Assembly: GCF_900198835.1 (NCBI RefSeq)
Contig: NZ_LT900021.1
Span: 1,364,001-1,428,000 of the forward strand
Source of the DNA: Thermococcus henrietii
Lineage (GTDB): Archaea > Methanobacteriota_B > Thermococci > Thermococcales > Thermococcaceae
Length of the DNA: 64,000 nt
Reading direction: 5' to 3'
Positions 1 to 64,000 of this stretch are shown one piece after another. How positions within the stretch are numbered: position 1 is the stretch's first letter; each line of letters starts with the position of its first letter. The translations under genes and the position numbers were made by a program. The notes under the pieces were generated by a model that was given only the letters and a program-made list of their open reading frames with translations, ran no database searches and was not told the DNA's origin.

Positions 1-35
1 AGGTCTTTCTTTATCTCTTCGAGGTTTTCCTTTAG

Positions 36-141
36 GTTTCAGAACTAGCGTAGCTTTGGAAACCTTTATTACCGTTTCTATCATACAGCAACACCTCCAA
101 ATAGTTTTTCACAGTTTCAGAACTAGCGTAGCTTTGGAAAC
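36..141 (+). CRISPR. End of a CRISPR array (two 28-nt repeats)
   Basis: Two identical 28-nt repeats lie at 36-63 and 114-141. They begin GTTTCAGAACTA and end TTTGGAAAC, with a 50-nt unique spacer between and a partial spacer at 1-35. The repeat shares GTTTC, AGAACTA and TGGAAA blocks with a repeat family known from several Thermococcus and Pyrococcus species, and that family would be transcribed in the + direction. The last 8 nt are echoed at 142-149. Only about 50 bp separate the last repeat from the next gene, too short for a leader, so the leader is probably left of the window. A 50-nt spacer is long, and with two repeats visible a simple duplication is possible. Confidence 0.65.
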
Positions 142-194
142 TTGGAAACACGGTGGGATGGCAGGGATTTAAGAAAAAGCCGGGACTTAGGTCG

Positions 195-485
195 TTACCG
201 AAGGTTCTGCATCGCCGGCTTCCTGAAGAGCTCGTCGAGCTCCGCCCGCTTGGCCCTGATTTCCTCGTATAAGTCCACAACCTCACCTTTCCCTGGGTAC
301 TTCATCTTCAACGTCATCAGGAGTCCCTCCAGGAAGCTCAGAATCGAGAGCTTTATGTAGTCCTCGCCCTTCTTGGTCTCAAGCCCCTCGTTTAAAGCTA
401 TGAACGAGTCCAGCCTCGCTATTAAAGCCTCTTCACCGAGTTCCTTCAAAAGCGCCCGAACCTTTTCGGCCTCTTCGACCTTCAT
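195..485 (-). CDS. Conserved hypothetical protein, 96 aa
   Basis: A short helical, charged protein starting MKVEEAEKVRALLKEL with no motif I recognise and no membrane segment. Its ATG overlaps the stop region of the tatD-like gene by 4 nt, so the two are translationally coupled in one operon. The 3' end lies about 50 bp from the CRISPR repeats. Codon use matches the surrounding chromosome. Function unknown. Confidence 0.75.
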   Translation of the reverse strand: MKVEEAEKVRALLKELGEEALIARLDSFIALNEGLETKKGEDYIKLSILSFLEGLLMTLKMKYPGKGEVVDLYEEIRAKRAELDELFRKPAMQNLR

Positions 486-1246
486 ACTTTCACCCCCAGA
501 GCAAAGAACTCGATGGCCTTTTTCTCGGTTTCCCTCTCGACATCTTCAAACTCCAGCCCCTGAAGCTTGGCTATCCACTCAACCGCAACGCGAACGTTGC
601 ACGGGACGTTGCGCTGTCCCTTGAAGGGGCTCATGTATGGACTGTCTGTCTCGGCTAAAAGGTAATCCACGTCTATAGCCTCGGCAACGGCCCTCACCTC
701 GGGGATGAAGACTATCCCTGTGTTTATCCCTATGACGTGGCCGTTCTCGACTATCTCTTTAGCAAGCTCGACGCTCCCGGCGTAGGAGTGGAAGTAAGCC
801 CTAACGCCCGCCCTTTGAACCAGTTCGTACGCCTCTCCCTCGGCCTCCCTCGCGTGTATCACGACCGGAAGGTCGAGCTCAACGGCCAGCTCGAGGAAGT
901 GCCTGAAGATTTCGCGCTGGTTTTCCCTCTGCCTTTCGTTCTCGGCGTAGTGGTAGTCGAGGCCTATCTCCCCGATGGCGACTATCTCTTTCGAGTGCTC
1001 CCTGATGAAGTCCTCGACCTTCCTCACCTTCTCCCAGTTGCCCCTCCTGGCCTCGTTGGGGTGGTAGCCGAGGGTCGGGAAGATGAAGCCGAAGTATGGC
1101 CTGAGCAGTTCCCAGCTCTTCCAGACGTGGGCCTTCCGGTACTCGGTTATTGAGTCTACCACTGCCCTGAGCTCTTTCCGGCACTCTTCGATAACCTTCG
1201 GAGCGTCCTTTTTGTAGAACTCGAAGTGGGCGTGTGCGTCAATCAT
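482..1246 (-). CDS. tatD: TatD family metal-dependent hydrolase
   Basis: 254 aa, the usual length of TatD-type hydrolases (TIM-barrel, two divalent metals; 3'-5' exonuclease or phosphodiesterase activity in characterised members; cytoplasmic). Visible family residues: the DAHAH motif (D3, H5, H7), GEIGLDYH with E93, IHARE with H131, FHSYAG with H153 and AETDSPY with D201. It is first in a two-gene operon with the 96-aa hypothetical downstream. The family is clear; the natural substrate in archaea is not settled. Confidence 0.9.
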   Translation of the reverse strand: MIDAHAHFEFYKKDAPKVIEECRKELRAVVDSITEYRKAHVWKSWELLRPYFGFIFPTLGYHPNEARRGNWEKVRKVEDFIREHSKEIVAIGEIGLDYHYAENERQRENQREIFRHFLELAVELDLPVVIHAREAEGEAYELVQRAGVRAYFHSYAGSVELAKEIVENGHVIGINTGIVFIPEVRAVAEAIDVDYLLAETDSPYMSPFKGQRNVPCNVRVAVEWIAKLQGLEFEDVERETEKKAIEFFALGVKV

Positions 1247-1314
1247 GCTCCCTCGTTAAGTCGGGAACAGAAAAGCTTTTCCCTGGTGTGTCCAAGTAAC
1301 TTTGGGCGTTGGTC

Positions 1315-2280
1315 ATGGAGCGGGACCCGAGTGAGGTAATGAAGGAAATCGTGAATCGTCTGAAAAATCTTTCAGCTAAAGAGTTGCTGAGCTACGCGAT
1401 TTTCAATGAGAGGGATGAGGTTGAGTACTACGCCGAACTCGCAAAGAGGGCCAAGCGCAGGAGTGTGAAGGTCCTCTTCAGGAAAATGAGCGAGGAGAGC
1501 AAGGTTCATGAGAACATGCTTCGCGAGCTCTTCAAAAAGCTCTTCCCCGGTGAGGAGCCTGTGAAGGTTGACGCCCCTCCGGTGGAGGTCTACCCGTTCT
1601 ACCCCGAGTTCGAGAGCGCCGAGGATTACGTCTCCGCCCTGCGCTACTGTATGGAGAGCGAGCTCTTCGCAAAGCAGACCTACGAGCTCCTTGCGAGCGT
1701 TGCCCGGGACGAGGAGGTCAGGAAGCTTGCACTCGACCTCGCGGCTATGGAGCAGGGGCATTACGAGGAGATAAAGCGGGTCTACGACCTTATGGAGGCC
1801 TTTGAGCGGAGGCACAGTTCTCCCTGGGAGCTCGACTCCGGAGCTTACCTGCTCACGGACGACGTCAAGGCGAGGTACTTCCTCCTCGACTTTCTCGACG
1901 AGCCGAAGGAGCTCCTTGCCCTCGTCCGCGAGAATCCCCACAGGTTCAGGGAGTTCATAGAGGGCTCCGGAAGGGTGTTCTGGATTACAAAGACGGACGT
2001 GGAGGGTGCCGTTCCTCCAGAACTCCTGCCCGATATGAGGAACGAGCTGTCCCGCTTCTTCAGGGAATGCTCGTCGCGGGAACGGCGCGGCGTCGTGTTC
2101 CTCCAGAACCTCGGCTACCTCGTTAGCCAGCTCGGCTTCAAGGACACCCTTGACTTCGTTCTCTACGTCAAAGACCTCGCAATCATCAACGACGGCTACC
2201 TCATAGTGACGGCGATTCCAGAGGCGTTCGAGAAGAAGGAGTGGGCAATTCTCACGTCGGAGCTCGAGCTAATCTCTTGA
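1315..2280 (+). CDS. Ferritin-like (rubrerythrin-type) protein with C-terminal DUF835 domain
   Basis: 321 aa from ATG 1315; an upstream in-frame TTG at 1309 is less likely. The first ~150 residues form a ferritin-like four-helix domain with paired E/ExxH metal-ligand patterns (ERDEVEYYAEL, EESKVHENM, ESELFAKQ, EQGHYEEI), as in rubrerythrins that handle iron or peroxide. No rubredoxin cysteines follow. Residues ~170-320 (GRVFWITKTD..., RRGVVFLQNLGYL..., DGYLIVTAIP) resemble DUF835, a domain frequent in Thermococcales signalling-like proteins. The combination suggests an oxidative-stress or iron sensor, which is inference. The end overlaps the convergent gene by 12 bp. Confidence 0.8.
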   Translation: MERDPSEVMKEIVNRLKNLSAKELLSYAIFNERDEVEYYAELAKRAKRRSVKVLFRKMSEESKVHENMLRELFKKLFPGEEPVKVDAPPVEVYPFYPEFESAEDYVSALRYCMESELFAKQTYELLASVARDEEVRKLALDLAAMEQGHYEEIKRVYDLMEAFERRHSSPWELDSGAYLLTDDVKARYFLLDFLDEPKELLALVRENPHRFREFIEGSGRVFWITKTDVEGAVPPELLPDMRNELSRFFRECSSRERRGVVFLQNLGYLVSQLGFKDTLDFVLYVKDLAIINDGYLIVTAIPEAFEKKEWAILTSELELIS

Positions 2281-2517
2281 GCGCCTCTCCCACACCACTT
2301 TCCCGTCTTTCCGGACAACCCGAATTATCCTGTGGTATGGAATCTGTGTCTCGCCGATGAAGAAGTAGCCGTGTCCCAGCTCAATAATCTCGACGGGGAT
2401 TTTCTTCTCGTTTCCATACGCTCCCCGATGCTCGATAACAATGTAGTAGTCCCTCTCGTCCTCCCTCGGGTCGTGCTTAATCTTCGCCAGAACCTCCTTC
2501 AGGGAACCCTTCCTCAT
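2269..2517 (-). CDS. UPF0248 (DUF504) family protein, 82 aa
   Basis: Starts MRKGSLKEVLAKIKHDPRE, matching the small DUF504/UPF0248 family conserved in Thermococcales. I chose ATG 2517 because it gives the family's normal N-terminus and its ATGA overlaps the stop of the upstream MBL hydrolase, implying translational coupling. A longer ORF from 2568 would run into that gene. The conserved core is ELGHGYFFIGETQIPYHRI. Biochemical role unknown; possibly nucleic-acid associated in the literature on the family, which I cannot confirm here. Confidence 0.85.
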   Translation of the reverse strand: MRKGSLKEVLAKIKHDPREDERDYYIVIEHRGAYGNEKKIPVEIIELGHGYFFIGETQIPYHRIIRVVRKDGKVVWERRSRD

Positions 2518-3224
2518 AGGAACCTCCTCACGGTTTCTATGTTCCCGCGCCAGTCCTTTATCACCCACCCGTGCCCGGGCAGGCCGAAGTCGACTTCAAG
2601 CTCCGCCAGCCTCTCGATGCTTCTCTTCAGCTCCTCCCTGTTTCCGGTTGGCAAATCCGTCCTCCCGACGGTTCCATTGAATATCGTGTCGCCGGTGAAG
2701 ATTAGCTTGACTTCCCCGTCAAGGTAGAGACAGGAGCTTCCCGCTGTGTGGCCCGGCGTGTGGAGCAGGAGCAGTTTTCTCTTGCCAACCCTAAGGTAGT
2801 CGCCATCATCGAGCTTGATGTCAACATCATGCCCCGGAAACCTCTTCCCGTAGGCGTAGTCGAGGATTATCCTTCCATCGGCGCGCTCAAGGGCTTCTGC
2901 TGTTTTCCTGTGCGAAGCGAAGAGAACCTCGACGCCGAGCCTCTCGAAGAGCTCCTTCATTGCAAGGTTTCCGCCAACGTGGTCGAAGTGCTCGTGCGTG
3001 TTGAATATCACGACCTTCCTTAGGCCGTCGAGATAGCCCTCACCGAGCCACAGGGAGAAATAGCGGTCGACGTTCTCGCCCGTGCCCGTGTCGATGATGA
3101 GGGCTTCCTTTCCGGAGCGGAAGAGGTAGACGTTGGAGTCCCAGCCAAGGCCCTTCAGCATCACCGTGTTGGGCGGAATCTCGATTGGGAACAGGTCGGG
3201 GTAGATTACCTCAAGGTTCTCCAA
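2514..3224 (-). CDS. MBL-fold metallo-hydrolase (glyoxalase II-like)
   Basis: 236 aa. The metallo-beta-lactamase signature is complete: THEHFDH (H77, H79, D81, H82), HTPGHTAG (H159), GDT (D179) and LPGHG (H218). The GDTIFNGTVGRTDLPTG stretch is typical of hydroxyacylglutathione-hydrolase-like and persulfide dioxygenase-like members. A cytoplasmic hydrolase of thioesters or related compounds is likely; archaea of this order lack glutathione, so the substrate is unknown. Its stop overlaps the start of the UPF0248 gene. Confidence 0.88.
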   Translation of the reverse strand: MENLEVIYPDLFPIEIPPNTVMLKGLGWDSNVYLFRSGKEALIIDTGTGENVDRYFSLWLGEGYLDGLRKVVIFNTHEHFDHVGGNLAMKELFERLGVEVLFASHRKTAEALERADGRIILDYAYGKRFPGHDVDIKLDDGDYLRVGKRKLLLLHTPGHTAGSSCLYLDGEVKLIFTGDTIFNGTVGRTDLPTGNREELKRSIERLAELEVDFGLPGHGWVIKDWRGNIETVRRFL

Positions 3225-3366
3225 GCTCCCACCTCCAAAAGGGCTCGAGGGGGGACCGCGTCTTCATCTCGGGGGGAGCGAGTCCCCGTCAGGAGGGATG
3301 AATCTCATCATCGCCCGGAGTGGTTTTGGGGCGGTGGTTTATAAGGTATTGGTTTTAGTCACTGAC

Positions 3367-3600
3367 ATGAGCCTCTCGAAAATAAAGGTCGAGCTTGAGA
3401 AAATTGGGAGAAAATATGGAATGGGCTGGGAGCGCTTCTACTATCACGCTGAAGTCACAAACGACTGGAAACCTTTGCTTGAGGTGGCCACGCCAGGGGG
3501 ATACTCGATGATTTGATGCGGCTCTTCGAGCTGGACGAAGAACACAGAAAGCTCACCGGCAGAAGTCTTCTCAAGCCGCTCGACGAGAGATGGCACAAAT
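3367..3600 (+). pseudogene. Frameshifted small protein (possible antitoxin-like)
   Basis: The first frame reads MSLSKIKVELEKIGRKYGM and runs to the G-run at 3495-3500, then stops at 3516-3518. A second frame continues DDLMRLFELDEEHRKLTG to the stop at 3598-3600. Adding one G in the run would join them into one ~78-aa protein (…PGGILDDLMRLF…). A TATA box (TTTATAA, about 3339-3345) lies upstream. The length and N-terminal helix resemble small antitoxin-type proteins of Thermococcales, but I do not recognise it securely. A sequencing error in the homopolymer is an alternative. Confidence 0.6.
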
Positions 3601-3604
3601 AGTC

Positions 3605-3703
3605 ATCGGAGGCCCCACTCGGTCCCCTCCGCGGTCTCTCGGGCGGGCCAACGGGGGAACGGCGTTCGCCAAACCCGCCTCACGAGGACACTGGGCCTCA
3701 CTC
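3605..3703. ncRNA. GC-rich structured non-coding RNA candidate
   Basis: The interval between the frameshifted gene and the M20 peptidase is unusually GC-rich. Complementary arms GAGGCCC (3609-3615) and GGGCCTC (3693-3699) enclose GGCGGG (3642-3647) and CCCGCC (3674-3679), which in turn enclose GGCGTTCGCC (3661-3670). Nested helices in a GC-rich intergenic block are the usual mark of stable RNAs in hyperthermophiles. I cannot assign the strand or family; an H/ACA-type guide is one option but a clear terminal ACA is not placed. Confidence 0.4.
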
Positions 3704-3734
3704 GGCAGGTAGCCCCCGCATACCGGGTTTGCTT

Positions 3735-3800
3735 CAAGACTCTATTTATACCGTTCGAGGTGGGTTTATAAACTCCTCTCCCAAAACCCATTAGGTGAAC
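3735..3800 (+). promoter_or_regulatory. Promoter and RBS of the M20 peptidase gene
   Basis: Two TATA-like elements are seen, CTATTTATACC (about 3742-3752) and GGGTTTATAAACTCC (about 3763-3777). The second sits ~28 bp from GGTGA (3794-3798), which precedes ATG 3804 by 5 nt and decides that start over the upstream GTG. Confidence 0.5.
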
Positions 3801-3803
3801 CAA

Positions 3804-4856
3804 ATGAAGACCGAGAGAGCAAAGGAGATACTCCTTCAGCTTTTGAAGATACCCTCGCCTTCGGGCAGGGAGGACAGGCTCATGCTCCACATCATGGAGT
3901 TCCTGCACAGGCTCGACTACGACGTCAAGATAGAGAGCGATGGCGAGATAATAGACCTCGTCGTGAACCCGGAAGCCGAGCTGTTTTACGAGGTCCACGT
4001 TGACACCATACCGATTCGCGCAGAGCCCTTCGTCAGGGGCAACATAATTTACGGCACCGGCGCGAGCGACATCAAGGGCGGAGCGGCCGCGATTCTGCTC
4101 ATGCTCGAGGAGCTGAGGAAGGAAAACAAAGACCTCAACGTCGGCATCGTCTTCGTCAGCGACGAGGAACTCGGCGGTCGCGGGAGCGCGCTCTTCATGG
4201 AGCGCTACAGGCCCAAGATGGCCGTCGTTCTGGAGCCGACCGACCTTGAGGTCCACATAGCCCACGCAGGCAACATCGAGGCCTACTTCGAGGTGGACGG
4301 CAAAGAAGCCCACGGCGCCTGCCCGGAGAGCGGTGTGAACGCGATTGAAGAGACATATAAGATGCTAGAGGAGCTCAAGAAGCTCGAACCCTTCAAGGCC
4401 AGGGGCGAGTTCTTCGACCCGCACATAGGGGTTCAGGAGCTCGTCTGCGAGAACCCCGTCTACTTAATCCCCGCCCTGTGCAAGGGAAGGCTCGAGGCGA
4501 GGCTTCTGCCCGAGCAGGAGGTCGAGGACGTTCTAGATTTAATGGACCCGATACTCGATGAGTACACCAAGAGCTATGAGTACACCGAGATATGGGACGG
4601 CTACAGGCTCGAGCCGGACGAGGAGATAGTCCAGCTGGCCAAGAAGGCGATGGACAAGACGGGCCTCGACGAGTTCGGCGGAATGAGGAGCTGGACGGAC
4701 GCGATAAATTTCATGTACAACGGAACGAGGACGATAGTCTTCGGCCCCGGCAACCTCGACATCTCGCACACCAAGTTCGAGCGCATAGACGTCAGGGACG
4801 TCGTTACCGCCAGCGAGTTCCTCAAGGCCCTCAACGAGATTTACGGTGGAAGTTAG
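3804..4856 (+). CDS. M20 family zinc peptidase / deacylase (ArgE-DapE-LysK type)
   Basis: 350 aa from ATG 3804, placed by GGTGA at 3794. Metal-site residues of the M20 family are visible: HVD (H65, D67), SDIKGG (D89), catalytic DEE (E121, E122), LEPTD (E144) and a late DISHTKFE histidine. SPSGRE near residue 20 is typical. Family members hydrolyse N-acyl amino acids or the LysW-linked intermediates of lysine/ornithine synthesis; no lys or arg genes lie beside it, so the substrate is open. Single-gene unit. Confidence 0.85.
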   Translation: MKTERAKEILLQLLKIPSPSGREDRLMLHIMEFLHRLDYDVKIESDGEIIDLVVNPEAELFYEVHVDTIPIRAEPFVRGNIIYGTGASDIKGGAAAILLMLEELRKENKDLNVGIVFVSDEELGGRGSALFMERYRPKMAVVLEPTDLEVHIAHAGNIEAYFEVDGKEAHGACPESGVNAIEETYKMLEELKKLEPFKARGEFFDPHIGVQELVCENPVYLIPALCKGRLEARLLPEQEVEDVLDLMDPILDEYTKSYEYTEIWDGYRLEPDEEIVQLAKKAMDKTGLDEFGGMRSWTDAINFMYNGTRTIVFGPGNLDISHTKFERIDVRDVVTASEFLKALNEIYGGS

Positions 4857-4867
4857 AATATCCTGCA

Positions 4868-5686
<819 letters not shown>

Positions 5687-5735
5687 TCACGTACTATTTG
5701 GTTAAGGAATTATCATTGTAGGATGAATTTTAGAA

Positions 5736-5770
5736 TTTATAAAGTTTTCCAGAAATTGTAGAATCTACAA
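5736..5770 (-). promoter_or_regulatory. cas6 promoter and adjacent inverted repeat
   Basis: On the minus strand CTTTATAAA (5736-5744) is a TATA box about 60 bp from the cas6 ATG. Just upstream is the inverted repeat TTGTAG-AAT-CTACAA (5756-5770), at the place where a transcription regulator could bind. Confidence 0.4.
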
Positions 5771-5833
5771 CGAAGCTGCAAGGAGGTTATCCAAAGAGTT
5801 AGGTAGAAGTAGAAGTTAAAAAGGGAGGGAACT

Positions 5834-6532
5834 TCAAAGAAGCATCCTCGCGTCGACGGCCACAGCAGAGTCCTCGTAGGCGAAAATCGGGTTGATGTCG
5901 AGCTCCCTAATCTCGGGGAGCTCGAGGGCGAGCTCGCCGACCTTGACGATGATGTCGGCCAGGGCCTCGATGTCCACCGGCTTCTCACCGCGCGCTCCGG
6001 CGAGAATCGGGTAGGCCTTGATTTCCTTAATCATCTCAAGGGCTTCCTCCTTGGTAATCGGGGCGACGCGGAAGGAAACGTCCTTGAGAATCTCGACGAA
6101 GATTCCACCGAGACCGAACATGATGGCCGGACCGAACTGCGGGTCGCGTATCATACCGACGATGACTTCCTTGCCGAGCGGGAGCATCTTGTAGATTATG
6201 ACGCCCCAGAGGTCGGCGTCGGGCTTGTACTTCCTGGCGTTCTCCATGATGGTTCTGAAGGCCTCCCTGGCTTCCTCATCGTTCTTGATGTTGACCTTAA
6301 CACCACCGGCGTCGCTCTTGTGGATAATCTGCGGAGAAACGATTTTCATGACGACGGGGTAGCCGATTTCACGGGCGAACTTAACAGCCTCCTCCTCGTT
6401 GGTCGCGACCTTGAAGTCCGGAACCGGGACGCCGTAAAGGCGGAGTATCTCCTTCGCCTCGGGCTCAACGAGGGGCCTGTTCTCGGCCTTGGCCTTCTCG
6501 ATTATCTTCCTTGCCTCTTCGACACGGCTCAT
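5834..6532 (-). CDS. acdB: Acyl-CoA synthetase (ADP-forming) beta subunit
   Basis: 232 aa from ATG 6532, placed by GAGGTGA 5 nt upstream. An ATP-grasp protein starting MSRVEEARKIIEKAKAENR, with YPVVMKIVSPQIIHKSDAGGVKV (about residues 60-80), GVIIYKMLPLGKEVIVGMIRDPQFGP and a C-terminal ELDINPIFAYEDSAVAVDAR. The beta subunit pairs with a separately encoded alpha subunit, converting acetyl-, branched-chain or aryl-CoA plus ADP and phosphate to the acid and ATP; this is the energy-conserving last step of sugar and peptide fermentation in Thermococcales. The alpha gene is not adjacent. Which isoenzyme this is cannot be said. Confidence 0.9.
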   Translation of the reverse strand: MSRVEEARKIIEKAKAENRPLVEPEAKEILRLYGVPVPDFKVATNEEEAVKFAREIGYPVVMKIVSPQIIHKSDAGGVKVNIKNDEEAREAFRTIMENARKYKPDADLWGVIIYKMLPLGKEVIVGMIRDPQFGPAIMFGLGGIFVEILKDVSFRVAPITKEEALEMIKEIKAYPILAGARGEKPVDIEALADIIVKVGELALELPEIRELDINPIFAYEDSAVAVDARMLL

Positions 6533-6674
6533 CTCAATCACCTCGTAAGCTTGACGTTTATCACTCAGAGGGGAAGGTTAAAAGGGTTTCCATTTGCAAA
6601 GTTTTGGTTCAAGCCCAGTTGAAGCCATGGGTGACTATAAATAGGACAATGGCCAAAGTTAATTGGTGAACAGT

Positions 6675-7943
6675 ATGAGGAAAAGGTTCTTTCCCTTGGT
6701 CGTTTCGCTCGTTGTCATTGTTCTCGTTGCCCTCTCCTTCCAGGGTGAGAAGGCCTCGACGAGCGACGTTACGGTTGCACTCTACAGCTCGGCGAGCGTT
6801 GGGGTCGTCGAGCGAACCCTTGAAGTGGAGCTGAAGGCCGGGATAAACGAGGTTCCGCTGAAGGAGCTTTCCGGCCTGAACCTGGCGGAGGTCAGCGTCA
6901 GACCCCTCGACGACGGCGTCTCGGTCATGGGGCTCTTCGGTAGCGGTGAGAGCAAAGTTGGGGGCGATGTTGAGGTCGGCCTGAAGAACGGGAAGGTTAT
7001 AACAGGGAAATATCTCGGAACCAGGGACGGGAAAATAGCGGTCGAGGGGGACGGCTACTACCTGATAAACCCGAACGAGGTCGCCTACTTCAAAACGAAA
7101 GACCTCGAAGGGTCGAGCGTTTACGCCGTCCTCAGGTCGGAGAAGACCGGAAAGTTCAGGGTGAGCGTCACCTACCGCGTCTCGGGAATAAGCTGGGAGA
7201 GCAGGTACAGGCTGTACATCGGCGACCAGGCCGAGCTCAGGGGTTACGTTGTCATAAAGAACCCCACAGCCAGGGAGTTCAGCGATGCCAAAGTTCTCCT
7301 CGTCGCTGGAGACGTCAACTTTTACTCCACATACTCACAGCCGGTGGTTCTCTACGCTAAGGCCGGGGAAACGAGCGAGGTAACGGTTGGCTCCCCTGAG
7401 AAGGTCGAGGCCTTCTACCTCTACCGCCTCGGCGTTGCGGACATCAAAGCGGGGAGCACGATGGTCTACCCCTACATCGAGCTGAGGGCTCCTTTCACGA
7501 GGGAGTACCTCTACGAGAGCTGGGCCTACAGCGGTGAGAGACCCGTCTACGAGTCGATTTCCTTCAAGACGGACAAAGTTCTTCCAGCTGGAATCGTGGA
7601 GATTTTCAGGGAAACTCGGGACGGGGAGCTCTTCATAGGCGAGTCGAGAATCGAGCACACACCCGAGGGCGATACCGTCAGGATAGGCATCGGCAGGGAC
7701 TACGAGCTCAAAGGCACTACGACCGTCCTCGAGCGGAGCGACGACGGCAGGCACTACAAAATCAGGATAACCCTCCAGAACTTCGGGAACGAGACGAAAA
7801 CCGTCATCGTCAGGCACCACAAGTGGGGTAAGATGACCTACGCCAGCCTTCAGCCCCTCGACGAGACGGCCGACTACGTCGAGTTCTCGGTGACCCTGAA
7901 GCCTGGGGAAAAGAGGGAGATAACCTTTGAGTACGGGAGCTAG
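6675..7943 (+). CDS. Secreted/membrane-anchored DUF4139-like protein
   Basis: 422 aa from ATG 6675 (GGTGA at 6665). Residues 5-25 form a signal/anchor helix, followed by a beta-rich extracellular region. SGISWESRYRLYIGDQAELRGYVVIKNPTAREFSDAKVLLVAGDV (residues ~165-210) fits the DUF4139 pattern, where 'W.p.Y' and 'l.a.v.N.tg.dw.da.l.l.tg' recur, and the C-terminus LKPGEKREITFEY is typical of that domain. Divergent from acdB; a TATA box (ACTATAAATAG, 6633-6643) precedes it. Likely located at the cell surface; function unknown. Confidence 0.75.
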   Translation: MRKRFFPLVVSLVVIVLVALSFQGEKASTSDVTVALYSSASVGVVERTLEVELKAGINEVPLKELSGLNLAEVSVRPLDDGVSVMGLFGSGESKVGGDVEVGLKNGKVITGKYLGTRDGKIAVEGDGYYLINPNEVAYFKTKDLEGSSVYAVLRSEKTGKFRVSVTYRVSGISWESRYRLYIGDQAELRGYVVIKNPTAREFSDAKVLLVAGDVNFYSTYSQPVVLYAKAGETSEVTVGSPEKVEAFYLYRLGVADIKAGSTMVYPYIELRAPFTREYLYESWAYSGERPVYESISFKTDKVLPAGIVEIFRETRDGELFIGESRIEHTPEGDTVRIGIGRDYELKGTTTVLERSDDGRHYKIRITLQNFGNETKTVIVRHHKWGKMTYASLQPLDETADYVEFSVTLKPGEKREITFEYGS

Positions 7944-8176
7944 CTCTTTCGCAGGGTTATCTCGAAGCTCTTATCCCCTTTTGTCACGTCCATGACGAGG
8001 CTCTTGTCGTAGTCTATGAACTTCGTGCCCACGATGTTGTAGCCCTCCTTCCTGAGGAAGTCGGCCATCTTGAGCCCGAGGTCGTCGAAGAACTCGGCCG
8101 CCATCGTGGCCAGGCTCGGCTCCTTTATCCCAAGCTCGTCGTGATACCTCCTCGCCAGCTCAAAAACGTCGCTCAT
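7940..8176 (-). CDS. Conserved hypothetical protein, 78 aa
   Basis: From ATG 8176 (MSDVFELARRYHDELG), preceded by GGTGGTC; longer starts upstream lack a ribosome binding site. Small soluble alpha/beta protein (…GYNIVGTKFIDYDKSLVMDV…SFEITLRKS). Lies downstream of dacZ in the same direction and overlaps the 3' end of the convergent gene by 4 bp. Not recognised. Confidence 0.7.
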   Translation of the reverse strand: MSDVFELARRYHDELGIKEPSLATMAAEFFDDLGLKMADFLRKEGYNIVGTKFIDYDKSLVMDVTKGDKSFEITLRKS

Positions 8177-8223
8177 GATGACCACCGACATGAATAACTC
8201 GTTAACACATAAAATCCTTACCC

Positions 8224-9021
8224 TCAATAGCTGAGCCTTGGGTTGTACTCGAGGAGCATGAGGCCGTTCTTGAAAATCCTTATCGTCCCGCTCTCCGAGA
8301 GGCTTATGGCCATTGCCTTCGTCAGCTTGGTTATTCCGGCGGCCGCGATGTGCCTGCTTCCCAGGCCAGGCGGGAGCATCAAATCTATTACCTTAGGTTC
8401 AACCTCGAGATACCTCCCGGCCGAGACTATCCGTCCATCCTCCCTTATGACGAACGCACCGTCGAGCTGGGCGAACTCCTTTATTATCTCTTTACTGTTC
8501 CTGTCGAGGACGTTTATCTTGTGACCCTTGAACGGGTTTGGAATGAGCTGGTGTGAGTGCTTTAGAACCCTCCTCGTGTCGCCGATAACGAATATCGTCC
8601 CGACAGGCGTCCCCTCTCTGCCTTCTATGCTGAGCTCGATTGCAATCTCCAGCATCCTCTGAAGGACGCTTTGGTTCTGGGCAAAGAAGCTCTTCATGGC
8701 CGAGATTCCTTTCTTGACGGTCTTGACTCCGATTGAGTTCTCGGTAACGTAAACGAAGGAATCGCCCTCACTTACGATGTTATGCTCCAGGAGAAACGCG
8801 GAGAGGAGGTTGAGGACGTTGTTGAGGTCGAGGTTCTGGGGAATGGACACCCTCTTCACTTTCTCGTCCTCAACGTCGAAGGAGGACCCGACGAGAACGA
8901 CGGGCAGGTCAGTTGTAGGCATATTCTCGTCCTCAATCTCTTCCATTATTACAATTGCCTTGGCTCCGAGTTTCTTCGCTATCTCAAAGGCGCTCTCAAT
9001 GAGAACTGGGGGTATCTTCAT
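8224..9021 (-). CDS. dacZ: Diadenylate cyclase DacZ (c-di-AMP synthase)
   Basis: 265 aa. Joins two ATP into cyclic di-AMP, a messenger needed for osmotic and potassium balance in Euryarchaeota. The C-terminal DAC domain shows DGAFVIREDG (D187-G188-A189) and the GSRHIAAAG block (G221-H224), the DAC active-site motifs. The N-terminal ~120 residues form the archaeal DacZ-specific domain. Upstream partner of the 78-aa protein. TATA-like TTTATACC on the minus strand precedes the gene and is shared with the divergent ubiX promoter area. Confidence 0.92.
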   Translation of the reverse strand: MKIPPVLIESAFEIAKKLGAKAIVIMEEIEDENMPTTDLPVVLVGSSFDVEDEKVKRVSIPQNLDLNNVLNLLSAFLLEHNIVSEGDSFVYVTENSIGVKTVKKGISAMKSFFAQNQSVLQRMLEIAIELSIEGREGTPVGTIFVIGDTRRVLKHSHQLIPNPFKGHKINVLDRNSKEIIKEFAQLDGAFVIREDGRIVSAGRYLEVEPKVIDLMLPPGLGSRHIAAAGITKLTKAMAISLSESGTIRIFKNGLMLLEYNPRLSY

Positions 9022-9087
9022 GGTACCTCAACGTTTTTCGGCCAAAAAGGTATAAAAAGGTAGCGGGGAAACCAGAACGGTGGTGGC

Positions 9088-9639
9088 ATGAGAGTAGTGG
9101 TTGCAATAACCGGCGCGAGTGGAACAGTTTATGGAATCCGGCTCTCCGAAGTTCTTCGGAAACTTGGCCACGAGGTGATTCTTCTCGCAACGGAAACAGG
9201 GATAAAGGTTGCCCGCCACGAGCTCGGCGTTGAACTCATGCCAGATTACCCAGAGGACAACCTCTTCGCTCCCACGGCATCGGGTTCGTATCCCTTTGAC
9301 GCGATGGTAGTCGCCCCCTGCTCGATGAAGACCCTCTCAGCGATAGCGAACGGCTACGCCGACAACCTGATAACCAGAACCGCGGACGTTGCGTTGAAGG
9401 AAAGACGAAAGCTCGTGCTCCTCATTAGGGAGACACCACTTAACTCCATTCACATTGAGAATATGCTTAAGGCAAGCAGGGCGGGTGCAATTGTTATGCC
9501 AGCATCCCCTGGATTTTACACAAAGCCCAAAACTGTGGATGATATAATAAACTTTATAATCGGCAAAATCTTAGATATTCTGGAAATCAAACATGATATT
9601 TACCAGCGCTGGGGGATTCCCCATGGTACAGTTGGATGA
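9088..9639 (+). CDS. ubiX: UbiX-type flavin prenyltransferase
   Basis: 183 aa. Makes prenylated FMN, the cofactor of UbiD-type decarboxylases. Family marks: [13 protein letters not shown] at residues 7-19, [22 protein letters not shown] near 75-95, and [31 protein letters not shown] near 115-145. A UbiD partner is not in the window. The gene ends inside the start of the Lrp-type regulator. Confidence 0.93.
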
Positions 9640-10105
9640 CCTTGATAGGGCAATACTCAGACTCCTCAAGGAGGACGCTCGCCTGACGATATCCGAGATA
9701 GCGGAGAGGTTAAATAGACCAGAATCAACCATACACTTTAGAATCAAAAAGCTCCTGGAACGAGGTGTAATCGAGCGGTACACGATTATCCTAGGTGATT
9801 CACTTCGTCCAAAGGCAGTGGCGCTGATTTATATTCAAGCTGAAACCCCAATCATCGAAGACTTCCTTGAAAAGTACATCAGCTACATCATGAAGACGCT
9901 CTCGATTCTCCCCAACGTTCTTGCAGTCGCGAGGAGCGGCAAGGACAGCGTTATCGCGCTGGTTGGTGAGGAGAGCGAGGATAAACTCAACAAGTTCATA
10001 GACGAGACGATAAAGGTTCTACCAACGCTGAAGCGCGTGGAAGTGATTCCACTACAGGACTTCGTCAAAGGCGAGGATTTGATAGGTTTCCTCGTGAGGG
10101 TCTGA
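9623..10105 (+). CDS. Lrp/AsnC family transcription regulator
   Basis: 160 aa from ATG 9623, overlapping ubiX by 17 nt; an upstream start at 9593 would lie deeper in ubiX. Winged helix at residues ~5-55 ([41 protein letters not shown]) and a RAM-like alpha/beta domain after it. Probably a local or amino-acid-responsive regulator; targets unknown. Followed 2 bp later by cyaB. Confidence 0.88.
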
Positions 10106-10106
10106 G

Positions 10107-10628
10107 ATGGAGGTTGAAGTGAAGTTCAAGGTTGATTTTGAGGAAGCAAAGCAAAAAATCGAGTCCCTTGGGGCCCTCTTCGTCAGGGAGGAGCTCCAGG
10201 AGGACGTTTATTTCTCCCTACCCCTCCCAAAGCTCCTCCGCGTGAGGAAGCTCGAAAACCTCGGGAAGGCTTTTCTGACCTACAAGGAAATCAAGGATCC
10301 GGGCAGGAACGAGGAGTTCGACGAACTTGAGGTCGAGGTCTCGGACTTCGACACAACCGTCGAGATTCTCAAGCGCCTCGGCTTCGAGGAAGACATAGTC
10401 GTGAGGAAGAGGAGACTCGTCTACCTCCTGGGCGATGTTACCTTCGAGCTCAACGACGTTGAAGGCCTCGGCGGTTTCCTCGACATAGAGGTCATCTCTG
10501 ATGACGTTGGGGAAGCGAAGAAGAAAATCTGGGAAGTTGCCAAGCTCCTCGGCCTGAGCGAGGAAGACGTTGAGCCCAGACTCTACCAGGAGCTCATAAG
10601 GGAAGCTATGAGAAAACAAGAAGGATGA
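10107..10628 (+). CDS. cyaB: CYTH-domain protein (class IV adenylate cyclase / triphosphatase, CyaB)
   Basis: 173 aa. Starts with the CYTH signature MEVEVKFKVD (ExExK), followed by LRVRK (near residue 47), TYKEIKDPG, EFDELEVEV and FLDIEVIS, the acidic and basic residues lining a triphosphate tunnel. Archaeal members act as adenylate cyclases or inorganic/thiamine triphosphatases; the activity here is not decidable. Co-transcribed with the Lrp regulator. Confidence 0.88.
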   Translation: MEVEVKFKVDFEEAKQKIESLGALFVREELQEDVYFSLPLPKLLRVRKLENLGKAFLTYKEIKDPGRNEEFDELEVEVSDFDTTVEILKRLGFEEDIVVRKRRLVYLLGDVTFELNDVEGLGGFLDIEVISDDVGEAKKKIWEVAKLLGLSEEDVEPRLYQELIREAMRKQEG

Positions 10629-10653
10629 AAAAAGCTGACCTAGGACCCGTTTC

Positions 10654-11847
10654 TCACTTGGCCGTCGCGACTATCTTGATTATGTCGTTGAACTCCAGCT
10701 CGTAGTCCTCTCCGACGCGCCTCTTCGTTCTGGCGTTTACCGCGTAGAGGAACGTCTTCCCGAGGTCGGTGTGGACCTTATACGCTAAATCCCTTGGCGT
10801 CGAGCCCTTCGGGAGCAGGTAGACGTGGGGCAAGACGTTGCCGAACTGGTCGGTGAGCTTGTTCTCGTCCTGAACCGGGTAAACCGGAATGAGGTTGAGC
10901 AACTCGAAGACGGCCCGGTTTATGACCTCCTGAACGCCGGTCGAGCCGAACCTCTTGAGGACCTTCTCCCTGATGAGCTCCAGAGCCTTTTCCTGCTTGG
11001 GGTTCATCTTCTTGACAATTTTGAAGTCGCTCGAGCCCGGAATGTATTCGATGAAGCCTGCCTTTGCCGCCTTCCTGAGGGTCAGCTCCGCTGCCGCTGA
11101 AGTGGGAACGACGATGTAGCCCCTTTTCCTTCCCTCCTCGATGAGCCTCTTGATTTGCTCGTCTGTGGCGGCATCTGCCTTGTTCGCGGCTATTATTATC
11201 GGCTTGTTGATTTTTCTCAGCTCGCGGACGAAGGAGAGCAAATCCTCATCGCTCCACTTGGTGGGGTCGCCCGGAAGGCCCACCTTGTGAATCGCTTCCC
11301 ACACATCCTCCTCAGTCACCCCAATTCCGGAGAGGTGGTCGGCTATGGCCTGCTCTAATTTCATGTGCTGGAGTTTAATCCTCTTCGCAAACTTCTCCCA
11401 GCCCTTCTTGAGGATTCCGTAAATCCAGTAGTCTATCTCCCTCTCAAGGAACTCGATGTCCTCAACGGGGTCGTGGTAATCCGTCGGCTGGCCTTCCGCA
11501 TCGGTCTTTCCGGTGGCGTCTACCACGTGGATTAAGGCGGAGGCCATCCTCAGATCGTCGAGGAACTTGTTGCCCAGACCGCGCCCTTCGTGAGCTCCAG
11601 GAACGAGACCGGCAACGTCAATCATCTTTATCGGAATCAGGGCCTTCCCATCGCGGTACTCGTAGTTCTGAGGGTTCGGCTCACAGCCGAGCTCCTTGCA
11701 GGGGTGCTCCGCTATGGCATAGCTCACGCCGACGTTGGCGTCGATGGTGGTGAACGGATAGTTCGCTATATCAACGTCAACGAGCGTCGCCGCTGAGAAG
11801 AAAGTTGACTTTCCGACGTTTGGCTTTCCCACAACGCCTATCTCCAT
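10654..11847 (-). CDS. YchF/Obg-related GTP-binding protein with TGS domain
   Basis: 397 aa from ATG 11847 (GGTGGGAGGA just upstream); the ORF opens further back but without a start signal. P-loop GKPNVGKST at residues 7-15, switch region [15 protein letters not shown]3 motif, NKAD G4 motif, and a C-terminal TGS domain ([33 protein letters not shown]). COG0012-type ribosome-associated P-loop ATPase/GTPase. Diverges from the MBL gene at 11931. Confidence 0.88.
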
Positions 11848-11930
11848 TCCTCCCACCGGCCTAAATTGGGGAGAGGGTTTTAAGGGGTTTCGGCCGAAAG
11901 GCATAAACGCTCCCGTGCCCATTATACCCG

Positions 11931-12764
11931 GTGGTTCCCTTGAGGGTTTACGTCCTGGTCGAGGATTACTCGGGTTATGAGAGCCCGTTCCTTGCCCAGC
12001 ACGGTGTCAGCTTCCTAATCGAGGCCGATGGGAAGAGAATCCTCTTCGATGCCGGCCAGAGCGCAGAGCCAATACTCCACAACATGAGGCTCCTTGGGAT
12101 AGAACCGGCCTCAATAGACTACGTCTTTCTGAGCCACTGCCACTACGACCACACCGGCGGGCTCTTGGGAATTTTAAGGGCCATTGGGAGGCGCGTTCCG
12201 GTTGTAGCGCACCCCTCGATTTTCAGAAGGCACTTCATCACGAAGCCATACCTCCGCGAGGTCGGCCTTCCCTTTGGGCGGAAGGAAGTTGAAGAGCTGG
12301 CAGACCTCTACCTCACCGCCGACCCGCTTCCAATAACGGAGAACGTCCTCTCAACCGGCGAAATAACCGCGAGGGAGGACTTTGAAAGGGCCGAGCTTGA
12401 GGTTTACACCATCGAGAACGGAAAGGTCGTGAGGAACGAACTGAGGGATGACATGAGCCTCATCGCTAAGACTCCAGAAGGACTCGTTGTTATAAGCGGT
12501 TGCAGTCACGCGGGGATAGTGAGCATAGTGAAGCACGCGGTACGGCTGACGGGGGAGGAGCGCGTTAAGGCGGTCATCGGGGGCTTTCACCTGATTGAAG
12601 CGGGCGATGAGAGGATAAGGAAGACTGCCGAAGAGTTTCAGAGGCTCGGCGTTGAGGAGGTCTACACCGGGCACTGCACCGGCCTGAGGGCAGAGGCAGA
12701 GTTCCTGAAGGCCTACGGCGAGCGCTTCCACAAGCTCCACGCCGGAATGGTCATCGAGCTCTGA
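11931..12764 (+). CDS. MBL-fold hydrolase, dihydropterin/RFAP-type (COG1237)
   Basis: 277 aa from GTG 11931; TTG 11940 is possible and is better spaced from GGTGGT. Motif [11 protein letters not shown] near residue 66 plus SGCSHAGI and GGFHL follow the pattern of the family annotated as 7,8-dihydropterin-6-methyl-4-(beta-D-ribofuranosyl)aminobenzene 5'-phosphate synthase, linked to tetrahydromethanopterin synthesis in methanogens. Thermococcales do not make full methanopterin, so the real substrate is uncertain. Convergent with the aspartate racemase gene (14-bp overlap). Confidence 0.82.
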
Positions 12765-13458
12765 GCTCCTCAAGTCCGAGGGCAAGCCTTACGGACTTCT
12801 CGGCTATGACGTCCATCGGGTCAATCAGGGGGACGCTCAGGTCGTCCGGCTTGAGCGCGACGCTGACCTCAGTACAGCCGGCTATTATTCCGTCAACCCT
12901 CTTTTCGAGCTTCTTCGCGACCCGCAGGAGGAGTTCCCGCCCGTAGGCAACGTTTCCGGCCTTGACTCCCCTGTATATCCCCTCCATTACAAGCTCCTGC
13001 CCGGTCCTGTCCGGCGTCGCAATGGCTATTCCTCTCTTCAGGAGTGCGCGGTGGTAGACGAGGCCCTTTATCGTTCCGTCAGTTGCGAGAAGGCCCACCT
13101 TCCTGAGGCCCATCTCCCTCACGCGTTCTGCAGTTTCTTCGACCATGTTGACGAGTGGAATCCGTATGGCCTTCTGAATGTCCTCTGCGAAAAAGTGAGC
13201 CGTGTTGCAGGGCATTATTATGAAGTCTGCCCCCCAGCTCTCAAGCTTCTTCGCGCCCTCTATCAGCTCGGGCCTCGGGTCCTCGCCTCTGCCGAGGATA
13301 TATGCCGTTCTGTCGGGGATTTTCGGGTTGTTGTAGATGATGATACGCGGGTGCTCCTGGTCCCTCTTTGCAGGGGTTTTCTCAACTATCCTCCGGAAGA
13401 GCTCGGCCGTCGCGAGCGGGCCCATCCCGCCGAGAATTCCGATGATTCTTTCGGTCAT
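12751..13458 (-). CDS. Aspartate/glutamate racemase family protein
   Basis: 235 aa from ATG 13458 (GGTGGTTTG before it). Motifs [15 protein letters not shown] (residues 7-21), MPCNTAHFF with the first catalytic cysteine, and [10 protein letters not shown] with the second. These two cysteines are the racemase proton relay, and [11 protein letters not shown] follows as usual. Pyridoxal-independent interconversion of L- and D-aspartate is the expected reaction; Thermococcales are known to contain D-aspartate. Confidence 0.9.
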
Positions 13459-13484
13459 CAAACCACCGTTACACGTTTTTGGGA

Positions 13485-13550
13485 AACATTTTTAAACTTG
13501 GCTACTATGTCCAAATCAAACATGTCTCTACAAGACATGTCTGGGTGAGG
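13485..13550 (+). promoter_or_regulatory. Promoter and palindromic operator of the oleate hydratase gene
   Basis: A TATA-like ATTTTTAAAC lies near 13487-13496. At 13520-13540, about where transcription should start, is the inverted repeat ACATGTCT-CTACA-AGACATGT, followed by GGTGAGG (13544-13550) and ATG 13554. A repressor bound here would block initiation; an RNA hairpin just before the RBS is the alternative. Confidence 0.6.
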
Positions 13551-13553
13551 AAT

Positions 13554-15218
13554 ATGCTGAACTACAAGAGGACGACCCCGAAGAAGGTTCCGGACATCGA
13601 GGAGAGGAAGGCCTACATGGTCGGTGGGGGCATAGCCTCCCTCGCGGCGGCGGTTTTCCTCATAAGGGACGCCAGAATGCCTGGAGAGAACATATACATC
13701 ATCGAGAAGACCCCCGTAAACGGAGGCTGTCTGGACGGCTCCGGGGACCCTGAGAACGGCTACCTCCTCCGCGGTGGCAGGATGTTCGAGGAGCACTACG
13801 AAGCGACCTGGGATTTGCTTGGAAGCATCCCCTCCCTTGACGACCCTGAAAAGACAATCCTCGACGAAGTGGTCGAGTTCAACAGGGAGTACGTTGGCTC
13901 CTCCAAGTGCAGGCTCGTCGGAACTCCAGGCAAAAAGGTTGACTTCTCCAAGTACGGGTTAACCCTCAGACACCTTAACGAGATGAACGAGCTCCTCATA
14001 ACGCCGGAGGAGGGGCTCGGTGGGGTAACAATCGAACAGTGGTTCTCCAAGGACTTCTTCGAGACGAACTTCTGGTATTTCTGGGCAACGATGTTCGCCT
14101 TCCAGCCCTGGCACAGCGTTGCCGAGATGAGGCGCTACATGCTCCGCTTCATGCACCTCGTTCCGGGAATGAACAGAATCGAGGGCGTCCTCAGAACCCC
14201 CTATAACCAGTACGATTCAATAATCCTTCCAATCCAGAAGTGGCTCCAGGAGAGGGGAGTCAACTTCATCATGGGCACCAAGGTAGTTGACGTTGAAATC
14301 GAAGAAATCGACGGCAGGAAATACGTCACCAAGCTCTACACGAAGGGCCAGCATGAAGGGGTTATAGAGGTCAACCCAAAGGACCTCGTTTTCATAACCC
14401 TCGGCTCGATGGTTGACAACTCCACCTACGGCGACTTCGAGCACCCGCCCGTTCTCAACAGGGGCGAAGGCGACAGCTGGAGGCTCTGGCGGAACCTCGT
14501 CAAGAAGGACCCGTCCCTCGGAAACCCAGATGCGTTCGCCTCGAATATCGACAGGACCAAGTGGGAGTCCTTCACGATAACTTTCAAGGGTGAGGAGTTC
14601 ATCAAGATGCTCGAAGAGTTCACCGGCAACAGGACCGGAACCGGCGGACTGGTGACCTTCAAGGACTCCTCCTGGCTCATGTCGATAGTGGCCTTCAGGC
14701 AACCCCACTTCAGGAACCAGCCGAAGGATGTAACAGTAATCTGGGGCTACGGCCTCTTCGTGGACAGGGAGGGCGACTACATTAAGAAGCCGATGAGCCA
14801 GTGCACGGGGAAGGAGATATTCCTTGAGCTCCTCTACCACCTCGGCTGGCTTGATAAGAAGGACGAACTCCTTGAGACCGTCATAAACGTCAGAACCGCG
14901 ATGATGCCATACATAACCGCCCATTTCATGCCGAGGAAGCCCGGCGACAGGCCTCCGGTGGTGCCCGAGAACTACGGAAACCTCGCCCTCATGGGCCAGT
15001 ACGTTGAGGTTCCTGGCGAGTGCGTCTTCACCGTCGAGTACTCCGTCAAGTCGGCGATGATTGGCGTTTACAGTCTCCTCGACCTCGGCAGGGAGGCGCC
15101 GGAAGCCTACAAGCCCTACAGGAGGATAGACTACCTCCTCAAGGCGGCGGAAACCCTCGTTGACGACGACAAAAAGGAGATGCTGAAGAGGAGCCTGAAC
15201 CTCTTCCTCTTCGGCTGA
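13554..15218 (+). CDS. ohyA: Oleate hydratase (myosin-cross-reactive antigen family)
   Basis: 554 aa, FAD-dependent; hydrates the cis double bond of unsaturated fatty acids to hydroxy acids. Start set by GGTGAGG before ATG 13554. FAD-binding GGGIASLAAAVFLIRD at residues 24-39; RGGRMFEEHYEATWDLLGSIPSL (about 80-102) carries the family's catalytic-glutamate region; PYNQYDSIILPIQKWL and the C-terminal VEVPGECVFTVEYSVKSAM are also diagnostic. Mostly a bacterial family, and archaeal membranes are made of isoprenoid ethers, so a role in detoxifying or using environmental fatty acids is my inference. Own promoter with a strong palindrome. Confidence 0.9.
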   Translation: MLNYKRTTPKKVPDIEERKAYMVGGGIASLAAAVFLIRDARMPGENIYIIEKTPVNGGCLDGSGDPENGYLLRGGRMFEEHYEATWDLLGSIPSLDDPEKTILDEVVEFNREYVGSSKCRLVGTPGKKVDFSKYGLTLRHLNEMNELLITPEEGLGGVTIEQWFSKDFFETNFWYFWATMFAFQPWHSVAEMRRYMLRFMHLVPGMNRIEGVLRTPYNQYDSIILPIQKWLQERGVNFIMGTKVVDVEIEEIDGRKYVTKLYTKGQHEGVIEVNPKDLVFITLGSMVDNSTYGDFEHPPVLNRGEGDSWRLWRNLVKKDPSLGNPDAFASNIDRTKWESFTITFKGEEFIKMLEEFTGNRTGTGGLVTFKDSSWLMSIVAFRQPHFRNQPKDVTVIWGYGLFVDREGDYIKKPMSQCTGKEIFLELLYHLGWLDKKDELLETVINVRTAMMPYITAHFMPRKPGDRPPVVPENYGNLALMGQYVEVPGECVFTVEYSVKSAMIGVYSLLDLGREAPEAYKPYRRIDYLLKAAETLVDDDKKEMLKRSLNLFLFG

Positions 15219-15219
15219 C

Positions 15220-15232
15220 CCCTCTTTTTTTA
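15220..15232. terminator. T-rich terminator between convergent genes
   Basis: CCTCTTTTTTTTAC directly after the oleate hydratase stop codon. Eight consecutive T residues are a typical archaeal intrinsic termination signal; the cupin gene ends from the other side at 15230. Confidence 0.5.
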
Positions 15233-15574
15233 CTCTTCCAGCCACACCGAATCGTCGCCCTGGTAGTTAAGCTTCACGACGAAGAGCCTGAACGGTTCGT
15301 CCTTCTCGTTGACGACCCAGTGAACGGTTTTCGGCTTGACGAGGAAGATGTCGTCCGGCTTCGCGAGGTACTCGGTCTCACCGATGCCGAGCTTAGCTTC
15401 ACCGCTCATTATGTAGAACAGCTCGTACTGGTGGAGGTGGTAGTGCTTCTTAACAGTCTGCCCCGGCTTAACCTCGACTATCTGGGCGTACGAGCCTTCG
15501 GGGAGCTCTCCTTCAAAGAGTGGGAGCTTTCTGTAGGTGCCCCTGTCTATGAGGTTTTTGATTTCGGCCTTCAT
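15230..15574 (-). CDS. Cupin-domain protein, 114 aa
   Basis: From ATG 15574 (MKAEIKNLIDRGTY); an upstream start adds 13 residues with no better signal. Single cupin fold: HYHLHQYELFYIMSGEAKLGIGE supplies metal-binding histidines and glutamate, and KPKTVHWVVNE the second histidine. QIVEVKPGQTVKKHYH is typical of small mannose-6-phosphate-isomerase-like cupins. Function unknown; convergent with ohyA. Confidence 0.85.
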   Translation of the reverse strand: MKAEIKNLIDRGTYRKLPLFEGELPEGSYAQIVEVKPGQTVKKHYHLHQYELFYIMSGEAKLGIGETEYLAKPDDIFLVKPKTVHWVVNEKDEPFRLFVVKLNYQGDDSVWLEE

Positions 15575-15623
15575 GTAGTGAGATGGGGGGAATAAAAAAT
15601 AAAGCTTTTCCATAAGAGACGGT

Positions 15624-16673
15624 TCAATGAAGGATGGGCTCTACAACAACCTCATCAACGACTTCAATCTTTGAACTCCAAACACTTCCCTGCCCTCTGG
15701 CCTCGATGTGAACCGAGGACAGAAATGGCCCGGTTAACCGGTTTTCGGCCTTTCCACGGAATATAACCCACACTGCAGGACTGCAACCTTTTGCCGACAG
15801 ACTCATGGTCACCTCTCTGCTCGAATTCCCCGAGAAGTCACTCTCGTAGTATGCCCCGTCGCTGTAGAGGCCCGATAAGTCGAGCGGGCGCTGTGTGTAC
15901 ACCAAATCCCCGGGAGCTGAGAGCTCGGCGCAGTAGCTATCGGGTGGCTCGGGGCCTTTTGAGTCCGGTTTTTTCAGTGCACCCAGCGGTTGGATGCCCT
16001 TTTTGAGCCCGTCAAGCATCGAAGACAGGTAATTCTCAAGCTCCAGCCTGTAGGTCTCGTTTCTCCCGAGCCTCCTGGGGACCAGCACGGACAGCGACCA
16101 GTTGCCATAGTCCCAGGGAACCCAAACTTCAAGCCCGTAACTTCTGTTTTCCCCTTTAAGGGTAACATCCGGCAGGGCAAACTCACTAACTCCCAGTTCA
16201 CTGACTTTAATCCTCTTGGGAAGGCCCGGTTCTCTAAACACGGCCCTTATGGATAAAACTGTGCATTCGCCTTTCTTTAGATAACCCCTGTACTTTATCA
16301 TCCCGTTTTCATAGCTGAAGTTTGAGATTGTGGTGTTGACCATACGAAACTTCCCCACTTCCTTGGGGATATTTTCGAGAAATCCCGGCGGATACGCGCC
16401 GGATGGAAGAAGGACATAGGCAGCGGCTCTATCATCTATCCATCCCCGGGGTGTTATGTTGACGGACACCCTTCCGCCGGCCAGTGAGCACAGGAGAATG
16501 TGGATGGTGTACCCCGTGCTGTCGAGCACTTCAAGGGATTTTGAATACACCCCACCCGCGAACTTCACGTCCTCAGTTTTAGTGTTTGGCCCCGGAGTGT
16601 TATGAGAACTCTCGCTAAAAATCGCGACCAAGAGGATGAGAAAGAATAAAATCACCACGGAGTATTTTTTCAT
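15624..16673 (-). CDS. Membrane-anchored extracellular protein, 349 aa
   Basis: From ATG 16673 with GGGTGA 6 nt upstream (a GTG at 16682 overlaps the preceding gene). One N-terminal hydrophobic segment (VVILFFLILLVAIF, residues ~5-18), then a beta-rich exported domain with many N-glycosylation-type sites and four scattered cysteines (e.g. HILLCSLAGG, KKGECTVLS, SYCAELSAP, AKGCSPAVW). No family recognised. Follows, and is coupled to, the putative secreted peptidase, so the two may act together at the surface. Confidence 0.75.
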   Translation of the reverse strand: MKKYSVVILFFLILLVAIFSESSHNTPGPNTKTEDVKFAGGVYSKSLEVLDSTGYTIHILLCSLAGGRVSVNITPRGWIDDRAAAYVLLPSGAYPPGFLENIPKEVGKFRMVNTTISNFSYENGMIKYRGYLKKGECTVLSIRAVFREPGLPKRIKVSELGVSEFALPDVTLKGENRSYGLEVWVPWDYGNWSLSVLVPRRLGRNETYRLELENYLSSMLDGLKKGIQPLGALKKPDSKGPEPPDSYCAELSAPGDLVYTQRPLDLSGLYSDGAYYESDFSGNSSREVTMSLSAKGCSPAVWVIFRGKAENRLTGPFLSSVHIEARGQGSVWSSKIEVVDEVVVEPILH

Positions 16674-16678
16674 GCCGC

Positions 16679-17494
16679 TCACCCAAGCCTCCAGTTCTTA
16701 TCCCCATCCAGCTCGAACGCCGCTTTTCCCTCAATGTACCGCTCCCACCAGCTGGGTTGGATAGATTCCATAGCTTCATAGGCTGTTTTCCCGCGGTCGA
16801 GCATTTCCCAGAACCTCTTACCTTTCTGTTTTATTACACTGAGAGAGATTGGCTTGTCAGTTCCAATGTAGACTTGATACTGTGCTCCGCGCCTGAGCTT
16901 AAATGAGTCACAGCCCAAGACAAAGATTAATGCACTACTGAAGTCTGCATGGACATAGGAATATAAATCCCACATCCCCCTTGACGATACCCCATAGTTG
17001 CCCGAGGGAGTTTCTAGGAGTATGAAGCCAGAAACCTCGTTATCCTGATTTAATTCGGCAGTGTGCCCGTAGTAATACCACACCTTAATCTTAGCGTTAC
17101 GAGCAGCGTTATAATACTCTGCCATGCATCTATCCCTGTGTGAGATACAACTCTGGTCGTGTCCTCTTGACCACGCATTCCAGACAAAAACTGGGTATCC
17201 ATGCCGAGAAAGTATCTGTGTAACGTAGGATGTGTGGTCATAATCGACAGACGGGTCCGGGATGAATGTTATCACGGCAAGTACACCACTGCTTCCACCG
17301 CCACCGGGTGTCACCGCCTTGATTGAGGTGCCATCAATGCCTTTTCCAGGGGCGAAGACGCCTAACCAATGAAGGATGCTCCCCGAATCAACTTGGGTTG
17401 CGTTCTCCATGGCAACTTTGGTAGCACTTGCCAGACTGTACGCTCCAACCAACACCAAAACCACAAACACGGCCAGCAGTGCACGCCTCCGCAT
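16679..17494 (-). CDS. Secreted protein with caspase-like (clan CD) features
   Basis: 271 aa with a signal peptide (residues 5-24, VFVVLVLVGAYSLASA). VWYYYGHTAEL puts H144 after a hydrophobic strand, and ALIFVLGCDSF puts C195 after the next one. Histidine and cysteine at the ends of consecutive beta strands is the clan CD (caspase/gingipain/CHAT) active-site layout, although the usual order His-Gly is here Gly-His. Cysteines C116 and C123 may form a disulfide. Substrate-like partner may be the anchored protein encoded next, with a 4-nt-scale overlap. Family call is inference. Confidence 0.6.
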   Translation of the reverse strand: MRRRALLAVFVVLVLVGAYSLASATKVAMENATQVDSGSILHWLGVFAPGKGIDGTSIKAVTPGGGGSSGVLAVITFIPDPSVDYDHTSYVTQILSRHGYPVFVWNAWSRGHDQSCISHRDRCMAEYYNAARNAKIKVWYYYGHTAELNQDNEVSGFILLETPSGNYGVSSRGMWDLYSYVHADFSSALIFVLGCDSFKLRRGAQYQVYIGTDKPISLSVIKQKGKRFWEMLDRGKTAYEAMESIQPSWWERYIEGKAAFELDGDKNWRLG

Positions 17495-17617
17495 CGATTC
17501 CCCTCCAACGGGTTCTTTCGTTAACTTCTTTGCAATTTATTGCATATAACATTTTCGCTCGGAAAGAATTAGTAATGAACGTTGTTATACATCTGTCTTA
17601 TAATTGAGTAATACTTA

Positions 17618-17656
17618 CCTTTCGATTCCCATCGAAAGGCTCAAAAGACTTTTATA
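17618..17656 (+). promoter_or_regulatory. Palindrome and TATA box upstream of tldD
   Basis: A perfect inverted repeat CCTTTCGAT-TCCC-ATCGAAAGG occupies 17618-17639, immediately upstream of a TATA element CTTTTATAG (about 17648-17656). Position next to the BRE/TATA suggests a regulator site; I know no Thermococcales regulator with this motif. Confidence 0.5.
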
Positions 17657-17702
17657 GTTGTTCATCCCACAGGTATTTGGACAAACGTCAACGGTGATGA
17701 CC

Positions 17703-19070
17703 ATGGAGGCACTTGAAAGGGCCCTTAAGTGGGCTGAGGAAAACCTGAAGGCTGAGTACATCGAGCTGCGCTACGAGGACCTCAGGAAGACCACGCTCGG
17801 CCTCAAGGATGGAGTCTTCACGAGCTTTACAGGGAAACTCCACAGGGGCGTTGCCATAAGGGTTCTGGCGGACGGTGCCTGGGGCTTCGCCTCGACCAGT
17901 GAGCTTGAGAACCTCGAGAAGAAGATTGAAGAGGCCTACAAGCTCGCCAGAGCGGCCGCGCAGACGAAGAAGGAGAAAATCCAGCTGGCCGAGATAAAGC
18001 CGGTCGAGGACTTCGTGAAGAGCAAGATGAAGCTCAAGCCGAGGGAAGTGGACATCGAGGAGAAGGTTTCCCATCTCAGGGAGCTTGAGAGGCTCCTCAA
18101 GGAGGACAGGGCAGTTAAGAGCGTTCAGATTCGCTACGAGGACGGCGGTGGAAGGAAAATCCTCCTCACCAACGAGGGAACGAGGATAGAATGGGACTAC
18201 AACTACCTCTACCAGGGAGCATACGTTACCGGAAAGGCCGATGGAAAGCTCGCGATGGCGAGGGACAGCATTGGCGCGGTGGATTACGGCTGGGAGCTCA
18301 TGACTGAGATAGAGCCGAACGAGAAGGTCACCGAGAGGGTTCTGAGAAAAATGCACAGCCAGCTTAAGGGCGTTGCCCCGAAGCGCGGTGAGTTCCCGAT
18401 AGTTGCAGGTCCGATAGTCGTCGGAATCATCGCCCACGAGGCCCTTGGCCACCTCGCCGAGGCAGACCTCACGATAAACTCGCCCTTCAAGGACCTAATC
18501 GGCAAGCAGATTGCACCGGAGTACGTCACGATGAGCGAGCGCTACGTCGAAGGTGGCTTCGGAAACGACAAGTACGACGACGAGGGCGTTCCGGTTAAGG
18601 ACATTCACATCATCGAGAACGGGATCCTGAAGGAGATAATGCTCAACCGCGAGTACGCCCACAAGTGGGGCATGGAACCCAACGGCCACGCGAGGGCCGA
18701 GAGCTACCGCTACCCGCCGATAATCAGGATGCGCAACACGGTCTTCGAGCCCGGCGACCACTCCTTCGAGGAGCTCATCGAGGACATCAAGTTCGGCTAC
18801 TACGTCGTCGACTTCCGCGGCGGCCAGGCCCAGCTCAACAGCGCCTTCCAGGTCGGCGTGCAGGAGGGCTACGTCATCAGGAACGGCGAGATAGCGGAAC
18901 CGATAAGGGACACCTCGATTACCGGCGTCGCGATAGAGGCCCTCAAGAAGATAAGCGCCGTCGGCAAGGACTTCGGCCTCGAGGTCGGCTTCTGCGGAAA
19001 GGGACAGACCGCCTTCGTGAGCTCAGGAGGGCCGCACATGAGGTTTGACGGAGGCATTCTTATCGGGTGA
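17703..19070 (+). CDS. tldD: TldD family zinc metalloprotease (catalytic subunit), pair 1
   Basis: 455 aa from ATG 17703 with GGTGATG just upstream. The HEALGH motif at residues 245-250 (HExxxH) is the zinc site of TldD, which with TldE degrades unfolded peptides in a heterodimeric chamber. Further marks are YDDEGVPVKDIHIIENGILKEIMLNREYA and the C-terminal CGKGQ. Immediately followed by tldE (10 bp). A second pair sits at 61153-63904. Confidence 0.92.
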   Translation: MEALERALKWAEENLKAEYIELRYEDLRKTTLGLKDGVFTSFTGKLHRGVAIRVLADGAWGFASTSELENLEKKIEEAYKLARAAAQTKKEKIQLAEIKPVEDFVKSKMKLKPREVDIEEKVSHLRELERLLKEDRAVKSVQIRYEDGGGRKILLTNEGTRIEWDYNYLYQGAYVTGKADGKLAMARDSIGAVDYGWELMTEIEPNEKVTERVLRKMHSQLKGVAPKRGEFPIVAGPIVVGIIAHEALGHLAEADLTINSPFKDLIGKQIAPEYVTMSERYVEGGFGNDKYDDEGVPVKDIHIIENGILKEIMLNREYAHKWGMEPNGHARAESYRYPPIIRMRNTVFEPGDHSFEELIEDIKFGYYVVDFRGGQAQLNSAFQVGVQEGYVIRNGEIAEPIRDTSITGVAIEALKKISAVGKDFGLEVGFCGKGQTAFVSSGGPHMRFDGGILIG

Positions 19071-19080
19071 GGTGATGACG

Positions 19081-20406
19081 ATGGAGAATCTCATACGCTA
19101 CGCTGAGAAGCTCTTCGATGAGGTTGAGATTGCCGTTTACCGCTCGAGGGAGGTTAGCGCCAACGTCGAGCTCAACGAGATTTCGATGGCCTCGACGAGA
19201 AGCGGTGCGGTAACGATAATCCGCGGTATAAAGGACAAGCGCCTCGGTCTGGCCATAGTGGACAGCGACGAGGAGAAGCGCGTCAGGGAGGCCATAGAGC
19301 AGGCCGCGAAGATGGCGAGGCTCAACAGCAGGGACGAGAAGTGGGTCTCCCTGCCGGAGCCGGGGAAGTACAGGGAGAAGCCCAAGCCCAACTACGAGCT
19401 GAAGGAGGCCTCTCCCGACGTCCTCGTCGAGATGCTCGTCAAGGGCATAAGGCTCGCCCGCGAGAAGGACGAGCACGTGATCGTCGCCGGCGGGGAGGGA
19501 GGCGTCAGCTGGGAGGAGAGGCAGATAGTGAACTCCCACGGAATAGACGTCTTCCAGGAGGGCGGCGCGGCGTTCTTCTTCGTCGAGCTGGTAGGCAGGA
19601 AGGGCGACGTTGTAACGCCGGGCATCTTCGACTTCGACGCGAAGAGGAATTTGAATCTCGACGTTGAAGGCGTCGTCGAGAGGGCAGTCCAGAAGGTCAA
19701 GTGGGCCTACAGCGTCAAGCCGAGCAGGAACGAGGAGGTTCCGATAATCCTCGGTCCCTGGGCAATCGCCGGCCTCTTCAGCTACGCGCTCCTCCCGGCC
19801 TTCAGCGGTGAAAGGCTCGTCAAGGAAACAACGCCCCTGGCCGGCAAGGTGGGCGAGAAGATCGCGAGCGACGTGATAACGCTCTACGACGACCCGTTCC
19901 ACGAGCTCTCGCTTGAACCGGTAATAGCGGACGGCGAGGGCGTTCCGACGAGGAAGAACGTCCTAATCGAGAACGGAACCTTCAGGGGCTTCGTCTGGGA
20001 CAACTACTGGGCGAAGGTTTACGGAACCGAGAGCACAGGAAACGGGAAGAGGGACTTGAGGAGCGGCGGAATCAACATCGGCTTCCACAACGTCGTCATA
20101 GAGAAGGGCAAGCGCTCGCTTGAGGATATGATAGCCGAAATCGAGCGCGGCTACTTCGTGGACGGATTCCAGGGCGCGCACTCCAGCAACCCGGACAACG
20201 GAAACTTCGCGGTGACGGCGAACCCGGCGTTCCTCATAGAGGACGGTGAAGTCGTCGGCTCGAGCGTCTTCCTCATCGCCGGAAACGTCTACGAGCTCCT
20301 CGGGCAGGCGAGCGAGGTAAGCAGGGAGCAGACCGTGATGCCATTCATGAACATCCTAACGACGCCCTTCATAAGGTTCGAGAACGTGAAGATAGCGGGG
20401 AAGTGA
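19081..20406 (+). CDS. tldE: TldE/PmbA family protein (non-catalytic subunit), pair 1
   Basis: 441 aa from ATG 19081 (GGTGA at 19071). Same fold as TldD but without HExxxH: the corresponding region reads PIILGPWAIAGLFSYALLPAFSG. DGEGVPTRKNVLIENGTFRGFVWDNYWAKVYG and NPDNGNFAVTANPAFLIEDGEVV are PmbA/TldE signatures. Forms the dimer with the upstream tldD product; part of the same operon. Confidence 0.92.
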   Translation: MENLIRYAEKLFDEVEIAVYRSREVSANVELNEISMASTRSGAVTIIRGIKDKRLGLAIVDSDEEKRVREAIEQAAKMARLNSRDEKWVSLPEPGKYREKPKPNYELKEASPDVLVEMLVKGIRLAREKDEHVIVAGGEGGVSWEERQIVNSHGIDVFQEGGAAFFFVELVGRKGDVVTPGIFDFDAKRNLNLDVEGVVERAVQKVKWAYSVKPSRNEEVPIILGPWAIAGLFSYALLPAFSGERLVKETTPLAGKVGEKIASDVITLYDDPFHELSLEPVIADGEGVPTRKNVLIENGTFRGFVWDNYWAKVYGTESTGNGKRDLRSGGINIGFHNVVIEKGKRSLEDMIAEIERGYFVDGFQGAHSSNPDNGNFAVTANPAFLIEDGEVVGSSVFLIAGNVYELLGQASEVSREQTVMPFMNILTTPFIRFENVKIAGK

Positions 20407-20507
20407 ACAGACCATTCTATCCTCTTCCATCATCTTTCTATTTTTCTCCTTGCGGGTGTTTTATCGGGAAAACACCCACTTTAAAGTCCCGTTCTCCGCG
20501 CAAAACA

Positions 20508-21503
20508 TTACTTAAGAACCCTGAAGTCAATTGAGATGTTGAACTGCCTCGGCGCGTAGGGGCGGACCTTTCTCCGCTCAAGGAACTCGACCGAAAAGCC
20601 CAGCTCCCGCGCGACGGCCTTAATCTTCGCTTCGTGCTCCGAGTAGAGGCCCTCCTCCGGACCGAAGCCGTAGTAGTGGATTACGCCCCCGCCTCTAACG
20701 CTCAGCATCGCTTCCCTCAGAAAGCGGTCCGCGAACTTGGGCAAGTTCATTATCACGCGGTCGGCCCTGAGCTTTCCGGCAACTTTTCTCACGTCCCCGA
20801 GGATTGGCACGACGTTGTACGCTTTGTTCAGCCCGATGTTCTCCTCGAGGTAGCGAACCGCCCATGGGTTCAGGTCACAGGCAAAGACGAGCCTCGCCTT
20901 CCTCGCGAGGAGGATTGAATATGGCCCAACCCCGGCGAACATATCGAAGACAACCTCGCCATGCTTCGCCTTCCTGAAAATCCTCATTCTCTCCGTGGCG
21001 AGGCGGGGTGAGAAGTAGACCTTGGCGACGTCGAGCCTGAGCCGTATCCCGTTCTCGCGGTGGAGGGTTTCGGTTCTCTTCTCTCCAGCGAGGTGGATTA
21101 GCTCCCTAACGCGGTATTCGCCTTCAACCTTACCCCCCTTGGCGAAGACTGCTTTGATGTGCCTGTGAACCCTGAGGATTGCCTCGCCGATTGCCTTGCC
21201 GTAGGGCATCAGCTCGTCGGGGAGCTCGATTATCGCGATGTCGCCGATTATGTCGAAGGAACTTGGGAGGAGGGATTTAACCTCATCGGGGACGTCAACT
21301 ACCTCGCGGTAGCTGTGGGGTCTTCTCTCAAGCCTCTCGAACTCGGCCTCGACCAGCTCGAAGCCTTCAACCTCTCTCGTGATGGGAAACAGAACGAACT
21401 CACCCTCCCGCTTGACAGCGTATCCCTTCGCCAGAACGCCAAGCTCGATGAGCTTCCTCCGTACTTTCTCGGCCTCTTGCTTGGGGACTTTGACGGCGAG
21501 CAT
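20508..21503 (-). CDS. trm5: tRNA (guanine37-N1)-methyltransferase Trm5
   Basis: 331 aa. SAM-dependent methylation of G37 next to the anticodon, needed for reading-frame maintenance and as the first step towards wyosine derivatives. N-terminal D1-type domain (residues 1-70), FSPRLATERMRI, SAM motif VFDMFAGVGPYSILLA, ACDLNPWAV, catalytic NLP and the C-terminal VRPYAPRQFNISIDF. Thermococcales have two Trm5 forms (5a and 5b); presence of the D1 domain favours the Trm5b form, with modest confidence. Confidence 0.88.
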   Translation of the reverse strand: MLAVKVPKQEAEKVRRKLIELGVLAKGYAVKREGEFVLFPITREVEGFELVEAEFERLERRPHSYREVVDVPDEVKSLLPSSFDIIGDIAIIELPDELMPYGKAIGEAILRVHRHIKAVFAKGGKVEGEYRVRELIHLAGEKRTETLHRENGIRLRLDVAKVYFSPRLATERMRIFRKAKHGEVVFDMFAGVGPYSILLARKARLVFACDLNPWAVRYLEENIGLNKAYNVVPILGDVRKVAGKLRADRVIMNLPKFADRFLREAMLSVRGGGVIHYYGFGPEEGLYSEHEAKIKAVARELGFSVEFLERRKVRPYAPRQFNISIDFRVLK

Positions 21504-21958
21504 CGGAGGATGTTAGTGGGGAGGTTTTTAAAAATGCCTGTCGCTGAGGGTTTAAAGTTTTTCAAAAAGGAACTCCTCCACAACTGTTGAATTTCAAAAG
21601 AGCACCTTATCTTCCGCCAGCGCTGAAGCTTTTGGAAAAAGCTTCACCAAGGAAACTTTGCCTTCGCAAAGCTTCATCAAAGTTTGTGATTCCTTCATCA
21701 AGGGCTTCTTTTTGGATGTTTGCACTTTTAATAGACTCGTGTAAAATGCGAATTCCTATCTTTTGTGAAGCTTTCTCGCTTGGGTTTGCTTTTTTTCTCG
21801 CGCTCCGAAGGAGCGTCTCTTAGAGAAACCCCTCCCTAATGGCTCCTTTGAAAAGAATTCTCTGAGAGTACTGCCACTTAAGAGTACAAACTCCTTAAAA
21901 TTTCATTCTTAGAGAAGAATCACAAACCTTGGTCAAACTTCGCCTGCGCGAAGTTTGA

Positions 21959-21959
<1 letters not shown>
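21504..21959. repeat. Hairpin-rich non-coding segment next to the left att site
   Basis: No credible gene. It is AT-rich and packed with inverted repeats: GAAGCTTTT-GGA-AAAAGCTTC (21625-21645), CTTTGC-CTTC-GCAAAG (21656-21671), CGCTCC-GAA-GGAGCG (21801-21815), TCTCT-T-AGAGA (21816-21826), and an 11-bp stem TCAAACTTCGC with loop CTGC at 21933-21958 that abuts the att core. This was the original downstream flank of tRNA-Arg before integration, so hairpins may be tRNA transcript terminators or a scar of repeated insertion. Confidence 0.6.
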
Positions 21960-23059
<1,100 letters not shown>

Positions 23060-23076
23060 CTTCCACCATCTCCCCA

Positions 23077-23148
23077 ATTTTAGGTTTTATAAAGGTTTCA
23101 GTGGAGGACACACCTTCTTTCGGGATTTTAGGTTTTATAAAGGTTTCA
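23077..23148 (+). repeat. Tandem 24-nt repeats containing TATA boxes
   Basis: ATTTTAGGTTTTATAAAGG followed by TTTCA occurs at 23077-23100 and again, identical, at 23125-23148 (48-bp period). Each contains TTTATAAA preceded by a purine-rich stretch, so they can be two tandem promoters or binding sites for the downstream replication operon. Confidence 0.65.
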
Positions 23149-23231
23149 CTTGGGAAATAAAGGACAAATATGGGATATTCAACTGGTAGCCTTTAAAAAA
23201 GCACAACGGGGCAAACTTTATGGTGAAGGTG

Positions 23232-23795
23232 ATGAAAAACGAGACCCTCACACAGATGAATATCGAAACGGTAGCAAACGCGGCAGTGACGAACGCACAG
23301 GCTGGTACTGTTCTGGACAATTTTGTCCAGAATTGGGACAGGAGGCTTAAGCAATTTTCAACTTCCGTATATACGGAAGTGCCTATGCTGGTGTCGCTCG
23401 GAAAAGAAGTTTGTTCGAAACAAAGAGAGGACTTCCCCTACTACAACAGCGACCCCACAAAAAGAAACGGAGACATCTTTATATGGAAAAGGGAACTCAC
23501 CGAAGAAGAGAAAGAGAAACTAAAGGAGTGGCGCGACGAGGAAAAATTCGCAGTTCTCCTCGTCGGAAAAACCCAGCTCCCAATAACTGTGAAAGTAAAA
23601 GAGAACCAGTGGGCTTTTAGAGTCAGGATTCCCGCCTCAGTGAGCAGACTGTTCTTTATGGGCAAGCACTCAGCCCAGGTAAAAGTCTTCGAGAACGGCC
23701 TCCTCATCAAACTGCCCAAGAACATCCTGAACCCCCAATTCTTCGACTTCAAAAACGGAGAAGAATTACTGAAAGGAGGGAGCAACGATGAGTGA
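23232..23795 (+). CDS. Small putative DNA-binding regulator of the element
   Basis: 187 aa from ATG 23232 (GGTGAAGGTG upstream; TATA-like CTTTAAAAAA near 23189). The C-terminal half, ITVKVKENQWAFRVRIPASV and VKVFENGLLIKLP, resembles a swapped-hairpin AbrB-like beta domain, and similar 'xFxxxIPxR' stretches occur in the 35513 and 37756 genes. The first ~45 codons contain two strong palindromes and an internal copy of the element promoter, so the functional protein may start later, for example at ATG 23384. Its stop overlaps the primase-helicase start by 8 nt, suggesting an operon. Function inferred. Confidence 0.6.
   Translation: MKNETLTQMNIETVANAAVTNAQAGTVLDNFVQNWDRRLKQFSTSVYTEVPMLVSLGKEVCSKQREDFPYYNSDPTKRNGDIFIWKRELTEEEKEKLKEWRDEEKFAVLLVGKTQLPITVKVKENQWAFRVRIPASVSRLFFMGKHSAQVKVFENGLLIKLPKNILNPQFFDFKNGEELLKGGSNDE
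23311..23380 (+). promoter_or_regulatory. Two palindromes flanking an internal promoter
   Basis: TTCTGGACAA-TT-TTGTCCAGAA (23311-23332, 10-bp arms) is followed by GAGGCTTAAGCAATTTT (23342-23358), which matches the promoters of the element's other operons, and then by the perfect 20-bp palindrome ACTTCCGTATATACGGAAGT (23361-23380). An operator before the BRE/TATA and one at the expected start site is the layout of a tightly regulated archaeal promoter. Confidence 0.65.
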
Positions 23796-26700
23796 AGCCC
23801 CCACCACAACACAAACCACCAACCAGTCCCCAGTTAGAACAGAGAAAAAACCCCTTAAAAAGACTGCCCTCACCGTCCAAGTCGAGAAGATACTCGACTA
23901 CCTGAACCAGTTCTACTTCGAGTGGCAGGGCTATCCAAAGGACAACCCCGATTACCTCGTCCGCATATGCAAGAACAAAAAAGACCGCTGGGAAGAAAAA
24001 CACTTCTCCCTCCCCCAAGTCGCAAGAAGGGATGAGGAGCTAAAAAACTTCATAACGGACGCCATATGGAACAAAAAGAGTCTGTATAACAGCATCAGAG
24101 CTTACAGTAGGGGAGCGAGCTTGAAAAAGTGCGGTGGAAAAGCCTGTTTTAAGGCGTTCAAAGCCATCCAAAAAGGGAGCAGTAGGGTTCTCCTGCTGGA
24201 TATTGACAAGGAGGGTCACGAGCCGTTCACCATCGAGGAGTTTGAGAAGGAGTTCAGGGAGCTCCTAAAGGAGATGAAGGATGCGGGCATCAAGTTCGTG
24301 TATTACAACAGCGGGCGTGGCGTCCACATCCGCATACTGCTTGATGAGCCACTGAGCGAGAACGAATACGGCAAAGTGATAGAAACACTGGCCCAGTATC
24401 ATCGGGAGATACTCAAGGAGGGGAGGCCTACTCTAACCATAGACACACAGGTTGGCGACTTGGCGAGAGTCTTCAGGACAGTCGGCTCTTACAACCACAA
24501 AAACCCGGTAGCACTTGTGGGCTCCGATATGAGGGGCATCGAAGGGGTCACTGAGAAGAAGAAACTCCTCCAGTTTGTGAAGGAAAAAGAGGGACTTCTC
24601 CAGAGGGTGAACGAAGCGGAAAAAACTCCGGATGAGAAATTCGATATATACAGTAACGATTTTGAAAACATCGCTAAGAAAATTGCCGAGATATGGAAAC
24701 CCTATTACAGAGAGGGGACGAGGCAAAACCTCGCCCTGCTACTGGCCGGCATCCTGAAAAAATACACAGTGTTAGATGAGGACAAAGTGGAGAAACTCTT
24801 CAGGGAAATTATCGAGAACTTGAAAGATGACGAAGAGGCTGTCAGATTAGGTGGCTTGCAAAATACCCTGAAAAAAGACAACCCAGCAACGATTACCCTC
24901 TTCTTCCTAAAGGGAGATAAAGGAGAAATTATTGACAGGAGCGGGCGGTTAGAGCAATTCTGCAGTGTGAACAACCTTAGCAAAGAACAGGGAGCAAAGA
25001 CCCTCGAAGAGCTCATAGAAAAAACAAGGGGAGCTTTGAAGGAAAAAGGATTAGCAGTCAAAGCGAGAGGGCTCATAGGCAGGAAACAATTTCAAAGAAA
25101 AATAACCCGGAAAGGGGTCGTGATAAGCTCTCTCGAAGTTTACAAGGATAAGGTAAAACTGTCCACAGCAAGATACAACGAGGAGGAGGGCAGGTGGGAA
25201 GTAATAGGCGAAGACGCCGTTTTTGATGGGAGCTTTAGGCTAAGGAAGATTGAAGTAATAAGAAGCGCAGACAAAAAAGCACCAACAAAATACTTTACAA
25301 TAGACTTCGTCAGCAAAAACGGGGAAAAAGAAACCTTGGAAAGAGTAACACTCCCCGAGATGGCGAATATCTTCGCCTCAACAGAATATGCAGTTATGAA
25401 GTCTACAAGCGAACTCAAGAAAATATTCCAGGGGATTATCTCCATCCTAAAGGACAAAAATAACATACAAGAAGAGAGCCTTTTCGAAGGCTTTGAATTC
25501 GAGATTATACACGAAGATGACTACCAGCTCGTCACGCAAAAAAGTGGCGAGATTCTGAATAACCTCGTGAAAATTGACGAAACCGCAGGAGAAGTCAAGA
25601 ATATGACAAAGCTCCTAACCGCTATGAACTGCATAAAAGACGACAAGCTATTATTCTTGCTCGCAGGCACGAGCTTCTCAGCACCCCTAAACGAATTCAT
25701 AGAATACAAACCAATAATATGGATATACGGTCCCCCATCAGTCGGCAAAACAAGCTCAGCGAGAATTTTCACAGAAAAAGCCTGGGGAGTAGAAGCCCCG
25801 GATGCAGTGAACATCACGGGAAGCAACTTCAGACTGGACTACTACCTAAAAGTTGGCTCCGTCCCACTTCTCGTAGATGACATATCTGAAATTTCATACG
25901 GAAAACTCGTAGACTCCCTAAAGTCCTATGCAACCAGAAACACATCAAACATAAGGGGAAAAGCGGACTTGACGATAGAACAATACAAGCGGACTGCAAG
26001 CTTGATATTCCTCTCAAACTACAAATTAAAACTCAAAAGGAAAGACGAGGCCTTTTTGGATAGGGTATTCCAGTATGAAGTCCAAGAACAAGTATTTGAC
26101 GAAAACTGCCCAAGAGGACTGGTAAGCTCCCTCCCAAGAGGAATTTTTCCAAAAAGCGATTTCTTCGGCCTCATCTTCTACAAACACCCAAAAGATTTAT
26201 TCTACGAAAAAGCGGGCGAAATAGAAGAAAAAGTTGGGAGCATCATACCAAGCGTCACTGGAAGGAGAGCAGAATTTTGGGCAAAACTACTTGTGGGGCT
26301 TATTGGCTTCAGGAACTTCTTGCAAATCGCACTTGAAGGGTTCCAGAACTTAGACCCAAAAGAAAACAAAGAACTGGACCTACCCGAACTGAAAAAAGCC
26401 ACCGCAAACTTTGAAAAACGGCTCGACAGCATCATCGAAAAAGCTCCCGAGTTAATAAAAGAAATTGAGAGCACCCAAGACGACGACACTGTGCTTGCGA
26501 TATATGCAAAAGACATACTGAGAGCCATAGTCAAAGACTCCGACCTACGCATAAGCAGGACGAAAAGAGGAAAAGAATACTTCTATGTGACGAGGGTAGA
26601 ACTCGAAGAAGGAAGAAAAAGAGACAGGCAAAAAATACGGAGCCTCTTTGAACGGATAGACAGCCTCAACCAACTTAAAAAAGCCCTCGAAGCCCTCGAC

Positions 26701-27516
26701 TCAGACTTCGTTGAGATTGGCAGATACAAATTCAACAACAAAAAAATAACAGCACTCCAGATAGACGCCGAAGTCGCAAGAAACCTGATAGAAGAAGATG
26801 AGTGGGGAGGAAGAAGCATAGAAAAAGAGCCCACAGACACCGACATAGGATACGCCCTAACCGATGCCCTTGACGCCTTCTCAGAACGGGGCACGAAAAA
26901 AATAGTGAGCCCCTTCATACTCTACAACCACCTAAACGAAAAGCTAAGCCACTTCGGCCCCAAGTGGTCCACCTGGACAGAAGAAGATATGATACTCCTC
27001 CTGGAACAATTAGCAAAAGAAAAAGCCATAGAGAAAGTGCTGGGGCTTGATGGGACGCCGACCTACCTTGTCGCAGATAAGAAGAAATTCCTTGAGAAGT
27101 TCCCAGAACTCCTCAAAAAAGAGGCTGAAAACAAACTCAAACTCACAGAAACCCCCGAAACAGAAAACACGAACGAACCGATGCCCCCAGACGACCTACT
27201 CAAAAGAGTCATCACCAGCGTCCTCGGAGCCACCACAGAAACTGACGAAGAAGGCCACAAACGCCTCAAAATAGACGACGCCGTAAGAGCCTACAACACA
27301 ATTATGCCCAGAGAAGGCTACCCCACTTGGGGCCACTGGACAAGAGGAGACTTCCTCGATGTCGTTTACTACCTCAGAAAAGACGGCCTCGTCAAGAAAA
27401 CAAAACGGGGCAGTATGACTTACTACTACATCATCGGGGACGAGGAGAAGACGGTCGAACGCTTCGTCGAAGCCCTAAAGATGATTTACCAAGAACGCTG
27501 GGGAGACGATTGGTAA
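23788..27516 (+). CDS. Primase-helicase replication protein of the element
   Basis: 1242 aa. N-terminal archaeo-eukaryotic primase-like domain: DxD at D138/D140 (LLLDIDKEG), SGRGVHIR with H180, and RVFRTVGSYNHK at 227-238. A central P-loop ATPase has Walker A GPPSVGKTSS (K654) and acidic Walker B VDDIS (D697, D698), followed by a helicase-type IFLSNYK sensor; this suits a superfamily-3-like replicative helicase. The C-terminus (~1180-1220) looks like a winged helix. Similar prim-pol/helicase fusions drive replication in archaeal plasmids and viruses. Coupled to the regulator upstream; iterons follow directly downstream. Coding strand strongly A-rich. Confidence 0.85.
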   Translation: MSEAPTTTQTTNQSPVRTEKKPLKKTALTVQVEKILDYLNQFYFEWQGYPKDNPDYLVRICKNKKDRWEEKHFSLPQVARRDEELKNFITDAIWNKKSLYNSIRAYSRGASLKKCGGKACFKAFKAIQKGSSRVLLLDIDKEGHEPFTIEEFEKEFRELLKEMKDAGIKFVYYNSGRGVHIRILLDEPLSENEYGKVIETLAQYHREILKEGRPTLTIDTQVGDLARVFRTVGSYNHKNPVALVGSDMRGIEGVTEKKKLLQFVKEKEGLLQRVNEAEKTPDEKFDIYSNDFENIAKKIAEIWKPYYREGTRQNLALLLAGILKKYTVLDEDKVEKLFREIIENLKDDEEAVRLGGLQNTLKKDNPATITLFFLKGDKGEIIDRSGRLEQFCSVNNLSKEQGAKTLEELIEKTRGALKEKGLAVKARGLIGRKQFQRKITRKGVVISSLEVYKDKVKLSTARYNEEEGRWEVIGEDAVFDGSFRLRKIEVIRSADKKAPTKYFTIDFVSKNGEKETLERVTLPEMANIFASTEYAVMKSTSELKKIFQGIISILKDKNNIQEESLFEGFEFEIIHEDDYQLVTQKSGEILNNLVKIDETAGEVKNMTKLLTAMNCIKDDKLLFLLAGTSFSAPLNEFIEYKPIIWIYGPPSVGKTSSARIFTEKAWGVEAPDAVNITGSNFRLDYYLKVGSVPLLVDDISEISYGKLVDSLKSYATRNTSNIRGKADLTIEQYKRTASLIFLSNYKLKLKRKDEAFLDRVFQYEVQEQVFDENCPRGLVSSLPRGIFPKSDFFGLIFYKHPKDLFYEKAGEIEEKVGSIIPSVTGRRAEFWAKLLVGLIGFRNFLQIALEGFQNLDPKENKELDLPELKKATANFEKRLDSIIEKAPELIKEIESTQDDDTVLAIYAKDILRAIVKDSDLRISRTKRGKEYFYVTRVELEEGRKRDRQKIRSLFERIDSLNQLKKALEALDSDFVEIGRYKFNNKKITALQIDAEVARNLIEEDEWGGRSIEKEPTDTDIGYALTDALDAFSERGTKKIVSPFILYNHLNEKLSHFGPKWSTWTEEDMILLLEQLAKEKAIEKVLGLDGTPTYLVADKKKFLEKFPELLKKEAENKLKLTETPETENTNEPMPPDDLLKRVITSVLGATTETDEEGHKRLKIDDAVRAYNTIMPREGYPTWGHWTRGDFLDVVYYLRKDGLVKKTKRGSMTYYYIIGDEEKTVERFVEALKMIYQERWGDDW

Positions 27517-28130
27517 GCTTTTTTTCTTCTCCCTCCTTCTCCATAAGCGGGACAAAAATATGAGATACACTGTGCCTTTCATATTTTCTGGGGACACTGG
27601 GACAGTATGGGGACACTGCCAATATTTCTTTAACTGTCCCATCCAAACGATAGCCTGGTGAACTCCCACTCAAAAATTCTTCAAGGGGGGCACTGGGACA
27701 GTGGTTTTTCGAGCATCGCATATTGTGGTAGGATTTGCGCAAAGGGGACACTGGGGCAGTGGGGGACACTTGTCGAAAAATTTTTAGTGTCCCCCGAATT
27801 TTGAGGCTGTGTGCTCTCTCGCTTAAGAATTCTTCAAAGGGGACAGTGGACAGTTGATTTTGGGTATCCAAAAATATAATTTGCACCCCTCTGTGAAAAA
27901 AATTAATCCCAAAAACTGCAAGTTCACTGTCCCCCCACCCCTTTGAATTTGAAGGCTATATTGCATACAGACCCAGAATCTGAGGGGGGACACTGGGGAC
28001 AGTAGACTTTACGATTGTAAACTATATTTGAATTTTGAGGCTGTATGCCCTCCAGCCTAAGAATTCTTCAGGGGGGACAGTGGGGACAGTAGAAGGGGTA
28101 AACAGGGGTGTCCCCTTTTTTATCACCCCT
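27517..28130. repeat. Iteron region, putative replication origin
   Basis: A 0.6-kb gene-free block with repeated GGGGACA(C/G)TGGGGACAGT-like units at 27590-27606, 27609-27620, 27685-27702, 27744-27771, 27839-27854, 27984-28003 and 28071-28090, and inverted ones at 27633-27640, 27786-27795 and 27925-27932. Several follow AAGAATTCTTCA (27824 and 28059 regions), and two units share a longer TTTTGAGGCTGTRTGC leader, so the basic unit is ~80-100 bp and degenerate. It lies directly after the primase-helicase gene and at the strand-composition switch point. Confidence 0.7.
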
Positions 28131-28131
28131 C

Positions 28132-28175
28132 ACGCGGGGAAGCTTAAGGCTTTTTGTCCCTTATATTAGTGGTGA
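28132..28175 (+). promoter_or_regulatory. Element-type promoter of the 28182 gene
   Basis: GCGGGGAAGCTTAAGG (28134-28149) as BRE/TATA, then TTATATTAGTGGTGAAAG with GGTGA (28171-28175) 6 nt before GTG 28182. Same architecture as the promoters at 34476 and 36570. Confidence 0.6.
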
Positions 28176-28181
28176 AAGCCT

Positions 28182-28772
28182 GTGGAAGTGGGCGATATTC
28201 TAAAAATTATAGCGGCCATCGCCATCATCGGCCTGATACTGCAATACGGTTACAAGACGATGAACAAGGGCAACAGTCAGACCAACACGGTCGTCAGCAC
28301 GGCCCAGAACACGATTAACAGTCTGGCCAGTAAGGCTGAGGTTCAGGCGAAGCTCACTGACCCGAAGATTTCAATAAGCTATGTTGTTTACAAGGATTCG
28401 ACTAACCCTGGCCAGTTCGACTTTGAGAGCGGGACTGGTGACCAGATTCTTGTTTCAGGGTCTGGTTGGGATGGCCTTCAGACGGCTTCACAGAACTATA
28501 ACTTGGTATTTTTCACAAAGGCTTCATCACTGCCAACGAGCGGTAAGTCCTTGAAGAGTGTCGTTTCAGGAAACTTTATTTCGTTCTCAGGGTCATCGTT
28601 CTACCAGCAGTTAAAGGCCGACTATACCTCAGCGGGTTCGTTTCCGATGACTGAATACTTTATCCTTGTAGACCCCCAGGAGAATTCAATAATTTCCTCA
28701 AGCGCTTCTTCAACTTCGGGCGGATATTATGCCATCATTACCGTTAGTATTCAGCAGGGATGGCTCGGGTGA
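28182..28772 (+). CDS. Membrane-anchored element protein, paralog A (196 aa)
   Basis: GTG start placed by GGTGA. One N-terminal membrane helix (ILKIIAAIAIIGLILQYGY, residues ~6-24) and an exterior domain rich in Ser/Thr/Gly. Shares ISYVVYKDSTNPGQF, the GSGWD block, FILVDP and the C-terminal GGYYAIITVSIQQGWLG with the proteins at 28900 and 30270, although the region in between has diverged. Pilin-like topology (short N-terminus, hydrophobic helix, beta-rich exterior) but no prepilin-peptidase site I can assign. Structural or surface role is inference. A T-rich tract follows the stop. Confidence 0.75.
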   Translation: MEVGDILKIIAAIAIIGLILQYGYKTMNKGNSQTNTVVSTAQNTINSLASKAEVQAKLTDPKISISYVVYKDSTNPGQFDFESGTGDQILVSGSGWDGLQTASQNYNLVFFTKASSLPTSGKSLKSVVSGNFISFSGSSFYQQLKADYTSAGSFPMTEYFILVDPQENSIISSSASSTSGGYYAIITVSIQQGWLG

Positions 28773-28776
28773 ATTC

Positions 28777-28799
28777 TTCTTTTTTCTCGCTTTTTCTTT
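28777..28799 (+). terminator. T-rich terminator
   Basis: TTCTTCTTTTTTCTCGC followed by a further TTTTT run right after the stop codon of paralog A; typical archaeal oligo-T termination. Confidence 0.5.
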
Positions 28800-28899
28800 G
28801 CGTGAACTTTAAAAAAGGGGAGTTCTAAGTGTATCTGTCTTAATTACGGGCCTACAATCTCCGCCCACAAACAGTTCACGAAGAGTGGTGGTGTCCACT

Positions 28900-29451
28900 A
28901 TGAGACGAAAGGCTGGCCTCAAAGGAGCTTTCAAGAAGTTCTTGGAAGTTTTGGGAGTCATATTCCTGCTTTTGTTTGCTATTGGTGCCTACACCGTGTA
29001 TGAAGAGAACAAAAACCCCTCAGGAAAGGTTTACACTCAGAAGGAAGTGCTCCAGGGCTGGGTGAACGCACGGGTCAAGTATGCACTTAATCACGATATA
29101 GAGATTGATTTCACTATATATCGGGACACTTCTAACCCGGGTCACTACAACCCCAAACTCGACCGTGCAATCGCAAGAGGTGCAGGGTGGGCCTTTTTGA
29201 ACGTAACCGTCGAAAGGTATAAACTATTCAAATTTGCTTATGTCCCGAAATTGACTAACGGAACGGACATATCCTCGCTCCAGTTTGAAAATTTCACGGC
29301 CAAGAATTTGTATGATGAACTGCACAAACTGGCCAATTCCAAAGGTCTGCCCCTAAACGCTGTATTTGTTCTCGAACCAAACGATGGCACGGGAGCAAAC
29401 GGGTATTATGGTATCGTCAATATAACCTTGTCAAGGAATTGGATTGGTTGA
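28900..29451 (+). CDS. Membrane-anchored element protein, paralog B (183 aa)
   Basis: ATG 28900 after GGTGGTGTCC; an upstream GTG is less likely. MRRKAGLKGAFKKFLEVLGV is a basic cytoplasmic head, followed by one membrane helix (VIFLLLFAIGAYTVYEE) and an exterior domain with FTIYRDTSNPGHYNP, FAYVPKL, FTAKNLYDEL and a C-terminal GYYGIVNITLSRNWIG. Very close to paralog C at 30270 and distantly related to paralog A. An oligo-T tract follows at 29453. Probably a surface or particle component; function unknown. Confidence 0.78.
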   Translation: MRRKAGLKGAFKKFLEVLGVIFLLLFAIGAYTVYEENKNPSGKVYTQKEVLQGWVNARVKYALNHDIEIDFTIYRDTSNPGHYNPKLDRAIARGAGWAFLNVTVERYKLFKFAYVPKLTNGTDISSLQFENFTAKNLYDELHKLANSKGLPLNAVFVLEPNDGTGANGYYGIVNITLSRNWIG

Positions 29452-29452
29452 G

Positions 29453-29472
29453 TTTTTCGTTTTTTCCTCTCT
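29453..29472 (+). terminator. T-rich terminator after paralog B
   Basis: GTTTTTCGTTTTTTCCTCTC immediately downstream of the paralog B stop codon. Oligo-T runs of this type end archaeal transcripts. Confidence 0.45.
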
Positions 29473-29548
29473 TGTGGTATTTTGGTGCACTTTCTGGATG
29501 GAAAGTTTGAAAAGTTCAGAAAACCAAGGGCCGCCTTGGTGGTTTCTC

Positions 29549-30166
29549 GTGGTGAAGCTTGATGAGGTGCTCAAGGACCGGGATGTTGATAAGGCCCTTG
29601 TCGAGGGCTGGATTAGGACGGATGGGACTGGGAGTTGGGGGCACTTTTCAAGGATAATTCGCCAGCACTTCGGGCTTGATGATGAGGACGAGGAAGTCCG
29701 CTCGAAGGGTCGGGATGAGCTCCTTGGTATGGCGCACACTCTTGCCCTTGAGATTCTGGGTTATGAGCCTCTTCCGGCCCTGGCGGCTCTGCCTCAGGTT
29801 GCTTGGTCGGCCCTTTTCTGGGCCAAGGTTGATGAGTTGAACGGTCTCTTGTCCCAGGCTGATGTCATAGCGTCTCGCTGGGATTTTGGGCAGTTCAGGG
29901 ATGAGGACGAGTTGTTCGTTATGAATATCCTGAACGGGCTTGTGATTCTGAGTGATGATATTGCTCAGATTCGGAAGGAGTTGCTGGATTTGGGTGTTGA
30001 TGAGCCCATCAGGATTACGAACCCTCTGCTCGTGGCCCTCTTCATAGAGGCTGGTATTGAGAGTGGCGTGTTCAGTGAGGATTTGGTGTGCGATTTGCCC
30101 GAGATGGATGATGATTCCGGGGATGATGGTGGCGAGTCGGTCGAGCCTTCACAGGAGGGTGAGTGA
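29549..30166 (+). CDS. Acidic soluble element protein, ~205 aa
   Basis: GTG 29549 is favoured because GGTGGT lies 5-6 nt upstream; ATG 29498 and TTG 29444 would add N-terminal residues including a hydrophobic stretch. Helical, acidic protein (VKLDEVLKDRDVDKALVEGW…, DDEDEEVRSKGRDELLGMAHTLALEILG…) ending in a very acidic tail (DDDSGDDGGESVEPSQEGE). It sits between paralogs B and C. No family recognised. Confidence 0.65.
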   Translation: MVKLDEVLKDRDVDKALVEGWIRTDGTGSWGHFSRIIRQHFGLDDEDEEVRSKGRDELLGMAHTLALEILGYEPLPALAALPQVAWSALFWAKVDELNGLLSQADVIASRWDFGQFRDEDELFVMNILNGLVILSDDIAQIRKELLDLGVDEPIRITNPLLVALFIEAGIESGVFSEDLVCDLPEMDDDSGDDGGESVEPSQEGE

Positions 30167-30269
30167 TTATGAAGCCCACAGGTTGCTTCAATTCTTCCGA
30201 GGTCCTTCACTTCAGGGGTTGCACACGAGGCGTTAAAACTTTCTCACAGTTGTTTGGGTGGTGGTGTCT

Positions 30270-30815
30270 TTGAAGCGTAGGGCAGGTTTCAAGGGTGCCA
30301 TCAAAAAGCTGTTGGAGGTCCTGGGTGTCATCTTCATCCTCATAGTGGCCCTCGGAGCGTATGCCGTTTATGAGGAAAGCAAGACGCCTTCTGGGAAGGT
30401 GTATACTCAGAAGGAAGTGTTCCAGAACTGGGCGAACGCCCGGGTCAAGTTTGCACTTGAGAACGAGATAGTGCTGAACTATACTGTTTACAAGGATACG
30501 GCTGAGCCCGGTCGGTTCAACCCTCAGCTTGACCGTGCTGTGTCCGTTGGGCAGGGTTGGGAGTTCCTCAACGACACCGCTCATCGTTTCGGCCTTCTCC
30601 AGTTTGGTTATGTGCCGAACCTTGCTCCTGGGTCGAAATACAAGCCGTCCGCTTTGAAGAAGTTCACTGCTAAGAACTTTTATGATGAGCTTGTGAGTTT
30701 GGTGAAGGTGCAGGGCCTCCCGTTGAACGCTACTTTCGTCCTTGAGCCTTTCGGGGGAGAGGGTGGCTATTATGCTGTTGTTTCGGTTCACTTGGAGCGT
30801 GGGTGGGGCGGTTGA
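30270..30815 (+). CDS. Membrane-anchored element protein, paralog C (181 aa)
   Basis: TTG 30270 aligns with the ATG of paralog B and follows the same GGTGGTGTC. LKRRAGFKGAIKKLLEVLGV, one membrane helix (IFILIVALGAYAVYEE), then PSGKVYTQKEVFQNWANARVKFAL, nearly the same as in paralog B. The C-terminus is GGYYAVVSVHLERGWGG. The repeated duplication suggests subunits of one assembly. Coding strand is G/T-rich, unlike the left arm. Confidence 0.78.
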   Translation: MKRRAGFKGAIKKLLEVLGVIFILIVALGAYAVYEESKTPSGKVYTQKEVFQNWANARVKFALENEIVLNYTVYKDTAEPGRFNPQLDRAVSVGQGWEFLNDTAHRFGLLQFGYVPNLAPGSKYKPSALKKFTAKNFYDELVSLVKVQGLPLNATFVLEPFGGEGGYYAVVSVHLERGWGG

Positions 30816-30875
30816 GCCTCCCCGCTTTTCTGTTTTCTAAGTGGCTTTTTCAAAAAAGCAGAGAAAAAGAATTCT

Positions 30876-31361
30876 TCAGGACTTTGCGGGGCTTAGTTGG
30901 ACTTTCCAGCCCAATATCCCAACATCGGGAGTGGGAGAAACGGTTATCCCGTGCCCAGGAGCTTCGTTCACGAATTCTCTTGCCCTTCTCTGTAGGGCCT
31001 CGCCCATTTCCGTGTGCCCGAGGGCTTTGAGCACTTCGATGACTTTAACTTCGCCTCTCTCTGTGATGAGCGCTCTCACTTTCTCCCAGAGGTCGTCGTT
31101 AGCCGAGTTGATGCTCAACTCCAGTTTTTCGAGTTTCTCCTTCAGTTCGGCGAGCTCCTTCTTGAGCTCCTTATTTTCCGCCTTCAGCGCCATATTCTCA
31201 GAAAGGAGTTCTGCCTTTTCTCTTTTTTCAAGGAACAATTGTGAGAGAAAATCGCCCAGCCCTATGGAGGGGGGTTTTGCCTTCATCATCTCATCGTAGA
31301 TGTCCGACTCAAGAACGAGGCTTATCAGTCTGGGCCTGTCATACTTCCTCGGTCTTCCCAC
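30876..31361 (-). CDS. Coiled-coil DNA-binding protein of the element (161 aa)
   Basis: GTG 31361 (VGRPRKYDRP) after GGTGAAAGT; TATA ATTTATATA-like element on the minus strand near 31379-31388. The AT-hook-like GRPRK, then LISLVLESDIYDEMMKAKPPSIGLGDFLSQLF, which looks like a ribbon-helix-helix-type unit, then a long coiled coil (residues ~55-95, ENMALKAENKELKKELAELK) and a C-terminal helical region. Likely a transcription or partition-type DNA-binding protein. The only gene opposite to its neighbours in this arm apart from 33707. Confidence 0.65.
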   Translation of the reverse strand: MGRPRKYDRPRLISLVLESDIYDEMMKAKPPSIGLGDFLSQLFLEKREKAELLSENMALKAENKELKKELAELKEKLEKLELSINSANDDLWEKVRALITERGEVKVIEVLKALGHTEMGEALQRRAREFVNEAPGHGITVSPTPDVGILGWKVQLSPAKS

Positions 31362-31660
31362 ACTTTCACCGAAGTTAATTATATAAAAAAACAACTTAAC
31401 CCTCCGAGAATCAGGTTGAGCTACTCGCCCCTCTCCTCGTTCTTGTTTATCTGTTATCTGTTCTGTCTGTTCTGTGGGGATTTTTTATTTATATAAATAA
31501 AAAACTCCTCAAGATAGAGAACAGACTGACTTCCTTCCTGTCCTGAGGCGTGGGGTTTGAGAGGAAGTCAAGTGTTCCCGAGGAAAAAGAGAAGAAGAGA
31601 ATAATTGGGAACTTCTCAAGTGAAGAGTGAAGGACTGCCCTCTTCCCCGCTGGTGTGGTG
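31362..31660. other. Palindrome-rich intergenic region
   Basis: Between divergent genes. Contains a perfect 24-bp AT palindrome at 31481-31504 (TTTTTTATTTAT and its complement), flanked by 9-bp arms GTCTGTTCT (31465-31473) and AGAACAGAC (31518-31526), then GACTTCCT (31528-31535) with AGGAAGTC (31562-31569). Direct CTGTT repeats precede it (31450-31475). It could be a regulatory hub, a terminator pair or an accessory replication site. Confidence 0.55.
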
Positions 31661-31700
31661 AGGCTTAAGGCTTTTTGGCCCCTTTATTCTTGGGGGTGTG
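31655..31700 (+). promoter_or_regulatory. Element-type promoter of the 31703 gene
   Basis: GGTGAGGCTTAAGGCTTTTT (31657-31676) matches the element's BRE/TATA signature; GGGGGTGTGGT (31692-31702) provides the RBS before ATG 31703. Confidence 0.55.
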
Positions 31701-31702
31701 GT

Positions 31703-33661
31703 ATGATTGATGTCCTCTCGTTCCTGCTCGCCTTCCTCGGGGGTTTTGTTCCGGCCTACACTATCAACCATCCTGTTCCCGTCATAATTCCTCCCTCGGC
31801 TGTCCTCTCATCAGCTTCGCCCCACCAACTTGCTGGTGGCAGTGCGGGGGCAGGGAGTCCTGGGAGTTTTTTCACTGTGTTGGTGGTCCCCGATTCCGGG
31901 TCCTCTTTCCACTATGTTGAGGTTATTTATGAGGCCGATAAGCCAGCGAGTATAAGTGCGAACCTGTCCAATTTGAGCACTATTTGTGCGTATATTCGTT
32001 TCCCAAAACTGCCTTCGGGGTATAAGGACGAATACCCAAGTATTAAGCTTTTGGGGTGGGGTGTGACTTTCATCACTCGGTTGAAGGAGAGGGTGCTGAC
32101 GGTGACTCCCAGGGGCCCTGCGTTTGTTTACAGGGATGTGCTCGTCCACGCTTCTCGGATTATCTTTTACAATACTTCGGAGATTCGCCTTTATCCGCCT
32201 TCGGCTTTCAGTTGGGGTATTGTCCCCACTAAGAAGAAGGGAGAGGCCTGGCGACTCATCAGTTTCTATGCGGGTAATATGACCCTTTATGTTTTTGCGA
32301 GTGGTGTCGGGCCTGTTTGGTATACTGGACAGCTCAGTTTCAGCAAGAGTGTCGAGCTTCAGTGGATACAACTGTGGGATAAGGCGAACAATTTCTCTTC
32401 CGTTATTGAGAGTCAGCCTCTTGATGATGGGGGCAATTCGTCAGGGGCTTCGGATAATTCTACTAACTCGACGGGCAATAACAACGGCACAGGCCCATCG
32501 AATTCTTCTAACTCGACTAACTCCTCGGTGAGCGTGGAGCCCGATGACCCGAGTTATGTTCTCAAGCAGGCCGTTCAGGAGATGGAGCGGGATTCCCACA
32601 GTTATGATGACGCCAGCTCGTTCTCGAATATTTACAGCACTGGGCCGTTCCACTACAAGTTTCCGAGGCTGTGGTTTTATCATCATACTGAAAAGTGGTC
32701 TGTTTCTGATGGAGTGACCGTCAAGCATCGGAGTATTAAGGAAGCGTATTTGCCGATTGTTCCGCTCTCGCAGGTTGCGGAGTATTTGAACCTCACGGTG
32801 CCCGATTACTGGAAGAATAATTTGACTATGATGGATTTGGCCGTTTTGGCCAATAAGAGCTTGACCTATATTGAGGACCTTGTGGTGAACCTCACCGTTC
32901 GAAAGTATGAGGCTTTGATGGGGAGTTCAACCAATTTGAGGGCCGAGGGCTTGAGTTATATTGACGGGCACTGGCTTGTTAAGGTGAGTGGCTCCGAGTC
33001 GGTGATGGTAACGCTCACGGTTTCAGAGGGGAAGACTATTGTCGGCACCCTTCACCCGATTGCTCGGTGGACTGTTGTAAGTGCCTTTCCCGCATCTGGC
33101 TATATCCTCGTGAACAAGCATACTGGCGAGGCCTATATTCGGGTTTACCCAGAGGGTGACTTGCCCACTTCACAGTTCGGGGTTATCACTGGCACAGTTG
33201 TGTTGTATGGTGGCGAGGCCATCGTGACGACTTGGAAGGATGGGCTCCCAACGGGGGTTTTCACGAAGTATATTTACCGTTACAAGGCCAGCGTGAAGTT
33301 GGGGAGCAAGGCCCTCATAAAGGCTCACTTGAAGGACCTTCACCTAACTTCCGTGCTCAACCAATTGGGCTACAAGTTGTATGCCCAGAACGATGATTGG
33401 GCCCTCTACCGTTTCGGCCTCTCGAAGAAGGAAGTAAGAGCCCTTCAATATGAGCGGGAAGCGGGGGCTTTTCGTCTTTTCTGGGCTTATTTGGAAGATT
33501 CGGGTTTGGTCTGGGTGTTCGACCCGTCGTTGAAGAAATTGTCTGATGATGTGAAAAAACGGGTGTGGGTGAACCCGGCCCGTTTGGTCCTTTCCTCAAA
33601 CGACCTGGTGGATGGTGCAGTTAGCCGTAAGGGTGTTTTCTTCGTCTACACTGATACCTGA
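31703..33661 (+). CDS. Large secreted element protein (652 aa)
   Basis: ATG 31703 with G-rich RBS. N-terminal signal/anchor (VLSFLLAFLGGFVPAY). Exterior region of beta-rich sequence interrupted by an Asn/Ser/Thr/Gly linker (residues ~255-290, GGNSSGASDNSTNSTGN...) with dense N-glycosylation-type sites. The second half (LPIVPLSQVAEYLNLTVPDYW…, IYRYKASVKLGSKALIKAH…) has no recognised domain and no clear C-terminal anchor. A surface, adhesin or spike-like role is inference. The linker separates two probable globular parts. Confidence 0.75.
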   Translation: MIDVLSFLLAFLGGFVPAYTINHPVPVIIPPSAVLSSASPHQLAGGSAGAGSPGSFFTVLVVPDSGSSFHYVEVIYEADKPASISANLSNLSTICAYIRFPKLPSGYKDEYPSIKLLGWGVTFITRLKERVLTVTPRGPAFVYRDVLVHASRIIFYNTSEIRLYPPSAFSWGIVPTKKKGEAWRLISFYAGNMTLYVFASGVGPVWYTGQLSFSKSVELQWIQLWDKANNFSSVIESQPLDDGGNSSGASDNSTNSTGNNNGTGPSNSSNSTNSSVSVEPDDPSYVLKQAVQEMERDSHSYDDASSFSNIYSTGPFHYKFPRLWFYHHTEKWSVSDGVTVKHRSIKEAYLPIVPLSQVAEYLNLTVPDYWKNNLTMMDLAVLANKSLTYIEDLVVNLTVRKYEALMGSSTNLRAEGLSYIDGHWLVKVSGSESVMVTLTVSEGKTIVGTLHPIARWTVVSAFPASGYILVNKHTGEAYIRVYPEGDLPTSQFGVITGTVVLYGGEAIVTTWKDGLPTGVFTKYIYRYKASVKLGSKALIKAHLKDLHLTSVLNQLGYKLYAQNDDWALYRFGLSKKEVRALQYEREAGAFRLFWAYLEDSGLVWVFDPSLKKLSDDVKKRVWVNPARLVLSSNDLVDGAVSRKGVFFVYTDT

Positions 33662-33706
33662 CTTTCCACTTTTTTTGAAATTGAAAATAGAGAAGAACAG
33701 GCCACT

Positions 33707-34420
33707 TCAGAAGAAGACATCTTTGATGGCATCAACGATGCCCCTGCTGTCTATGAGGAGTTCCTTCGAGATGGTATACTCCTGACCGTCAGCGGTCAGC
33801 AACCTAATCTTGAAGCGGAAATCCATCTTTTCACCAGTTATCAAGCTCCACTTCTTCTCGGTTGTGACGACGAGGGAGAGAGTGCAGTCATAGTAGGTGG
33901 TTGCGGGGGTCGTGTTAGTGGCCTTCGTGGTGAAGGATGCGTTGCAGAGGCCGAGCTTGTTGAGGTAGTTGAAGTTGAAGTCAATCGGGATGTAGTTCAT
34001 AGCCGTGTTTATGTTGAACTCCTTAACGACATCCTGAGAGGGGATGTTTAGGGTGTCCCCGTGTAGTCCTTCTGCTATTTTTGTCCCCAGGTCGCCCTTG
34101 AGGATGGCTATCTTATCGAAGAAGAACTGGCCGTTCGCCGTCTTGTAGAAGCTCATCAGCACTCTGTCCCCGGGCTTTATGTTGTAGACTTCGACTTCAA
34201 TTGGGATGACGGTTTTCTGGTCTTTGAAGTAGCCGCCGCCTTCGAAAACGGCCTTGTCTCCAGTGTCGGGGTGGAGCAGTTTTATGTTTGGGCTGTGAGT
34301 GGTGGCTGGTGTCGTGTGCTGGGTGAGGTTTGAGAGGTAGCCGTTCTTGTAGGCCCAGTATCCTACGGCGAGTAATAGGAGTAAAAACAACAGGTCGCTT
34401 GAATTGGCTCGGCGTTTCAC
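33707..34420 (-). CDS. Membrane-anchored element protein (237 aa)
   Basis: Starts MKRRANSSDLLFLLLLLAVG: basic head, one membrane helix (residues ~9-25), Thr/Pro-rich spacer (TQHTTPATTHSP), then a beta-rich exterior domain with two cysteines (LCNASF, YYDCTLS) that could form a disulfide. Promoter on the minus strand (GCGGGGAGGGTTAAAGTG, 34447-34466, then ATTAGTGGTGAAAG) belongs to the element family and is divergent from the Cas4-like gene. Not recognised. Confidence 0.75.
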   Translation of the reverse strand: MKRRANSSDLLFLLLLLAVGYWAYKNGYLSNLTQHTTPATTHSPNIKLLHPDTGDKAVFEGGGYFKDQKTVIPIEVEVYNIKPGDRVLMSFYKTANGQFFFDKIAILKGDLGTKIAEGLHGDTLNIPSQDVVKEFNINTAMNYIPIDFNFNYLNKLGLCNASFTTKATNTTPATTYYDCTLSLVVTTEKKWSLITGEKMDFRFKIRLLTADGQEYTISKELLIDSRGIVDAIKDVFF

Positions 34421-34446
34421 GCTTTCACCACTAATACTTGGGCTGA

Positions 34447-34492
34447 GGCACTTTAACCCTCCCCGCGTGTCTGGTGAGGCTTAAGCAATTTT
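34447..34492. promoter_or_regulatory. Divergent element-type promoters
   Basis: Minus: GCGGGGAGGGTTAAAGTG at 34449-34466 for the 237-aa gene. Plus: GAGGCTTAAGCAATTTT at 34476-34492 for the Cas4-like gene, whose GTG 34518 follows GGTAAGAGCT. The two face away from each other with overlapping regulatory space. Confidence 0.55.
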
Positions 34493-34517
34493 GTTACTAT
34501 TTTATTTGGTAAGAGCT

Positions 34518-35423
34518 GTGGAAGCCCCCCAGTCCCCCAATAGTGTGGTTTCGGATTTTGTGGAGCAGGCCTTGAATATCATCCTTCACCGTTCCTCGGA
34601 TTTCTCCTCGCTTTCCCAATCAGAGCTTGATGAACTGGCCGATAGGGTTGAGAAGAGGGCCCGCAAGAGCACGCACAAAGTTCGGGATGGCTACCTTCCG
34701 ATAAGCCTCGTCGGCAGGTGCGAGGTTATGGCTTACTCCAAGGTGAAAGCGGCCCTTTCAAAGGCCACCCGCTCAGGGAACGGTGAGAGCACAAGATACC
34801 TCTGGGGAAGGGCCGAGGGATTGAACACAAAGAGCAGGTTCAGGGGCTCGCTCCTTGAAGAGTTCGTTGGTGAGGCCCTTGAGGATTTTGCAGAATTTTA
34901 CAGCGAGAAGACTGGCACGAAAGTTGTGTTTCAACACAACAGGCTTCTCGTGGGCACGATACCTGGGTTCAAGGAAGCCCGCTTCAAGGGGTTCGTGAGC
35001 GAGGTTGATTTCTCCTTTGAGTTCTACTCCGAGGAGGGCCTGACTTTTGAGCTTGGTATTGAGTTGAAGAGGAAGAACAAGTCGCCCGAGTTCGACCAGT
35101 TGAGCAAACTCTGGTATCACGACTTTTTCTCGATGAAGTTCTTCGCCCTGAAGTTCGACCGCCTGTGGATGGTGAACGCTCACCCGAGGAATTCGTTCCA
35201 GATGGAGTTTTATCTAAGTGGACCTGAGCGGACGGCCTTCGCTTATGAGCTCGCTGAGATTTTGAAGCGGTGGAACGCTGATGAGCCCTCACTACGCCCA
35301 AACTCGTGGTATTGCAGGTATTGCGATTTTGGCCGTTCGGGAAAGTGCCCTCTGCTGATGAGCAGGCCGTCGTCGGAGTTTTCAGGCGTCAAGTGGCTCG
35401 ATGCCAAAATTGTTTTCAACTGA
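34518..35423 (+). CDS. Cas4/RecB-like Fe-S PD-(D/E)XK nuclease
   Basis: 301 aa from GTG 34518 (MEAPQSPNSVV); an earlier TTG lies inside the promoter. Nuclease core: RGSLLEEFVGEALEDFAEF, then GFVSEVDFSFE with the catalytic Asp, and LTFELGIELKRKNKS with the ExK motif. C-terminal WYCRYCDFGRSGKCP plus an N-terminal cysteine (LVGRCEVMAY) give the four-cysteine Fe-S arrangement of Cas4 and AddB-type enzymes. Expected to trim DNA 5' or 3' ends. No other CRISPR gene is near, so a role in element replication, recombination or anti-defence is more likely than adaptation. Confidence 0.75.
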   Translation: MEAPQSPNSVVSDFVEQALNIILHRSSDFSSLSQSELDELADRVEKRARKSTHKVRDGYLPISLVGRCEVMAYSKVKAALSKATRSGNGESTRYLWGRAEGLNTKSRFRGSLLEEFVGEALEDFAEFYSEKTGTKVVFQHNRLLVGTIPGFKEARFKGFVSEVDFSFEFYSEEGLTFELGIELKRKNKSPEFDQLSKLWYHDFFSMKFFALKFDRLWMVNAHPRNSFQMEFYLSGPERTAFAYELAEILKRWNADEPSLRPNSWYCRYCDFGRSGKCPLLMSRPSSEFSGVKWLDAKIVFN

Positions 35424-35464
35424 TGGGGGGCCGAGTCCCCCTTTTAAAGTGGTTCCCCGCAGGA

Positions 35465-35512
35465 CAGCGGGGAGGTTAAGGTGTTTGAGTGAAGATTATT
35501 ATGGTGATGGTG
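35465..35512 (+). promoter_or_regulatory. Element-type promoter of the 35513 gene
   Basis: CAGCGGGGAGGTTAAGG (35465-35481) as BRE/TATA; GGTGATGGTG directly before ATG 35513 as RBS, with several in-frame ATG/GTG codons just upstream. Confidence 0.5.
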
Positions 35513-35956
35513 ATGGGAAAGCAGAGGCCGAAGGATGAGGGGACGGCCACCACTGGCCGATTTTACATCAGGCAGGATTGCGCCTCAGTCAGCCCGAGGT
35601 TTGATGTCCATATCTACCCGTCGGCCATAGAGGAGAAGCCTGCCTTGAGAAGTTTCCTCTTTCGGTGCTCAGACTGGGAGTATACCCCTGTGGAGCTCCG
35701 GATTTACGGGGTCAGTGATGAGCCCATAACGACGCTCTTTGGGGCGAAAGTCAGTTATGTGGATTTGGCCCGTTTCAAGAAGAACACGAACAGTTACCGC
35801 TTTCAGCTCTCTATCCCAGCCCGCTTTTTGACCCTGATTAAGAAGGTCCTCAAGGATTTGCCCTCTTCAGGGCCCATAACGGTGAGGGTTGAAAAGAGGG
35901 ATGGGTTCAGGAGGAAACTCATAGTCCTTGAACTTCACGCCGACGAATTCGATTGA
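35513..35956 (+). CDS. Small beta-rich element protein, 147 aa (paralog of 37756)
   Basis: ATG 35513 chosen from the promoter distance; earlier starts add up to 8 residues. VELRIYG, YRFQLSIPARFLTLIKKVL and GFRRKLIVLEL match in order VKLRILK, TRFQFTIPQRVVTPLEDVL and GSDFLVCEL in the 37756 protein. The 'FxxxIPxR' strand also recurs in the 23232 protein, hinting at an AbrB-like or related DNA-binding beta fold. Functional call is inference. Confidence 0.65.
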   Translation: MGKQRPKDEGTATTGRFYIRQDCASVSPRFDVHIYPSAIEEKPALRSFLFRCSDWEYTPVELRIYGVSDEPITTLFGAKVSYVDLARFKKNTNSYRFQLSIPARFLTLIKKVLKDLPSSGPITVRVEKRDGFRRKLIVLELHADEFD

Positions 35957-36338
35957 GTTTCCACTTCCCGATTGGACAAGTTTGTTCCTACAGAGAATAT
36001 AGTTGAACACCCAAACGGCCCTCTGCGGCCTTCTTTTCCTGTTCTTGCCTTGTTGCCCGCAGGTGAAGTTCCACTTCGCAACGGGTATAAGATTAGGTTA
36101 GCCTAATTGGTTTTTACATAGTTCACCTATTTGACCATACTCCGACCCAGACTTTTCCCGACTTTTCAACTTCAACTCACTACTTCGACCTGACTGACCG
36201 ATGACTGACTATCAAGTTATTTCTTCGGGAAAATCTTGGAGTTCAGTATGGGCAAACTGCTGAACTATGTAAAAGCCTCACTCGCTCGGCATCTCTCCAC
36301 TTCGCAACTGGTTTAAGATTAGGGGCCTCTAACTGCCT
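35957..36338 (+). ncRNA. Structured non-coding RNA candidate with nested helices
   Basis: No ORF. Perfect 14-bp arms TTTTACATAGTTCA (36112-36125) and TGAACTATGTAAAA (36261-36274) enclose 9-bp arms TTTTCCCGA (36153-36161) and TCGGGAAAA (36225-36233). A TATA-like GGTATAAGATTAGG (36084-36097) lies about 25 bp before the outer arm, so a transcript could begin there. A near copy of that promoter, CCACTTCGCAACTGGTTTAAG, recurs at 36297-36317. ATTAGG-TTAG-CCTAAT (36092-36107) may be an operator. Confidence 0.5.
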
Positions 36339-36518
36339 TCAAATTGTGAACGGCACAGGCCCCTTCATATCCATCCAGAGGAGAAACAGTCCGAAGGCCA
36401 CTCCAAGAATCGTTAGTTTGAAGGCCTCAACGGCCCCTACCAAGTGGCAGGTGGCCGCTTCGAGGGCTATCACGGCTGAAATTCTAACGAGGGCTTCGCT
36501 CAGGTTGCGTTTTTTCAC
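36339..36518 (-). CDS. Small two-helix membrane protein of the element (59 aa)
   Basis: GTG 36518 (KKRNLSEALVRISAV...). Reads IALEAATCHLVGAVEAF and LTILGVAFGLFLLWMD, two probable membrane segments, ending KGPVPFTI. An element-type promoter GAGGCTTAAAGGA (36548-36560, minus strand) and AGGGGGAGG just upstream support expression. Below usual annotation length limits; function unknown. Confidence 0.55.
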   Translation of the reverse strand: MKKRNLSEALVRISAVIALEAATCHLVGAVEAFKLTILGVAFGLFLLWMDMKGPVPFTI

Positions 36519-36547
36519 GCCTCCCCCTAACTCATCTTGGCCTGTGG

Positions 36548-36611
36548 TCCTTTAAGCCTCACCACTCACGCGGGGAGGCTTAAGCAATTTCATCCCCTAT
36601 ATTAGTGGTGA
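36548..36611. promoter_or_regulatory. Divergent element-type promoters
   Basis: Minus: GAGGCTTAAAGGA (36548-36560) for the 59-aa protein. Plus: GCGGGGAGGCTTAAGCAATT (36570-36589), then CTATATTAGTGGTGAAAG with GGTGA (36607-36611) before GTG 36617. Nearly the same as the promoters at 28134 and 34476. Confidence 0.6.
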
Positions 36612-36616
36612 AAGTT

Positions 36617-37618
36617 GTGGAGAAACTGGTAATAGGCCTGTTGCTTGTTGGTGTAGCCGTCCTCGTGACTTACCACTACAAGGCTTCGGTTGTCGGCATA
36701 CTGGGGATGTTCAGCGACAAAACGAACCGCCAGGTGATAGGAACCAACGATGAGCCTGCTTATCATCTTGAAGTCGTTGCGGCCCCAGGGCAGGAGCTCA
36801 AGATGGTGCCCGACAACTCCTCAAGTGGGGTTTACAAAACCACAGTCCTCGTCATATCGGACAGGCCTTTGAAGGTGAACTCCAGTGTCCCGCTCGGGAC
36901 GGACTTCCCGCTTGCTGGAGCCCCAAAGGTCGAAAAGCTGGTGAAGGTTTCAAACACGAGCGATGGCAAGAAGGAGTATCTGTATGAGATTTCCCTGAAG
37001 GTCAGGGTTCAGAACGAGAGCAAAGTCCAGGGGTTCATCGGTGGCCACTTTGTTTACCTCACGGCAGATAAGGGCACTGTGGGCTCCTCAACCTCGGGCT
37101 CTTCATCTCCTATTGCGAAGCCAATAACGAAAGTCTTTCAGGTGAATTCGAGCGATGAGATTATCAGGTTTGGCTTTTACCCAGCTCAGGGTGTCGCTGA
37201 CGGTCGGAGTGTGACTTTGGAGTATTTTAGCCCCAGTGGCGAGGTCCTCAAGAACGGAACTCTCTACCAGCTCTCGGTGAACGACTCGCTCACGATAGCG
37301 AACATAACTGACGGTGCGAGCATCCAACTCAATTTCCCGCTTAACACGACTCTGAAGCAGGATGTCGAGTATTATGTCCAGATTGAAATTGGGAACTTGT
37401 CCTCGGGAACCATAGTGGCCAATTACACTATTCCGGTCCCGCTCGATGAATACAAGAGTGTGGTCTTTTGCTTTGATAAGACCACTACGGTGAATTCGAT
37501 GAGTTCGCAGTTCGTGGCGAACTTGGAAGAGCCTGACCCGGTTAGTGGGGTCATCTTTAGTGATGCTGAGGGTGGCCCGCTCTTGAAGTTGGGCGTCATC
37601 CTCGTGCCTCGTGGATGA
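36617..37618 (+). CDS. Membrane-anchored element protein (333 aa)
   Basis: GTG 36617, 5 nt after GGTGA. One N-terminal membrane helix (LVIGLLLVGVAVLVTYHY, residues ~4-21), then a long beta-rich exterior of repeated immunoglobulin-like strands with N-glycosylation sites and a Ser/Gly linker near residues 160-175 (GSSTSGSSSP). No recognised domain. Promoter shared with other structural-type genes, so probably co-expressed surface or particle component. Confidence 0.72.
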   Translation: MEKLVIGLLLVGVAVLVTYHYKASVVGILGMFSDKTNRQVIGTNDEPAYHLEVVAAPGQELKMVPDNSSSGVYKTTVLVISDRPLKVNSSVPLGTDFPLAGAPKVEKLVKVSNTSDGKKEYLYEISLKVRVQNESKVQGFIGGHFVYLTADKGTVGSSTSGSSSPIAKPITKVFQVNSSDEIIRFGFYPAQGVADGRSVTLEYFSPSGEVLKNGTLYQLSVNDSLTIANITDGASIQLNFPLNTTLKQDVEYYVQIEIGNLSSGTIVANYTIPVPLDEYKSVVFCFDKTTTVNSMSSQFVANLEEPDPVSGVIFSDAEGGPLLKLGVILVPRG

Positions 37619-37642
37619 TTGCCCTGGTTCATCTTCTCTTCC

Positions 37643-37650
37643 TTTTTTTC
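37643..37650 (+). terminator. T-rich terminator
   Basis: CCTTTTTTTCTG about 25 bp after the stop of the 333-aa gene; typical archaeal oligo-T signal. Confidence 0.4.
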
Positions 37651-37713
37651 TGTGTTGGTTCTTGGGTTTTTCTTTGCGGTTGAAGGCCGTGTTCGGGCAT
37701 CACCACTGGTTGG

Positions 37714-37750
37714 TATGCTTAAGGTGACAACGCTATGATTTTAGTGGTGT
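37714..37750 (+). promoter_or_regulatory. Element-type promoter of the 37756 gene
   Basis: TATGCTTAAGGTG (37714-37726) as BRE/TATA variant, then GATTTTAGTGGTG, the same start-region signature seen at 28160 and 36595; GGTG sits 6 nt before GTG 37756. Confidence 0.5.
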
Positions 37751-37755
37751 CGGTA

Positions 37756-38178
37756 GTGGGTCGGGATAAGAAGGTTGGTGTAAGTGAAGCCCGTTTGATA
37801 CGGTCGCAGGAGGACTGGGGGAGATACTCATACAGGGTGTATGCTTATGTTGGGAAGATTCATCCTGATTTGACGGCGAGGCTTAATAAGAAGGTCAGCG
37901 AGGAGCTGGAAGTGAAGTTGAGGATTCTGAAGGGCAGGAAAAAGCTGGTTGAGGTTCCGTTCACGGCGACCCTTTTGAGGGTTGTTATGCTTGGGGTGAA
38001 CAAGGAGGGGAGGAGTATTCATAAGGGGACGAGGTTTCAGTTCACTATTCCTCAGAGGGTGGTTACTCCTCTTGAGGATGTGCTTGGGTGGGAGCGGAAT
38101 AGTTGGCCTGTTCAATTGTTTTTTGAGCACGATGAGCGGTTCGGTAGTGATTTTCTCGTGTGCGAGTTGAAGCTTTGA
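37756..38178 (+). CDS. Small beta-rich element protein, 140 aa (paralog of 35513)
   Basis: GTG 37756 chosen by analogy with other element genes (…TTAGTGGTG then start); ATG 37735 lies within the promoter. Conserved with the 35513 protein in strand order, including TRFQFTIPQRVV and FLVCELKL. Two positively charged helices near residues 40-65. Possible DNA-binding or virion-associated protein; family unknown. Confidence 0.62.
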   Translation: MGRDKKVGVSEARLIRSQEDWGRYSYRVYAYVGKIHPDLTARLNKKVSEELEVKLRILKGRKKLVEVPFTATLLRVVMLGVNKEGRSIHKGTRFQFTIPQRVVTPLEDVLGWERNSWPVQLFFEHDERFGSDFLVCELKL

Positions 38179-38334
38179 GGGAGTTTTCTTCAATTTTTCT
38201 TCTGTCCCTGGACCTTAGCCCCGCTGAAGAGGTCCTGTTTTCACATAAGTTCTTTTTTTTGACTGGTTATCCGAGTCCTATCTTGAGAGCCCCGCTGTGC
38301 TCGTCTCGTGCGCAAAATTCAAGCCTGCCCCGAA

Positions 38335-38395
38335 ACCTTAGGAGCGAGGGCCCGTAGCCTTAGCAGGATAGGGCGCCGGACTTCTAAGCCGGAGG
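38335..38395 (+). repeat. Inverted 61-nt copy of the tRNA-Arg 5' half and its upstream flank
   Basis: Matches the minus-strand locus 38846-38905 (13 nt of upstream flank, acceptor, D arm and anticodon arm) with one inserted T and one substitution in the anticodon stem. It stops just past the anticodon arm, near where the att core begins. The piece comes from host sequence lying outside the att core, yet sits inside the element in reverse orientation, so it and the tRNA gene flank int(N) as inverted repeats. Confidence 0.9.
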
Positions 38396-38460
38396 GAGCG
38401 TAAAAAAATTACTTTTGACCCGTGTGCCCGTTTCGCAAGTTTTGACCCCAAATCGGAGCC

Positions 38461-38496
38461 CTTATAAGGCTGGAATTTGTACAACTTTTGTACAAC
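38461..38496 (+). promoter_or_regulatory. int promoter with tandem TTGTACAA operators
   Basis: CTTATAAGG at 38461-38469 is the TATA box. TTGTACAA, a perfect 8-bp palindrome, occurs at 38477-38484 and 38488-38495, centres 11 bp apart (one helical turn), covering the expected transcription start. A second identical pair with the same 11-bp spacing lies at 38681-38688 and 38692-38699. Confidence 0.7.
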
Positions 38497-38517
38497 ACGG
38501 GTTTGGAGGTCACGGCT

Positions 38518-38892
<375 letters not shown>

Positions 38893-38955
38893 TCGCTCCT
38901 AAGGTGCCAGAGCAGTTTTATAAAAGTTGCGGTGGGAATGAAAAGAAAAGAAAGC

Positions 38956-41433
38956 TCAGCGCCTTCTCCTGAGGAGGAGCGGTATTATTGCGAGTCCGAC
39001 TATTGCGGCCGGACCGCAGATGCCCTTGCTGCTCTTCGAAGTAGTAGTGCTACTCGTCGGAGCCTGAGTGCTGGTGGCACTGACCTCGTTCGATGATGTC
39101 GCTCCACCCTGTCCCGCGGGCGTTATCGACCTCGTGGCGACAAAGCTTCCAAGGCCACTTATTGGGTCGGGCATTGCGACGTTAACCCTGCTGTTTGTGA
39201 GGAAGAACCTCCAGGTTTCGACTGTGTATATCCTTGGGGAGTTGTAGACGTGAAGAGCATAAGCGAGCTTGTAGAGGTCCCAGAACTGGTTGATGTTGCT
39301 GATGCTAACGGTGAAGTCATTCTTAGTCCATGTGTTCTGAACGAGGAGCATGTCGAAGTCGTATCCGGTCCAGTTAAGGAGGGGTCTAAGCTTGTCGGGG
39401 GTGCTGTAGTAAGTGAGGCCAAGCGAGGTTATGAACTTGTTGAGGTCGCCGTTGGAAACGGCATCAACGACCTGTCTGAGTTTGACCGGGTTGTGGTAGC
39501 CGGCACCCATGTTGGGAGCAACGTAGTAATCGAGGAGCCAGAAGTCGGTGGCGGTGCTGGTAACCGGGTGGATTCCCCTAACGACCCAACCCTCGGTGTA
39601 GACCTGCCACTGGAGGGTGCGCGGGTCCTGGTTGTAAACGTTCTTGTTGGCTATCGTCCTGTCCCACTTTACGAGGTCCACCTTGAAACCTGCCTTCTCG
39701 AGAACCTGGGCGACGTATTTACCTTCATCTAGCCTCTTATCTTCGGGGCGGGCAACGACCTTTATGGTGACTGGCTTGCCGTCAAAGTACCAAACACCAT
39801 CCTTCTTTACGAGGCTGTGGCCAGCGGCCTTGAGCCTCTCGGCCGCGGCTGTCATAGTGCGGTCAATCATGTCGAGGGCGTACTGCTCGTCACCCTGTGG
39901 CGTGAGACCCAGGGCTCGTCTAACCGTGTCAATCCTCGCGTAGGCATCGGCCTGCCCGCTGACTTCGGGGCCGAAGAGGGGGGCGCCGCTTCCCTGAAGT
40001 ATCTGGTTGACGAGGTACTGTCTGTTGATGAGCCAGTTGAGGGCGTACCTGACGCCGCGAAGGGCAAGCGGGTTGAACTTGATTCCAGAGGGGGTTTTAA
40101 CGAGTCCGGTGCTCTCGTTGCCCACGAAGTTGAGGTTGAGGCTCCACCAAACGGCGATGCTCTTAATCGGTTTGAGGCTGTCTTTGTACTTCTGCAGGAG
40201 GCCTTGGAACTCGTTGTAGGTGATTGCGTACCAATAAACGTCGTAGTCCCCCTTGGCAACGGCCAGAATTGCAGTCTGGGGGTTGAGGGTTCCGTAGATG
40301 TCTATCTCTTTCCAGTAGGGCTCCCAAGGAAGCTTCTTGCCGTTGACCTCACCGGGGAAGCCAATCCTCTCGTCGTCAGCGAGTCTGAGGACGACTGTCA
40401 TGGACTTCGGGTTGTAGCTGTAAACGTAGTAGGGACCATCGCTTATTATAGCGTTCTTGTACTTCTCGGTCCAGCTTATTATACCTTCGTAGCCCTTCTT
40501 AGCGAGCTCAGGGGTGAGTCCAGCCTTATCGGGGGTGAGTCCCCACATCCGAAGGTAGGAGTTAAGCTCGCTCTCGTTCCCCAGCCAGATGGGTATCAGC
40601 TTTCCGCTCTCGAGTATTTTCTTTGCCTCGGCCGCGAAGTATGGGGCTTGGTTCGGGTCAATCATGTCGAGGTGGAACCCGTTCTGGGGCTGGGTATCCC
40701 AGGAGAACGCCTTGCCGTTGACACCGTTGGCCACCATCTGAACCGAGACGTAGAACAGCTCCCATGGGAATGAGGGCTTAACGAAGTAGTTTCCAACGGC
40801 AGTTCCCCACTTGCTGTACGGGACCACGTAGTTCTGGTAGATTGTATACTCAACGTACCTGTCGGTGACGTTGTCAATCTTAAGGCCGAGAACCTTTGGA
40901 AGGGACGTCAGAAGTGCGTTAGCCCAGGCCTGGTCGTAGTACCTGTCGTTCTTGCCGTTCTGGTAGCTCCACTCCCAGTCCATGGCGTAGCTGAAGAGGT
41001 AGTCTGCGAGGGTTATTGGCTGGCCGTCTTGCCAAGTTCCGAGGCCGCACTTCCATGTGACGGCGCTCTTGGCTATCTTCCCGGTGTTGGGGGAGACCCA
41101 CTTCTTCTGGGTTCCGTTCCAGATTATAGCATCGGCTGGAACCTGAACGTTGTACTTGATGCCAACGAGCTCACAGCGGTAGTTGTGGAACTGGACGTCC
41201 GAACCGGTGACCACTGCGGGGTCGCTGAGGAAGTACCAGACCCTGCTCGTGTAAGTGTCGGTCATCCCGTTGGGAGATGGATTGAACACACCCATGAAGA
41301 GGCTGCCCTGGGCGGCGAGCTGGACTATCTTGAGCTTGTCCCCTGGGACGTTCTGAGCATTGACCGGATTTGAAACTGCAAGTACGCTCGCGAGAACGAG
41401 CAGGGCGAGTGCTACTCCAATGCCCTTCTTCAT
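38956..41433 (-). CDS. ABC transporter solute-binding protein with CGP-CTERM anchor
   Basis: 825 aa from ATG 41433 (GGAGGTGAG before it). Signal peptide (GVALALLVLASVLAVSNPVNA), then a large DppA/OppA-type family-5 solute-binding fold; LADYLFSYAMDWEWS, GPYYVYSYNPKSMTVVLR and LRGVRYALNWLINRQYLVNQILQG are typical. A Ser/Thr-rich spacer is followed by GICGPAAIVGLAIIPLLLRRRR, the CGP-CTERM sorting signal of Thermococcales surface proteins. Likely binds oligopeptides or sugars for import. Permease genes are not in the window. Lies just upstream of tRNA-Arg. Confidence 0.9.
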   Translation of the reverse strand: MKKGIGVALALLVLASVLAVSNPVNAQNVPGDKLKIVQLAAQGSLFMGVFNPSPNGMTDTYTSRVWYFLSDPAVVTGSDVQFHNYRCELVGIKYNVQVPADAIIWNGTQKKWVSPNTGKIAKSAVTWKCGLGTWQDGQPITLADYLFSYAMDWEWSYQNGKNDRYYDQAWANALLTSLPKVLGLKIDNVTDRYVEYTIYQNYVVPYSKWGTAVGNYFVKPSFPWELFYVSVQMVANGVNGKAFSWDTQPQNGFHLDMIDPNQAPYFAAEAKKILESGKLIPIWLGNESELNSYLRMWGLTPDKAGLTPELAKKGYEGIISWTEKYKNAIISDGPYYVYSYNPKSMTVVLRLADDERIGFPGEVNGKKLPWEPYWKEIDIYGTLNPQTAILAVAKGDYDVYWYAITYNEFQGLLQKYKDSLKPIKSIAVWWSLNLNFVGNESTGLVKTPSGIKFNPLALRGVRYALNWLINRQYLVNQILQGSGAPLFGPEVSGQADAYARIDTVRRALGLTPQGDEQYALDMIDRTMTAAAERLKAAGHSLVKKDGVWYFDGKPVTIKVVARPEDKRLDEGKYVAQVLEKAGFKVDLVKWDRTIANKNVYNQDPRTLQWQVYTEGWVVRGIHPVTSTATDFWLLDYYVAPNMGAGYHNPVKLRQVVDAVSNGDLNKFITSLGLTYYSTPDKLRPLLNWTGYDFDMLLVQNTWTKNDFTVSISNINQFWDLYKLAYALHVYNSPRIYTVETWRFFLTNSRVNVAMPDPISGLGSFVATRSITPAGQGGATSSNEVSATSTQAPTSSTTTSKSSKGICGPAAIVGLAIIPLLLRRRR

Positions 41434-41626
41434 GTGCTCACCTCCATACATGCCATTACCCCTAGTTATAGGCCTTCTTAAATCTTACTGTCACATTTTT
41501 AGTCTTAGAATATCTCTAATAGACACAATTTAGCGTCAATGTCTTGCCAATTAAAGCGTGGGATTAATAAGTCTCTAAATGTTCCTTCATTGAATACGTG
41601 GGTTCTGTCACCTCATTGCCACCCAT

Positions 41627-41674
41627 AGTTTTACAACAATGTAAAACTTAGGGCGCCACCGGGTTTATAAACCC
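41627..41674 (+). promoter_or_regulatory. Inverted repeat and TATA box before the PAPS-reductase-like gene
   Basis: AGTTTTACA-ACAA-TGTAAAACT (41627-41648) lies just upstream of the palindromic TATA sequence GGGTTTATAAACCC (41661-41674); GGTGAGAGC precedes ATG 41703. The repeat is placed where an activator or repressor could act. Confidence 0.5.
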
Positions 41675-41702
41675 CTCCCCCATTTCAGCCTCAGGTGAGA
41701 GC

Positions 41703-43598
41703 ATGGGGAGACCGGTTTTCCTCGGAAAGGCTTACATAAACTGGTGCGAGAAGTGCAACGTCCCGCTCATCGGCGATAGCTGTGCCGTTCACGGGAAGGA
41801 GGGCGTATTCCGCCTTAACATTACTCCTCCCGGTGACCTTCGATTTGCCTTTGAAAAGGACCTGGAGTTCATAAAGTCGGTATTCGCGGAGCACTTTGGC
41901 GTTGACGTCGGGGAAGTCCTCGACGGAAAGGTCGTTCTCCTCAATAAGCTTCCGAGCGAAGATGAGGCCTACGAAATCATTGTGGACGGCTACGTTTTCG
42001 GCTACGTCAAGTTCGACCCCGTTGAGCTCCGCTGGAGGGCAGGCCTGAAGGTTGAAGGCGCCATAGCCCTCTGGAAGCGCTTTGGAAAGAGCATGAAGAA
42101 GTGGGTTATAGTCGATAAAGGTGCCGTCGAGCCGATAAAGAACGGGGCGAACCTCTTAGCTGTCGGCGTTCTCGAAGCGGAGCAAAGCATAAGGGTGAAC
42201 GACGACGTAATCCTCGTTTCTGAGGACGGCGAGGTCTTTGCGACGGGAATAGCGAAGAAGGACTACGAGGCCCTAATACGGGGCGAGCGCGGAACGGGGG
42301 TCAAGCCCAAGAGGCAGAAGAGCATCAACTACCGCGAAGGCAGGAAGGCGACGATGGAGGACGTTCTGAGAGCCAATTCGATAGCGCTCGAGGAGAAGGT
42401 TGTGAAAAGCAGGGAGTTCATGCGGAGGGTTGTCAGCAAATACTCGGACCTTCCCGTTGCCGTTGCCTTCTCCGGCGGAAAGGACAGCCTGACCGTTCTC
42501 GGGCTGGCCCTGGAGGAGTTCGGCGAGGACTTTACGGTGTTCTTCAACAACACCGGAATAGAGTTTCCCGAAACTGTGGAGTACGTGGAGAAGCTGAGGA
42601 AGGAGCTTGAGCCGAAGGGTATAAAGTTCGTCGTTGCGGACGCTGGAGACGCCTTCTGGAGGGCGCTCTACGTTTTCTCACCGCCGGGTCGCGACTACCG
42701 CTGGTGCTGTAAGGTTACGAAGCTCGGCCCGATAACCCTCGCTATAAAGGAGAACTACCCGAAAGGAGTCCTCATGTTCGTCGGCCAGAGGAAGTACGAG
42801 AGCATAAAGAGGTTTAAGCAGCCGCGCGTGTGGAGGAACGAGTGGGTGCCCAACGAGATAGGTGCGTCGCCGATATTCCACTGGCGCGCGATTGAGGTGT
42901 GGCTCTACATATTCAGCAGGAAACTGCCCTACAACCCGCTCTACGAGCGTGGATTTGACAGGATAGGCTGTTTCCTCTGTCCGAGCGCTTCCTTAGCTGA
43001 ATTTGAGAGGCTCAAACGCGAGAAGCCCGAGCTCTGGGAGAAGTGGCGGAAGGCTCTGGAGCACTGGAGGAAGCGCTTCGGCCTTCCGGAGGAGTGGGTT
43101 ACCTACGGCTTCTGGCGCTGGAAGAAGCTCAGCAGGGGCGAGAAGGCCATAGCGAGAAAGCTTGGCGTCGATATTCCCGAGGAGCGCTCGTGGGAGCCGG
43201 TTAAGGTCAAAATTGAGGAGACAGGCGAGAGCTATGAACTGGAGTTTAACACAATTCTCAACAAGAAGCGCCTCTTACAGGTCGCGCCGATACTTGGCGA
43301 AGTGAGCGTCGAGGAAGATGTCATAAGGGCTGGAGACGTCGAGTTCTTTACCGGGACGAGAAGAACAAAGGCCCCCGACGAGAGGGAAGCGATTAGCGCC
43401 TACTACCTCGTCAAGAGGGCCTACGAGTGTGTCGGCTGTGGCGTCTGCGTCGGCAAATGCCCGGAGGAAGCTTTGAGCATAGACCCGCTCAGCAGGAAGA
43501 TAGTGGTGAACTACGAGCTCTGCACGCACTGCAGGGAGTGCATGGAGGTCTGCCCGCTGTTGAAGATTAAGAACCCCGAGGAAGGGAGCCAGCTTTAA
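41703..43598 (+). CDS. PAPS-reductase-family protein with zinc ribbon, PUA-like and 2[4Fe-4S] domains
   Basis: 631 aa. N-terminal zinc ribbon (WCEKCNVPL, C15/C18, plus SCAVHG), a PUA-like region at ~130-200 (GAVEPIKNGANLLAVGVLEAEQSIRVNDDVILVS), an adenine-nucleotide alpha-hydrolase core with P-loop SGGKDS (~257-262) and GCFLCPSASLAEF, and a C-terminal ferredoxin with two CxxCxxCxxxCP clusters (CVGCGVCVGKCP, CTHCRECMEVCP). COG0175-type; the RNA-binding PUA region suggests tRNA thiolation or sulfur transfer rather than sulfate assimilation, which is inference. Confidence 0.82.
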   Translation: MGRPVFLGKAYINWCEKCNVPLIGDSCAVHGKEGVFRLNITPPGDLRFAFEKDLEFIKSVFAEHFGVDVGEVLDGKVVLLNKLPSEDEAYEIIVDGYVFGYVKFDPVELRWRAGLKVEGAIALWKRFGKSMKKWVIVDKGAVEPIKNGANLLAVGVLEAEQSIRVNDDVILVSEDGEVFATGIAKKDYEALIRGERGTGVKPKRQKSINYREGRKATMEDVLRANSIALEEKVVKSREFMRRVVSKYSDLPVAVAFSGGKDSLTVLGLALEEFGEDFTVFFNNTGIEFPETVEYVEKLRKELEPKGIKFVVADAGDAFWRALYVFSPPGRDYRWCCKVTKLGPITLAIKENYPKGVLMFVGQRKYESIKRFKQPRVWRNEWVPNEIGASPIFHWRAIEVWLYIFSRKLPYNPLYERGFDRIGCFLCPSASLAEFERLKREKPELWEKWRKALEHWRKRFGLPEEWVTYGFWRWKKLSRGEKAIARKLGVDIPEERSWEPVKVKIEETGESYELEFNTILNKKRLLQVAPILGEVSVEEDVIRAGDVEFFTGTRRTKAPDEREAISAYYLVKRAYECVGCGVCVGKCPEEALSIDPLSRKIVVNYELCTHCRECMEVCPLLKIKNPEEGSQL

Positions 43599-43747
43599 TG
43601 ATTTTGCGAACTTTGTCTACCTAAGCTTTTAATTTTTAAAATGTAAAATTTGCCAATAGATAGTACAATATTCTAAACAATGACTACATTAAGCATGTAC
43701 TACAATTAACCAAAAATTTTAAGTACTTTTAATGTGCTACATTAAAA

Positions 43748-43771
43748 TGACCACTTATATTGAGGTGGTCA
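43748..43771 (+). promoter_or_regulatory. Hairpin overlapping the ribosome binding site of 43773
   Basis: TGACCAC (43748-43754) and GTGGTCA (43765-43771) pair around a 10-nt loop. The 3' arm overlaps GAGGTGG, the RBS of ATG 43773, so folding would hide it. The surrounding 170 bp are very AT-rich. Confidence 0.45.
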
Positions 43772-43772
43772 A

Positions 43773-44522
43773 ATGCGACAGAAAGTAGTATGGTTTACGG
43801 CACTGTTGTTGGTAGTGGCCGTGTTCCAAGGAGTGAGCGCCACCGGCTACAGCAAACAACTTGGAGTCGGCACATACACGCTGTATGTACATGACCAGAA
43901 GATTCCAATAATTGCAAAGAACGGGGTAATACAGATTCCCAACACTCCTGGACTTGACAGAAAAGAGGTTTTCATGGCAGTGAACAGATACTTTTCTCTC
44001 AGACACAGACAACTACTAGGAGCATCAAGTCATTGGATAGGGTCAAGCTCTGACTACGAACAAAGAGAGGCTTTCAGCATACCACATCAAGGCGACGTTT
44101 ACATCTCTGCATATGCATCTCTGAATATTGAAAAGGACCAATTTTCCGTGGTGGCAGTAGGCGGATACTCTTCGGCGGCCTGCTGGATTCAGCCATACGA
44201 CTACTGGTGGTCCCAGGACTATCGGGCAGAGAATTTAACCCTAGGGGTTGAATTGAGGTTCGTTGCCATTAGGGGTTCCGTCCACATCTCAATACCACCA
44301 GGGATAGATTTTCAGGGAACTTCCGATGAAACGAAATACAGCATAACACTTCACAACACTGATTATGCTGGGGTAGACTTTGATAACATAGAGGCAACTG
44401 CACTTTTTGGCATATGGCGTGTGGAGGACCATACTATCGGGACATTTTATTTCAGCAAAGCCCGGGGGACTGAATATATACAGGGGGCTAACGTTATTAA
44501 GGTTAGGAGGGAGTCACATTGA
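43773..44522 (+). CDS. Secreted hypothetical protein, 249 aa
   Basis: Signal peptide MRQKVVWFTALLLVVAVFQG then ATGYSK. Beta-rich mature region (GVGTYTLYVHDQKIPII, GDVYISAYASLN, GSVHISIPPGIDF) with no family I recognise. AT-richer and with different codon choice than neighbouring genes. Stop overlaps the start of the next gene by 3-4 nt, so the two are one unit. Confidence 0.75.
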   Translation: MRQKVVWFTALLLVVAVFQGVSATGYSKQLGVGTYTLYVHDQKIPIIAKNGVIQIPNTPGLDRKEVFMAVNRYFSLRHRQLLGASSHWIGSSSDYEQREAFSIPHQGDVYISAYASLNIEKDQFSVVAVGGYSSAACWIQPYDYWWSQDYRAENLTLGVELRFVAIRGSVHISIPPGIDFQGTSDETKYSITLHNTDYAGVDFDNIEATALFGIWRVEDHTIGTFYFSKARGTEYIQGANVIKVRRESH

Positions 44523-46357
44523 AAAGAAAATTTTTCCTTTCTTCTCTTTTAGTATTAATTTTGTTGTTGGGGATGTACTGGGAGACCGGATGGAGCGGGA
44601 GCAATAGAAACAACGCTATTGAAAACAGTGGGACAACAACAAAACTCAGCTGTCTCCCAACGCGTCTCAATCTCTCCACGTTTCTTGGTGAATCATGGAT
44701 TAACTACACCTCCCGGAGGTTGCATCTTGCCGAGTGTCCGGAAGGGGGTTTCACTGAAATTGACGATACAATAACCCCCGACATTGTCTCAACGTACTAC
44801 TTTGTGGCGGCACTAAAGATGATTAACCAAACCCCATACAACAGACTTCAGACTATAAAATGGCTTCATGAGAATGAGAGAAATCTTTTTGAAAATACGA
44901 CAAGTGATTATACCGCTGACTTCCCTAAATTCTGGATAGTCTACTATGGTGTTATAACTCTGTCAATGTTAAACTCTTCTCCCAAAAATCCAGATAGAAT
45001 TATAAGTTTCATATTAAGTATGAAGCAGAGAAACGGTTCTTTTGTGTACAAAGGAATGGACTTTACTCCACAATCCATCGAGCTTCTCCATGTCCTTGGA
45101 TACAATTTAAGCAGTCTCACCAAGACAAGGGAATATTGTATTGAGCAGTTTGAAAACCTGACGGTGCCAGATGGATATGATGGCCTCCAATTTATGAACT
45201 TTCTCTTTAACTTTCCCTATTATACAAAGTGCCTAAAACTATTGGGTGTCAACTATACAAAATTGAGAGGATACCACCGAGACCTCTTGTTCATACAAAA
45301 CCTTTCCAGAAACATAAAGACAATAATAAGCTACCGGCCACCGCTTTTTATCATAGCCCATGTAGCCCAACTACTCAGGGAGTATCACCTGCTGAATAGC
45401 ACTGTCTCCAACGAGATTTACAATTATGTTATCTCCCAAGAATTGCCCGATGGGGGCTTTAACCTCTTTGGAAAGAACTACGGAGAGTTTCAGGGAACGT
45501 ATTATGCAGTGAAAGCTATTGTAGCAGTTGGCAGAAAACCCGACAGAAAAACAATAGACTTTATACACAGTTGGGAGAGTCCCCTCGGAGGCTTTGGCTT
45601 TCCATTTCAAAAAACCTGCGGACCAATATTAACATACATGGCTGTTTACGTTGCTAAGAAAATAGGAATGCCCCTTAACAAAACTAAGCTGGAGGGGTAT
45701 CTTGAAAACGCTCTCCGCAATAGATGGCCCTACGGCCAGGATGATCCCGGTGCTTTATACGCCGTCTACTTTACGTATAAAGAGCTTAACCTCACAATTG
45801 ATTCCAATGACTTGAACTACCTAAAAAATGAAACGATACGGCTGATACGATTGTACTTAACTCATAAACGGGAGGACCTTTTGATGGACGATGGATGGAT
45901 ATCACTCATAGAGCTTGGAAATTCAATAGGGATTAAGCTAAGTCCAAAGACCAAATCTGAACTGATTAGGGAGATACTTTCCAAGAAAAACGATGATGGA
46001 ACGTTTGGAATCGAGAATGGAACTGGAGTAATCTTCTACCAAACAACAAATGCAGTAATGCTCCTCTACGCCCTTGGGTACAACTACAATGACACTGACA
46101 CTCTTCAGTATCTCTTAAGAACAATGCACGATGGAGGTTGGGGTTACCCAGACCTCTACAATACCTATAGAGTTGTAGAAGCGCTGACACATATGGGCCA
46201 CTGTCCAGAAAATATCCAGAGTTTGATAGGCTTTATCCACTCATTAAAATATAAATATGGAGGTTTCCTGTTTTATAGAGGGGCAGATTACTATGGGGGA
46301 CTTCAGGAAACCTACTATGCCCTTAGGATTTTGGAGCTGATAGGGGCCATTAATTAG
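44519..46357 (+). CDS. Secreted prenyltransferase/squalene-cyclase-like toroid repeat protein (612 aa)
   Basis: TTG 44519 after GGGAGGGAG. N-terminal membrane anchor/signal (FFLSSLLVLILLLGMYW). Repeats of the alpha/alpha-toroid type: PDGGFNLFGKNYGEFQGTYY, SPLGGFGFPFQ, DDGTFGIENG, HDGGWGYPDLYNTYRVVEAL, YGGLQETYYALRIL. 'GGF/GGW…T/ETYYA' units are diagnostic of protein prenyltransferase-beta/terpene cyclase and alpha-macroglobulin-like folds. The catalytic DxDD of cyclases is not apparent, so a binding or protease-inhibitor-like role outside the cell is possible. AT-rich, likely acquired. Confidence 0.75.
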   Translation: MKRKFFLSSLLVLILLLGMYWETGWSGSNRNNAIENSGTTTKLSCLPTRLNLSTFLGESWINYTSRRLHLAECPEGGFTEIDDTITPDIVSTYYFVAALKMINQTPYNRLQTIKWLHENERNLFENTTSDYTADFPKFWIVYYGVITLSMLNSSPKNPDRIISFILSMKQRNGSFVYKGMDFTPQSIELLHVLGYNLSSLTKTREYCIEQFENLTVPDGYDGLQFMNFLFNFPYYTKCLKLLGVNYTKLRGYHRDLLFIQNLSRNIKTIISYRPPLFIIAHVAQLLREYHLLNSTVSNEIYNYVISQELPDGGFNLFGKNYGEFQGTYYAVKAIVAVGRKPDRKTIDFIHSWESPLGGFGFPFQKTCGPILTYMAVYVAKKIGMPLNKTKLEGYLENALRNRWPYGQDDPGALYAVYFTYKELNLTIDSNDLNYLKNETIRLIRLYLTHKREDLLMDDGWISLIELGNSIGIKLSPKTKSELIREILSKKNDDGTFGIENGTGVIFYQTTNAVMLLYALGYNYNDTDTLQYLLRTMHDGGWGYPDLYNTYRVVEALTHMGHCPENIQSLIGFIHSLKYKYGGFLFYRGADYYGGLQETYYALRILELIGAIN

Positions 46358-46402
46358 GCACCTTTATAAGCCCCTTCTCTTTTCCCTACTCCGGTGAGAG
46401 AC

Positions 46403-47017
46403 ATGGAGGAGTACTTCATCTGTCCCGAGTGCGGTAGCGATGACGTTGAGGTCATCAAAGAGCGCGGAAGGGAACTCACCCTTCGCTGTAACGAGTGCGG
46501 CAACGTCTGGCACGTGACTCTTCCAAAGCTCGTCAGGGTCCCGCTCATCGTCAGCAAGCACGAGAGGAGCTTCAAGAGCGAGGCAGAGCTTCCCGAGGGC
46601 GAGGAGATTAGGGTCGGTGACATCGTCGAGACCGAGGAGGACGAGGTCAGGATTACCGGGATTGAGCTTGAGGGCGGAAAGAGGGTGAACCGGGCGAAGG
46701 TCGGCGAGATAGTGACGCTCTGGGGCGAGAGCCTGACGTATCCAAAGGTCATCAAGGTGTCCATATACATGCCGAAGGGACTCACGCAGTCCTTCCGCGT
46801 GAAGGTGCCGAGGGATGAGGAGTTCGCGGTCGGAGAGGTGGTTGAAGTCGGGGGCTACACCTTCAGGATTGAGAAGATTAAGACCGAGAGGAAGATGCTC
46901 CACCACGGAAAAGCTAAAGCCGACGAGATAGTCGCCCTCATGGGCCACCACATTCCCCGCGCGAGGGCGAGGAGAAGCCTTGAGCTTTACAGGGGCTACG
47001 ACAGAGAGAACAGTTAA
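46403..47017 (+). CDS. HVO_0476-family zinc finger protein
   Basis: 204 aa from ATG 46403 with GGTGAGAG just upstream. N-terminal zinc ribbon YFICPECGSDDVEV...LRCNECGNVWHV, then two beta-barrel-like repeats (GEEIRVGDIVETEEDEVRITGIEL; DEEFAVGEVVEVGGYTFRIEKIK). Conserved in Euryarchaeota; likely nucleic-acid binding, exact role unknown. The TATA box TTTATAAG lies at 46364-46371. Confidence 0.85.
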   Translation: MEEYFICPECGSDDVEVIKERGRELTLRCNECGNVWHVTLPKLVRVPLIVSKHERSFKSEAELPEGEEIRVGDIVETEEDEVRITGIELEGGKRVNRAKVGEIVTLWGESLTYPKVIKVSIYMPKGLTQSFRVKVPRDEEFAVGEVVEVGGYTFRIEKIKTERKMLHHGKAKADEIVALMGHHIPRARARRSLELYRGYDRENS

Positions 47018-47026
47018 CCGAGTGAC

Positions 47027-47090
47027 GCCGTGATGAGTTTCTTTGTTTTCTGACCTCTGGGATGATGAGCTTGGCCGCTCCTGAGGTTGG
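47027..47090 (+). ncRNA. C/D-box guide sRNA
   Basis: C box GTGATGA (47030-47036), 13-nt guide, D' box CTGA (47050-47053), C' box GATGATGA (47061-47068), 12-nt guide GCTTGGCCGCTC, D box CTGA (47081-47084), short GCC/GGT closing stem. Box order and guide lengths match archaeal C/D sRNAs that direct 2'-O-methylation by fibrillarin with L7Ae and Nop5. Targets not assigned. L7Ae is encoded 1.4 kb downstream. Confidence 0.8.
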
Positions 47091-47197
47091 GCATACGCTT
47101 CATTTTGTATTCCAACCTCTCGTGTTTCCTTTCTAATGTTCATCGTACTACACGCAAAGGTTATAAGATGGCACAGTAAGCCCCCAATGGTGATAAA

Positions 47198-48379
47198 ATG
47201 CTATCACTGGGAGTGAGACAACTCGATGATATACTGGGTGGTGGGGTCGAAGAAGGGTCAAGTGTTGCGTTCGTTGGTTCAATAGAGTACGATAACGTCA
47301 TACTCATGCACCAGGCAGTTTTACAGGCCCTCCGAGACGGCAAGAGGGTCCTTCTCGTGGATTTCAGGCAGCCTCCTCCAACCCTCCTAAAGGAGTTAAA
47401 AAACCACGGTATAGATTACGAACCCTTCATGGGGAAATCCCTCACGATTCTCGATGGTTACTCCAACCTTTACGGTCAGGCTACCCAGTCCGGAAAAGAT
47501 GTTCTACCAAACCCCCTTGACCTTGGAATCACGACGGCGATAATAAAAGAGGCACTCCAAAAGATGAACTATGAAATCCTGGTTATAGATGATGTGACAT
47601 CTCAGTACACCCTTCAGTCGAACCCGAAGATTTACATAAAGGCTGTTGTGAGACTCGTCAATTCGGTTAAGTCCCTCGGCAAGACGACGTTCGTTGCCGT
47701 GTGCTCCGATGTCTTTGAGCGTTCAGACCTCGCGGCAATACTGATACCCTTTGATTACATAATCGAGGCATCCAACGGAAAAATCACCATCAAAAGGACC
47801 CTCCAGCCCCTCCGTGTTCTTGAGCCAAAATTTGCTTATGTGCGGACCAAAGCCGGCATAAACCCTGTGAAGGAACACTATCAGAGCCTTGAGGGTCTGA
47901 AGACCCACTTAAAAGCTGAGGAAGATGGGACCATATGGATTGGGGATGTGCGAGTCCAGATAACAGAAGAACCAGCAGAAAGAAGTTTGATAGAAACTGT
48001 TTATGATTTTCTTGGACCTGAAAAAGGGAAGGAATTGCTCTACGCTTGGGGCAAAAAGCAGTTCCTTGGCTATGGAGGGTACTCAAAGAAGCACAGCTCA
48101 AACGTGGAAGAAGCTCTTGAGGACCTCTTCAAGTTCACGATGGCAGGAGGGGGAGGAAAGCTCGAACTCGTTGAACTTTCAGATTCCGTTGTCATAGTTA
48201 GAGGCACCAACCTGTTCCCGGGTGGAAAAGGCTATCCCTATCCGTTTCACCCCCATTACGCGGGTTCACTTGCGCAGTTTTTAACTGAGTTCACAGGCGA
48301 GCGCTGGGAGGGAGAAGAGACCAAGTGCGAGGCGATGGGAGCGGAACACTGCGAGTTCGTGCTGAGAAAAGTTGACTAG
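47198..48379 (+). CDS. KaiC/RadA-like protein with degenerate P-loop and C-terminal V4R domain
   Basis: 393 aa. The N-terminal ~230 residues follow the KaiC/RecA fold (LSLGVRQLDDILGGGVEEGSSVAFVG; Walker-B-like EILVIDDVTS), but the Walker A position reads GSIEYDNV and lacks the GxGKT lysine, so ATP hydrolysis is doubtful. The C-terminus (residues ~240-390; EAMGAEHCEFVLRK) is a 4-vinyl-reductase (V4R) small-molecule-binding domain. Combination suggests a ligand-sensing regulator. TATA GGTTATAAG at 47158-47166. Confidence 0.78.
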   Translation: MLSLGVRQLDDILGGGVEEGSSVAFVGSIEYDNVILMHQAVLQALRDGKRVLLVDFRQPPPTLLKELKNHGIDYEPFMGKSLTILDGYSNLYGQATQSGKDVLPNPLDLGITTAIIKEALQKMNYEILVIDDVTSQYTLQSNPKIYIKAVVRLVNSVKSLGKTTFVAVCSDVFERSDLAAILIPFDYIIEASNGKITIKRTLQPLRVLEPKFAYVRTKAGINPVKEHYQSLEGLKTHLKAEEDGTIWIGDVRVQITEEPAERSLIETVYDFLGPEKGKELLYAWGKKQFLGYGGYSKKHSSNVEEALEDLFKFTMAGGGGKLELVELSDSVVIVRGTNLFPGGKGYPYPFHPHYAGSLAQFLTEFTGERWEGEETKCEAMGAEHCEFVLRKVD

Positions 48380-48384
48380 CGAAA

Positions 48385-48454
48385 CCCTTTTAAATTCTCG
48401 CCCAAACTCCCCTCGCAAAACCGGATGAACGATGAGGTTTCGGAGGGATGAAAG
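48385..48454 (+). promoter_or_regulatory. L7Ae leader with putative kink-turn
   Basis: TATA CCTTTTAAAT (48387-48396). The leader contains AAACC (48418-48422) pairing with GGTTT (48436-48440) around GGATGAACGATGA, whose UGA/GA pairs look like a kink-loop that L7Ae binds. Autoregulation of archaeal L7Ae through a kink-turn in its own mRNA is known; whether this leader does so is inference. Confidence 0.45.
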
Positions 48455-48826
48455 ATGGCGAAGCCGAGCTACGTGAAGTTTGAGGTTCCCCAGGAGCTTG
48501 CCGAGAAGGCCCTTGAGGCCGTTGAGATAGCCAGGGACACCGGAAGGATAAGGAAGGGCACCAACGAGACCACCAAGGCCGTCGAGAGGGGCCAGGCCAA
48601 GCTCGTTATAATTGCCGAGGACGTTGACCCCGAGGAGATCGTTGCCCACCTTCCGCCACTCTGTGAGGAGAAGGAGATTCCGTACATCTACGTTCCGAGC
48701 AAGAAGGAACTCGGCGCCGCCGCTGGAATCGAGGTTCCGGCCGCGAGCGTCGCCATCATCGAGCCCGGCAAGGCCCGCGAGCTCGTTGAGGAGATTGCCA
48801 CGAAGGTTAGGGAGCTCATGAAGTGA
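48455..48826 (+). CDS. rpl7ae: Ribosomal protein L7Ae
   Basis: 123 aa, normal length. [41 protein letters not shown] and [18 protein letters not shown] are near-invariant in archaea. Binds kink-turns in 23S rRNA, C/D and H/ACA sRNAs and RNase P. First gene of the block with S28e, L24e and Ndk. Confidence 0.97.
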
Positions 48827-48893
48827 GCTCCTTTTCCTTCCTTATCACGAAAGGTTTAAGGTTCATCCCGCGAGTCTTTACGAGGTGTGAGGT

Positions 48894-49106
48894 ATGAGCG
48901 ACGAAGGCTACCCCGCCGAGGTTATCGAAATCGTTGGAAGAACCGGCGTCACCGGTGGCGTTACCCAGGTCAAGGTCAGAATCCTCGAGGGGCGCGATAA
49001 GGGTCGCGTCATCAGGAGGAACGTTAAGGGTCCCGTTCGCGTCGGCGACATAGTCATCCTCAGGGAGACCGAGCGTGAGGCGAGAGAAATCAGGAGGAGG
49101 CGTTGA
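48894..49106 (+). CDS. rps28e: Ribosomal protein S28e
   Basis: 70 aa, full length. [29 protein letters not shown] and the C-terminal [21 protein letters not shown] are the S28e hallmarks; small-subunit component near the mRNA exit. Co-directional with L7Ae and overlaps the L24e start region by a few nt if TTG 49103 is used. Confidence 0.97.
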
Positions 49107-49108
49107 AA

Positions 49109-49315
49109 ATGGCCCGCTGGAACGTCTGCTCCTACTGTGGAAGGGAGTTCGAGCCGGGGACGGGCAAGATGTTCGTCAGGAACGACGGCAGAGTGCTCTT
49201 CTTCTGCTCCAGCAAGTGCGAGAAGCTCTACTTCATGGGCAGGAACCCGAGGAAGCTCAAGTGGACCAAGGCCTTCCAGGAGGCCCGCCTTCAGAGGGCC
49301 AAGAGGAGGAAGTGA
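49109..49315 (+). CDS. rpl24e: Ribosomal protein L24e
   Basis: 68 aa from ATG 49109 ([19 protein letters not shown]). Zinc-binding CxxC...CSSKC and [12 protein letters not shown] are diagnostic. Lies directly after S28e, followed ~90 bp later by ndk; the same gene order is common in Thermococcales. Confidence 0.96.
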
Positions 49316-49410
49316 TTTCTTTCTTTTCAATCCTTTCCAACTTTGACGTTTCTGGCACGACTCCAAAAAACCTATTAACCGCGCGCCCCATTCTATAAGC
49401 GGTGTTGCCG

Positions 49411-49935
49411 ATGGCCGAGGAGCAGATAGAGAGAACCCTTGTGATTCTGAAGCCGGACGCCGTTGTCAGAGGCCTCATGGGCGAAATCATAAGCCGTTTT
49501 GAGAAGAGAGGCCTCAAAATCGTCGGAATGAAGATGATATGGATTGACCGCGAACTCGCCGAAAAGCACTACGAGGAGCACAGGGGCAAGCCCTTCTTCA
49601 ACGCCCTCATAGACTACATCACCAAGGCCCCAAGTGTCGTGATGGTCGTGGAGGGCAGATACGCCATAAGCGTCGTCAGGAAGATGGCCGGTGCGACCGA
49701 CCCGAAGGATGCGGAGCCGGGGAGCATAAGGGGCGACTACGGCCTCGACGTCGGCGATGCGATATACAACGTTATCCACGCCTCCGACAGCCCCGAGAGC
49801 GCCGAAAGGGAGATAAACCTCTACTTCAAGCCCGAGGAACTTCACAGCTACTGCAAGGCAGCTGACTGGTTCTACCACACCCACGCGAGGGCCAAGAGGG
49901 AATACCTTGACACTATGGACTGCCTTGAGAGGTGA
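49411..49935 (+). CDS. ndk: Nucleoside diphosphate kinase
   Basis: 174 aa from ATG 49411; slightly longer than bacterial Ndk, as usual in this order because of an inserted segment. [19 protein letters not shown] at the N-terminus, [18 protein letters not shown] substrate loop, and [16 protein letters not shown] with the phosphorylated histidine. Balances NTP pools. Confidence 0.97.
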
Positions 49936-49939
49936 AGCG

Positions 49940-50530
49940 TTAGTCCACGATAAATCCCAGCCGTTTTCTCTTCTTCTCCCTGAAGAACTCCAAGTATTCA
50001 CCAGCAAGCGGTCTGCACTCCTCTCCCAAGGCGGTTTTCGCCAGCGAAACAGTCAGCTTCAGAGTGGCGTAGTATGAGAGCAGGACGAGAACCAAGAGTA
50101 CCAGCGCCGTTGTAATACCCCTCCCGAGCAGGACTCCGATGGGAACCACCGAGAGGTAGAGCGCGTGGAGGAAAAGGTTGACATTCCCTCCTGGCTCGGG
50201 AACCTCGGCAACGCACTCAACTAGCTCCCGCCACCGCGGAAATTCCCTGAGCGAACCACCAATCAGAAGCGTTCCCTTGACCTTGTAGACACCATAACTG
50301 GTCTTATCGGTCAGGCACCCAAATCCGAGTTTTTGGGAAAGCTCTTTGAGCTCATCGGAGCAGGGAACGGCTTTGAGGAAACGGAAGGGATTTTTCCAGC
50401 CCCTCCAAGCGAGGAGTACGTAGATTACCAGCCCGGGGAGAGCTAAGGCGGGCCACGCGCTTGCAGAAAGCCCGAGTCCGAAGGCAGTGATTGCCCAGAA
50501 AAACGCGGAAAGACCGGGGAACTCATCAAT
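49940..50530 (-). CDS. Membrane protein without a standard start codon (~196 aa)
   Basis: The frame is open from about 50545 (GAFEIDEFPGLSAFFW...) to the stop at 49940, with four hydrophobic segments in two pairs (AFFWAITAFGLGLSASAWPALALPGLVIYVLLAW; LFLHALYLSVVPIGV…LVLLVLVLLSYYATLKL) around a soluble alpha/beta part. No ATG, GTG or TTG opens it; the only initiator-like codon is ATT 50530, next to GAGGTG. It may start at ATT, or be the shifted continuation of the 50532-50807 gene. Standard ORF calling keeps only the last 69 codons. Confidence 0.6.
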   Translation of the reverse strand: MDEFPGLSAFFWAITAFGLGLSASAWPALALPGLVIYVLLAWRGWKNPFRFLKAVPCSDELKELSQKLGFGCLTDKTSYGVYKVKGTLLIGGSLREFPRWRELVECVAEVPEPGGNVNLFLHALYLSVVPIGVLLGRGITTALVLLVLVLLSYYATLKLTVSLAKTALGEECRPLAGEYLEFFREKKRKRLGFIVD

Positions 50531-50531
50531 T

Positions 50532-50807
50532 TCAAAGGCACCTCTGCCCCCTAAGCCCGACGTACGCGAGCATAATCAGCCACGCGATGAACGTCTGAAG
50601 TCCTATGAATTCAGAGGTTGTGAAATCCCCGATGGGAGTTGAGAAGTAAACGTAATCGCCGAATCCGCCGTAGATGCCGTTCGCCATCTCATAGGTCAGA
50701 AGGGGCATGAGAAAGGATACTGCCAGCTCCGACTTCCGGTCTTTAATCTTTCCGAGGGCGAGGGCCGTTCCAAGGCCAACAATCACGCCGAGTGTGAGCG
50801 CTATCAT
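50532..50807 (-). CDS. Small integral membrane protein, 91 aa
   Basis: ATG 50807. Hydrophobic segments at residues ~2-20 (ALTLGVIVGLGTALALG), ~28-45 and ~70-85 (FIGLQTFIAWLIMLAYVGL). Ends next to the open frame of the 49940-50530 membrane protein, so the two are either an operon or two pieces of one gene. Diverges from infB. Function unknown. Confidence 0.7.
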   Translation of the reverse strand: MIALTLGVIVGLGTALALGKIKDRKSELAVSFLMPLLTYEMANGIYGGFGDYVYFSTPIGDFTTSEFIGLQTFIAWLIMLAYVGLRGQRCL

Positions 50808-50898
50808 TTAACCACCGTTAAGGGTTACCACCACTCTTTTTAATCCTTGCCCCGAACCCTTTAAAAGGCCAGCCATGAGTTATGCTCAGGTGATGAAG

Positions 50899-52695
50899 AT
50901 GGCAAAGAGGATTAGACAGCCCATCATAGCGGTTCTCGGTCACGTTGACCACGGAAAGACGACGCTCCTTGACAGGATTAGGCGGACGAACGTCGCCGGC
51001 AAGGAAGCGGGCGGAATAACCCAGCACATCGGAGCGACGGAGGTTCCGATTGACGTCGTCAAACAGCTCGCCGGACCGCTCATAAAGCTCTGGAAGGGCG
51101 AGATAAAGCTTCCGGGCCTGCTCTTCATCGATACCCCCGGCCACGAGGCGTTTACAAGCCTGCGCGCGAGGGGAGGTAGCTTAGCCGATTTGGCAGTTCT
51201 CATTGTTGACATCAACGAGGGCTTTCAGCCCCAGACCATAGAGAGCATCGAGATACTCAGGAGGTACAGGACGCCCTTCATAGTCGCCGCTAACAAGATA
51301 GACAGGATAAAGGGCTGGGTAGTCGAGGAGGACGAGCCGTTTTTGGTTAACATCAAGAAGCAGGACCAGAGGGCCGTTCAGGAGCTCGAAACCAAGCTCT
51401 GGGAGCTCATCGGCAAGTTCTACGAGCTCGGCTTCCAGGCGAACCGCTTCGACCGCGTTCAGGACTTCACGCGCGAGCTGGCGATAGTTCCAATCTCCGC
51501 CAAATATGGCATAGGCGTTCCGGAGCTTCTCGTTCTCATCGCAGGTCTCAGCCAGAAGTACCTCGAGCAGAAGCTCAAGATAGAGGTCGAGGGGCCGGCG
51601 CGCGGAACGATTCTTGAGGTCAGGGAAGAGCTGGGCCTTGGAACAACGATAGACGTCATCATCTACGATGGAACGCTGAGGAAGGACGACACAATCGTCG
51701 TCGGCGGAAAGGACAAGGCGATAGTGACCAAAATCCGCGCCCTGCTCAAGCCGAAGCCCCTCGACGAGATTCGCGACCCGCGCTTCCGCTTTGACCAGGT
51801 TGACGAGGTCACCGCGGCGGCGGGTGTGAAGATAGCCGCACCGGGTCTCGAAGAGGCCTTAGCGGGTTCGCCGGTAATAGCCGCGAGGAGCGAGGAGGAA
51901 GTGGGGAGGGCCAAGCAGGAAATCCTGAACCAGATACAGAGCGTCGTCATAAGCACTGGTAAAATAGGTGTCATCGTCAAGGCTGACACCCTCGGAAGCC
52001 TCGAAGCTTTGAGCAAGGAGCTCCAGGAGAAGGGCATTCCGATAAGGAAGGCCGACGTTGGAAACATCAGCAAGACCGACGTCATGGAGGCTTTGAGCGT
52101 CCGCGAGGAGGAGCCGAAGTACGGAGTGGTTCTCGGCTTCAACGTCAAGGTGAACGAAGATGCAGAAGAGGTCGCGAAGGCCAAGGGCGTGCCGATTTTC
52201 GTCGGGAACATTATCTACAAACTCATAGAGGACTACGAGGCCTGGGTCAAGGCGGAAGAGGAGAAGAAGAAGCGTGAGCTCCTCAAGAACGTCACCTTCC
52301 CGGGCGTCATCAAGCTCTACCCAGACGAGCGCTACGTCTTCAGGAGGAGCAAGCCGGCAATAGTCGGTGTCGAGGTCCTTGAGGGCAGGATAAGACCGGG
52401 AGTGACCCTCATCAAGGAAACGGGCGAGAAAGTCGGCGTCATCAAGTCCATCAAGAACAAGAACGACTTCGTTCAGGAGGCAAGGAAGGGAGACGCTGTT
52501 GCCATAGCGATTGAGGGGGCGATAGTTGGCAGGCACATTCACCCCGGCGAGACCCTCTACGTTGACCTGACCAAGAACGACGTCATAATACTTCTCAAAC
52601 AGCTCAAGAACGAGCTCGATGAGAGCGACCTGAGGGCCCTCAAGATGACCGCCAAGGTCAAGGCCAAGGAGGACCCCTTCTGGAGGGCGGTTTGA
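50899..52695 (+). CDS. infB: Translation initiation factor IF-2 (aIF5B)
   Basis: 598 aa from ATG 50899 (GGTGATGAAG upstream; an earlier ATG at 50875 is less well placed). GTPase motifs GHVDHGKTT (residues 14-22), DTPGH, NKID; then the archaeal IF2 domains with GTILEVREELGLGTTIDVIIYDG. No intein interrupts it, unlike some relatives. Promotes subunit joining. Confidence 0.97.
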   Translation: MAKRIRQPIIAVLGHVDHGKTTLLDRIRRTNVAGKEAGGITQHIGATEVPIDVVKQLAGPLIKLWKGEIKLPGLLFIDTPGHEAFTSLRARGGSLADLAVLIVDINEGFQPQTIESIEILRRYRTPFIVAANKIDRIKGWVVEEDEPFLVNIKKQDQRAVQELETKLWELIGKFYELGFQANRFDRVQDFTRELAIVPISAKYGIGVPELLVLIAGLSQKYLEQKLKIEVEGPARGTILEVREELGLGTTIDVIIYDGTLRKDDTIVVGGKDKAIVTKIRALLKPKPLDEIRDPRFRFDQVDEVTAAAGVKIAAPGLEEALAGSPVIAARSEEEVGRAKQEILNQIQSVVISTGKIGVIVKADTLGSLEALSKELQEKGIPIRKADVGNISKTDVMEALSVREEEPKYGVVLGFNVKVNEDAEEVAKAKGVPIFVGNIIYKLIEDYEAWVKAEEEKKKRELLKNVTFPGVIKLYPDERYVFRRSKPAIVGVEVLEGRIRPGVTLIKETGEKVGVIKSIKNKNDFVQEARKGDAVAIAIEGAIVGRHIHPGETLYVDLTKNDVIILLKQLKNELDESDLRALKMTAKVKAKEDPFWRAV

Positions 52696-52762
52696 GTTTT
52701 CTTGCCCTTCAATTTTAGTTCTTTGCAGAGGCCGATGTGTATGCACTCGCCAGGGGTTTCCC

Positions 52763-53302
52763 ATGATAGTTATCATGGCCGGCGGGCGTTCCAGCAGGAT
52801 GGGGAGGGAAAAGCCTGTCCTGAAGGTCGGCGGAGTGCCGATGCTACTCCGCGTTTATAGCGAGGCTGAGAAGGTCGGTGAGACAGTCGTTGCCCTCTCC
52901 AAGAGCACGCCGAAAACGAGGGAGCTGTGCCTCCGCGAGGGGATTCCCTTCGTTGAGACGCCTGGAAACGGCTACGTTGAGGACGTTAAGTGGCTCCTCC
53001 GCAAGTTCGGGCCATTTATCAGCGTCTCCGCGGATTTGCCCTTCGTCAAGGCGAACGACATAGCGCGGATTTCAGGGGCCTTTGATAGAAAAACGAGCCT
53101 GACGGGGGTTCTACCGCTAAAGCTGGTTCCGAAGGATGTGAAGCCCGTCGTTTACAGGGGCTACGCGATAGTTGGCCTTAACGCCGTTGGAACCGAGGGC
53201 GAGCGGTTCTTCGAGCTGAGAAACCCGCTGCTCGCTTTGAACGTCAACACGCCGGAAGAGTTAAAGCTCGCAGAGAAGATAGCGGGGCTGGTGGGAAGAT
53301 GA
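52763..53302 (+). CDS. cobY: Adenosylcobinamide-phosphate guanylyltransferase CobY
   Basis: 179 aa. MIVIMAGGRSSRMGREKPVL is the nucleotidyltransferase signature, with SADLPFVKANDI for the metal-binding part. Archaeal, non-orthologous replacement of bacterial CobU: adds GMP to adenosylcobinamide phosphate. Followed with a 4-nt overlap by a small membrane protein and near cbiP, cobT and cbiZ. Confidence 0.9.
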   Translation: MIVIMAGGRSSRMGREKPVLKVGGVPMLLRVYSEAEKVGETVVALSKSTPKTRELCLREGIPFVETPGNGYVEDVKWLLRKFGPFISVSADLPFVKANDIARISGAFDRKTSLTGVLPLKLVPKDVKPVVYRGYAIVGLNAVGTEGERFFELRNPLLALNVNTPEELKLAEKIAGLVGR

Positions 53303-53511
53303 GAAGGAGCGAGGTTAAAGGGGCGGTGGCCTTTTTCCTCTTCCTAGCACTCGCCGTGCTGTTCCTCCTTGGCTTTCTGCTCTTTGCGGTAGTGTTAATC
53401 GCGGTCGGTCTGCTGGTCTTCCTCGGCTTCTACGTCTACATCCGCCTGAAGCTCTGGTGGGCAAGGAGGCATCCGCCGAAGGAGCTGGAGAGGCCGGAGG
53501 ATTATTTCTGA
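53299..53511 (+). CDS. Small membrane protein, 70 aa
   Basis: ATG 53299 overlaps the cobY stop by 4 nt, so it is translationally coupled. Two adjacent hydrophobic stretches ([18 protein letters not shown] and [22 protein letters not shown]) then a basic tail ([16 protein letters not shown]). Function unknown; may be linked to cobamide or transport functions only by position. Convergent with cbiP. Confidence 0.75.
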
Positions 53512-54959
53512 AGTCCAAGCTCCCCCAAAATCCTCCCAACGTCGAGGTTCTCCTCAACAACTCTTGCAAACCTCTCGATTTCTCCCTCGATGCTCCAGCG
53601 CTCAACTGATATCGGCTCAAGGCCCTTCTCCACCCTCAAGAAGTTGAGGAAGCGCTCCGTGAAGGCGAAGTTGTGGAAGATTCCGTGCAGGTAAGTCCCG
53701 AAGGCCCTCTCGCCTATCGCCCCCTCAGGCTCGAAGGTTTTGGCGCCGTTAATAGCCTTTATCACCGAGAACGGCCTCTCCGAGACGCTCCTTCCGAAGC
53801 GTATCTCGTAACCCTCGACGGCCGTTCCTTTAGCGGGCCCCCATAGAACCTCAGCCTTGAGGTGGTTCGTCCTCTTGGTTTTCTCGAAGACGGTCTTGGC
53901 TGGGAGAAGGCCCATTCCCCTCACGGTTCCGCGCTTGGACTCGACGGTGTCGATAATCTTCTCCCCCAGCATCTGGAAGCCGCCGCAGATTCCAACGACG
54001 AACGCTCCCTCGCGGTGGGCCTCGATTATAGCGTCCTCAAAGCCTTCTCTTCTCAACCAGAGCAAATCCTCGACCGTGTTCTTGCTTCCGGGGATTATTA
54101 TCACGTCTCCATTGAGCTCCTCCGGCTTCGTCACGTAGTCAACGCCGTTCGCCCAGTGCAGGGGCTCGAAGTCCGTGAAGTTGCTTATGTGGGGGAGCTT
54201 GATTATCTGTATGTGGAGCTCGCCCTTCACCTTGGGGAACTCCGTCAGGGAGTCCTCCTCGGGAAGGCGGTGCTCGACGTAGGGGATAACGCCGAGGGTC
54301 GGCTTCCCGTAGCGTTTTTTGAGGTAATCAAAGCCCGGCTTTAGGAGGGAAGCGTCCCCGCGGAACTTGTTGAAGACGAAGCCGATTATCGCATCTCTCT
54401 CCTCCGGCCTTAAAAGCTCCATCTTGCCTACTATCGAGGCAAAGCTTCCTCCCCGGTCTATATCGGTAACAAGGATTCCCTTCGCCTTTGCGTGGAGCAT
54501 GACGCGCGTGTTGGCTATGTCATAGTCCCTGAGGTTAATCTCGACAGGACTGCCGGCCCCCTCGATTATGACGAGGTCGTGGTTCTCCTTCAGCTCGTCC
54601 AGAACGGCCATCGCCTTCCTGAAGAGTTCTTCCTTCCGCGAGAGCATGTAGTCCCTTGCAGAAACGCTCCCAATAGGCTTTCCCATGAAGACAACCTGGC
54701 TCCTCATATTTCCTTCTGGTTTGAGCAGAACCGGGCTAAACTTCACGCTCGGCTTTTTTCGGCACGCTATCGCCTGCAGATACTGTGCCCTGCTTATCTC
54801 ACCGCCCTCGATGCTCGGTGCGGAGTTGAGGCTCATGTTTTGGCTCTTGAAGGGGACGACGTCGTAGCCCAGGTTCGAGAAAATCCTGCATAAGGCCGTA
54901 ACGAGGAGCGACTTACCTGCTCCTGAGGACGTTCCGAGAACCATTAGCGCTTTTCCCAT
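53502..54959 (-). CDS. cbiP: Cobyric acid synthase (CbiP/CobQ)
   Basis: 485 aa from ATG 54959. N-terminal dethiobiotin-synthetase-like P-loop [40 protein letters not shown] and a C-terminal GATase with [10 protein letters not shown] (nucleophile Cys) and TYLHGIFHN. Amidates the b, d, e and g side chains of adenosylcobyrinic acid a,c-diamide using glutamine. Diverges from cobT. Confidence 0.93.
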
Positions 54960-55013
54960 CTCCAACCCCAAAGCCTATAAGCGGGACTGGATAAAAACTC
55001 CACGGTGGTTGGA

Positions 55014-56015
55014 ATGGAGAGCCTCTTCCTTCTCGTTCTGGGCAACACGGAGATAAGCACCGTGCCTGGAATAAGCATGGCCGGAGCGACGCCTGAACTG
55101 ACGAAACTGACACCGGTGGCCGACGCGGAGTATCTATTCCACGAGAAGCCCCTGACGATTGACGTAATCCCTGTAACGCCTGAGGGCCACCCGACGCCGG
55201 CCATAATCACCAAAGCCGCGAGGGAGCTCGCCAGCTTCCCGGTTCTCGTCGTCAGGGGTGGAACTTATCTTGCCCCGCTCGTCCCGCACGTCCACATCAG
55301 CGATGCCGTCGGGCGGGACTTCAGGAAGGAGCCGGCACTTCCGGAGTTCGGCGACATAATCAAGCGCGCCAAGCTCTTCGGTGAGGAGCTGAACAAGACA
55401 CCGGTGAAGGAGCTCGTAATCGGCGAATCGACGCCGGGAGGAACGACAACCGCTCAGGCCGTCCTATGGGCGCTCGGCTACGAGGCGAGAACCAGCTCGG
55501 CCTCACCGGACAATCCCCAGAGCCTGAAGGAGAAAGTCATCGCCGAGGCGTTCGAAAGGGCGGGAATTGAGAAAGGTCAGCTGAGGGACAACCCCCTCGA
55601 AGCCCTCAGGCAGTTCGGCGACCCGATGATGGCGACGGTAATCGGTATTGCGCTCGGCTTTAGGGGGAACATCGTTTTAGCGGGCGGGACGCAGATGCTG
55701 GCAGTTTCGGCGCTTCTCAAGGCTCTCGGCGAGGATTTAAGCAGGTTCATGATTGCCACAACCAAGTGGGTCGCCAACGATAAGAGCGCAACCTTCCTCG
55801 AGACGGCGAAGGAAATCGGAATAGTGACCTATTCGGCCGATTTGGACTTCTCGAAGAGCGAATTCAAGGGGTTGAGGGACTACGAAAAGGGCTACGTCAA
55901 GGAGGGCGTTGGAGCGGGAGGCGCGACGTGGCTGGCCGTTAAAGCCGGCTTCTCGCCGGAAGAAGTCAGCGCGAAGGTTGAGGAGCTGTACAGAAGGCTC
56001 ATGGAGATGGGGTGA
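55014..56015 (+). CDS. cobT: CobT-type phosphoribosyltransferase (archaeal)
   Basis: 333 aa from ATG 55014 (GGTGGTTGGA upstream). [26 protein letters not shown] at the N-terminus, [21 protein letters not shown] and [18 protein letters not shown] are marks of the archaeal nicotinate-nucleotide:base phosphoribosyltransferase-like family. Activates the lower ligand base for cobamide assembly; the base used is unknown. Shares the divergent promoter region with cbiP. Confidence 0.85.
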
Positions 56016-56144
56016 GTTCTCGCAGGAGTTCAGCTTTTATTTATCCAGCTTTTCCGACTTTTATAAGGTTAGAAACGTCAGTACTCAAACATTAATAGGA
56101 GGCGGAACTGTTTAACCCTTCCCGCATCACGGAAGCACGGCACT

Positions 56145-56513
56145 TCAAACCCCCGGTTCTCGCGCGCGCTCCCCATTCAGGGCGTCTATCGCGTGGATAA
56201 GCACGAAGGCGAGGGCAGAGACAGCAGCAACCCCCGCGGCCGGCCGGGAGCGCTCCGCGAGGAGGGCCGCGGGAATGGCAAAGGCGTAGAGAAGGGCAAC
56301 GTCGAGAAGTGCCTTCTTCAGGTGTAGCTTCCGCCCAACGAGCGCGCCGATGTTGATGAGGATGTATCCTAACGCAAGTATCGTGCCGGCGTAGAGGGGA
56401 AGCAGGGCAACGCCTCTGCTTGAGCCCACGAGGTAGTAGAAGATTGCTCCGATGGCGATTGCTCTCGCGACGTTCACCAGTAACCGCCGCAAATGTCCCC
56501 ACCGATGAAGCAT
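56145..56513 (-). CDS. Membrane protein, 122 aa
   Basis: Four hydrophobic segments (VARAIAIGAIFYYLVG, VALLPLYAGTILALGYILINI, KALLDVALLYAFAIPAALLA, AAGVAAVSALAFVLIHAI) and a basic N-terminus. No family recognised. Located between cobT and cbiZ, so a role in cobamide or corrinoid handling is only suggested by position. Confidence 0.7.
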   Translation of the reverse strand: MLHRWGHLRRLLVNVARAIAIGAIFYYLVGSSRGVALLPLYAGTILALGYILINIGALVGRKLHLKKALLDVALLYAFAIPAALLAERSRPAAGVAAVSALAFVLIHAIDALNGERAREPGV

Positions 56514-56544
56514 TACAAAAAGAAGTATTTAAATCTTTTTCCGG

Positions 56545-57150
56545 TTAGTATGCCTGGCGGTAGCCCAACATCTCGTCCCCCTCCCACTTTCTTAAACTCT
56601 CCTCAAGCGCCCTCCTAACCGCCCTGCCGATGTTGAGGCCGAGTTTCGTCGCCGTTCCCGCCCACTCCGTTTCGCCCTCGAGGGCAAAAACCCCGATGCC
56701 GTCGCTCGTCGTCCCGGTGGCATTGTATCCGAGGCTCAGGAGGGTGTAGGTTTTTGCCTCCGTCGCAGTCATTATCGCGTTCGCCATCGCGCCGACCGTA
56801 AGGCCTTCTTTGATGACAAGGGCGATGTTTATCGTTCCCGGCTTCCACGGTGGCGGCTCTTCGCCTGCTATTGCCGGGTTGGTTATTCCTGCGGTAACGT
56901 AGGCAGTAACGCTCCCGCTCCTCGAAACCGAGAGCACCTTGCCGATGTCTGCGGCCGTCATGAAGCCGACGAAGTTTTTCAAACCGTTTTCGCGCTCGAA
57001 GGCGAGGCAGTCGGCTTTGTAGTCGCCGGAGTAGTTCTTGGGAACCTTCATAAAGAAGAAGCCGTTTGCCCGGGTTAAACCTCCCCTGTGGGGCGCGTTG
57101 CTGAGCGAAAGCATCGGCTTCTCGAAGGGCAGGATGAAGTGGTCGGACAT
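56545..57150 (-). CDS. cbiZ: Adenosylcobinamide amidohydrolase CbiZ
   Basis: 201 aa. GGLTRANGFFFMKVPKNYSGD, GFMTAADIGKVLSVSRSGSVTAYVTAGITNPA and NIALVIKEGLTVGAMANAIMTATEAKT with SLGYNATGTTSDGIGVF are the CbiZ family core. Cleaves the aminopropanol side chain of salvaged cobinamide to give cobyric acid, allowing remodelling. Completes the salvage route with cbiP, cobY and cobT. Confidence 0.92.
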   Translation of the reverse strand: MSDHFILPFEKPMLSLSNAPHRGGLTRANGFFFMKVPKNYSGDYKADCLAFERENGLKNFVGFMTAADIGKVLSVSRSGSVTAYVTAGITNPAIAGEEPPPWKPGTINIALVIKEGLTVGAMANAIMTATEAKTYTLLSLGYNATGTTSDGIGVFALEGETEWAGTATKLGLNIGRAVRRALEESLRKWEGDEMLGYRQAY

Positions 57151-57176
57151 GGCATCACCCTCTGTTTTGACCGGTT

Positions 57177-57400
57177 AGTTTTACCATCCTCAAGGTCCCA
57201 GACTAATCGGTCTTCGACTTTTAGGGATTCTCCCCTCAATGCGCCTGTCAGTCGACTCCTGACCTCCTCCCCCGACCTTTCAGCCCCACAGGCTCGGCCT
57301 TTCTCTCAAAGGTCATAGGATTCCCATTGCTTTCCTCTCGTTCGACTCCTTCCACCTGACCTCACCGAAAAGCACCTTCTTCGCCCGTTCAAGGCAACCC
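57177..57400 (-). pseudogene. Remnant of an archaeal ATPase C-terminus
   Basis: In the minus strand, fragments VLFGEVRWKESNERKAMGIL, then LRERPSLWG after a stop, and in another frame RLVWDLEDG, follow in order the last ~70 residues of the adjacent intact ATPase (LFVEVKWKDLCEREARGIL…LKRKAELVG…YHVWDLRDF). Stops and frame changes show it is dead. It is a relic of a second, related gene or a tandem copy. Confidence 0.65.
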
Positions 57401-57436
57401 TTCCAAAGAGCTTATCTCTCAAGGCTTCCCTCAACG

Positions 57437-58780
57437 TCAGAGCACGGCGTCGAAGTCACGCAAATCCCAGACGTGGTAGCTTTCATTATTGAGTCCTTCC
57501 TTTCCTTCCACTCTCTTCGCAATCAACCCGTAGCCCTTTTCCCATCCATCAAGACCTACAAGCTCCGCCTTTCTTTTTAAATCTTTCAAAATCCCCCGCG
57601 CTTCCCTCTCACACAAGTCCTTCCACTTAACCTCGACAAAGAGCGCCCGCTTCTCCCGCTCGTTCAAAGCAACAAGGTCAATTTCCTCCCCCTTCCTCCA
57701 CCAGCGGCCAATTTTTGTAAAGCGGAACGGCAGCTTTCCAGCTTTATTGAGTTCGACGAGGAACTGCTTGGCAACTTTCTCAAACACCGGGCCGAGGTAG
57801 TGGGTGTAGTCCCGCTTAATCTCCCCGATGTCAAAGACCCCCTCCTCGATGGCCGAGAGGTTTGGATATATGAAGCGGAACCAGAAGACGAGGAAGTTGT
57901 CAGCCACGTAGTAGCGGCCCCTCTTCGAGTTCGGTTTTTCGGTTACCGGAACCTCCCTAACGACGAGGCCAGTCTCGATTAGGTTTCTCAGGTAGGGGGT
58001 TACATCTGAGTGTCTCATACCGATGAAGTCTCTTATCTCCTTCGGCGTCGTTCTGCCGAGGGCTATCGCCTCAAGGATTCGCCTGTAAGTTCTCGTCTCC
58101 GTGAACTCGTACCTCAGCAGGAAATCCACCTCGTCGCGGAAGAAGCTTACCGGGTTTCTCAGCTCCCCCTCAAGCCACTTCCAGAAGGGCAGCCGGACCT
58201 GCATTATGTAGAACGGAATCCCATCGGTCATGCCGTAGACCTCTACGAGCTCCTCCCAGCTTGCGCGGGGAAAGAACTCCCTCAGATGGAAGAACCTCAG
58301 GGGTTTGAGCTTCATTGAGCCCGTCCTCCTCCCATAGAGGGGACTCTTGTAGCTGAGCACCTTCTCCGTCATCATGCTCACAGAGGAGCCGAGGAGGATG
58401 AGCTTCGTTTTTGAGTTCAAAAGGTCGGTGTCAATTGCCCGCTGGAAGAGACTCAAAACAGATGGGTCTTCCTTAATCAGGTTGGGAAACTCGTCGATGA
58501 TTATTACCCTGCCCTTGAGGGCGTGGAGCAAACTCTCCCAGTTCTCTCCAGCGTATTTCACCTCCGGAAAAACTCTGCTCGCCGTTTCTCGAAAGTGCCT
58601 CAGGTTGTCCCCCTCAACGGCCAGGTAATAAACGTGAGGGACGTCTTTAACGGCTTCGAGAACGAGACGAGTCTTTCCGACGCGCCTCCGGCCGTAGATA
58701 ACGATTAGCTCAAAGTTCTCGCCCGAGAGCCGTTCTCTCAGTGCCCTAAGCTCCTCCTCCCTGTCAACGAACCGAACCAT
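57437..58780 (-). CDS. Archaeal ATPase (AAA, MCA type) with DUF234 domain
   Basis: 447 aa. FVDREEELRALRERL start, Walker A IYGRRRVGKTRL (residues ~29-40), Walker B IIIDEFPNL (~93), and a winged-helix stretch (RRILEAIALGRTTPKEIRDFIG). The C-terminal DUF234 part contains the nuclease-like E-VK: IDLVALNEREKRALFVEVKWKD, a PD-(D/E)XK-type pattern. This large archaeal family is linked to mobile elements and has no settled function. Promoter has repeated GATAATC-type sites at 58782-58815; a decayed relative lies just downstream. Confidence 0.85.
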   Translation of the reverse strand: MVRFVDREEELRALRERLSGENFELIVIYGRRRVGKTRLVLEAVKDVPHVYYLAVEGDNLRHFRETASRVFPEVKYAGENWESLLHALKGRVIIIDEFPNLIKEDPSVLSLFQRAIDTDLLNSKTKLILLGSSVSMMTEKVLSYKSPLYGRRTGSMKLKPLRFFHLREFFPRASWEELVEVYGMTDGIPFYIMQVRLPFWKWLEGELRNPVSFFRDEVDFLLRYEFTETRTYRRILEAIALGRTTPKEIRDFIGMRHSDVTPYLRNLIETGLVVREVPVTEKPNSKRGRYYVADNFLVFWFRFIYPNLSAIEEGVFDIGEIKRDYTHYLGPVFEKVAKQFLVELNKAGKLPFRFTKIGRWWRKGEEIDLVALNEREKRALFVEVKWKDLCEREARGILKDLKRKAELVGLDGWEKGYGLIAKRVEGKEGLNNESYHVWDLRDFDAVL

Positions 58781-58781
58781 G

Positions 58782-58815
58782 TGATAATCACCGTTATGAT
58801 AATCTTAATTATCAC
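58782..58815 (-). promoter_or_regulatory. Repeated TGATAAT operator sites before the ATPase gene
   Basis: TGATAATC at 58782-58789 and 58797-58804, and the reverse ATTATCA at 58808-58814. The last two form TGATAAT-CTTA-ATTATCA (58797-58814). The sites lie in the first tens of bp before ATG 58780, suited to self-repression. Confidence 0.5.
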
Positions 58816-58894
58816 TTTAAACATTTCGCCCCGGCCGCAAGCCTTTTATAACTGCGGGACGTATTGAGGTCATCACGATGATGAAGTGGTAACA

Positions 58895-59083
58895 ATGTTA
58901 AGACACCAGATGAGCGTTGGTCTGCTCTGTGCGGCAGCGGGCCAAGCAGTGGGTACGCTGGCGGAGTGGAGCCATGTGAACCCCAACGCGGACAGGTACA
59001 TAACGGTGGAAGGAAACCTGGCAGATGGATTGACAATAGTGGCAAAGGCGGGAGGAGGGCAGTGGACGATTAAGCTGGGGTGA
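58895..59083 (+). CDS. Small hypothetical protein, 62 aa
   Basis: ATG 58895 with GTGGT upstream; a TATA element CTTTTATAA lies at 58842-58850. Reads …ADRYITVEGNLADGLTIVAKAGGGQWTIKLG, with chromosome-like codon choice. It resembles the end of a longer protein and may be a fragment. An alternative ATG pair at 58878-58883 stops after four codons. Not recognised. Confidence 0.4.
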   Translation: MLRHQMSVGLLCAAAGQAVGTLAEWSHVNPNADRYITVEGNLADGLTIVAKAGGGQWTIKLG

Positions 59084-59139
59084 TCCCCTTCTTTTTTATA
59101 CTACTGAAGTGTAGTTAAGAGTAGGTGAGGTGGAAAAGA

Positions 59140-61002
59140 ATGGTGCCGGTACCTGACAAATTGTACAATAAAAGAGTAGGAAGGCCCAGCGAGCACATTC
59201 ACGAAGGAGATGCGTTAGCAACTTGCTGCCCGGACTGGCACGGTCTCGTGCTCCCTCCGCTAAAGGAGGCCGCAAAGAAAGACTGGAGAGGGATATGGGG
59301 AGACGTCTATAGTCCAGACTACACGGCCGCGGAGAAAGAACAGGACCGCTGGAGCTACGCCGCACTGAACGTGATGATGCGCACGCTCCTGAAGAAGAAG
59401 TACGATCCGGGCCACTGGCTCTATGTGTCACGGCCAGTGGATGAAGCTCTTCGTCACGTTAAGAAAGAAGATAAAGAGATATACTCAGGAAAACCGTTCT
59501 GGGTGTACAAGGATTTTGACGAGATTGACGTGAAGAAGGCGCTCAGGGATGTAGAGGCGTGGATGAGGGCGAATCCAGATAAATTCCCGCCAGAGGCTAT
59601 AGAGGACTTTAAGAAGCTGTTCCCGGTGGCGGTAGAGGCGGCAAAACCCATTGGCAAGTTCATGAAGGTATTGGCAGAGAAGGCGCGGGAAGAGATGAAA
59701 AGAAGGGGCAATCCGCGCTATACTCCTGCAGACTACCTGAGGGACATGGTAAAGGAGCAGGGAATACCTCCGCAGCTGCACCTGCCCAACTACCTGACGC
59801 AGGAGGAGATAGAGAAGATACATCTGGCGCACAGGCTGTTGTACGAGCTCCTGGGGATGCATGCGAGGGTCATGTTTGAGAAGAAGAGCGGGATGGAGGA
59901 GCTGCTGGGAGAGGAGAGGGTCAGGGAATTGGAAGAGGAAGTGCAGCGGCTGAAGAGGGGAGAACACCTGAAGAAGATCTTCGGGGAGACACCCACGAGA
60001 AAAACCGCTGCAGTGCCAAGACCGCCTGTTGTGCAGAAGCGAACAGCGCCTCCACGGCGGGTTCAAGAAGAGAAACAAAAGACTACAACGCAGCAACCAG
60101 CGAAGAAGGTGCCATTCACCATAGATGACGTAGATATGAGTAAGGTGGAGAAGCCACAAGTTACCGGTAGAATCGTGGCGATATTCGAAGAAAGAACGTT
60201 TGCCGAAGAATTCGCATCACTCAAGGGAGGCAAAGTGATTCAGACACCCGAAGGGAAATACGCTGTTGTACTGGAAGACCGTGCAAAGCAGCAGATGTCC
60301 GGGAAACAATCTGCCCCAAAACCATCGGAGGGCCTAAAAGGAGGGGATACAGCGGAGAAAGAAACGCACACACCAGCGAAGCCTAAAAGGCACTGGGTTG
60401 AAGAGGTGTTGGGAGTTCCAAAGGGACTGATAAAGAGGCATCCCGAGACCGGCTATGAATACGTGGAGAAGGATGGGAAGATTATCGTGCTGCCAACTAA
60501 GGACCCCCGGGAGCTGGGAATGAAGGGGCCAGATCCTGCCAAGTCCGCGATTTTTAAGATAGTCCTGCCCTCAATTGTCGCGCACAGCAAAAAGCCTGCC
60601 GAAGAAATTCTGGAGCTTGCTAAGATATACAAAGAACTGGAAGAGGAAATACGGGCGGGAAAAATAAAATCAGAGAATGAGGTGAAAGAACAAACGAAGA
60701 AAAAAATCAAAGAGCTTGAACAAAAAGGTTACACCACGGCCAGCGTACAGGCAGGATTCCTCACTCAATCTGTTTGGAGCGGACTTGAAAAAAGTATAGA
60801 AATGGAGCACGTTGCGGGGGAATACAGATATATCGCGCTAGTGCTGTACGACGCAGCGAAACTTGTTAATGATATGCTCAAAAATCCGGAGAAGTACGGC
60901 CTGAAAAAGAGAAACCTAGAAAAGGCACTATACAGAGGCTCGGCGTCAGAGAAGATATTCAAGAAATACATAGTCGGTAGATACCTCAGATTCCACGGAT
61001 AA
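59140..61002 (+). CDS. Large unrecognised protein, 620 aa
   Basis: ATG 59140 after GAGGTGG; TATA TTTTTTATA at 59092-59100. Mainly helical and charged. The first ~300 residues include WRGIWGDVYSPDY, HWLYVSRPVDEALRHV and LRDMVKEQGIPPQLHLPNYL; a Pro/Lys/Gln-rich linker (~290-340) is followed by a small alpha/beta unit (VTGRIVAIFEERTFAEEFASLKGGKVIQTPEGKYAVVL) and a helical C-terminus (LKKRNLEKALYRGSASEKIFKKYIVGRYLRF). No membrane helix or known motif. Codon use is less GC-biased than neighbours, so it may be acquired; position beside the AAA ATPase is suggestive only. Confidence 0.7.
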   Translation: MVPVPDKLYNKRVGRPSEHIHEGDALATCCPDWHGLVLPPLKEAAKKDWRGIWGDVYSPDYTAAEKEQDRWSYAALNVMMRTLLKKKYDPGHWLYVSRPVDEALRHVKKEDKEIYSGKPFWVYKDFDEIDVKKALRDVEAWMRANPDKFPPEAIEDFKKLFPVAVEAAKPIGKFMKVLAEKAREEMKRRGNPRYTPADYLRDMVKEQGIPPQLHLPNYLTQEEIEKIHLAHRLLYELLGMHARVMFEKKSGMEELLGEERVRELEEEVQRLKRGEHLKKIFGETPTRKTAAVPRPPVVQKRTAPPRRVQEEKQKTTTQQPAKKVPFTIDDVDMSKVEKPQVTGRIVAIFEERTFAEEFASLKGGKVIQTPEGKYAVVLEDRAKQQMSGKQSAPKPSEGLKGGDTAEKETHTPAKPKRHWVEEVLGVPKGLIKRHPETGYEYVEKDGKIIVLPTKDPRELGMKGPDPAKSAIFKIVLPSIVAHSKKPAEEILELAKIYKELEEEIRAGKIKSENEVKEQTKKKIKELEQKGYTTASVQAGFLTQSVWSGLEKSIEMEHVAGEYRYIALVLYDAAKLVNDMLKNPEKYGLKKRNLEKALYRGSASEKIFKKYIVGRYLRFHG

Positions 61003-61078
61003 AACAACTTCCTCCGGAGCTCGGACAGTAGGCGAAAGCCGCCCTTACCTTCGGCTCGAAGAACAGCACTGGTTTCAT
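60986..61078 (-). other. Truncated gene start (30-codon open frame with promoter)
   Basis: On the minus strand GGTGGTACC precedes ATG 61078 and a TATA-like TTTTTTATCC lies ~30 bp upstream (61107-61116). The frame MKPVLFFEPKVRAAFAYCPS is open for 30 codons then stops at the end of the 59140-61002 gene. It looks like the 5' stub of a gene cut by the arrival of that segment. A short functional peptide is less likely. Confidence 0.4.
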
Positions 61079-61152
61079 GGTACCACCATGACGGGTAGGT
61101 AGAAGGATAAAAAACATTTCCCATACAAAAATAGGGAAATTGACGGCGAAGC

Positions 61153-62475
61153 TCACTTCGTCGCCCTCGTTATTCCAACGTCCTTGACGAGGACGTAGGG
61201 CGTAATGACAGGCCTCGAAACCTCCCACCAGTGCACCTGGAACGGCTCGTTGCCTATGGCAACTACGTTGCTCAGAATCCTCTGAAGGTTGTCGCTGACG
61301 CGGATGTTCCTTATCGGCTTGAACTCGCCGTTCTCGACCAGGAAGATTCCGTCGCGTGGTATCGTCGAGAAGTCGCCGGTCACGTAGTTCTGGAATCTGG
61401 TGTACCAGACGTTGGTGATGTAGATGCCCCGCTTAACCTCGCTGAACAGCTCTGCCTTGGAGTAGTCGCCGGGCTCGAGGACGAGGTTCCAGGGTCTCGG
61501 CATTATCAAGCCGGCGTTGGCGGTTGTCTCCGTTCCGTACTTCTTGGCGAGGCTCGTGTTGAGGAGGAACGTCTTGAATGTCCCGTTCTCTATGACGGTG
61601 GTTTCCCTCGTCGGAACGCCCTCGTCGTCGAACTTCCTCGTGCCGTAGCCGTTGGGCAGGTTTCCAACGTCCTTGAGCGTTACCAGCTCGCTCGCGACCT
61701 TCTGGCCCAGCTTTCCGGTCAGGAACGAGAAGCCCGCCTCGGCCGCGTAGGCTGAGAGCATGAAGCCCATGTAGCTGAGCAGGTTCGCGAAAGCGAGCGG
61801 GTCGAAGATGACATCGAACCTTCCCTCAGGCCCCTGAACCGGGTCCTTGGCCATGTGGGCAATCTCGCCGGCCTTCCTTCCTGCCAATTCGGGGTCGAAC
61901 TTCTTCAAAACCCTCGCGGAGCACGTCCCGTGTCCGCTCTCAAGGTCGCCCACGAAGGCCCTGACGCTTATCTCTATCCCCGTCCCCTCGTCAAAGGCTT
62001 CCACCCCGTTGCTCGTGGTCAGGTAAAGCCTGTTGTGGTCGGTGTAGAGAACCCCTGCCACGCGCTTGGCACCTTCGCTCAGGGCGGTGTTTATGGCAAT
62101 CTCGACGTAGTCGTTCGGCTCGTCGAGCTCAACTATCGCCTTATCGAAGGTCTCGGGGATGTCTTTATACTGGAACGGCCCCTCGGCGATGCCGTAGTAG
62201 TCCTCCTTGGGCGAGAGGTTCTCGATGTTCTTCTTGAGGGTCTTCAAAACCCGCTCAACGTTCTCCTCGCTCAGCTCGGTTATGGTTGTGCTCGCTATCC
62301 TCTTGTCCTTCTCGACGAAGAGTTCAACCTTCCTCTCGTGCCAGTGCTTGGCAACGGTAATCTCGTTGTTGGCAAAGCGCACCTGCCTACGGTTCGTTTC
62401 GTAGCTCAGAACGACGACGTCGCCGAAGCCAAGCTCTTCAGCCTTCTTGAGTATGAACTCGTTAAGCTCGAACAT
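61153..62475 (-). CDS. tldE: TldE/PmbA family protein (non-catalytic subunit), pair 2
   Basis: 440 aa from ATG 62475 (GGTGGTGGCG upstream). The HExxxH site is absent; the region reads VIFDPLAFANLLSYMGFMLSAYA. FDDEGVPTRETTVIENGTFKTFLLNTSLAKKYG and FSTIPRDGIFLVENGEFKPIRN are PmbA signatures. Downstream of the tldD of the same pair, a few bp apart. Confidence 0.9.
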   Translation of the reverse strand: MFELNEFILKKAEELGFGDVVVLSYETNRRQVRFANNEITVAKHWHERKVELFVEKDKRIASTTITELSEENVERVLKTLKKNIENLSPKEDYYGIAEGPFQYKDIPETFDKAIVELDEPNDYVEIAINTALSEGAKRVAGVLYTDHNRLYLTTSNGVEAFDEGTGIEISVRAFVGDLESGHGTCSARVLKKFDPELAGRKAGEIAHMAKDPVQGPEGRFDVIFDPLAFANLLSYMGFMLSAYAAEAGFSFLTGKLGQKVASELVTLKDVGNLPNGYGTRKFDDEGVPTRETTVIENGTFKTFLLNTSLAKKYGTETTANAGLIMPRPWNLVLEPGDYSKAELFSEVKRGIYITNVWYTRFQNYVTGDFSTIPRDGIFLVENGEFKPIRNIRVSDNLQRILSNVVAIGNEPFQVHWWEVSRPVITPYVLVKDVGITRATK

Positions 62476-62485
62476 CGCCACCACC

Positions 62486-63904
62486 TCACGGCCTCCTCAG
62501 CGGTATGTCCCTAAGCCTCGCGTGCGCTCCGCCCATCCAGACGGGGACGCCCTGTCCCGGCTCGCCCTTGCCACAGGTTCCGGGGTAGAACTCAACCTCC
62601 TTACCAACGGCGTCAACACTGCTCCACAAAGCTCTCGTGGTTATCTCGAGGATTGGCCTCCTGACCGGGTGTTTTATCTCTCCGTTCTCGATGAGATAAG
62701 CTTCCCTGCCGATGTACCTCTGCTGGTAGCGCCTGTCGTCTATGTTCCACTCGTTGAAGGACACCATGTAGACGCCGAGCTTTACGTCCTCAATCAGCTC
62801 CTCGAAGGAGTGGTCACCGGGGGCTAAGTAAGTGTTGGCCATCCTCACTATCGGCTCGCGGTTGTAGTTTATCGCCCTCGCGGCCGCGTTCGAGCGCTGG
62901 CCGAGCTTTCTGGCGTACTCCCTGTTGGTTAGGAACTCGGTTATGATTCCGTTCCTTATGAGGTATCTCGGGCGAGCCTTAACGCCCTCGTCGTCATACA
63001 GATAGAAGCCCCAGCTGTTCGGAATCGTCGGGTCGTCTATGACAGTGACTACCTCGCTCCCGATTCTCTCGCCGAGCATATCGGGCTTGACAAAGCTCTC
63101 CCCTGCCTGCGCCGCCTCCCTTCCGAAAATCCTGTCGGACTCGTAGGGGTGGCCGACGCTTTCGTGAACCGCTATACCAGCAACTTCCGGGCTTATGACG
63201 AGGTCAACCCTTCCCTCCGGTGGCTTCTTGCCCTCGGTTATGAGCCTCTTCAGGGCTTTGACGTCCTTCACCGCCCAGTTCCAAGGCTCGTCCCTCTCGA
63301 TTAGCTCAAAACCGCCGGAGAAGGCCCTCTGGACGAAGGGCGCCTGCTCCATCTGGCCGTTCTCGAAGACGACGAGGTTGTAGACAACGGAAACGCGCGG
63401 GATTTTGCTCTTCACGTAGGCGCCTTCGCTGTTGACGAAGACCTTCTTCCAGAGCTGGTCGGAGTACATTAAATAGCGCATCGGCACGTTGACACCGGTG
63501 GCCTTGACTTCCTCCTCGATTTTCCTGAGGATTTCGAGCTTCTCTTCAGGGGAAATGTCGCGGAAGTCCTTCTTCATCTTGACCTTGTAGGAAACGCGGT
63601 GGAAGTCCTCCTCGCTGAACTCAATCGGCTCGTTTCTAACCTGGGAAGCCGCTTTCGCCAGCTTGACGGCCCTCTTAACGGCCTCGGCAACGCTTTCCCT
63701 TGTCAGAACGTTCGTGCTCGCGAACCCCATTCCGCCGTCGGCGAGAACCCTTATCCCGATTCCCCTGTCGGCCTCAATGTCCATTCCCTCGGGAGAACCG
63801 TTCTTCATGGCCAGGTGAGTCCCGCTCTTCTCCTCGTAGCGGGCCTCGGCGTAGCTGGCCCCAAGCTCAAGGGCCTTTTCGACCGCGAACTCCAAAAGCT
63901 CCAT
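62486..63904 (-). CDS. tldD: TldD family zinc metalloprotease (catalytic subunit), pair 2
   Basis: 472 aa from ATG 63904 (GAGGTGATG upstream). HESVGH at residues 247-252 is the zinc motif; also YDDEGVKARPRYLIRNGIITEFLTNREYA and a C-terminal GTCGKGEPGQGVPVWMGGAHARL. Paired with the tldE at 61153. This pair is clearly diverged from the pair at 17703-20406 and is not a recent duplication. Confidence 0.92.
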   Translation of the reverse strand: MELLEFAVEKALELGASYAEARYEEKSGTHLAMKNGSPEGMDIEADRGIGIRVLADGGMGFASTNVLTRESVAEAVKRAVKLAKAASQVRNEPIEFSEEDFHRVSYKVKMKKDFRDISPEEKLEILRKIEEEVKATGVNVPMRYLMYSDQLWKKVFVNSEGAYVKSKIPRVSVVYNLVVFENGQMEQAPFVQRAFSGGFELIERDEPWNWAVKDVKALKRLITEGKKPPEGRVDLVISPEVAGIAVHESVGHPYESDRIFGREAAQAGESFVKPDMLGERIGSEVVTVIDDPTIPNSWGFYLYDDEGVKARPRYLIRNGIITEFLTNREYARKLGQRSNAAARAINYNREPIVRMANTYLAPGDHSFEELIEDVKLGVYMVSFNEWNIDDRRYQQRYIGREAYLIENGEIKHPVRRPILEITTRALWSSVDAVGKEVEFYPGTCGKGEPGQGVPVWMGGAHARLRDIPLRRP

Positions 63905-64000
63905 GCACATCACCTCGGATTACTGCATAGAATAGTTCACGGAGGAGTATAAAAGTCTTTTCGTTCAGATGGCGGTCGAAAGGAAGCGCAACTTGAGCAG

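Follow-up and report, generated by a model that had tools for sequence, protein, structure and literature searches.

The replication operon orf56/orf904 of the Sulfolobus islandicus plasmid pRN1 encodes a repressor, ORF56, and a replication protein (PMC4234260). Its single promoter lies before the repressor gene, its transcripts start ~9 nt before the start codon, and a candidate origin, marked by a 100-nt stem-loop, is found downstream of the replication gene. Stf76 of the plasmid-virus pSSVx has two binding sites in its own promoter, of which one is near the core (-28 to -14) and the other further upstream (-92 to -78; PMC4027180). The archaeal regulators that have been characterised are mostly repressors, which act by promoter occlusion (PMC5569661). 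Internal start sites are common in Thermococcus kodakarensis, with 644 found; at TK1361 and TK1620 an ORF contains BRE and TATA elements, with an in-frame start beyond them (PMC4247193). How replication is switched on in integrated Thermococcales elements is little known.

The locus that is considered here lies in an integrated virus- or plasmid-like element of ~17 kb at a tRNA-Arg gene of the 2.16-Mb Thermococcus henrietii genome, within the 64,000-nt stretch that was analysed (the window). Our preferred reading of it is a promoter (P2) that lies inside the element's replication operon and is flanked by operators, in an arrangement that is not random: one member of an element-specific promoter class is nested in a small gene, with two unique palindromes around it and a replication gene directly behind. 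On balance we think it probable, judging from the sequence, that the replication operon is controlled from this region, with a conventional promoter (P1) before the small gene and the nested P2 driving the primase-helicase (Table 1).

In layout much of this resembles pRN1, though we do not class the operon with it: a small gene directly upstream of a primase-helicase-type gene in one operon, a (predicted) transcription start ~9 nt before the start codon and a candidate origin downstream of the replication gene. The differences are that the small gene contains a second promoter, that the small protein is without a match to a known repressor family, whereas ORF56 is a transcriptional repressor, and that a repeat array takes the place of the stem-loop. 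The disposition of the palindromes is like that of the Stf76 sites, but those serve one protein, while the palindromes, at ~-14 to +6 and ~-64 to -43, differ in their half-sites. The internal starts of T. kodakarensis share with P2 the BRE/TATA inside an ORF and the in-frame start beyond it; flanking palindromes are not described for them, and P2 belongs to an element-specific motif class. With the pT26-2 plasmid family the element has in common its tRNA-Arg integration site (an att segment of ~49 bp is the same as in pT26-2) and an integrase gene that carries the tRNA end (PMC6972569). Similarity to pT26-2 DNA is limited, in the parts searched, to the att segment, and nothing in the plasmid collection matches the primase-helicase.

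Table 1. Features of the element and its replication locus (positions in the window; positions relative to the P2 start are predicted)
Feature	Position	Strand	Remarks
Element left end	~21959		tRNA-Arg end fused to archaeal integrase gene
Integrase gene	21959-23059		archaeal; PF16795 match; carries tRNA end
Direct repeats, ATTTTAGGTTTTATAAAGGTTTCA	23077-23100 and 23125-23148	+	24 bp, perfect; 48 bp apart; TATA-like core; between integrase gene and P1
P1 TATA-like box, CTTTAAAAAA	23191-23200	+	centre 37 nt upstream of ATG 23232; expected transcription start ~23218-23221
Shine-Dalgarno sequence of long form, GGTGAA	23222-23227	+	4 nt before ATG 23232
Small gene, long form	23232-23795	+	187 aa; longest ORF from ATG 23220, 191 aa
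Palindrome 1, TTCTGGACAA-TT-TTGTCCAGAA	23311-23332		10+2+10, 22 bp, arms perfect; ~-64 to -43 of P2; putative operator
P2 (BRE/TATA), GAGGCTTAAGCAATTTT	23342-23358	+	TATA-like CTTAAG at 23346-23351
Palindrome 2, ACTTCCGTATATACGGAAGT	23361-23380		20 bp, perfect; ~-14 to +6 of P2, over expected P2 start at ~23375; putative operator
Small gene, candidate short form from P2	23385-23795	+	136 aa; in-frame ATG 36 nt after CTTAAG centre; lacks N-terminal 51 residues
Primase-helicase-like replication gene	23788-27516	+	1242 aa; overlaps small gene end; Shine-Dalgarno GGAGG
Iteron-like array, GGGGACA(C/G)TGGGGACAGT-type repeats	27590-28095	+	~ten copies; between primase-helicase gene and next gene
Start codons at CTTAAG spacing	23385, 28182, 31703, 34518, 36617, 37756	+	
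tRNA-Arg gene, element right end	38816-38892		

A promoter class confined to the element

The sequence GAGGCTTAAG is the promoter core of the element's own class, and the copy at 23342, between the integrase gene and the primase-helicase-like gene, points to the in-frame ATG at 23385. The longer P2 sequence recurs at 34476 (17/17 positions) and 36575 (16/17), with a weaker copy at 31660 (14/17); at up to three mismatches, 0.15 matches are expected in the window. Six of the seven plus-strand CTTAAG hexamers in the element are followed by the start codon of an ORF no shorter than 136 aa, which lies exactly 35-36 nt downstream of the hexamer centre, as against none of the eight that lie outside the element in the window. 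With a background rate of 2.3% per position, the binomial probability of the former is ~1e-9, a figure that is indicative, since the spacing rule was chosen after the data had been seen. A looser pattern, GRGGNTTAAR, taken on both strands, finds starts at 34-36 nt for 6/7 sites in the element versus 0/4 chromosomal sites in the window, and brings in two genes on the minus strand, which start at 34420 and ~31361. There are thus eight element promoters of one class, each with its start codon 34-36 nt beyond the centre of the box.

The pattern GRGGCTTAAGS..TTT occurs four times in the 2.16-Mb genome, all four within the element; in related genomes the motif is found only with two mismatches, and then about as frequently as a reversed control pattern. 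The fixed spacing, the confinement to the element and the control-level frequency in relatives together indicate that the class belongs to the element and that the site at 23342 is one of its members. The presence of an internal, element-specific promoter at that site is strongly supported on this evidence, and we have little doubt that P2 works as a promoter.

In Thermococcales promoters the box is placed ~27 nt upstream of the transcription start, with the start codon usually 10-50 nt further on. The element promoters agree with this general layout (BRE, TATA-like box, start codon beyond) in their spacing, and the P2 transcript would accordingly begin near 23375. P2 departs from the T. onnurineus consensus, which has an A-rich BRE and a TTWTAW TATA box (PMC5316973); its G-rich upstream part and CTTAAG mark it as an element-specific variant. 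The TATATA at the centre of palindrome 2 was weighed as a possible TATA box and rejected, there being no suitable start codon at the element's spacing.

The class can also be used to re-annotate gene starts. For the longest ORFs that open at 31655, 34491, 36605 and 37735, the start codons set by the promoter spacing lie further downstream, at 31703, 34518, 36617 and 37756, and these are probably the true starts.

Two starts for one small gene

The first-pass annotation had proposed that the start of the small gene, which it placed at 23232, is annotated too early, with the true gene beginning near 23384, or else that the gene carries an internal, self-controlled promoter driving the primase-helicase. 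The coordinate 23232 is indeed that of the best-supported upstream start, although the longest ORF opens slightly upstream of it. GGTGAA conforms to the Shine-Dalgarno consensus GGDGRD of T. kodakarensis and T. onnurineus (PMC4247193, PMC5316973). Asking for both a TATA-like hexamer 33-38 nt upstream and GGDGRD 4-9 nt upstream of the start leaves just 9 of the 622 candidates in the window, ATG 23232 among them; of the eight others, three belong to the element promoter class, and the remainder seem plausible as starts of genes. The direct repeats at 23077 and 23125 were also considered as the promoter of the long form; they lie too far upstream of ATG 23232, and the box at 23191 fits better.

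The 55 codons of the ORF upstream of ATG 23385 look moderately coding. The probability of their being open by chance is ~6%. Of simulated open non-coding frames, 4-8% have a higher codon score than these codons, whose score stands at the 5th-12th percentile of real segments.

On the reading that there is only an annotation error, the gene begins at ATG 23385 under P2, the 55 codons are untranslated and the palindromes are ordinary intergenic operators. ATG 23385 (the in-frame codon next to the proposed 23384) does stand at the element-wide spacing of 35-36 nt from its CTTAAG, the codon score of the extension is low among real segments, T. kodakarensis offers 35 such cases (TK1361, for example; PMC4247193), and the small proteins encoded ahead of primase in two other genomes are without the extension, their homology to the protein considered here being unproven. 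Yet the extension is free of stops and scores above 92-96% of the simulated open non-coding frames, a TATA-like box and a consensus Shine-Dalgarno sequence precede ATG 23232 at standard spacing, and ATG 23385 is preceded by a weak Shine-Dalgarno sequence, GGAAGTG. These signals weaken the case for a start annotated too early, and we consider an annotation error alone unlikely. The canonical start signals at ATG 23232 favour instead the internal promoter, that is, two nested promoters, for which the shared motif, its fixed spacing from starts and its confinement to the element also speak. Both start codons, ATG 23232 and ATG 23385, may be in use.

Palindromes around P2

The inverted repeat of 10+10 bp, the promoter motif and the 20-bp palindrome that had been pointed out within 70 bp are all present in the sequence. 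By chance, 0.15 palindromes with arms of at least 10 and a gap of 0-4 are expected per 17 kb, and when the 55 upstream residues were re-coded 20,000 times according to the codon usage of the element, no sequence contained two separate palindromes with arms of at least 10. A chance origin of the palindromes is excluded.

Each of the palindromes is unique: no second copy with up to two mismatches is found in the 2.16-Mb genome, and no comparable palindrome accompanies the other element promoters. (A 24-bp perfect palindrome consisting of A and T only lies at 31481-31504, in the intergenic stretch that separates two divergent promoters of this class.) Their sequences are also not conserved in any relative searched, as one would expect if the motif at 23342 were a relic or a chance resemblance and the palindromes were functionless; that motif, however, is identical over 17 bp to another element promoter and element-confined, and the outcome of the synonymous re-codings speaks equally against this explanation, to which we give scarcely any credence.

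The placement of palindrome 2 over the predicted start follows from the distances of ~27 nt for the TATA centre and ~33 nt for the BRE upstream of transcription starts (PMC5316973). Most likely the palindromes are bound by dimeric proteins, and their position suggests that both probably act as operators. Since their half-sites are unlike (TTCTGGACAA versus ACTTCCGTAT), two different binding proteins are likely, and one protein on both is unlikely.

Might the palindromes work in RNA instead, as hairpins in the long transcript that hide the GGAAGTG before ATG 23385 or pause the polymerase? They yield clean folds of 8-10 bp, with -13.8 and -10.8 kcal/mol at 37 °C, and palindrome 2 contains GGAAGT. 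At 80 °C the same folds are marginal, at -4.6 and -2.0 kcal/mol; moreover, a transcript from P2 would hold just part of palindrome 2, neither palindrome is followed by a T-run, and neither matches an Rfam family (the tRNA is the only Rfam match). Such a role strikes us as very improbable.

The palindromes lie just upstream of a replication gene, and they might for that reason be part of a replication origin, as sites of the primase-helicase or of an origin-binding protein, with no part in transcription control. Relatives of the primase-helicase with ~29% identity exist in two genomes, in distant elements, and in each of them a single long perfect palindrome stands upstream of the primase gene, 14+3+14 in one (L018:5921-5951) and 15+1+15 in the other (L019:5698-5728); arms longer than 10 were absent from 100 simulated sequences. 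(Scans with the primase alignment, run over viral contigs and genome contigs, returned nothing.) Those palindromes are unrelated in sequence to palindromes 1 and 2 and one of them is inside an ORF, so that a palindrome upstream of primase is a recurring arrangement and not a case of conservation. The iteron-like array downstream of the primase-helicase gene, on the same side as the stem-loop origin of pRN1 (PMC4234260), is the better candidate for a replication origin and makes it less likely that the palindromes are one; they are, besides, arranged around a promoter and its expected start. An origin function of the palindromes thus appears to be quite improbable, and we return to transcription control by operators.

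The small protein and a proposed control circuit

The product of the small gene is a putative regulator by virtue of its position. No relatives of it were found in plasmids, phages, viral contigs or 150 related genomes, and a profile built from three proteins of the window found nothing beyond the host genome itself. The protein has no Pfam match, no meaningful NCBIfam match and no solved relative; a PHROG match is weak (E 0.006) and of unknown function. Structure predictions are poor (pLDDT 35 and 50), and fold searches with them gave no match. An F.IP motif brought the AbrB/MazE family to mind, but none of 24 matches of PF04014 in the genome, at E up to 10, is at the small gene. Resemblances to the ORFs at 35498-35953 and 37756-38175, and to the small proteins that precede primase in the genomes G046 and G054, are not significant, and no homology is drawn from them.

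By sequence, the small gene and the replication gene form one operon, overlapping at 23788, where GGAGG precedes the second start, with promoters upstream of both. The P-loop region of the primase-helicase matches AAA models weakly.

The circuit that we infer (its transcription start positions, operator function, repression, the identity of the binding proteins and the use of a short form) is anchored in what can be read directly from the DNA, which are both palindromes, the class membership of P2 and start signals for both forms of the protein. P1 would start the small gene at ATG 23232 and yield the 187-aa protein. P2, starting near 23375 inside that gene, would drive the primase-helicase gene and perhaps also give the 136-aa form from ATG 23385. 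Palindrome 2 would be the site of a repressor that, sitting over the P2 start, blocks recruitment or advance of the polymerase, while palindrome 1, just upstream of the P2 BRE, would bind a dimeric protein. The two palindromes would be bound by different proteins, with the small gene product as leading candidate for one of them; if it binds a palindrome in its own gene, the operon would be self-regulating, as in pRN1. That P2 is controlled by the small gene's own product is a tentative proposal, to which we attach somewhat less than even confidence. A more elaborate version, in which one gene encodes a pair of nested regulators (the long one made from P1, the short one from P2) of an undescribed DNA-binding family that oppose each other on the palindromes and so time replication, is a long shot. 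Should the palindromes be operators, the circuit that controls such an element would be open to direct tests.

Two further features of the element may be recorded. Near its right end, TTGTACAA occurs at 38477-38495 and 38679-38701 as two pairs, 11 bp apart within each, which look like an operator for another regulator. The genes at 28885-29451 and 30258-30815 have similar translations, with a MVVS..RR.G.KG start and a shared body, and are apparently a duplicated membrane-anchored protein.

Follow-up and report, generated by a model that had tools for sequence, protein, structure and literature searches.

The replication gene of pRN1 is preceded by a small gene (orf56), encodes AEP, SF3 and C-terminal winged-helix domains (orf904) and is followed by a non-coding region (PMC4234260). 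The region directly downstream of this AEP-SF3-wH gene is essential for replication (PMC4234260); the origin itself is a stem-loop of 100 nt that lacks iterons. In the phage/plasmid P4 a single protein, alpha, serves as primase and helicase and binds the origin repeats by a winged helix (PMC4234260). For Thermococcales plasmids of the pTN2, pEXT9a and pT26-2 families, intergenic origins were predicted from skew and repeats (PMC3543421, PMC6972569). In the pTN2-like plasmids the predicted origin lies before the replication operon, and the pT26-2 study finds no consensus common to the predicted origins (both PMC6972569, PMC3543421). According to a 2026 preprint, viral MCMs would use an N-terminal winged helix to find their origins; the main text names no site (PMC12934983). 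The searchable texts on Thermococcales plasmids, supplements and subscription papers aside, describe neither phased element-specific heptamers nor a link to winged helices, and the searchable literature holds no mapped origin that is read by the primase-helicase or the MCM of Thermococcaceae elements.

The DNA considered here (the window) is a 64-kb part of the 2.16 Mb chromosome of Thermococcus henrietii; 94 Thermococcaceae genomes served as the comparison set. It contains an integrated element of 16,856 bp bounded by 45-bp direct repeats, attL (21960-22004) at the left end and the identical attR (38816-38860) at the right end, inside a tRNA-Arg(TCT) gene (38816-38892). It is best read as a plasmid or provirus, 16.9 kb in size, that has integrated into a Thermococcaceae chromosome. 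A tyrosine integrase of the archaeal phage type is encoded at the left end (21959-23059, plus strand; PF16795, E = 2e-31). Integrase type and tRNA att site, the two features compared, fit the pT26-2 plasmid family, which has seven core genes. At 21957-22004 the att repeat spans the 5' end of the integrase frame, which starts with ATG on the chromosome side versus TTG in the circular form; the integrase seems to be left intact after integration.

Downstream on the plus strand follow P0002 (23220-23795, 191 aa, family unassigned, with no Pfam or NCBIfam match) and, overlapped at its start by P0002, the primase-helicase P0001 (23788-27516, 1242 aa), which we propose as the initiator. Two paralogous membrane-anchored proteins of the element (28885-29451 and 30258-30815) are without family matches. 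Neither IMG/VR nor the 94 Thermococcaceae genomes contain a clear relative of a 668-aa protein, and an Rfam scan matched the tRNA alone. A 310-aa protein (34491-35423) carries a C-terminal cysteine pattern which by eye resembles a Cas4-like nuclease. Two promoter-like leaders (28123-28178 and 36559-36614) are 86% identical and each precedes an element gene.

About 70 bp past the P0001 stop an array of heptamer-like units begins. Between 27585 and 28115 we count 18 units, 14 direct and 4 inverted, mostly arranged as six tandem pairs of GGGGACA(C/G)T with a spacing of 7-9 bp. Group A (27590-27641) consists of the pair 27590/27598, a single direct unit at 27609 and an inverted one at 27633; group B (27686-27702) is the pair 27686/27694. 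Group C (27744-27794) repeats the layout of group A with the pair 27744/27752, the second single direct unit at 27762 and an inverted unit at 27786, followed by group D (27839-27854, pair 27839/27846). A separate inverted unit is located at 27926-27934 (minus strand). Group E (27986-28003) is the pair 27986/27995 and group F (28073-28115) the pair 28073/28082 together with an inverted unit at 28107. All six groups are given on the plus strand. The 18-bp double unit is exact in groups E (GGGGACACTGGGGACAGT) and F (GGGGACAGTGGGGACAGT) only. Between group D and the inverted unit lies a stretch of 72% AT (27857-27915), within the lowest 0.2% of the element's 50-mers for GC and thereby a candidate unwinding element.

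The word AAGAATTCTTCA stands without mismatch before two pairs (27825, 28059) and with a single change before another (27672); a further copy at 30867 is remote from any array. It also takes part in a 54-bp composite repeat (27796-27849, plus strand) with copies at 27643, 27796 and 28030, which ends in AAGAATTCTTCA plus a heptamer. The first-pass annotation had reported at least seven GGGGACA(C/G)-like units plus inverted copies directly after the primase-helicase, in a gene-free block at 27585-28095. Count and position agree with ours, whereas the array runs on to near 28115. The word said to precede several units is exact in the two cases above, and the block is free of genes apart from a 151-aa ORF on the minus strand (27431-27886); this ORF runs into the primase gene and is likely to be spurious.

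On both strands GGGGACA occurs 12 times within 27517-28130, while the commonest 7-mer in 1000 dinucleotide-preserving shuffles reaches 2.7 copies on average and 5 at maximum. All 11 exact GGGGACA[CG]T of the window fall at 27590-28090, and outside the block any 614-bp stretch of the window holds at most six copies of any 7-mer. An Orc1/Cdc6-dependent archaeal origin was considered as well and rejected: no ORB boxes are found in the block at up to 3 mismatches to the consensus TTCCAGTGGAAAC or TTCCACTGGAAAC.

The strand composition of the element switches at the array, as had been claimed before. The cumulative AT skew is highest at 27509, and the keto skew is lowest at 27684. In plus-strand genes, the fourfold-degenerate sites on the left have a GC/AT skew of -0.32/+0.40 and those on the right one of +0.07/-0.50; the change point falls at 28235, one of the earliest sites past the block (likelihood gain 93 nats). 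Omitting a doubtful ORF (30841-31299) from this count leads to the same outcome. Taken by itself, the GC part of the skew does not reach significance in block shuffles. In the right arm, the two genes on the minus strand show positive plus-strand GC skew as well, and hence the GC signal is independent of gene direction; the AT skew of these two genes is mixed. The switch fits a leading/lagging asymmetry emanating from an origin at the block, and it could also reflect two modules of different ancestry.

P0001 displays AEP-type motifs (D138/D140, GRGxH at 176-180 and a third motif A-R-hh-R). These and the Walker A/B motifs are kept in two homologues of 28-29% identity. Library matches are weak: a PHROG of DNA polymerase/primases is hit at 0.011 and the G018 homologue matches DUF5906 at 3e-4, while Pfam, NCBIfam and PDB sequence searches of P0001 give no confident match. 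The N-terminal model is poor (pLDDT 48), with weak AEP-fold Foldseek matches only. At the C-terminus, AF2 topology predicts two winged-helix domains, the first encoded at 26836-27147 (aa about 1017-1120) and the second at 27190-27501 (aa about 1135-1238), both on the plus strand; the underlying model, from three sequences, has a moderate pLDDT of 70. Both align with 29% identity in BLASTP (E = 1e-8, single comparison). The predicted C-terminus is thus seemingly a tandem duplication of one winged-helix domain. The G018 and G070 proteins are without the last winged helix. Relatives of P0001 were obtained from whole-genome searches alone; phages, plasmids, IMG/VR and GTDB contigs yielded none.

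Both homologues found, G018 and G070, also carry an array directly past the stop codon. It is built from 15 copies of TCTTACA in G018 and 14 copies of GGTTACA in G070, with 8-9 bp phasing, direct and inverted runs and AT-rich centres. The heptamer thus differs from element to element while position and spacing are kept, which suggests an element-encoded reader. The skew of these two replicons is confounded with gene direction and was left out of the evidence. Downstream of the more distant primase-helicases G042 and G087 the heptamer array is absent despite a gap of ~400 bp, which counts against the origin reading given below. At L065 (5800-5945) and L066 (3640-3790), two copies of a hairpin-like sequence, GCAAAAATCTTGTATTTTTGT, take the place of heptamers after more distant primase-helicases, possibly a structured origin of the pRN1 type.

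We consider the block to be an iteron-type theta origin read by the element's own initiator via its winged helices, with a probability of about 0.75; binding and replication are inferred here. Direct repeats are clustered in non-coding DNA, with 12 copies of GGGGACA where shuffles reach 5 at most; they adjoin the gene of the proposed initiator, as in the two homologues, and 27857-27915 offers a candidate AT-rich unwinding element. The weightiest evidence comes from comparison, both with the two homologues and with the MCM elements treated below. The suggestion of a likely origin by the first-pass annotation has gained support from the arrays in two homologous replicons, the predicted winged helices and the composition change. 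P0001 copies would bind the tandem GGGGACA(C/G)T pairs via the two duplicated C-terminal winged helices and assemble over direct and inverted units. The SF3/AAA+-like helicase domain might then open the AT-rich stretch, the AEP-like domain would prime and forks would set off from the block in both directions. This scheme builds on a predicted domain make-up.

By analogy, the block is best read as working like the iteron origin of P4 or like lambdoid systems and as being placed like the origin of pRN1. P4 likewise has a single protein with primase, helicase and winged helix for an iteron origin, as proposed for P0001. However, its primase is TOPRIM-type and not AEP-like, the host of our element is archaeal and the repeat unit is different. 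With pRN1 the element shares the order of small gene, replication gene and non-coding region; the position and predicted architecture of P0001 fit, although sequence homology to pRN1 was not detected and no curated family (Pfam, NCBIfam) links the two. In contrast to the pRN1 stem-loop, the element has heptamer arrays and two predicted winged helices.

Iteron-like arrays serve also as partition or copy-control sites. A rather unlikely alternative is a centromere-like partition site or a copy-number/incompatibility site, bound by an element-encoded DNA-binding protein, with replication starting elsewhere in the element. Other small putative DNA-binding proteins are indeed encoded, e.g. P0002 and a 172-aa minus-strand protein, and the second array of MCM elements, conserved and situated near a zinc-ribbon gene, shows that arrays of another kind exist. 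However, no partition ATPase was recognised among the scanned element proteins, the element has no other repeat cluster of such strength, the array accompanies the primase-helicase gene in three elements that otherwise differ, and the composition switches right there.

Still less probable is an operator region of the operon starting at 28182. The block is situated just upstream of this next plus-strand gene and its promoter-like leader, but the leader recurs at 36559-36614 without an array, and about 500 bp with 18 units is more than an ordinary operator comprises. The arrays in G018 and G070 have the 3' end of a gene on either side and, with flanking genes converging there, are hardly operators.

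A chromosomal or transposon-borne dispersed repeat with no part in replication of the element, which the first-pass annotation had named as a finding that would refute the origin, is very improbable: GGGGACA-type words occur in other genomes and single double-unit matches are scattered over viral contigs (no arrays there), but the two exact double units of the 2.16 Mb chromosome are both inside the block, looser matches in the genome are about as frequent as those of a reversed control pattern, and none of the 93 relatives has a double-unit array, so that the unit is dispersed neither in its own chromosome nor in relatives.

Arrays of comparable design are found with a different replication protein. 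A second mobile element of the same genome (G000:45-56 kb, L023) carries an MCM gene with TGGGACA repeats inside the reading frame (L023 4415-7069, G000:C1 about 49.4-52.1 kb). These repeats have GGGACA in common with the window block, and cross-recognition between the two resident elements is possible. MCM genes of other genomes contain in-gene arrays too, which exceed synonymous-codon shuffles and adjoin a predicted winged helix (wHTH). The spacing in some of these elements is 8 and 10 bp and not strictly 9 bp. No in-gene array is present in loci with MCM frames of ~685 aa, presumably the cellular enzyme.

In lambdoid replicons the iterons likewise lie inside the initiator gene beside the DNA-binding domain of the O protein, and specificity is exchanged as a unit. 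The MCM elements appear to resemble this arrangement in both respects, with an MCM helicase in place of O, whereas the array of the window is located outside the gene.

Word and winged helix vary together among the MCM elements. L035 and L036 share 57-97% identity per block in the core and about 30% in the winged-helix region, and their words are TGGGACA and TGGGAAC. L036 and L039 are 93-97% identical over most of the winged helix; their predicted recognition helices differ at two places, and the words are two bases apart (GGGAAC vs GGATAC). L050, L051 and L052 have both word and winged helix in common. L050 and L053 are 90-100% identical in gene DNA outside a 330-bp cassette and 63-77% within it; the cassette comprises the predicted wHTH together with the array (GTTCAAA vs GGAACA), the units of which mostly keep their positions and orientations. 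Such co-variation at sequence level is what one would expect of an array read by the winged helix. When the winged helices of MCM and primase-helicase were compared as profiles, no similarity was detected, and we hence do not claim that the reader domains share an origin.

A broader proposal, for which we see about even odds, is that origin specificity in Thermococcaceae mobile elements resides in a swappable cassette of winged helix and heptamer array (8-10 bp spaced, often GGNNAC[A/T]), in or next to the initiator gene. It would be used by unrelated machines (primase-helicase, MCM, AEP plus SF1 helicase) and recombined while the rest of the initiator stays near-identical, with the window block as one member. 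The arrays represent concrete candidate sites for origin recognition by primase-helicase or MCM. Origin recognition by a helicase becomes directly testable with the natural pairs in which both heptamer and winged helix have changed (L050/L053, L035/L036, L036/L039); these may give a recognition code, rules of compatibility between elements and new Thermococcus vectors.

Some MCM elements show a second array near the MCM gene, partly inside a zinc-ribbon ORF, in which GGGTGAAA is interleaved with GGGGGATTC at 8/10-bp spacing (L050 3700-4200, L053 3977-4490, L040 880-1420, L051 480-710). Unlike the in-gene iterons, its word (GGGTGAA) is the same across elements; phased arrays need hence not all be origins. 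A GGAACTT/AAGTTCC array with a strong 9-bp phase is located in L067 (8298-8430), just past a gene pair for an AEP-like protein (800 aa) and a UvrD helicase. The gene pair is similar to that of pTN2-like replicons, but the array follows the genes, whereas the published origin prediction places the origin before the operon.

Follow-up and report, generated by a model that had tools for sequence, protein, structure and literature searches.

Inverted copies of the target tRNA 5′ part beside the attachment sites of Thermococcales elements look like souvenirs of past integrations

The window, that is, the whole stretch of 64,000 nucleotides of Thermococcus henrietii analysed here, contains an integrated element of 16.9 kb (21960–38860), both ends of which are bounded by the att core. 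The core is a perfect direct repeat of 45 nt (21960–22004 and 38816–38860) and represents the 3′ half of tRNA-Arg(TCT), which was the sole tRNA of the window (38816–38892, minus strand, ARAGORN) and a single-copy gene in the genome. The features of the locus are listed in Table 1. The att core lies within the integrase gene, and integration divided this gene into int(N) and int(C), which share the reading AGPAGFEPATSGLE across the 45-nt core in the same frame. The int(C) part matched PF16795 (E 2e-31) and the integrase family phrog_5127 (E 2e-48); it carries the R..KxxR..H..Y pattern of an archaeal tyrosine recombinase, and the R, KxxR, H and Y columns were invariant across its relatives in the alignment. 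The duplicated core comprises tRNA nt 33–77, and tRNA-Arg is intact. These properties are those of SSV-type elements. The core differs from the attP core of pTN3-like integrases, which is a tRNA 5′ half. For the int(N) domain, searches gave no convincing PDB or Pfam relative, and its structure model was of low confidence (pLDDT 54).

Table 1. Positions of the element, its attachment features and the inverted copy in the window
Feature	Position	Strand	Remark
Element	21960..38860	.	45-nt direct repeat at both ends; split integrase in frame
int(C), catalytic part of SSV-type tyrosine recombinase	21959..23059	+	R..KxxR..H..Y present
att core, distal copy, tRNA nt 33–77, joined to int(C)	21960..22004	-	
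Copied host flank directly 5′ of tRNA, short of TATA box	38325..38347	+	Closest to other Thermococcus species
Copied tRNA-Arg(TCT) nt 1 to ~47–48, inverted relative to tRNA	38348..38395	+	Weak match onward to 38400
One-base T insertion, CTAG of tRNA lost	38360..38361	+	From alignment
Anticodon arm of copy	38376..38392	+	Loop-proximal pair 31:39 broken, A at 38380
Candidate int(N) TATA box CCTTATAAGG	38460..38469	+	Downstream of copy; putative promoter role
Tandem TTGTACAA palindromes, site 1, at int promoter	38477..38496	+	2 of the five GTAC of the element
int(N), integrase N-terminal part, in frame through core	38521..38860	+	Putative GTG start after GGAGGT
Tandem TTGTACAA palindromes, site 2, inside int(N)	38680..38699	+	~122–135 bp from tRNA 3′ end
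Restored target tRNA-Arg(TCT), with the 5′ half from the host and the 3′ half (38816–38860) from the element	38816..38892	-	

Among those ORFs of the element that were scanned against Pfam and PHROGs, with structural genes being sought, a convincing family match was obtained for the integrase only. Two large ORFs of 1242 and 668 aa (23788–27516 and 31655–33661) had no convincing Pfam or PHROG match, and practically no relatives of the 668-aa protein turned up among 94 Thermococcaceae genomes. Possibly, the element is a virus that has yet to be described. A sequence of about 55 nt (TCACC..CGCGGGGAGGCTTAAG..) was located 5′ of several ORFs of the element (28123–28178, 31644–31699, 34437–34491 and 36536–36614) and was partly inverted (34418–34484); it is a possible shared promoter or operator. 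Furthermore, an inverted repeat of 53 nt (36109–36161/36225–36277, 75%, 63-nt spacer) was situated between element genes.

The initial annotation had described an inverted copy of 61 nt at 38335–38395, composed of the tRNA 5′ half and 13 nt of upstream sequence and lying about 450 bp away. These particulars were correct, with a spacing of 440 nt between the arms of the inverted repeat (38325–38360/38880–38915 and 38361–38400/38841–38880). In the BLASTN alignment, the segment matched tRNA nt −12 to 47 in inverted orientation, with 96.7% identity over 61 nt (E 1.8e-23); its local score was 110, whereas 100 shuffles reached 26 at most. The length of 61 nt was reproduced, yet the homology to other Thermococcus species was longer (query 76–146, i.e., 38325–38395, 94%), with a flank of about 24 nt, and the copy passed the core edge in the anticodon loop to run through the 3′ anticodon stem and the variable loop. 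The order on the plus strand was host flank, tRNA nt 1, D arm, whole anticodon arm and variable loop. Hence, the copy contained the part of attB that is missing from the core plus an overlap of about 15 nt with the core. It differed from the tRNA by an inserted T in the D arm (CCTAGC to CCTTAGC, at about 38360) and by the change of C31 to A (38380). The host TATA box was outside the copy, the homology ending just downstream of it; homology through or upstream of this box was not supported, as 62 of 300 shuffles were as good.

The recurrence of the copy was explored in elements with a related integrase taken from Thermococcales genomes, of which 35 split-integrase elements were mapped in all. 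In a first set of 25 elements for which both att ends had been located, the 1.5 kb inside the int(N) end was aligned with the target tRNA and its flank. An inverted 5′-half copy was present in 3 of the 35 elements, and each copy corresponded to the element's own target: Arg-TCT in the window (score 110, 420–481 bp from the tRNA end), Gly-GCC in G044 (score 83, 352–412 bp) and Ser-GGA in G000b, a second element in the genome of the window (score 56, 64–113 bp). The shuffle maxima were 26 for these three. All three strong matches were inverted, none was direct, and all were located less than 500 bp from the core. The chance of such closeness to the tRNA (113–481 bp) at random was about 1.6e-4, a post hoc value. 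The other 22 elements of the first set gave target-tRNA alignments at shuffle level and had no copy, and about 10 further mapped elements had none either. When 39 kinds of tRNA were scanned against the 25 elements, 3′-half cores were found in all and 5′-half copies of any other tRNA in none. Five fuselloviruses searched with Thermococcus tRNAs had clear 3′-half cores and no 5′-half copy, and viral contigs yielded no further examples by integrase or tRNA 5′-half patterns. With the copy as query against the 94 family genomes, the aligned strong matches outside the window's genome were, among the matches listed, tRNA-Arg genes.

The three bearers of a copy belonged to one integrase clade of 10 members (support 100/99). 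The integrase of G044 was the nearest to that of the window (42% identity). A phylum-wide search gave comparable scores in those ten clade members only, and a search of genome contigs returned one clade member, which was already known. The comparison of related elements for a fragment matched to their own tRNA target had been set beforehand as a check, and absence of the copy in close relatives had been taken as the sign of a random duplication. Such fragments were found in G044 and G000b, the former having the closest related integrase; random duplication is rejected by recurrence and position.

Besides the element of the window, its genome contained two more split-integrase elements (G000:C1 at about 1,771–1,777 kb and about 34–55 kb; L088, L127 and L128), which sit in tRNA-Ser(GGA) and tRNA-Arg(CCG), respectively, and the first of which has its own inverted 5′-half copy. 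The int(N) parts in one integrase clade were of two kinds (38521–38814 in the window; loci L072, L078, L084, L086 and L088). One kind was a small beta-rich domain without a family match, with TTGTACAA sites, and the other was a short sequence that resembled a ribbon-helix-helix by eye in G071, G087a, G089 and G093C14. The presence of two kinds in one clade suggests swapping of the N-terminal part.

The source of the copies was evaluated from the host flank. The 16 nt that precede the copied tRNA in G044 (TCCACTGGCTTGAACT) had 2/16 mismatches to the tRNA-Gly loci of G047 and G035, whereas 10/16 positions mismatched the locus of its own host. The window flank had 3/24 mismatches to G024 and G062 versus 5/24 to its own host. 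Most of the genomes compared were one strain per species, and the cases were three in all. For G044, the flank sequence is decisive in indicating that the copy was acquired in another host; for the window, the flank is consistent with a foreign derivation, and drift from the lineage of its own host may contribute. The lower mismatches to other species thus point to copies taken in earlier hosts and carried along with the elements. A copy made from the tRNA of the present host after integration is disfavoured by the flank comparison and by the removal of CTAG, and reverse transcription of the tRNA as the source was rejected because untranscribed promoter DNA is included.

This removal of CTAG was examined against the word content of the element. 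CTAG occurred 0 times in the element against 23.6 expected; the observed and expected counts were 0/43.1 for GATC, 0/31.0 for CATG, 1/37.5 for ACGT and 5/31.0 for GTAC. In the host DNA of the window, CATG, ACGT and GTAC were near expectation, and GATC and CTAG were low. The tetranucleotide purge (21960–38816) suggests that the element, in the form of free DNA, was heavily exposed to several restriction systems. The tRNA 5′ half holds one CTAG, and the extra T of the window copy removes exactly that word; therefore, the selection that acted on the remainder of the element has probably acted on the copy as well. The same T insertion was present in G000b, where CTAG is not avoided (15 observed against 18.8 expected), and there it needs another reason than CTAG avoidance.

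Moreover, position 31, the anticodon-stem base adjoining the crossover loop, was altered in all three copies, and the G044 copy had two loop changes besides. Over nt 10–48 of the three copies, substitutions fell on 9/51 positions of the anticodon arm versus 1/66 elsewhere (Fisher p 0.002, post hoc and from a manual count). The strand exchange of the SSV1 integrase takes place at the anticodon loop (PMC8371274). Restriction avoidance as the reason for the C31 change was rejected, the words removed by it not being depleted (observed/expected 101/92 for GGCC and 1/1.2 for GCCGGC). Judged by their sequences, neither a working tRNA nor a sound 5′ half could be rebuilt from any of the three copies.

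On these grounds, we consider the copy to be, with about even confidence, a captured and disarmed attB fragment that arose by aberrant recombination linked to the att site in a previous host. At its own integration site in such a host, the element would have received a duplicate of about 70–80 bp of the target locus, beginning immediately 3′ of the TATA box of the tRNA and reaching slightly beyond the anticodon arm. The duplicate would have been placed near the attachment site in inverted orientation and then carried as the element moved between hosts. The likeliest route would be aberrant recombination or repair while the integrase holds attP and attB together. In the synapse of tyrosine recombinases, the sites are antiparallel, as established for Cre and lambda Int. 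An antiparallel attP/attB synapse would account for the position of the copy near att as well as for its inversion: the 5′ arm of attB would be juxtaposed to the int(N) side of attP, its sequence running outward in the order seen in the copy, and a failed or repaired reaction would copy about 75 bp across. Alternatively, the orientation may reflect survivorship, since recombination with a copy in direct orientation would tend to remove int(N). The right ends of the copies (nt ~47–55) lay 10–17 nt past the loop, off the presumed strand-exchange point, so normal strand exchange would not have produced them; this right-hand boundary is at odds with a simple crossover of the integrase at the loop. 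We infer the involvement of the integrase or the synapse. Thus, of the earlier idea that the copy came about through integrase activity, a product of integrase-linked activity is plausible, and a low-specificity activity of the pTN3 type cannot be assumed. At present, the copy resembles a passenger: its crossover region is disarmed, the forbidden restriction word has gone, a promoter is absent, and no tRNA can be encoded by it. Selection for the disarming is likewise something that we infer, and the copy seems to be without function.

A function could nevertheless be indicated by the similar site of two of the three copies, just upstream of the integrase promoter. Under this alternative, the copy would be a maintained attB-like site that the integrase or its N-terminal part binds beside TTGTACAA, regulating its own promoter or shaping the attP complex, and it would be refreshed when the target changes. 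We regard this as possible yet rather unlikely. The TTGTACAA palindromes were located about 122–135 bp from the tRNA end in the window, G044, G000b and G002 and at 121–143 bp in G027 and G006; they are candidate arm-type, regulatory or operator sites. Since 4 of the 5 GTAC of the purged element sit within them, the repeats are evidently constrained. Three elements had a copy beside att, and copies occurred only in the subgroup with TTGTACAA about 122 bp from the tRNA end (3/6 versus 0/19). However, the other three members of this subgroup had no copy at all, the crossover-proximal stem was broken in every copy, and the spacing between copy and palindrome differed in sign and size (about +90, +55 and −45 bp among the three), which argues against a fixed recombination complex containing the copy. 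More broadly, one clade of suicidal integrases might repeatedly copy part of its target locus into the attachment region and maintain it there as an accessory att site, matched to the target and exchanged whenever the target switches; we find this proposal doubtful. If it were true, the previous host could be read from every element.

Repair is known to leave short inverted templated insertions, and a break 5′ of or in int(N) might have been repaired from the nearby tRNA locus on the other strand, independently of the integrase. The ends of the copies off the crossover point agree with such an insertion. Against it, the same tRNA segment would have been chosen three times, from three different tRNAs and in one integrase clade only, and the G044 flank places the event in another host. 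Hence, this explanation is considered improbable.

The initial annotation had also proposed that the copy could serve as a substrate for inversion of int(N), by analogy with the pTN3 integrase. Inverted repeats of about 70 bp flank int(N), and inversion of the DNA between two oppositely oriented tRNA sites is carried out in vitro by the pTN3 integrase (PMC5495485); if the copy recombined with the core or the tRNA, about 450 bp would be flipped and the integrase switched off. However, the loop-proximal stem pair was broken in all three copies, and the loop of G044 was changed. In the integrated state, the inversion would bring the D-arm insertion and the stem mismatch, i.e., a defective 5′ half, into the single-copy tRNA gene. 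Furthermore, the parallel did not hold, as the pTN3 integrase belongs to another att type, with a tRNA 5′ half as attP (PMC8371274) instead of the 3′ half found here, and its low specificity could not be assumed for the integrase of the window. An inversion switch is thus very unlikely.

A role as RNA, another suggestion of the initial annotation, fared no better. The copy places sense tRNA sequence on the int strand and might give a transcript like a tRNA 5′ half, or one that base-pairs with the antisense tRNA sequence made when, after integration, transcription of int(N) reads through the tRNA. The G000b copy is situated within the reading frame of int(N), so its transcription is to be expected of necessity. 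On the other side, the host TATA box was not copied, no promoter was recognisable, two of the three copies were upstream of the integrase promoter, and the RNA fold of the copy was unremarkable (z −1.23). In the window, the candidate int(N) TATA box comes after the copy, which is therefore probably absent from the int mRNA. A function as RNA is therefore given very little weight. The same holds for a second attP of the pTN3 type, by which the element would hitchhike on the integrase of another element. Cores of the 5′-half type (about nt −2 to +49) cover nearly the same tRNA segment as the copy, but a tRNA formed by integration there would lack a promoter and have a defective 5′ half, the host flank of the copy extended beyond these cores, and the anticodon arms were mutated. 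A sequencing or assembly artefact is practically discounted by the single-contig genome and by diverged copies in three elements of two genomes.

Compared with known systems, the element resembles the SSV-type suicidal integrase elements of Archaea in its att site in the integrase gene, 3′-half tRNA core, int(N)/int(C) split and R..KxxR..Y residues. Unlike these, it adds an inverted copy of the target 5′ half with host flank near int(N), which was not detected in about 32 other Thermococcales elements or in the five fuselloviruses. In the pTN3-like integrases of Thermococcus, attP is the tRNA 5′ half (PMC8371274), and the copied segment (nt 1 to ~48) is nearly identical in extent to their core; the working core of the window, however, is the 3′ half, and the copy lies outside it with host flank and a broken anticodon arm. 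Attachment cores of the pTN3-like 5′-half type (about nt −2 to +49) were observed at L367–L368 (G092), L373–L374 (G093) and L383 (G067), where the targets of the integrases were tRNA-Leu(CAA), tRNA-Gly(TCC) and tRNA-Pro(CGG), respectively.

The nearest published parallel found was in Caldiarchaeum, where a tRNA-Thr 5′ fragment with upstream sequence lies beside an inserted element and was left by mobile-element recombination (PMC3293823). That fragment comes from a disrupted tRNA gene, of which it is the displaced half, whereas the copy of the window is an extra one, inverted, inside the element and from an earlier host. A model in which two integrated elements recombine by inversion and thereby switch specificity (reviewed in PMC8371274) likewise addresses the change of target by suicidal integrases with int(N) and int(C) kept, but it does not predict an inverted 5′-half copy beside int(N). 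In full-text searches of open-access literature, no description of inverted 5′-half copies beside archaeal integrases was found among the papers listed or read.

The copies, at least one of which was picked up in an earlier host species, look like souvenirs of past integrations. They show that the att region of such elements takes up target DNA, and they bear on the open question of how suicidal integrases switch tRNA target and host. A copied attB fragment with host-specific flank is a sequence record of an earlier host, which is clear in G044. Moreover, a small group of elements is now defined for the study of integrase-linked capture, crossover disarming and target switching.
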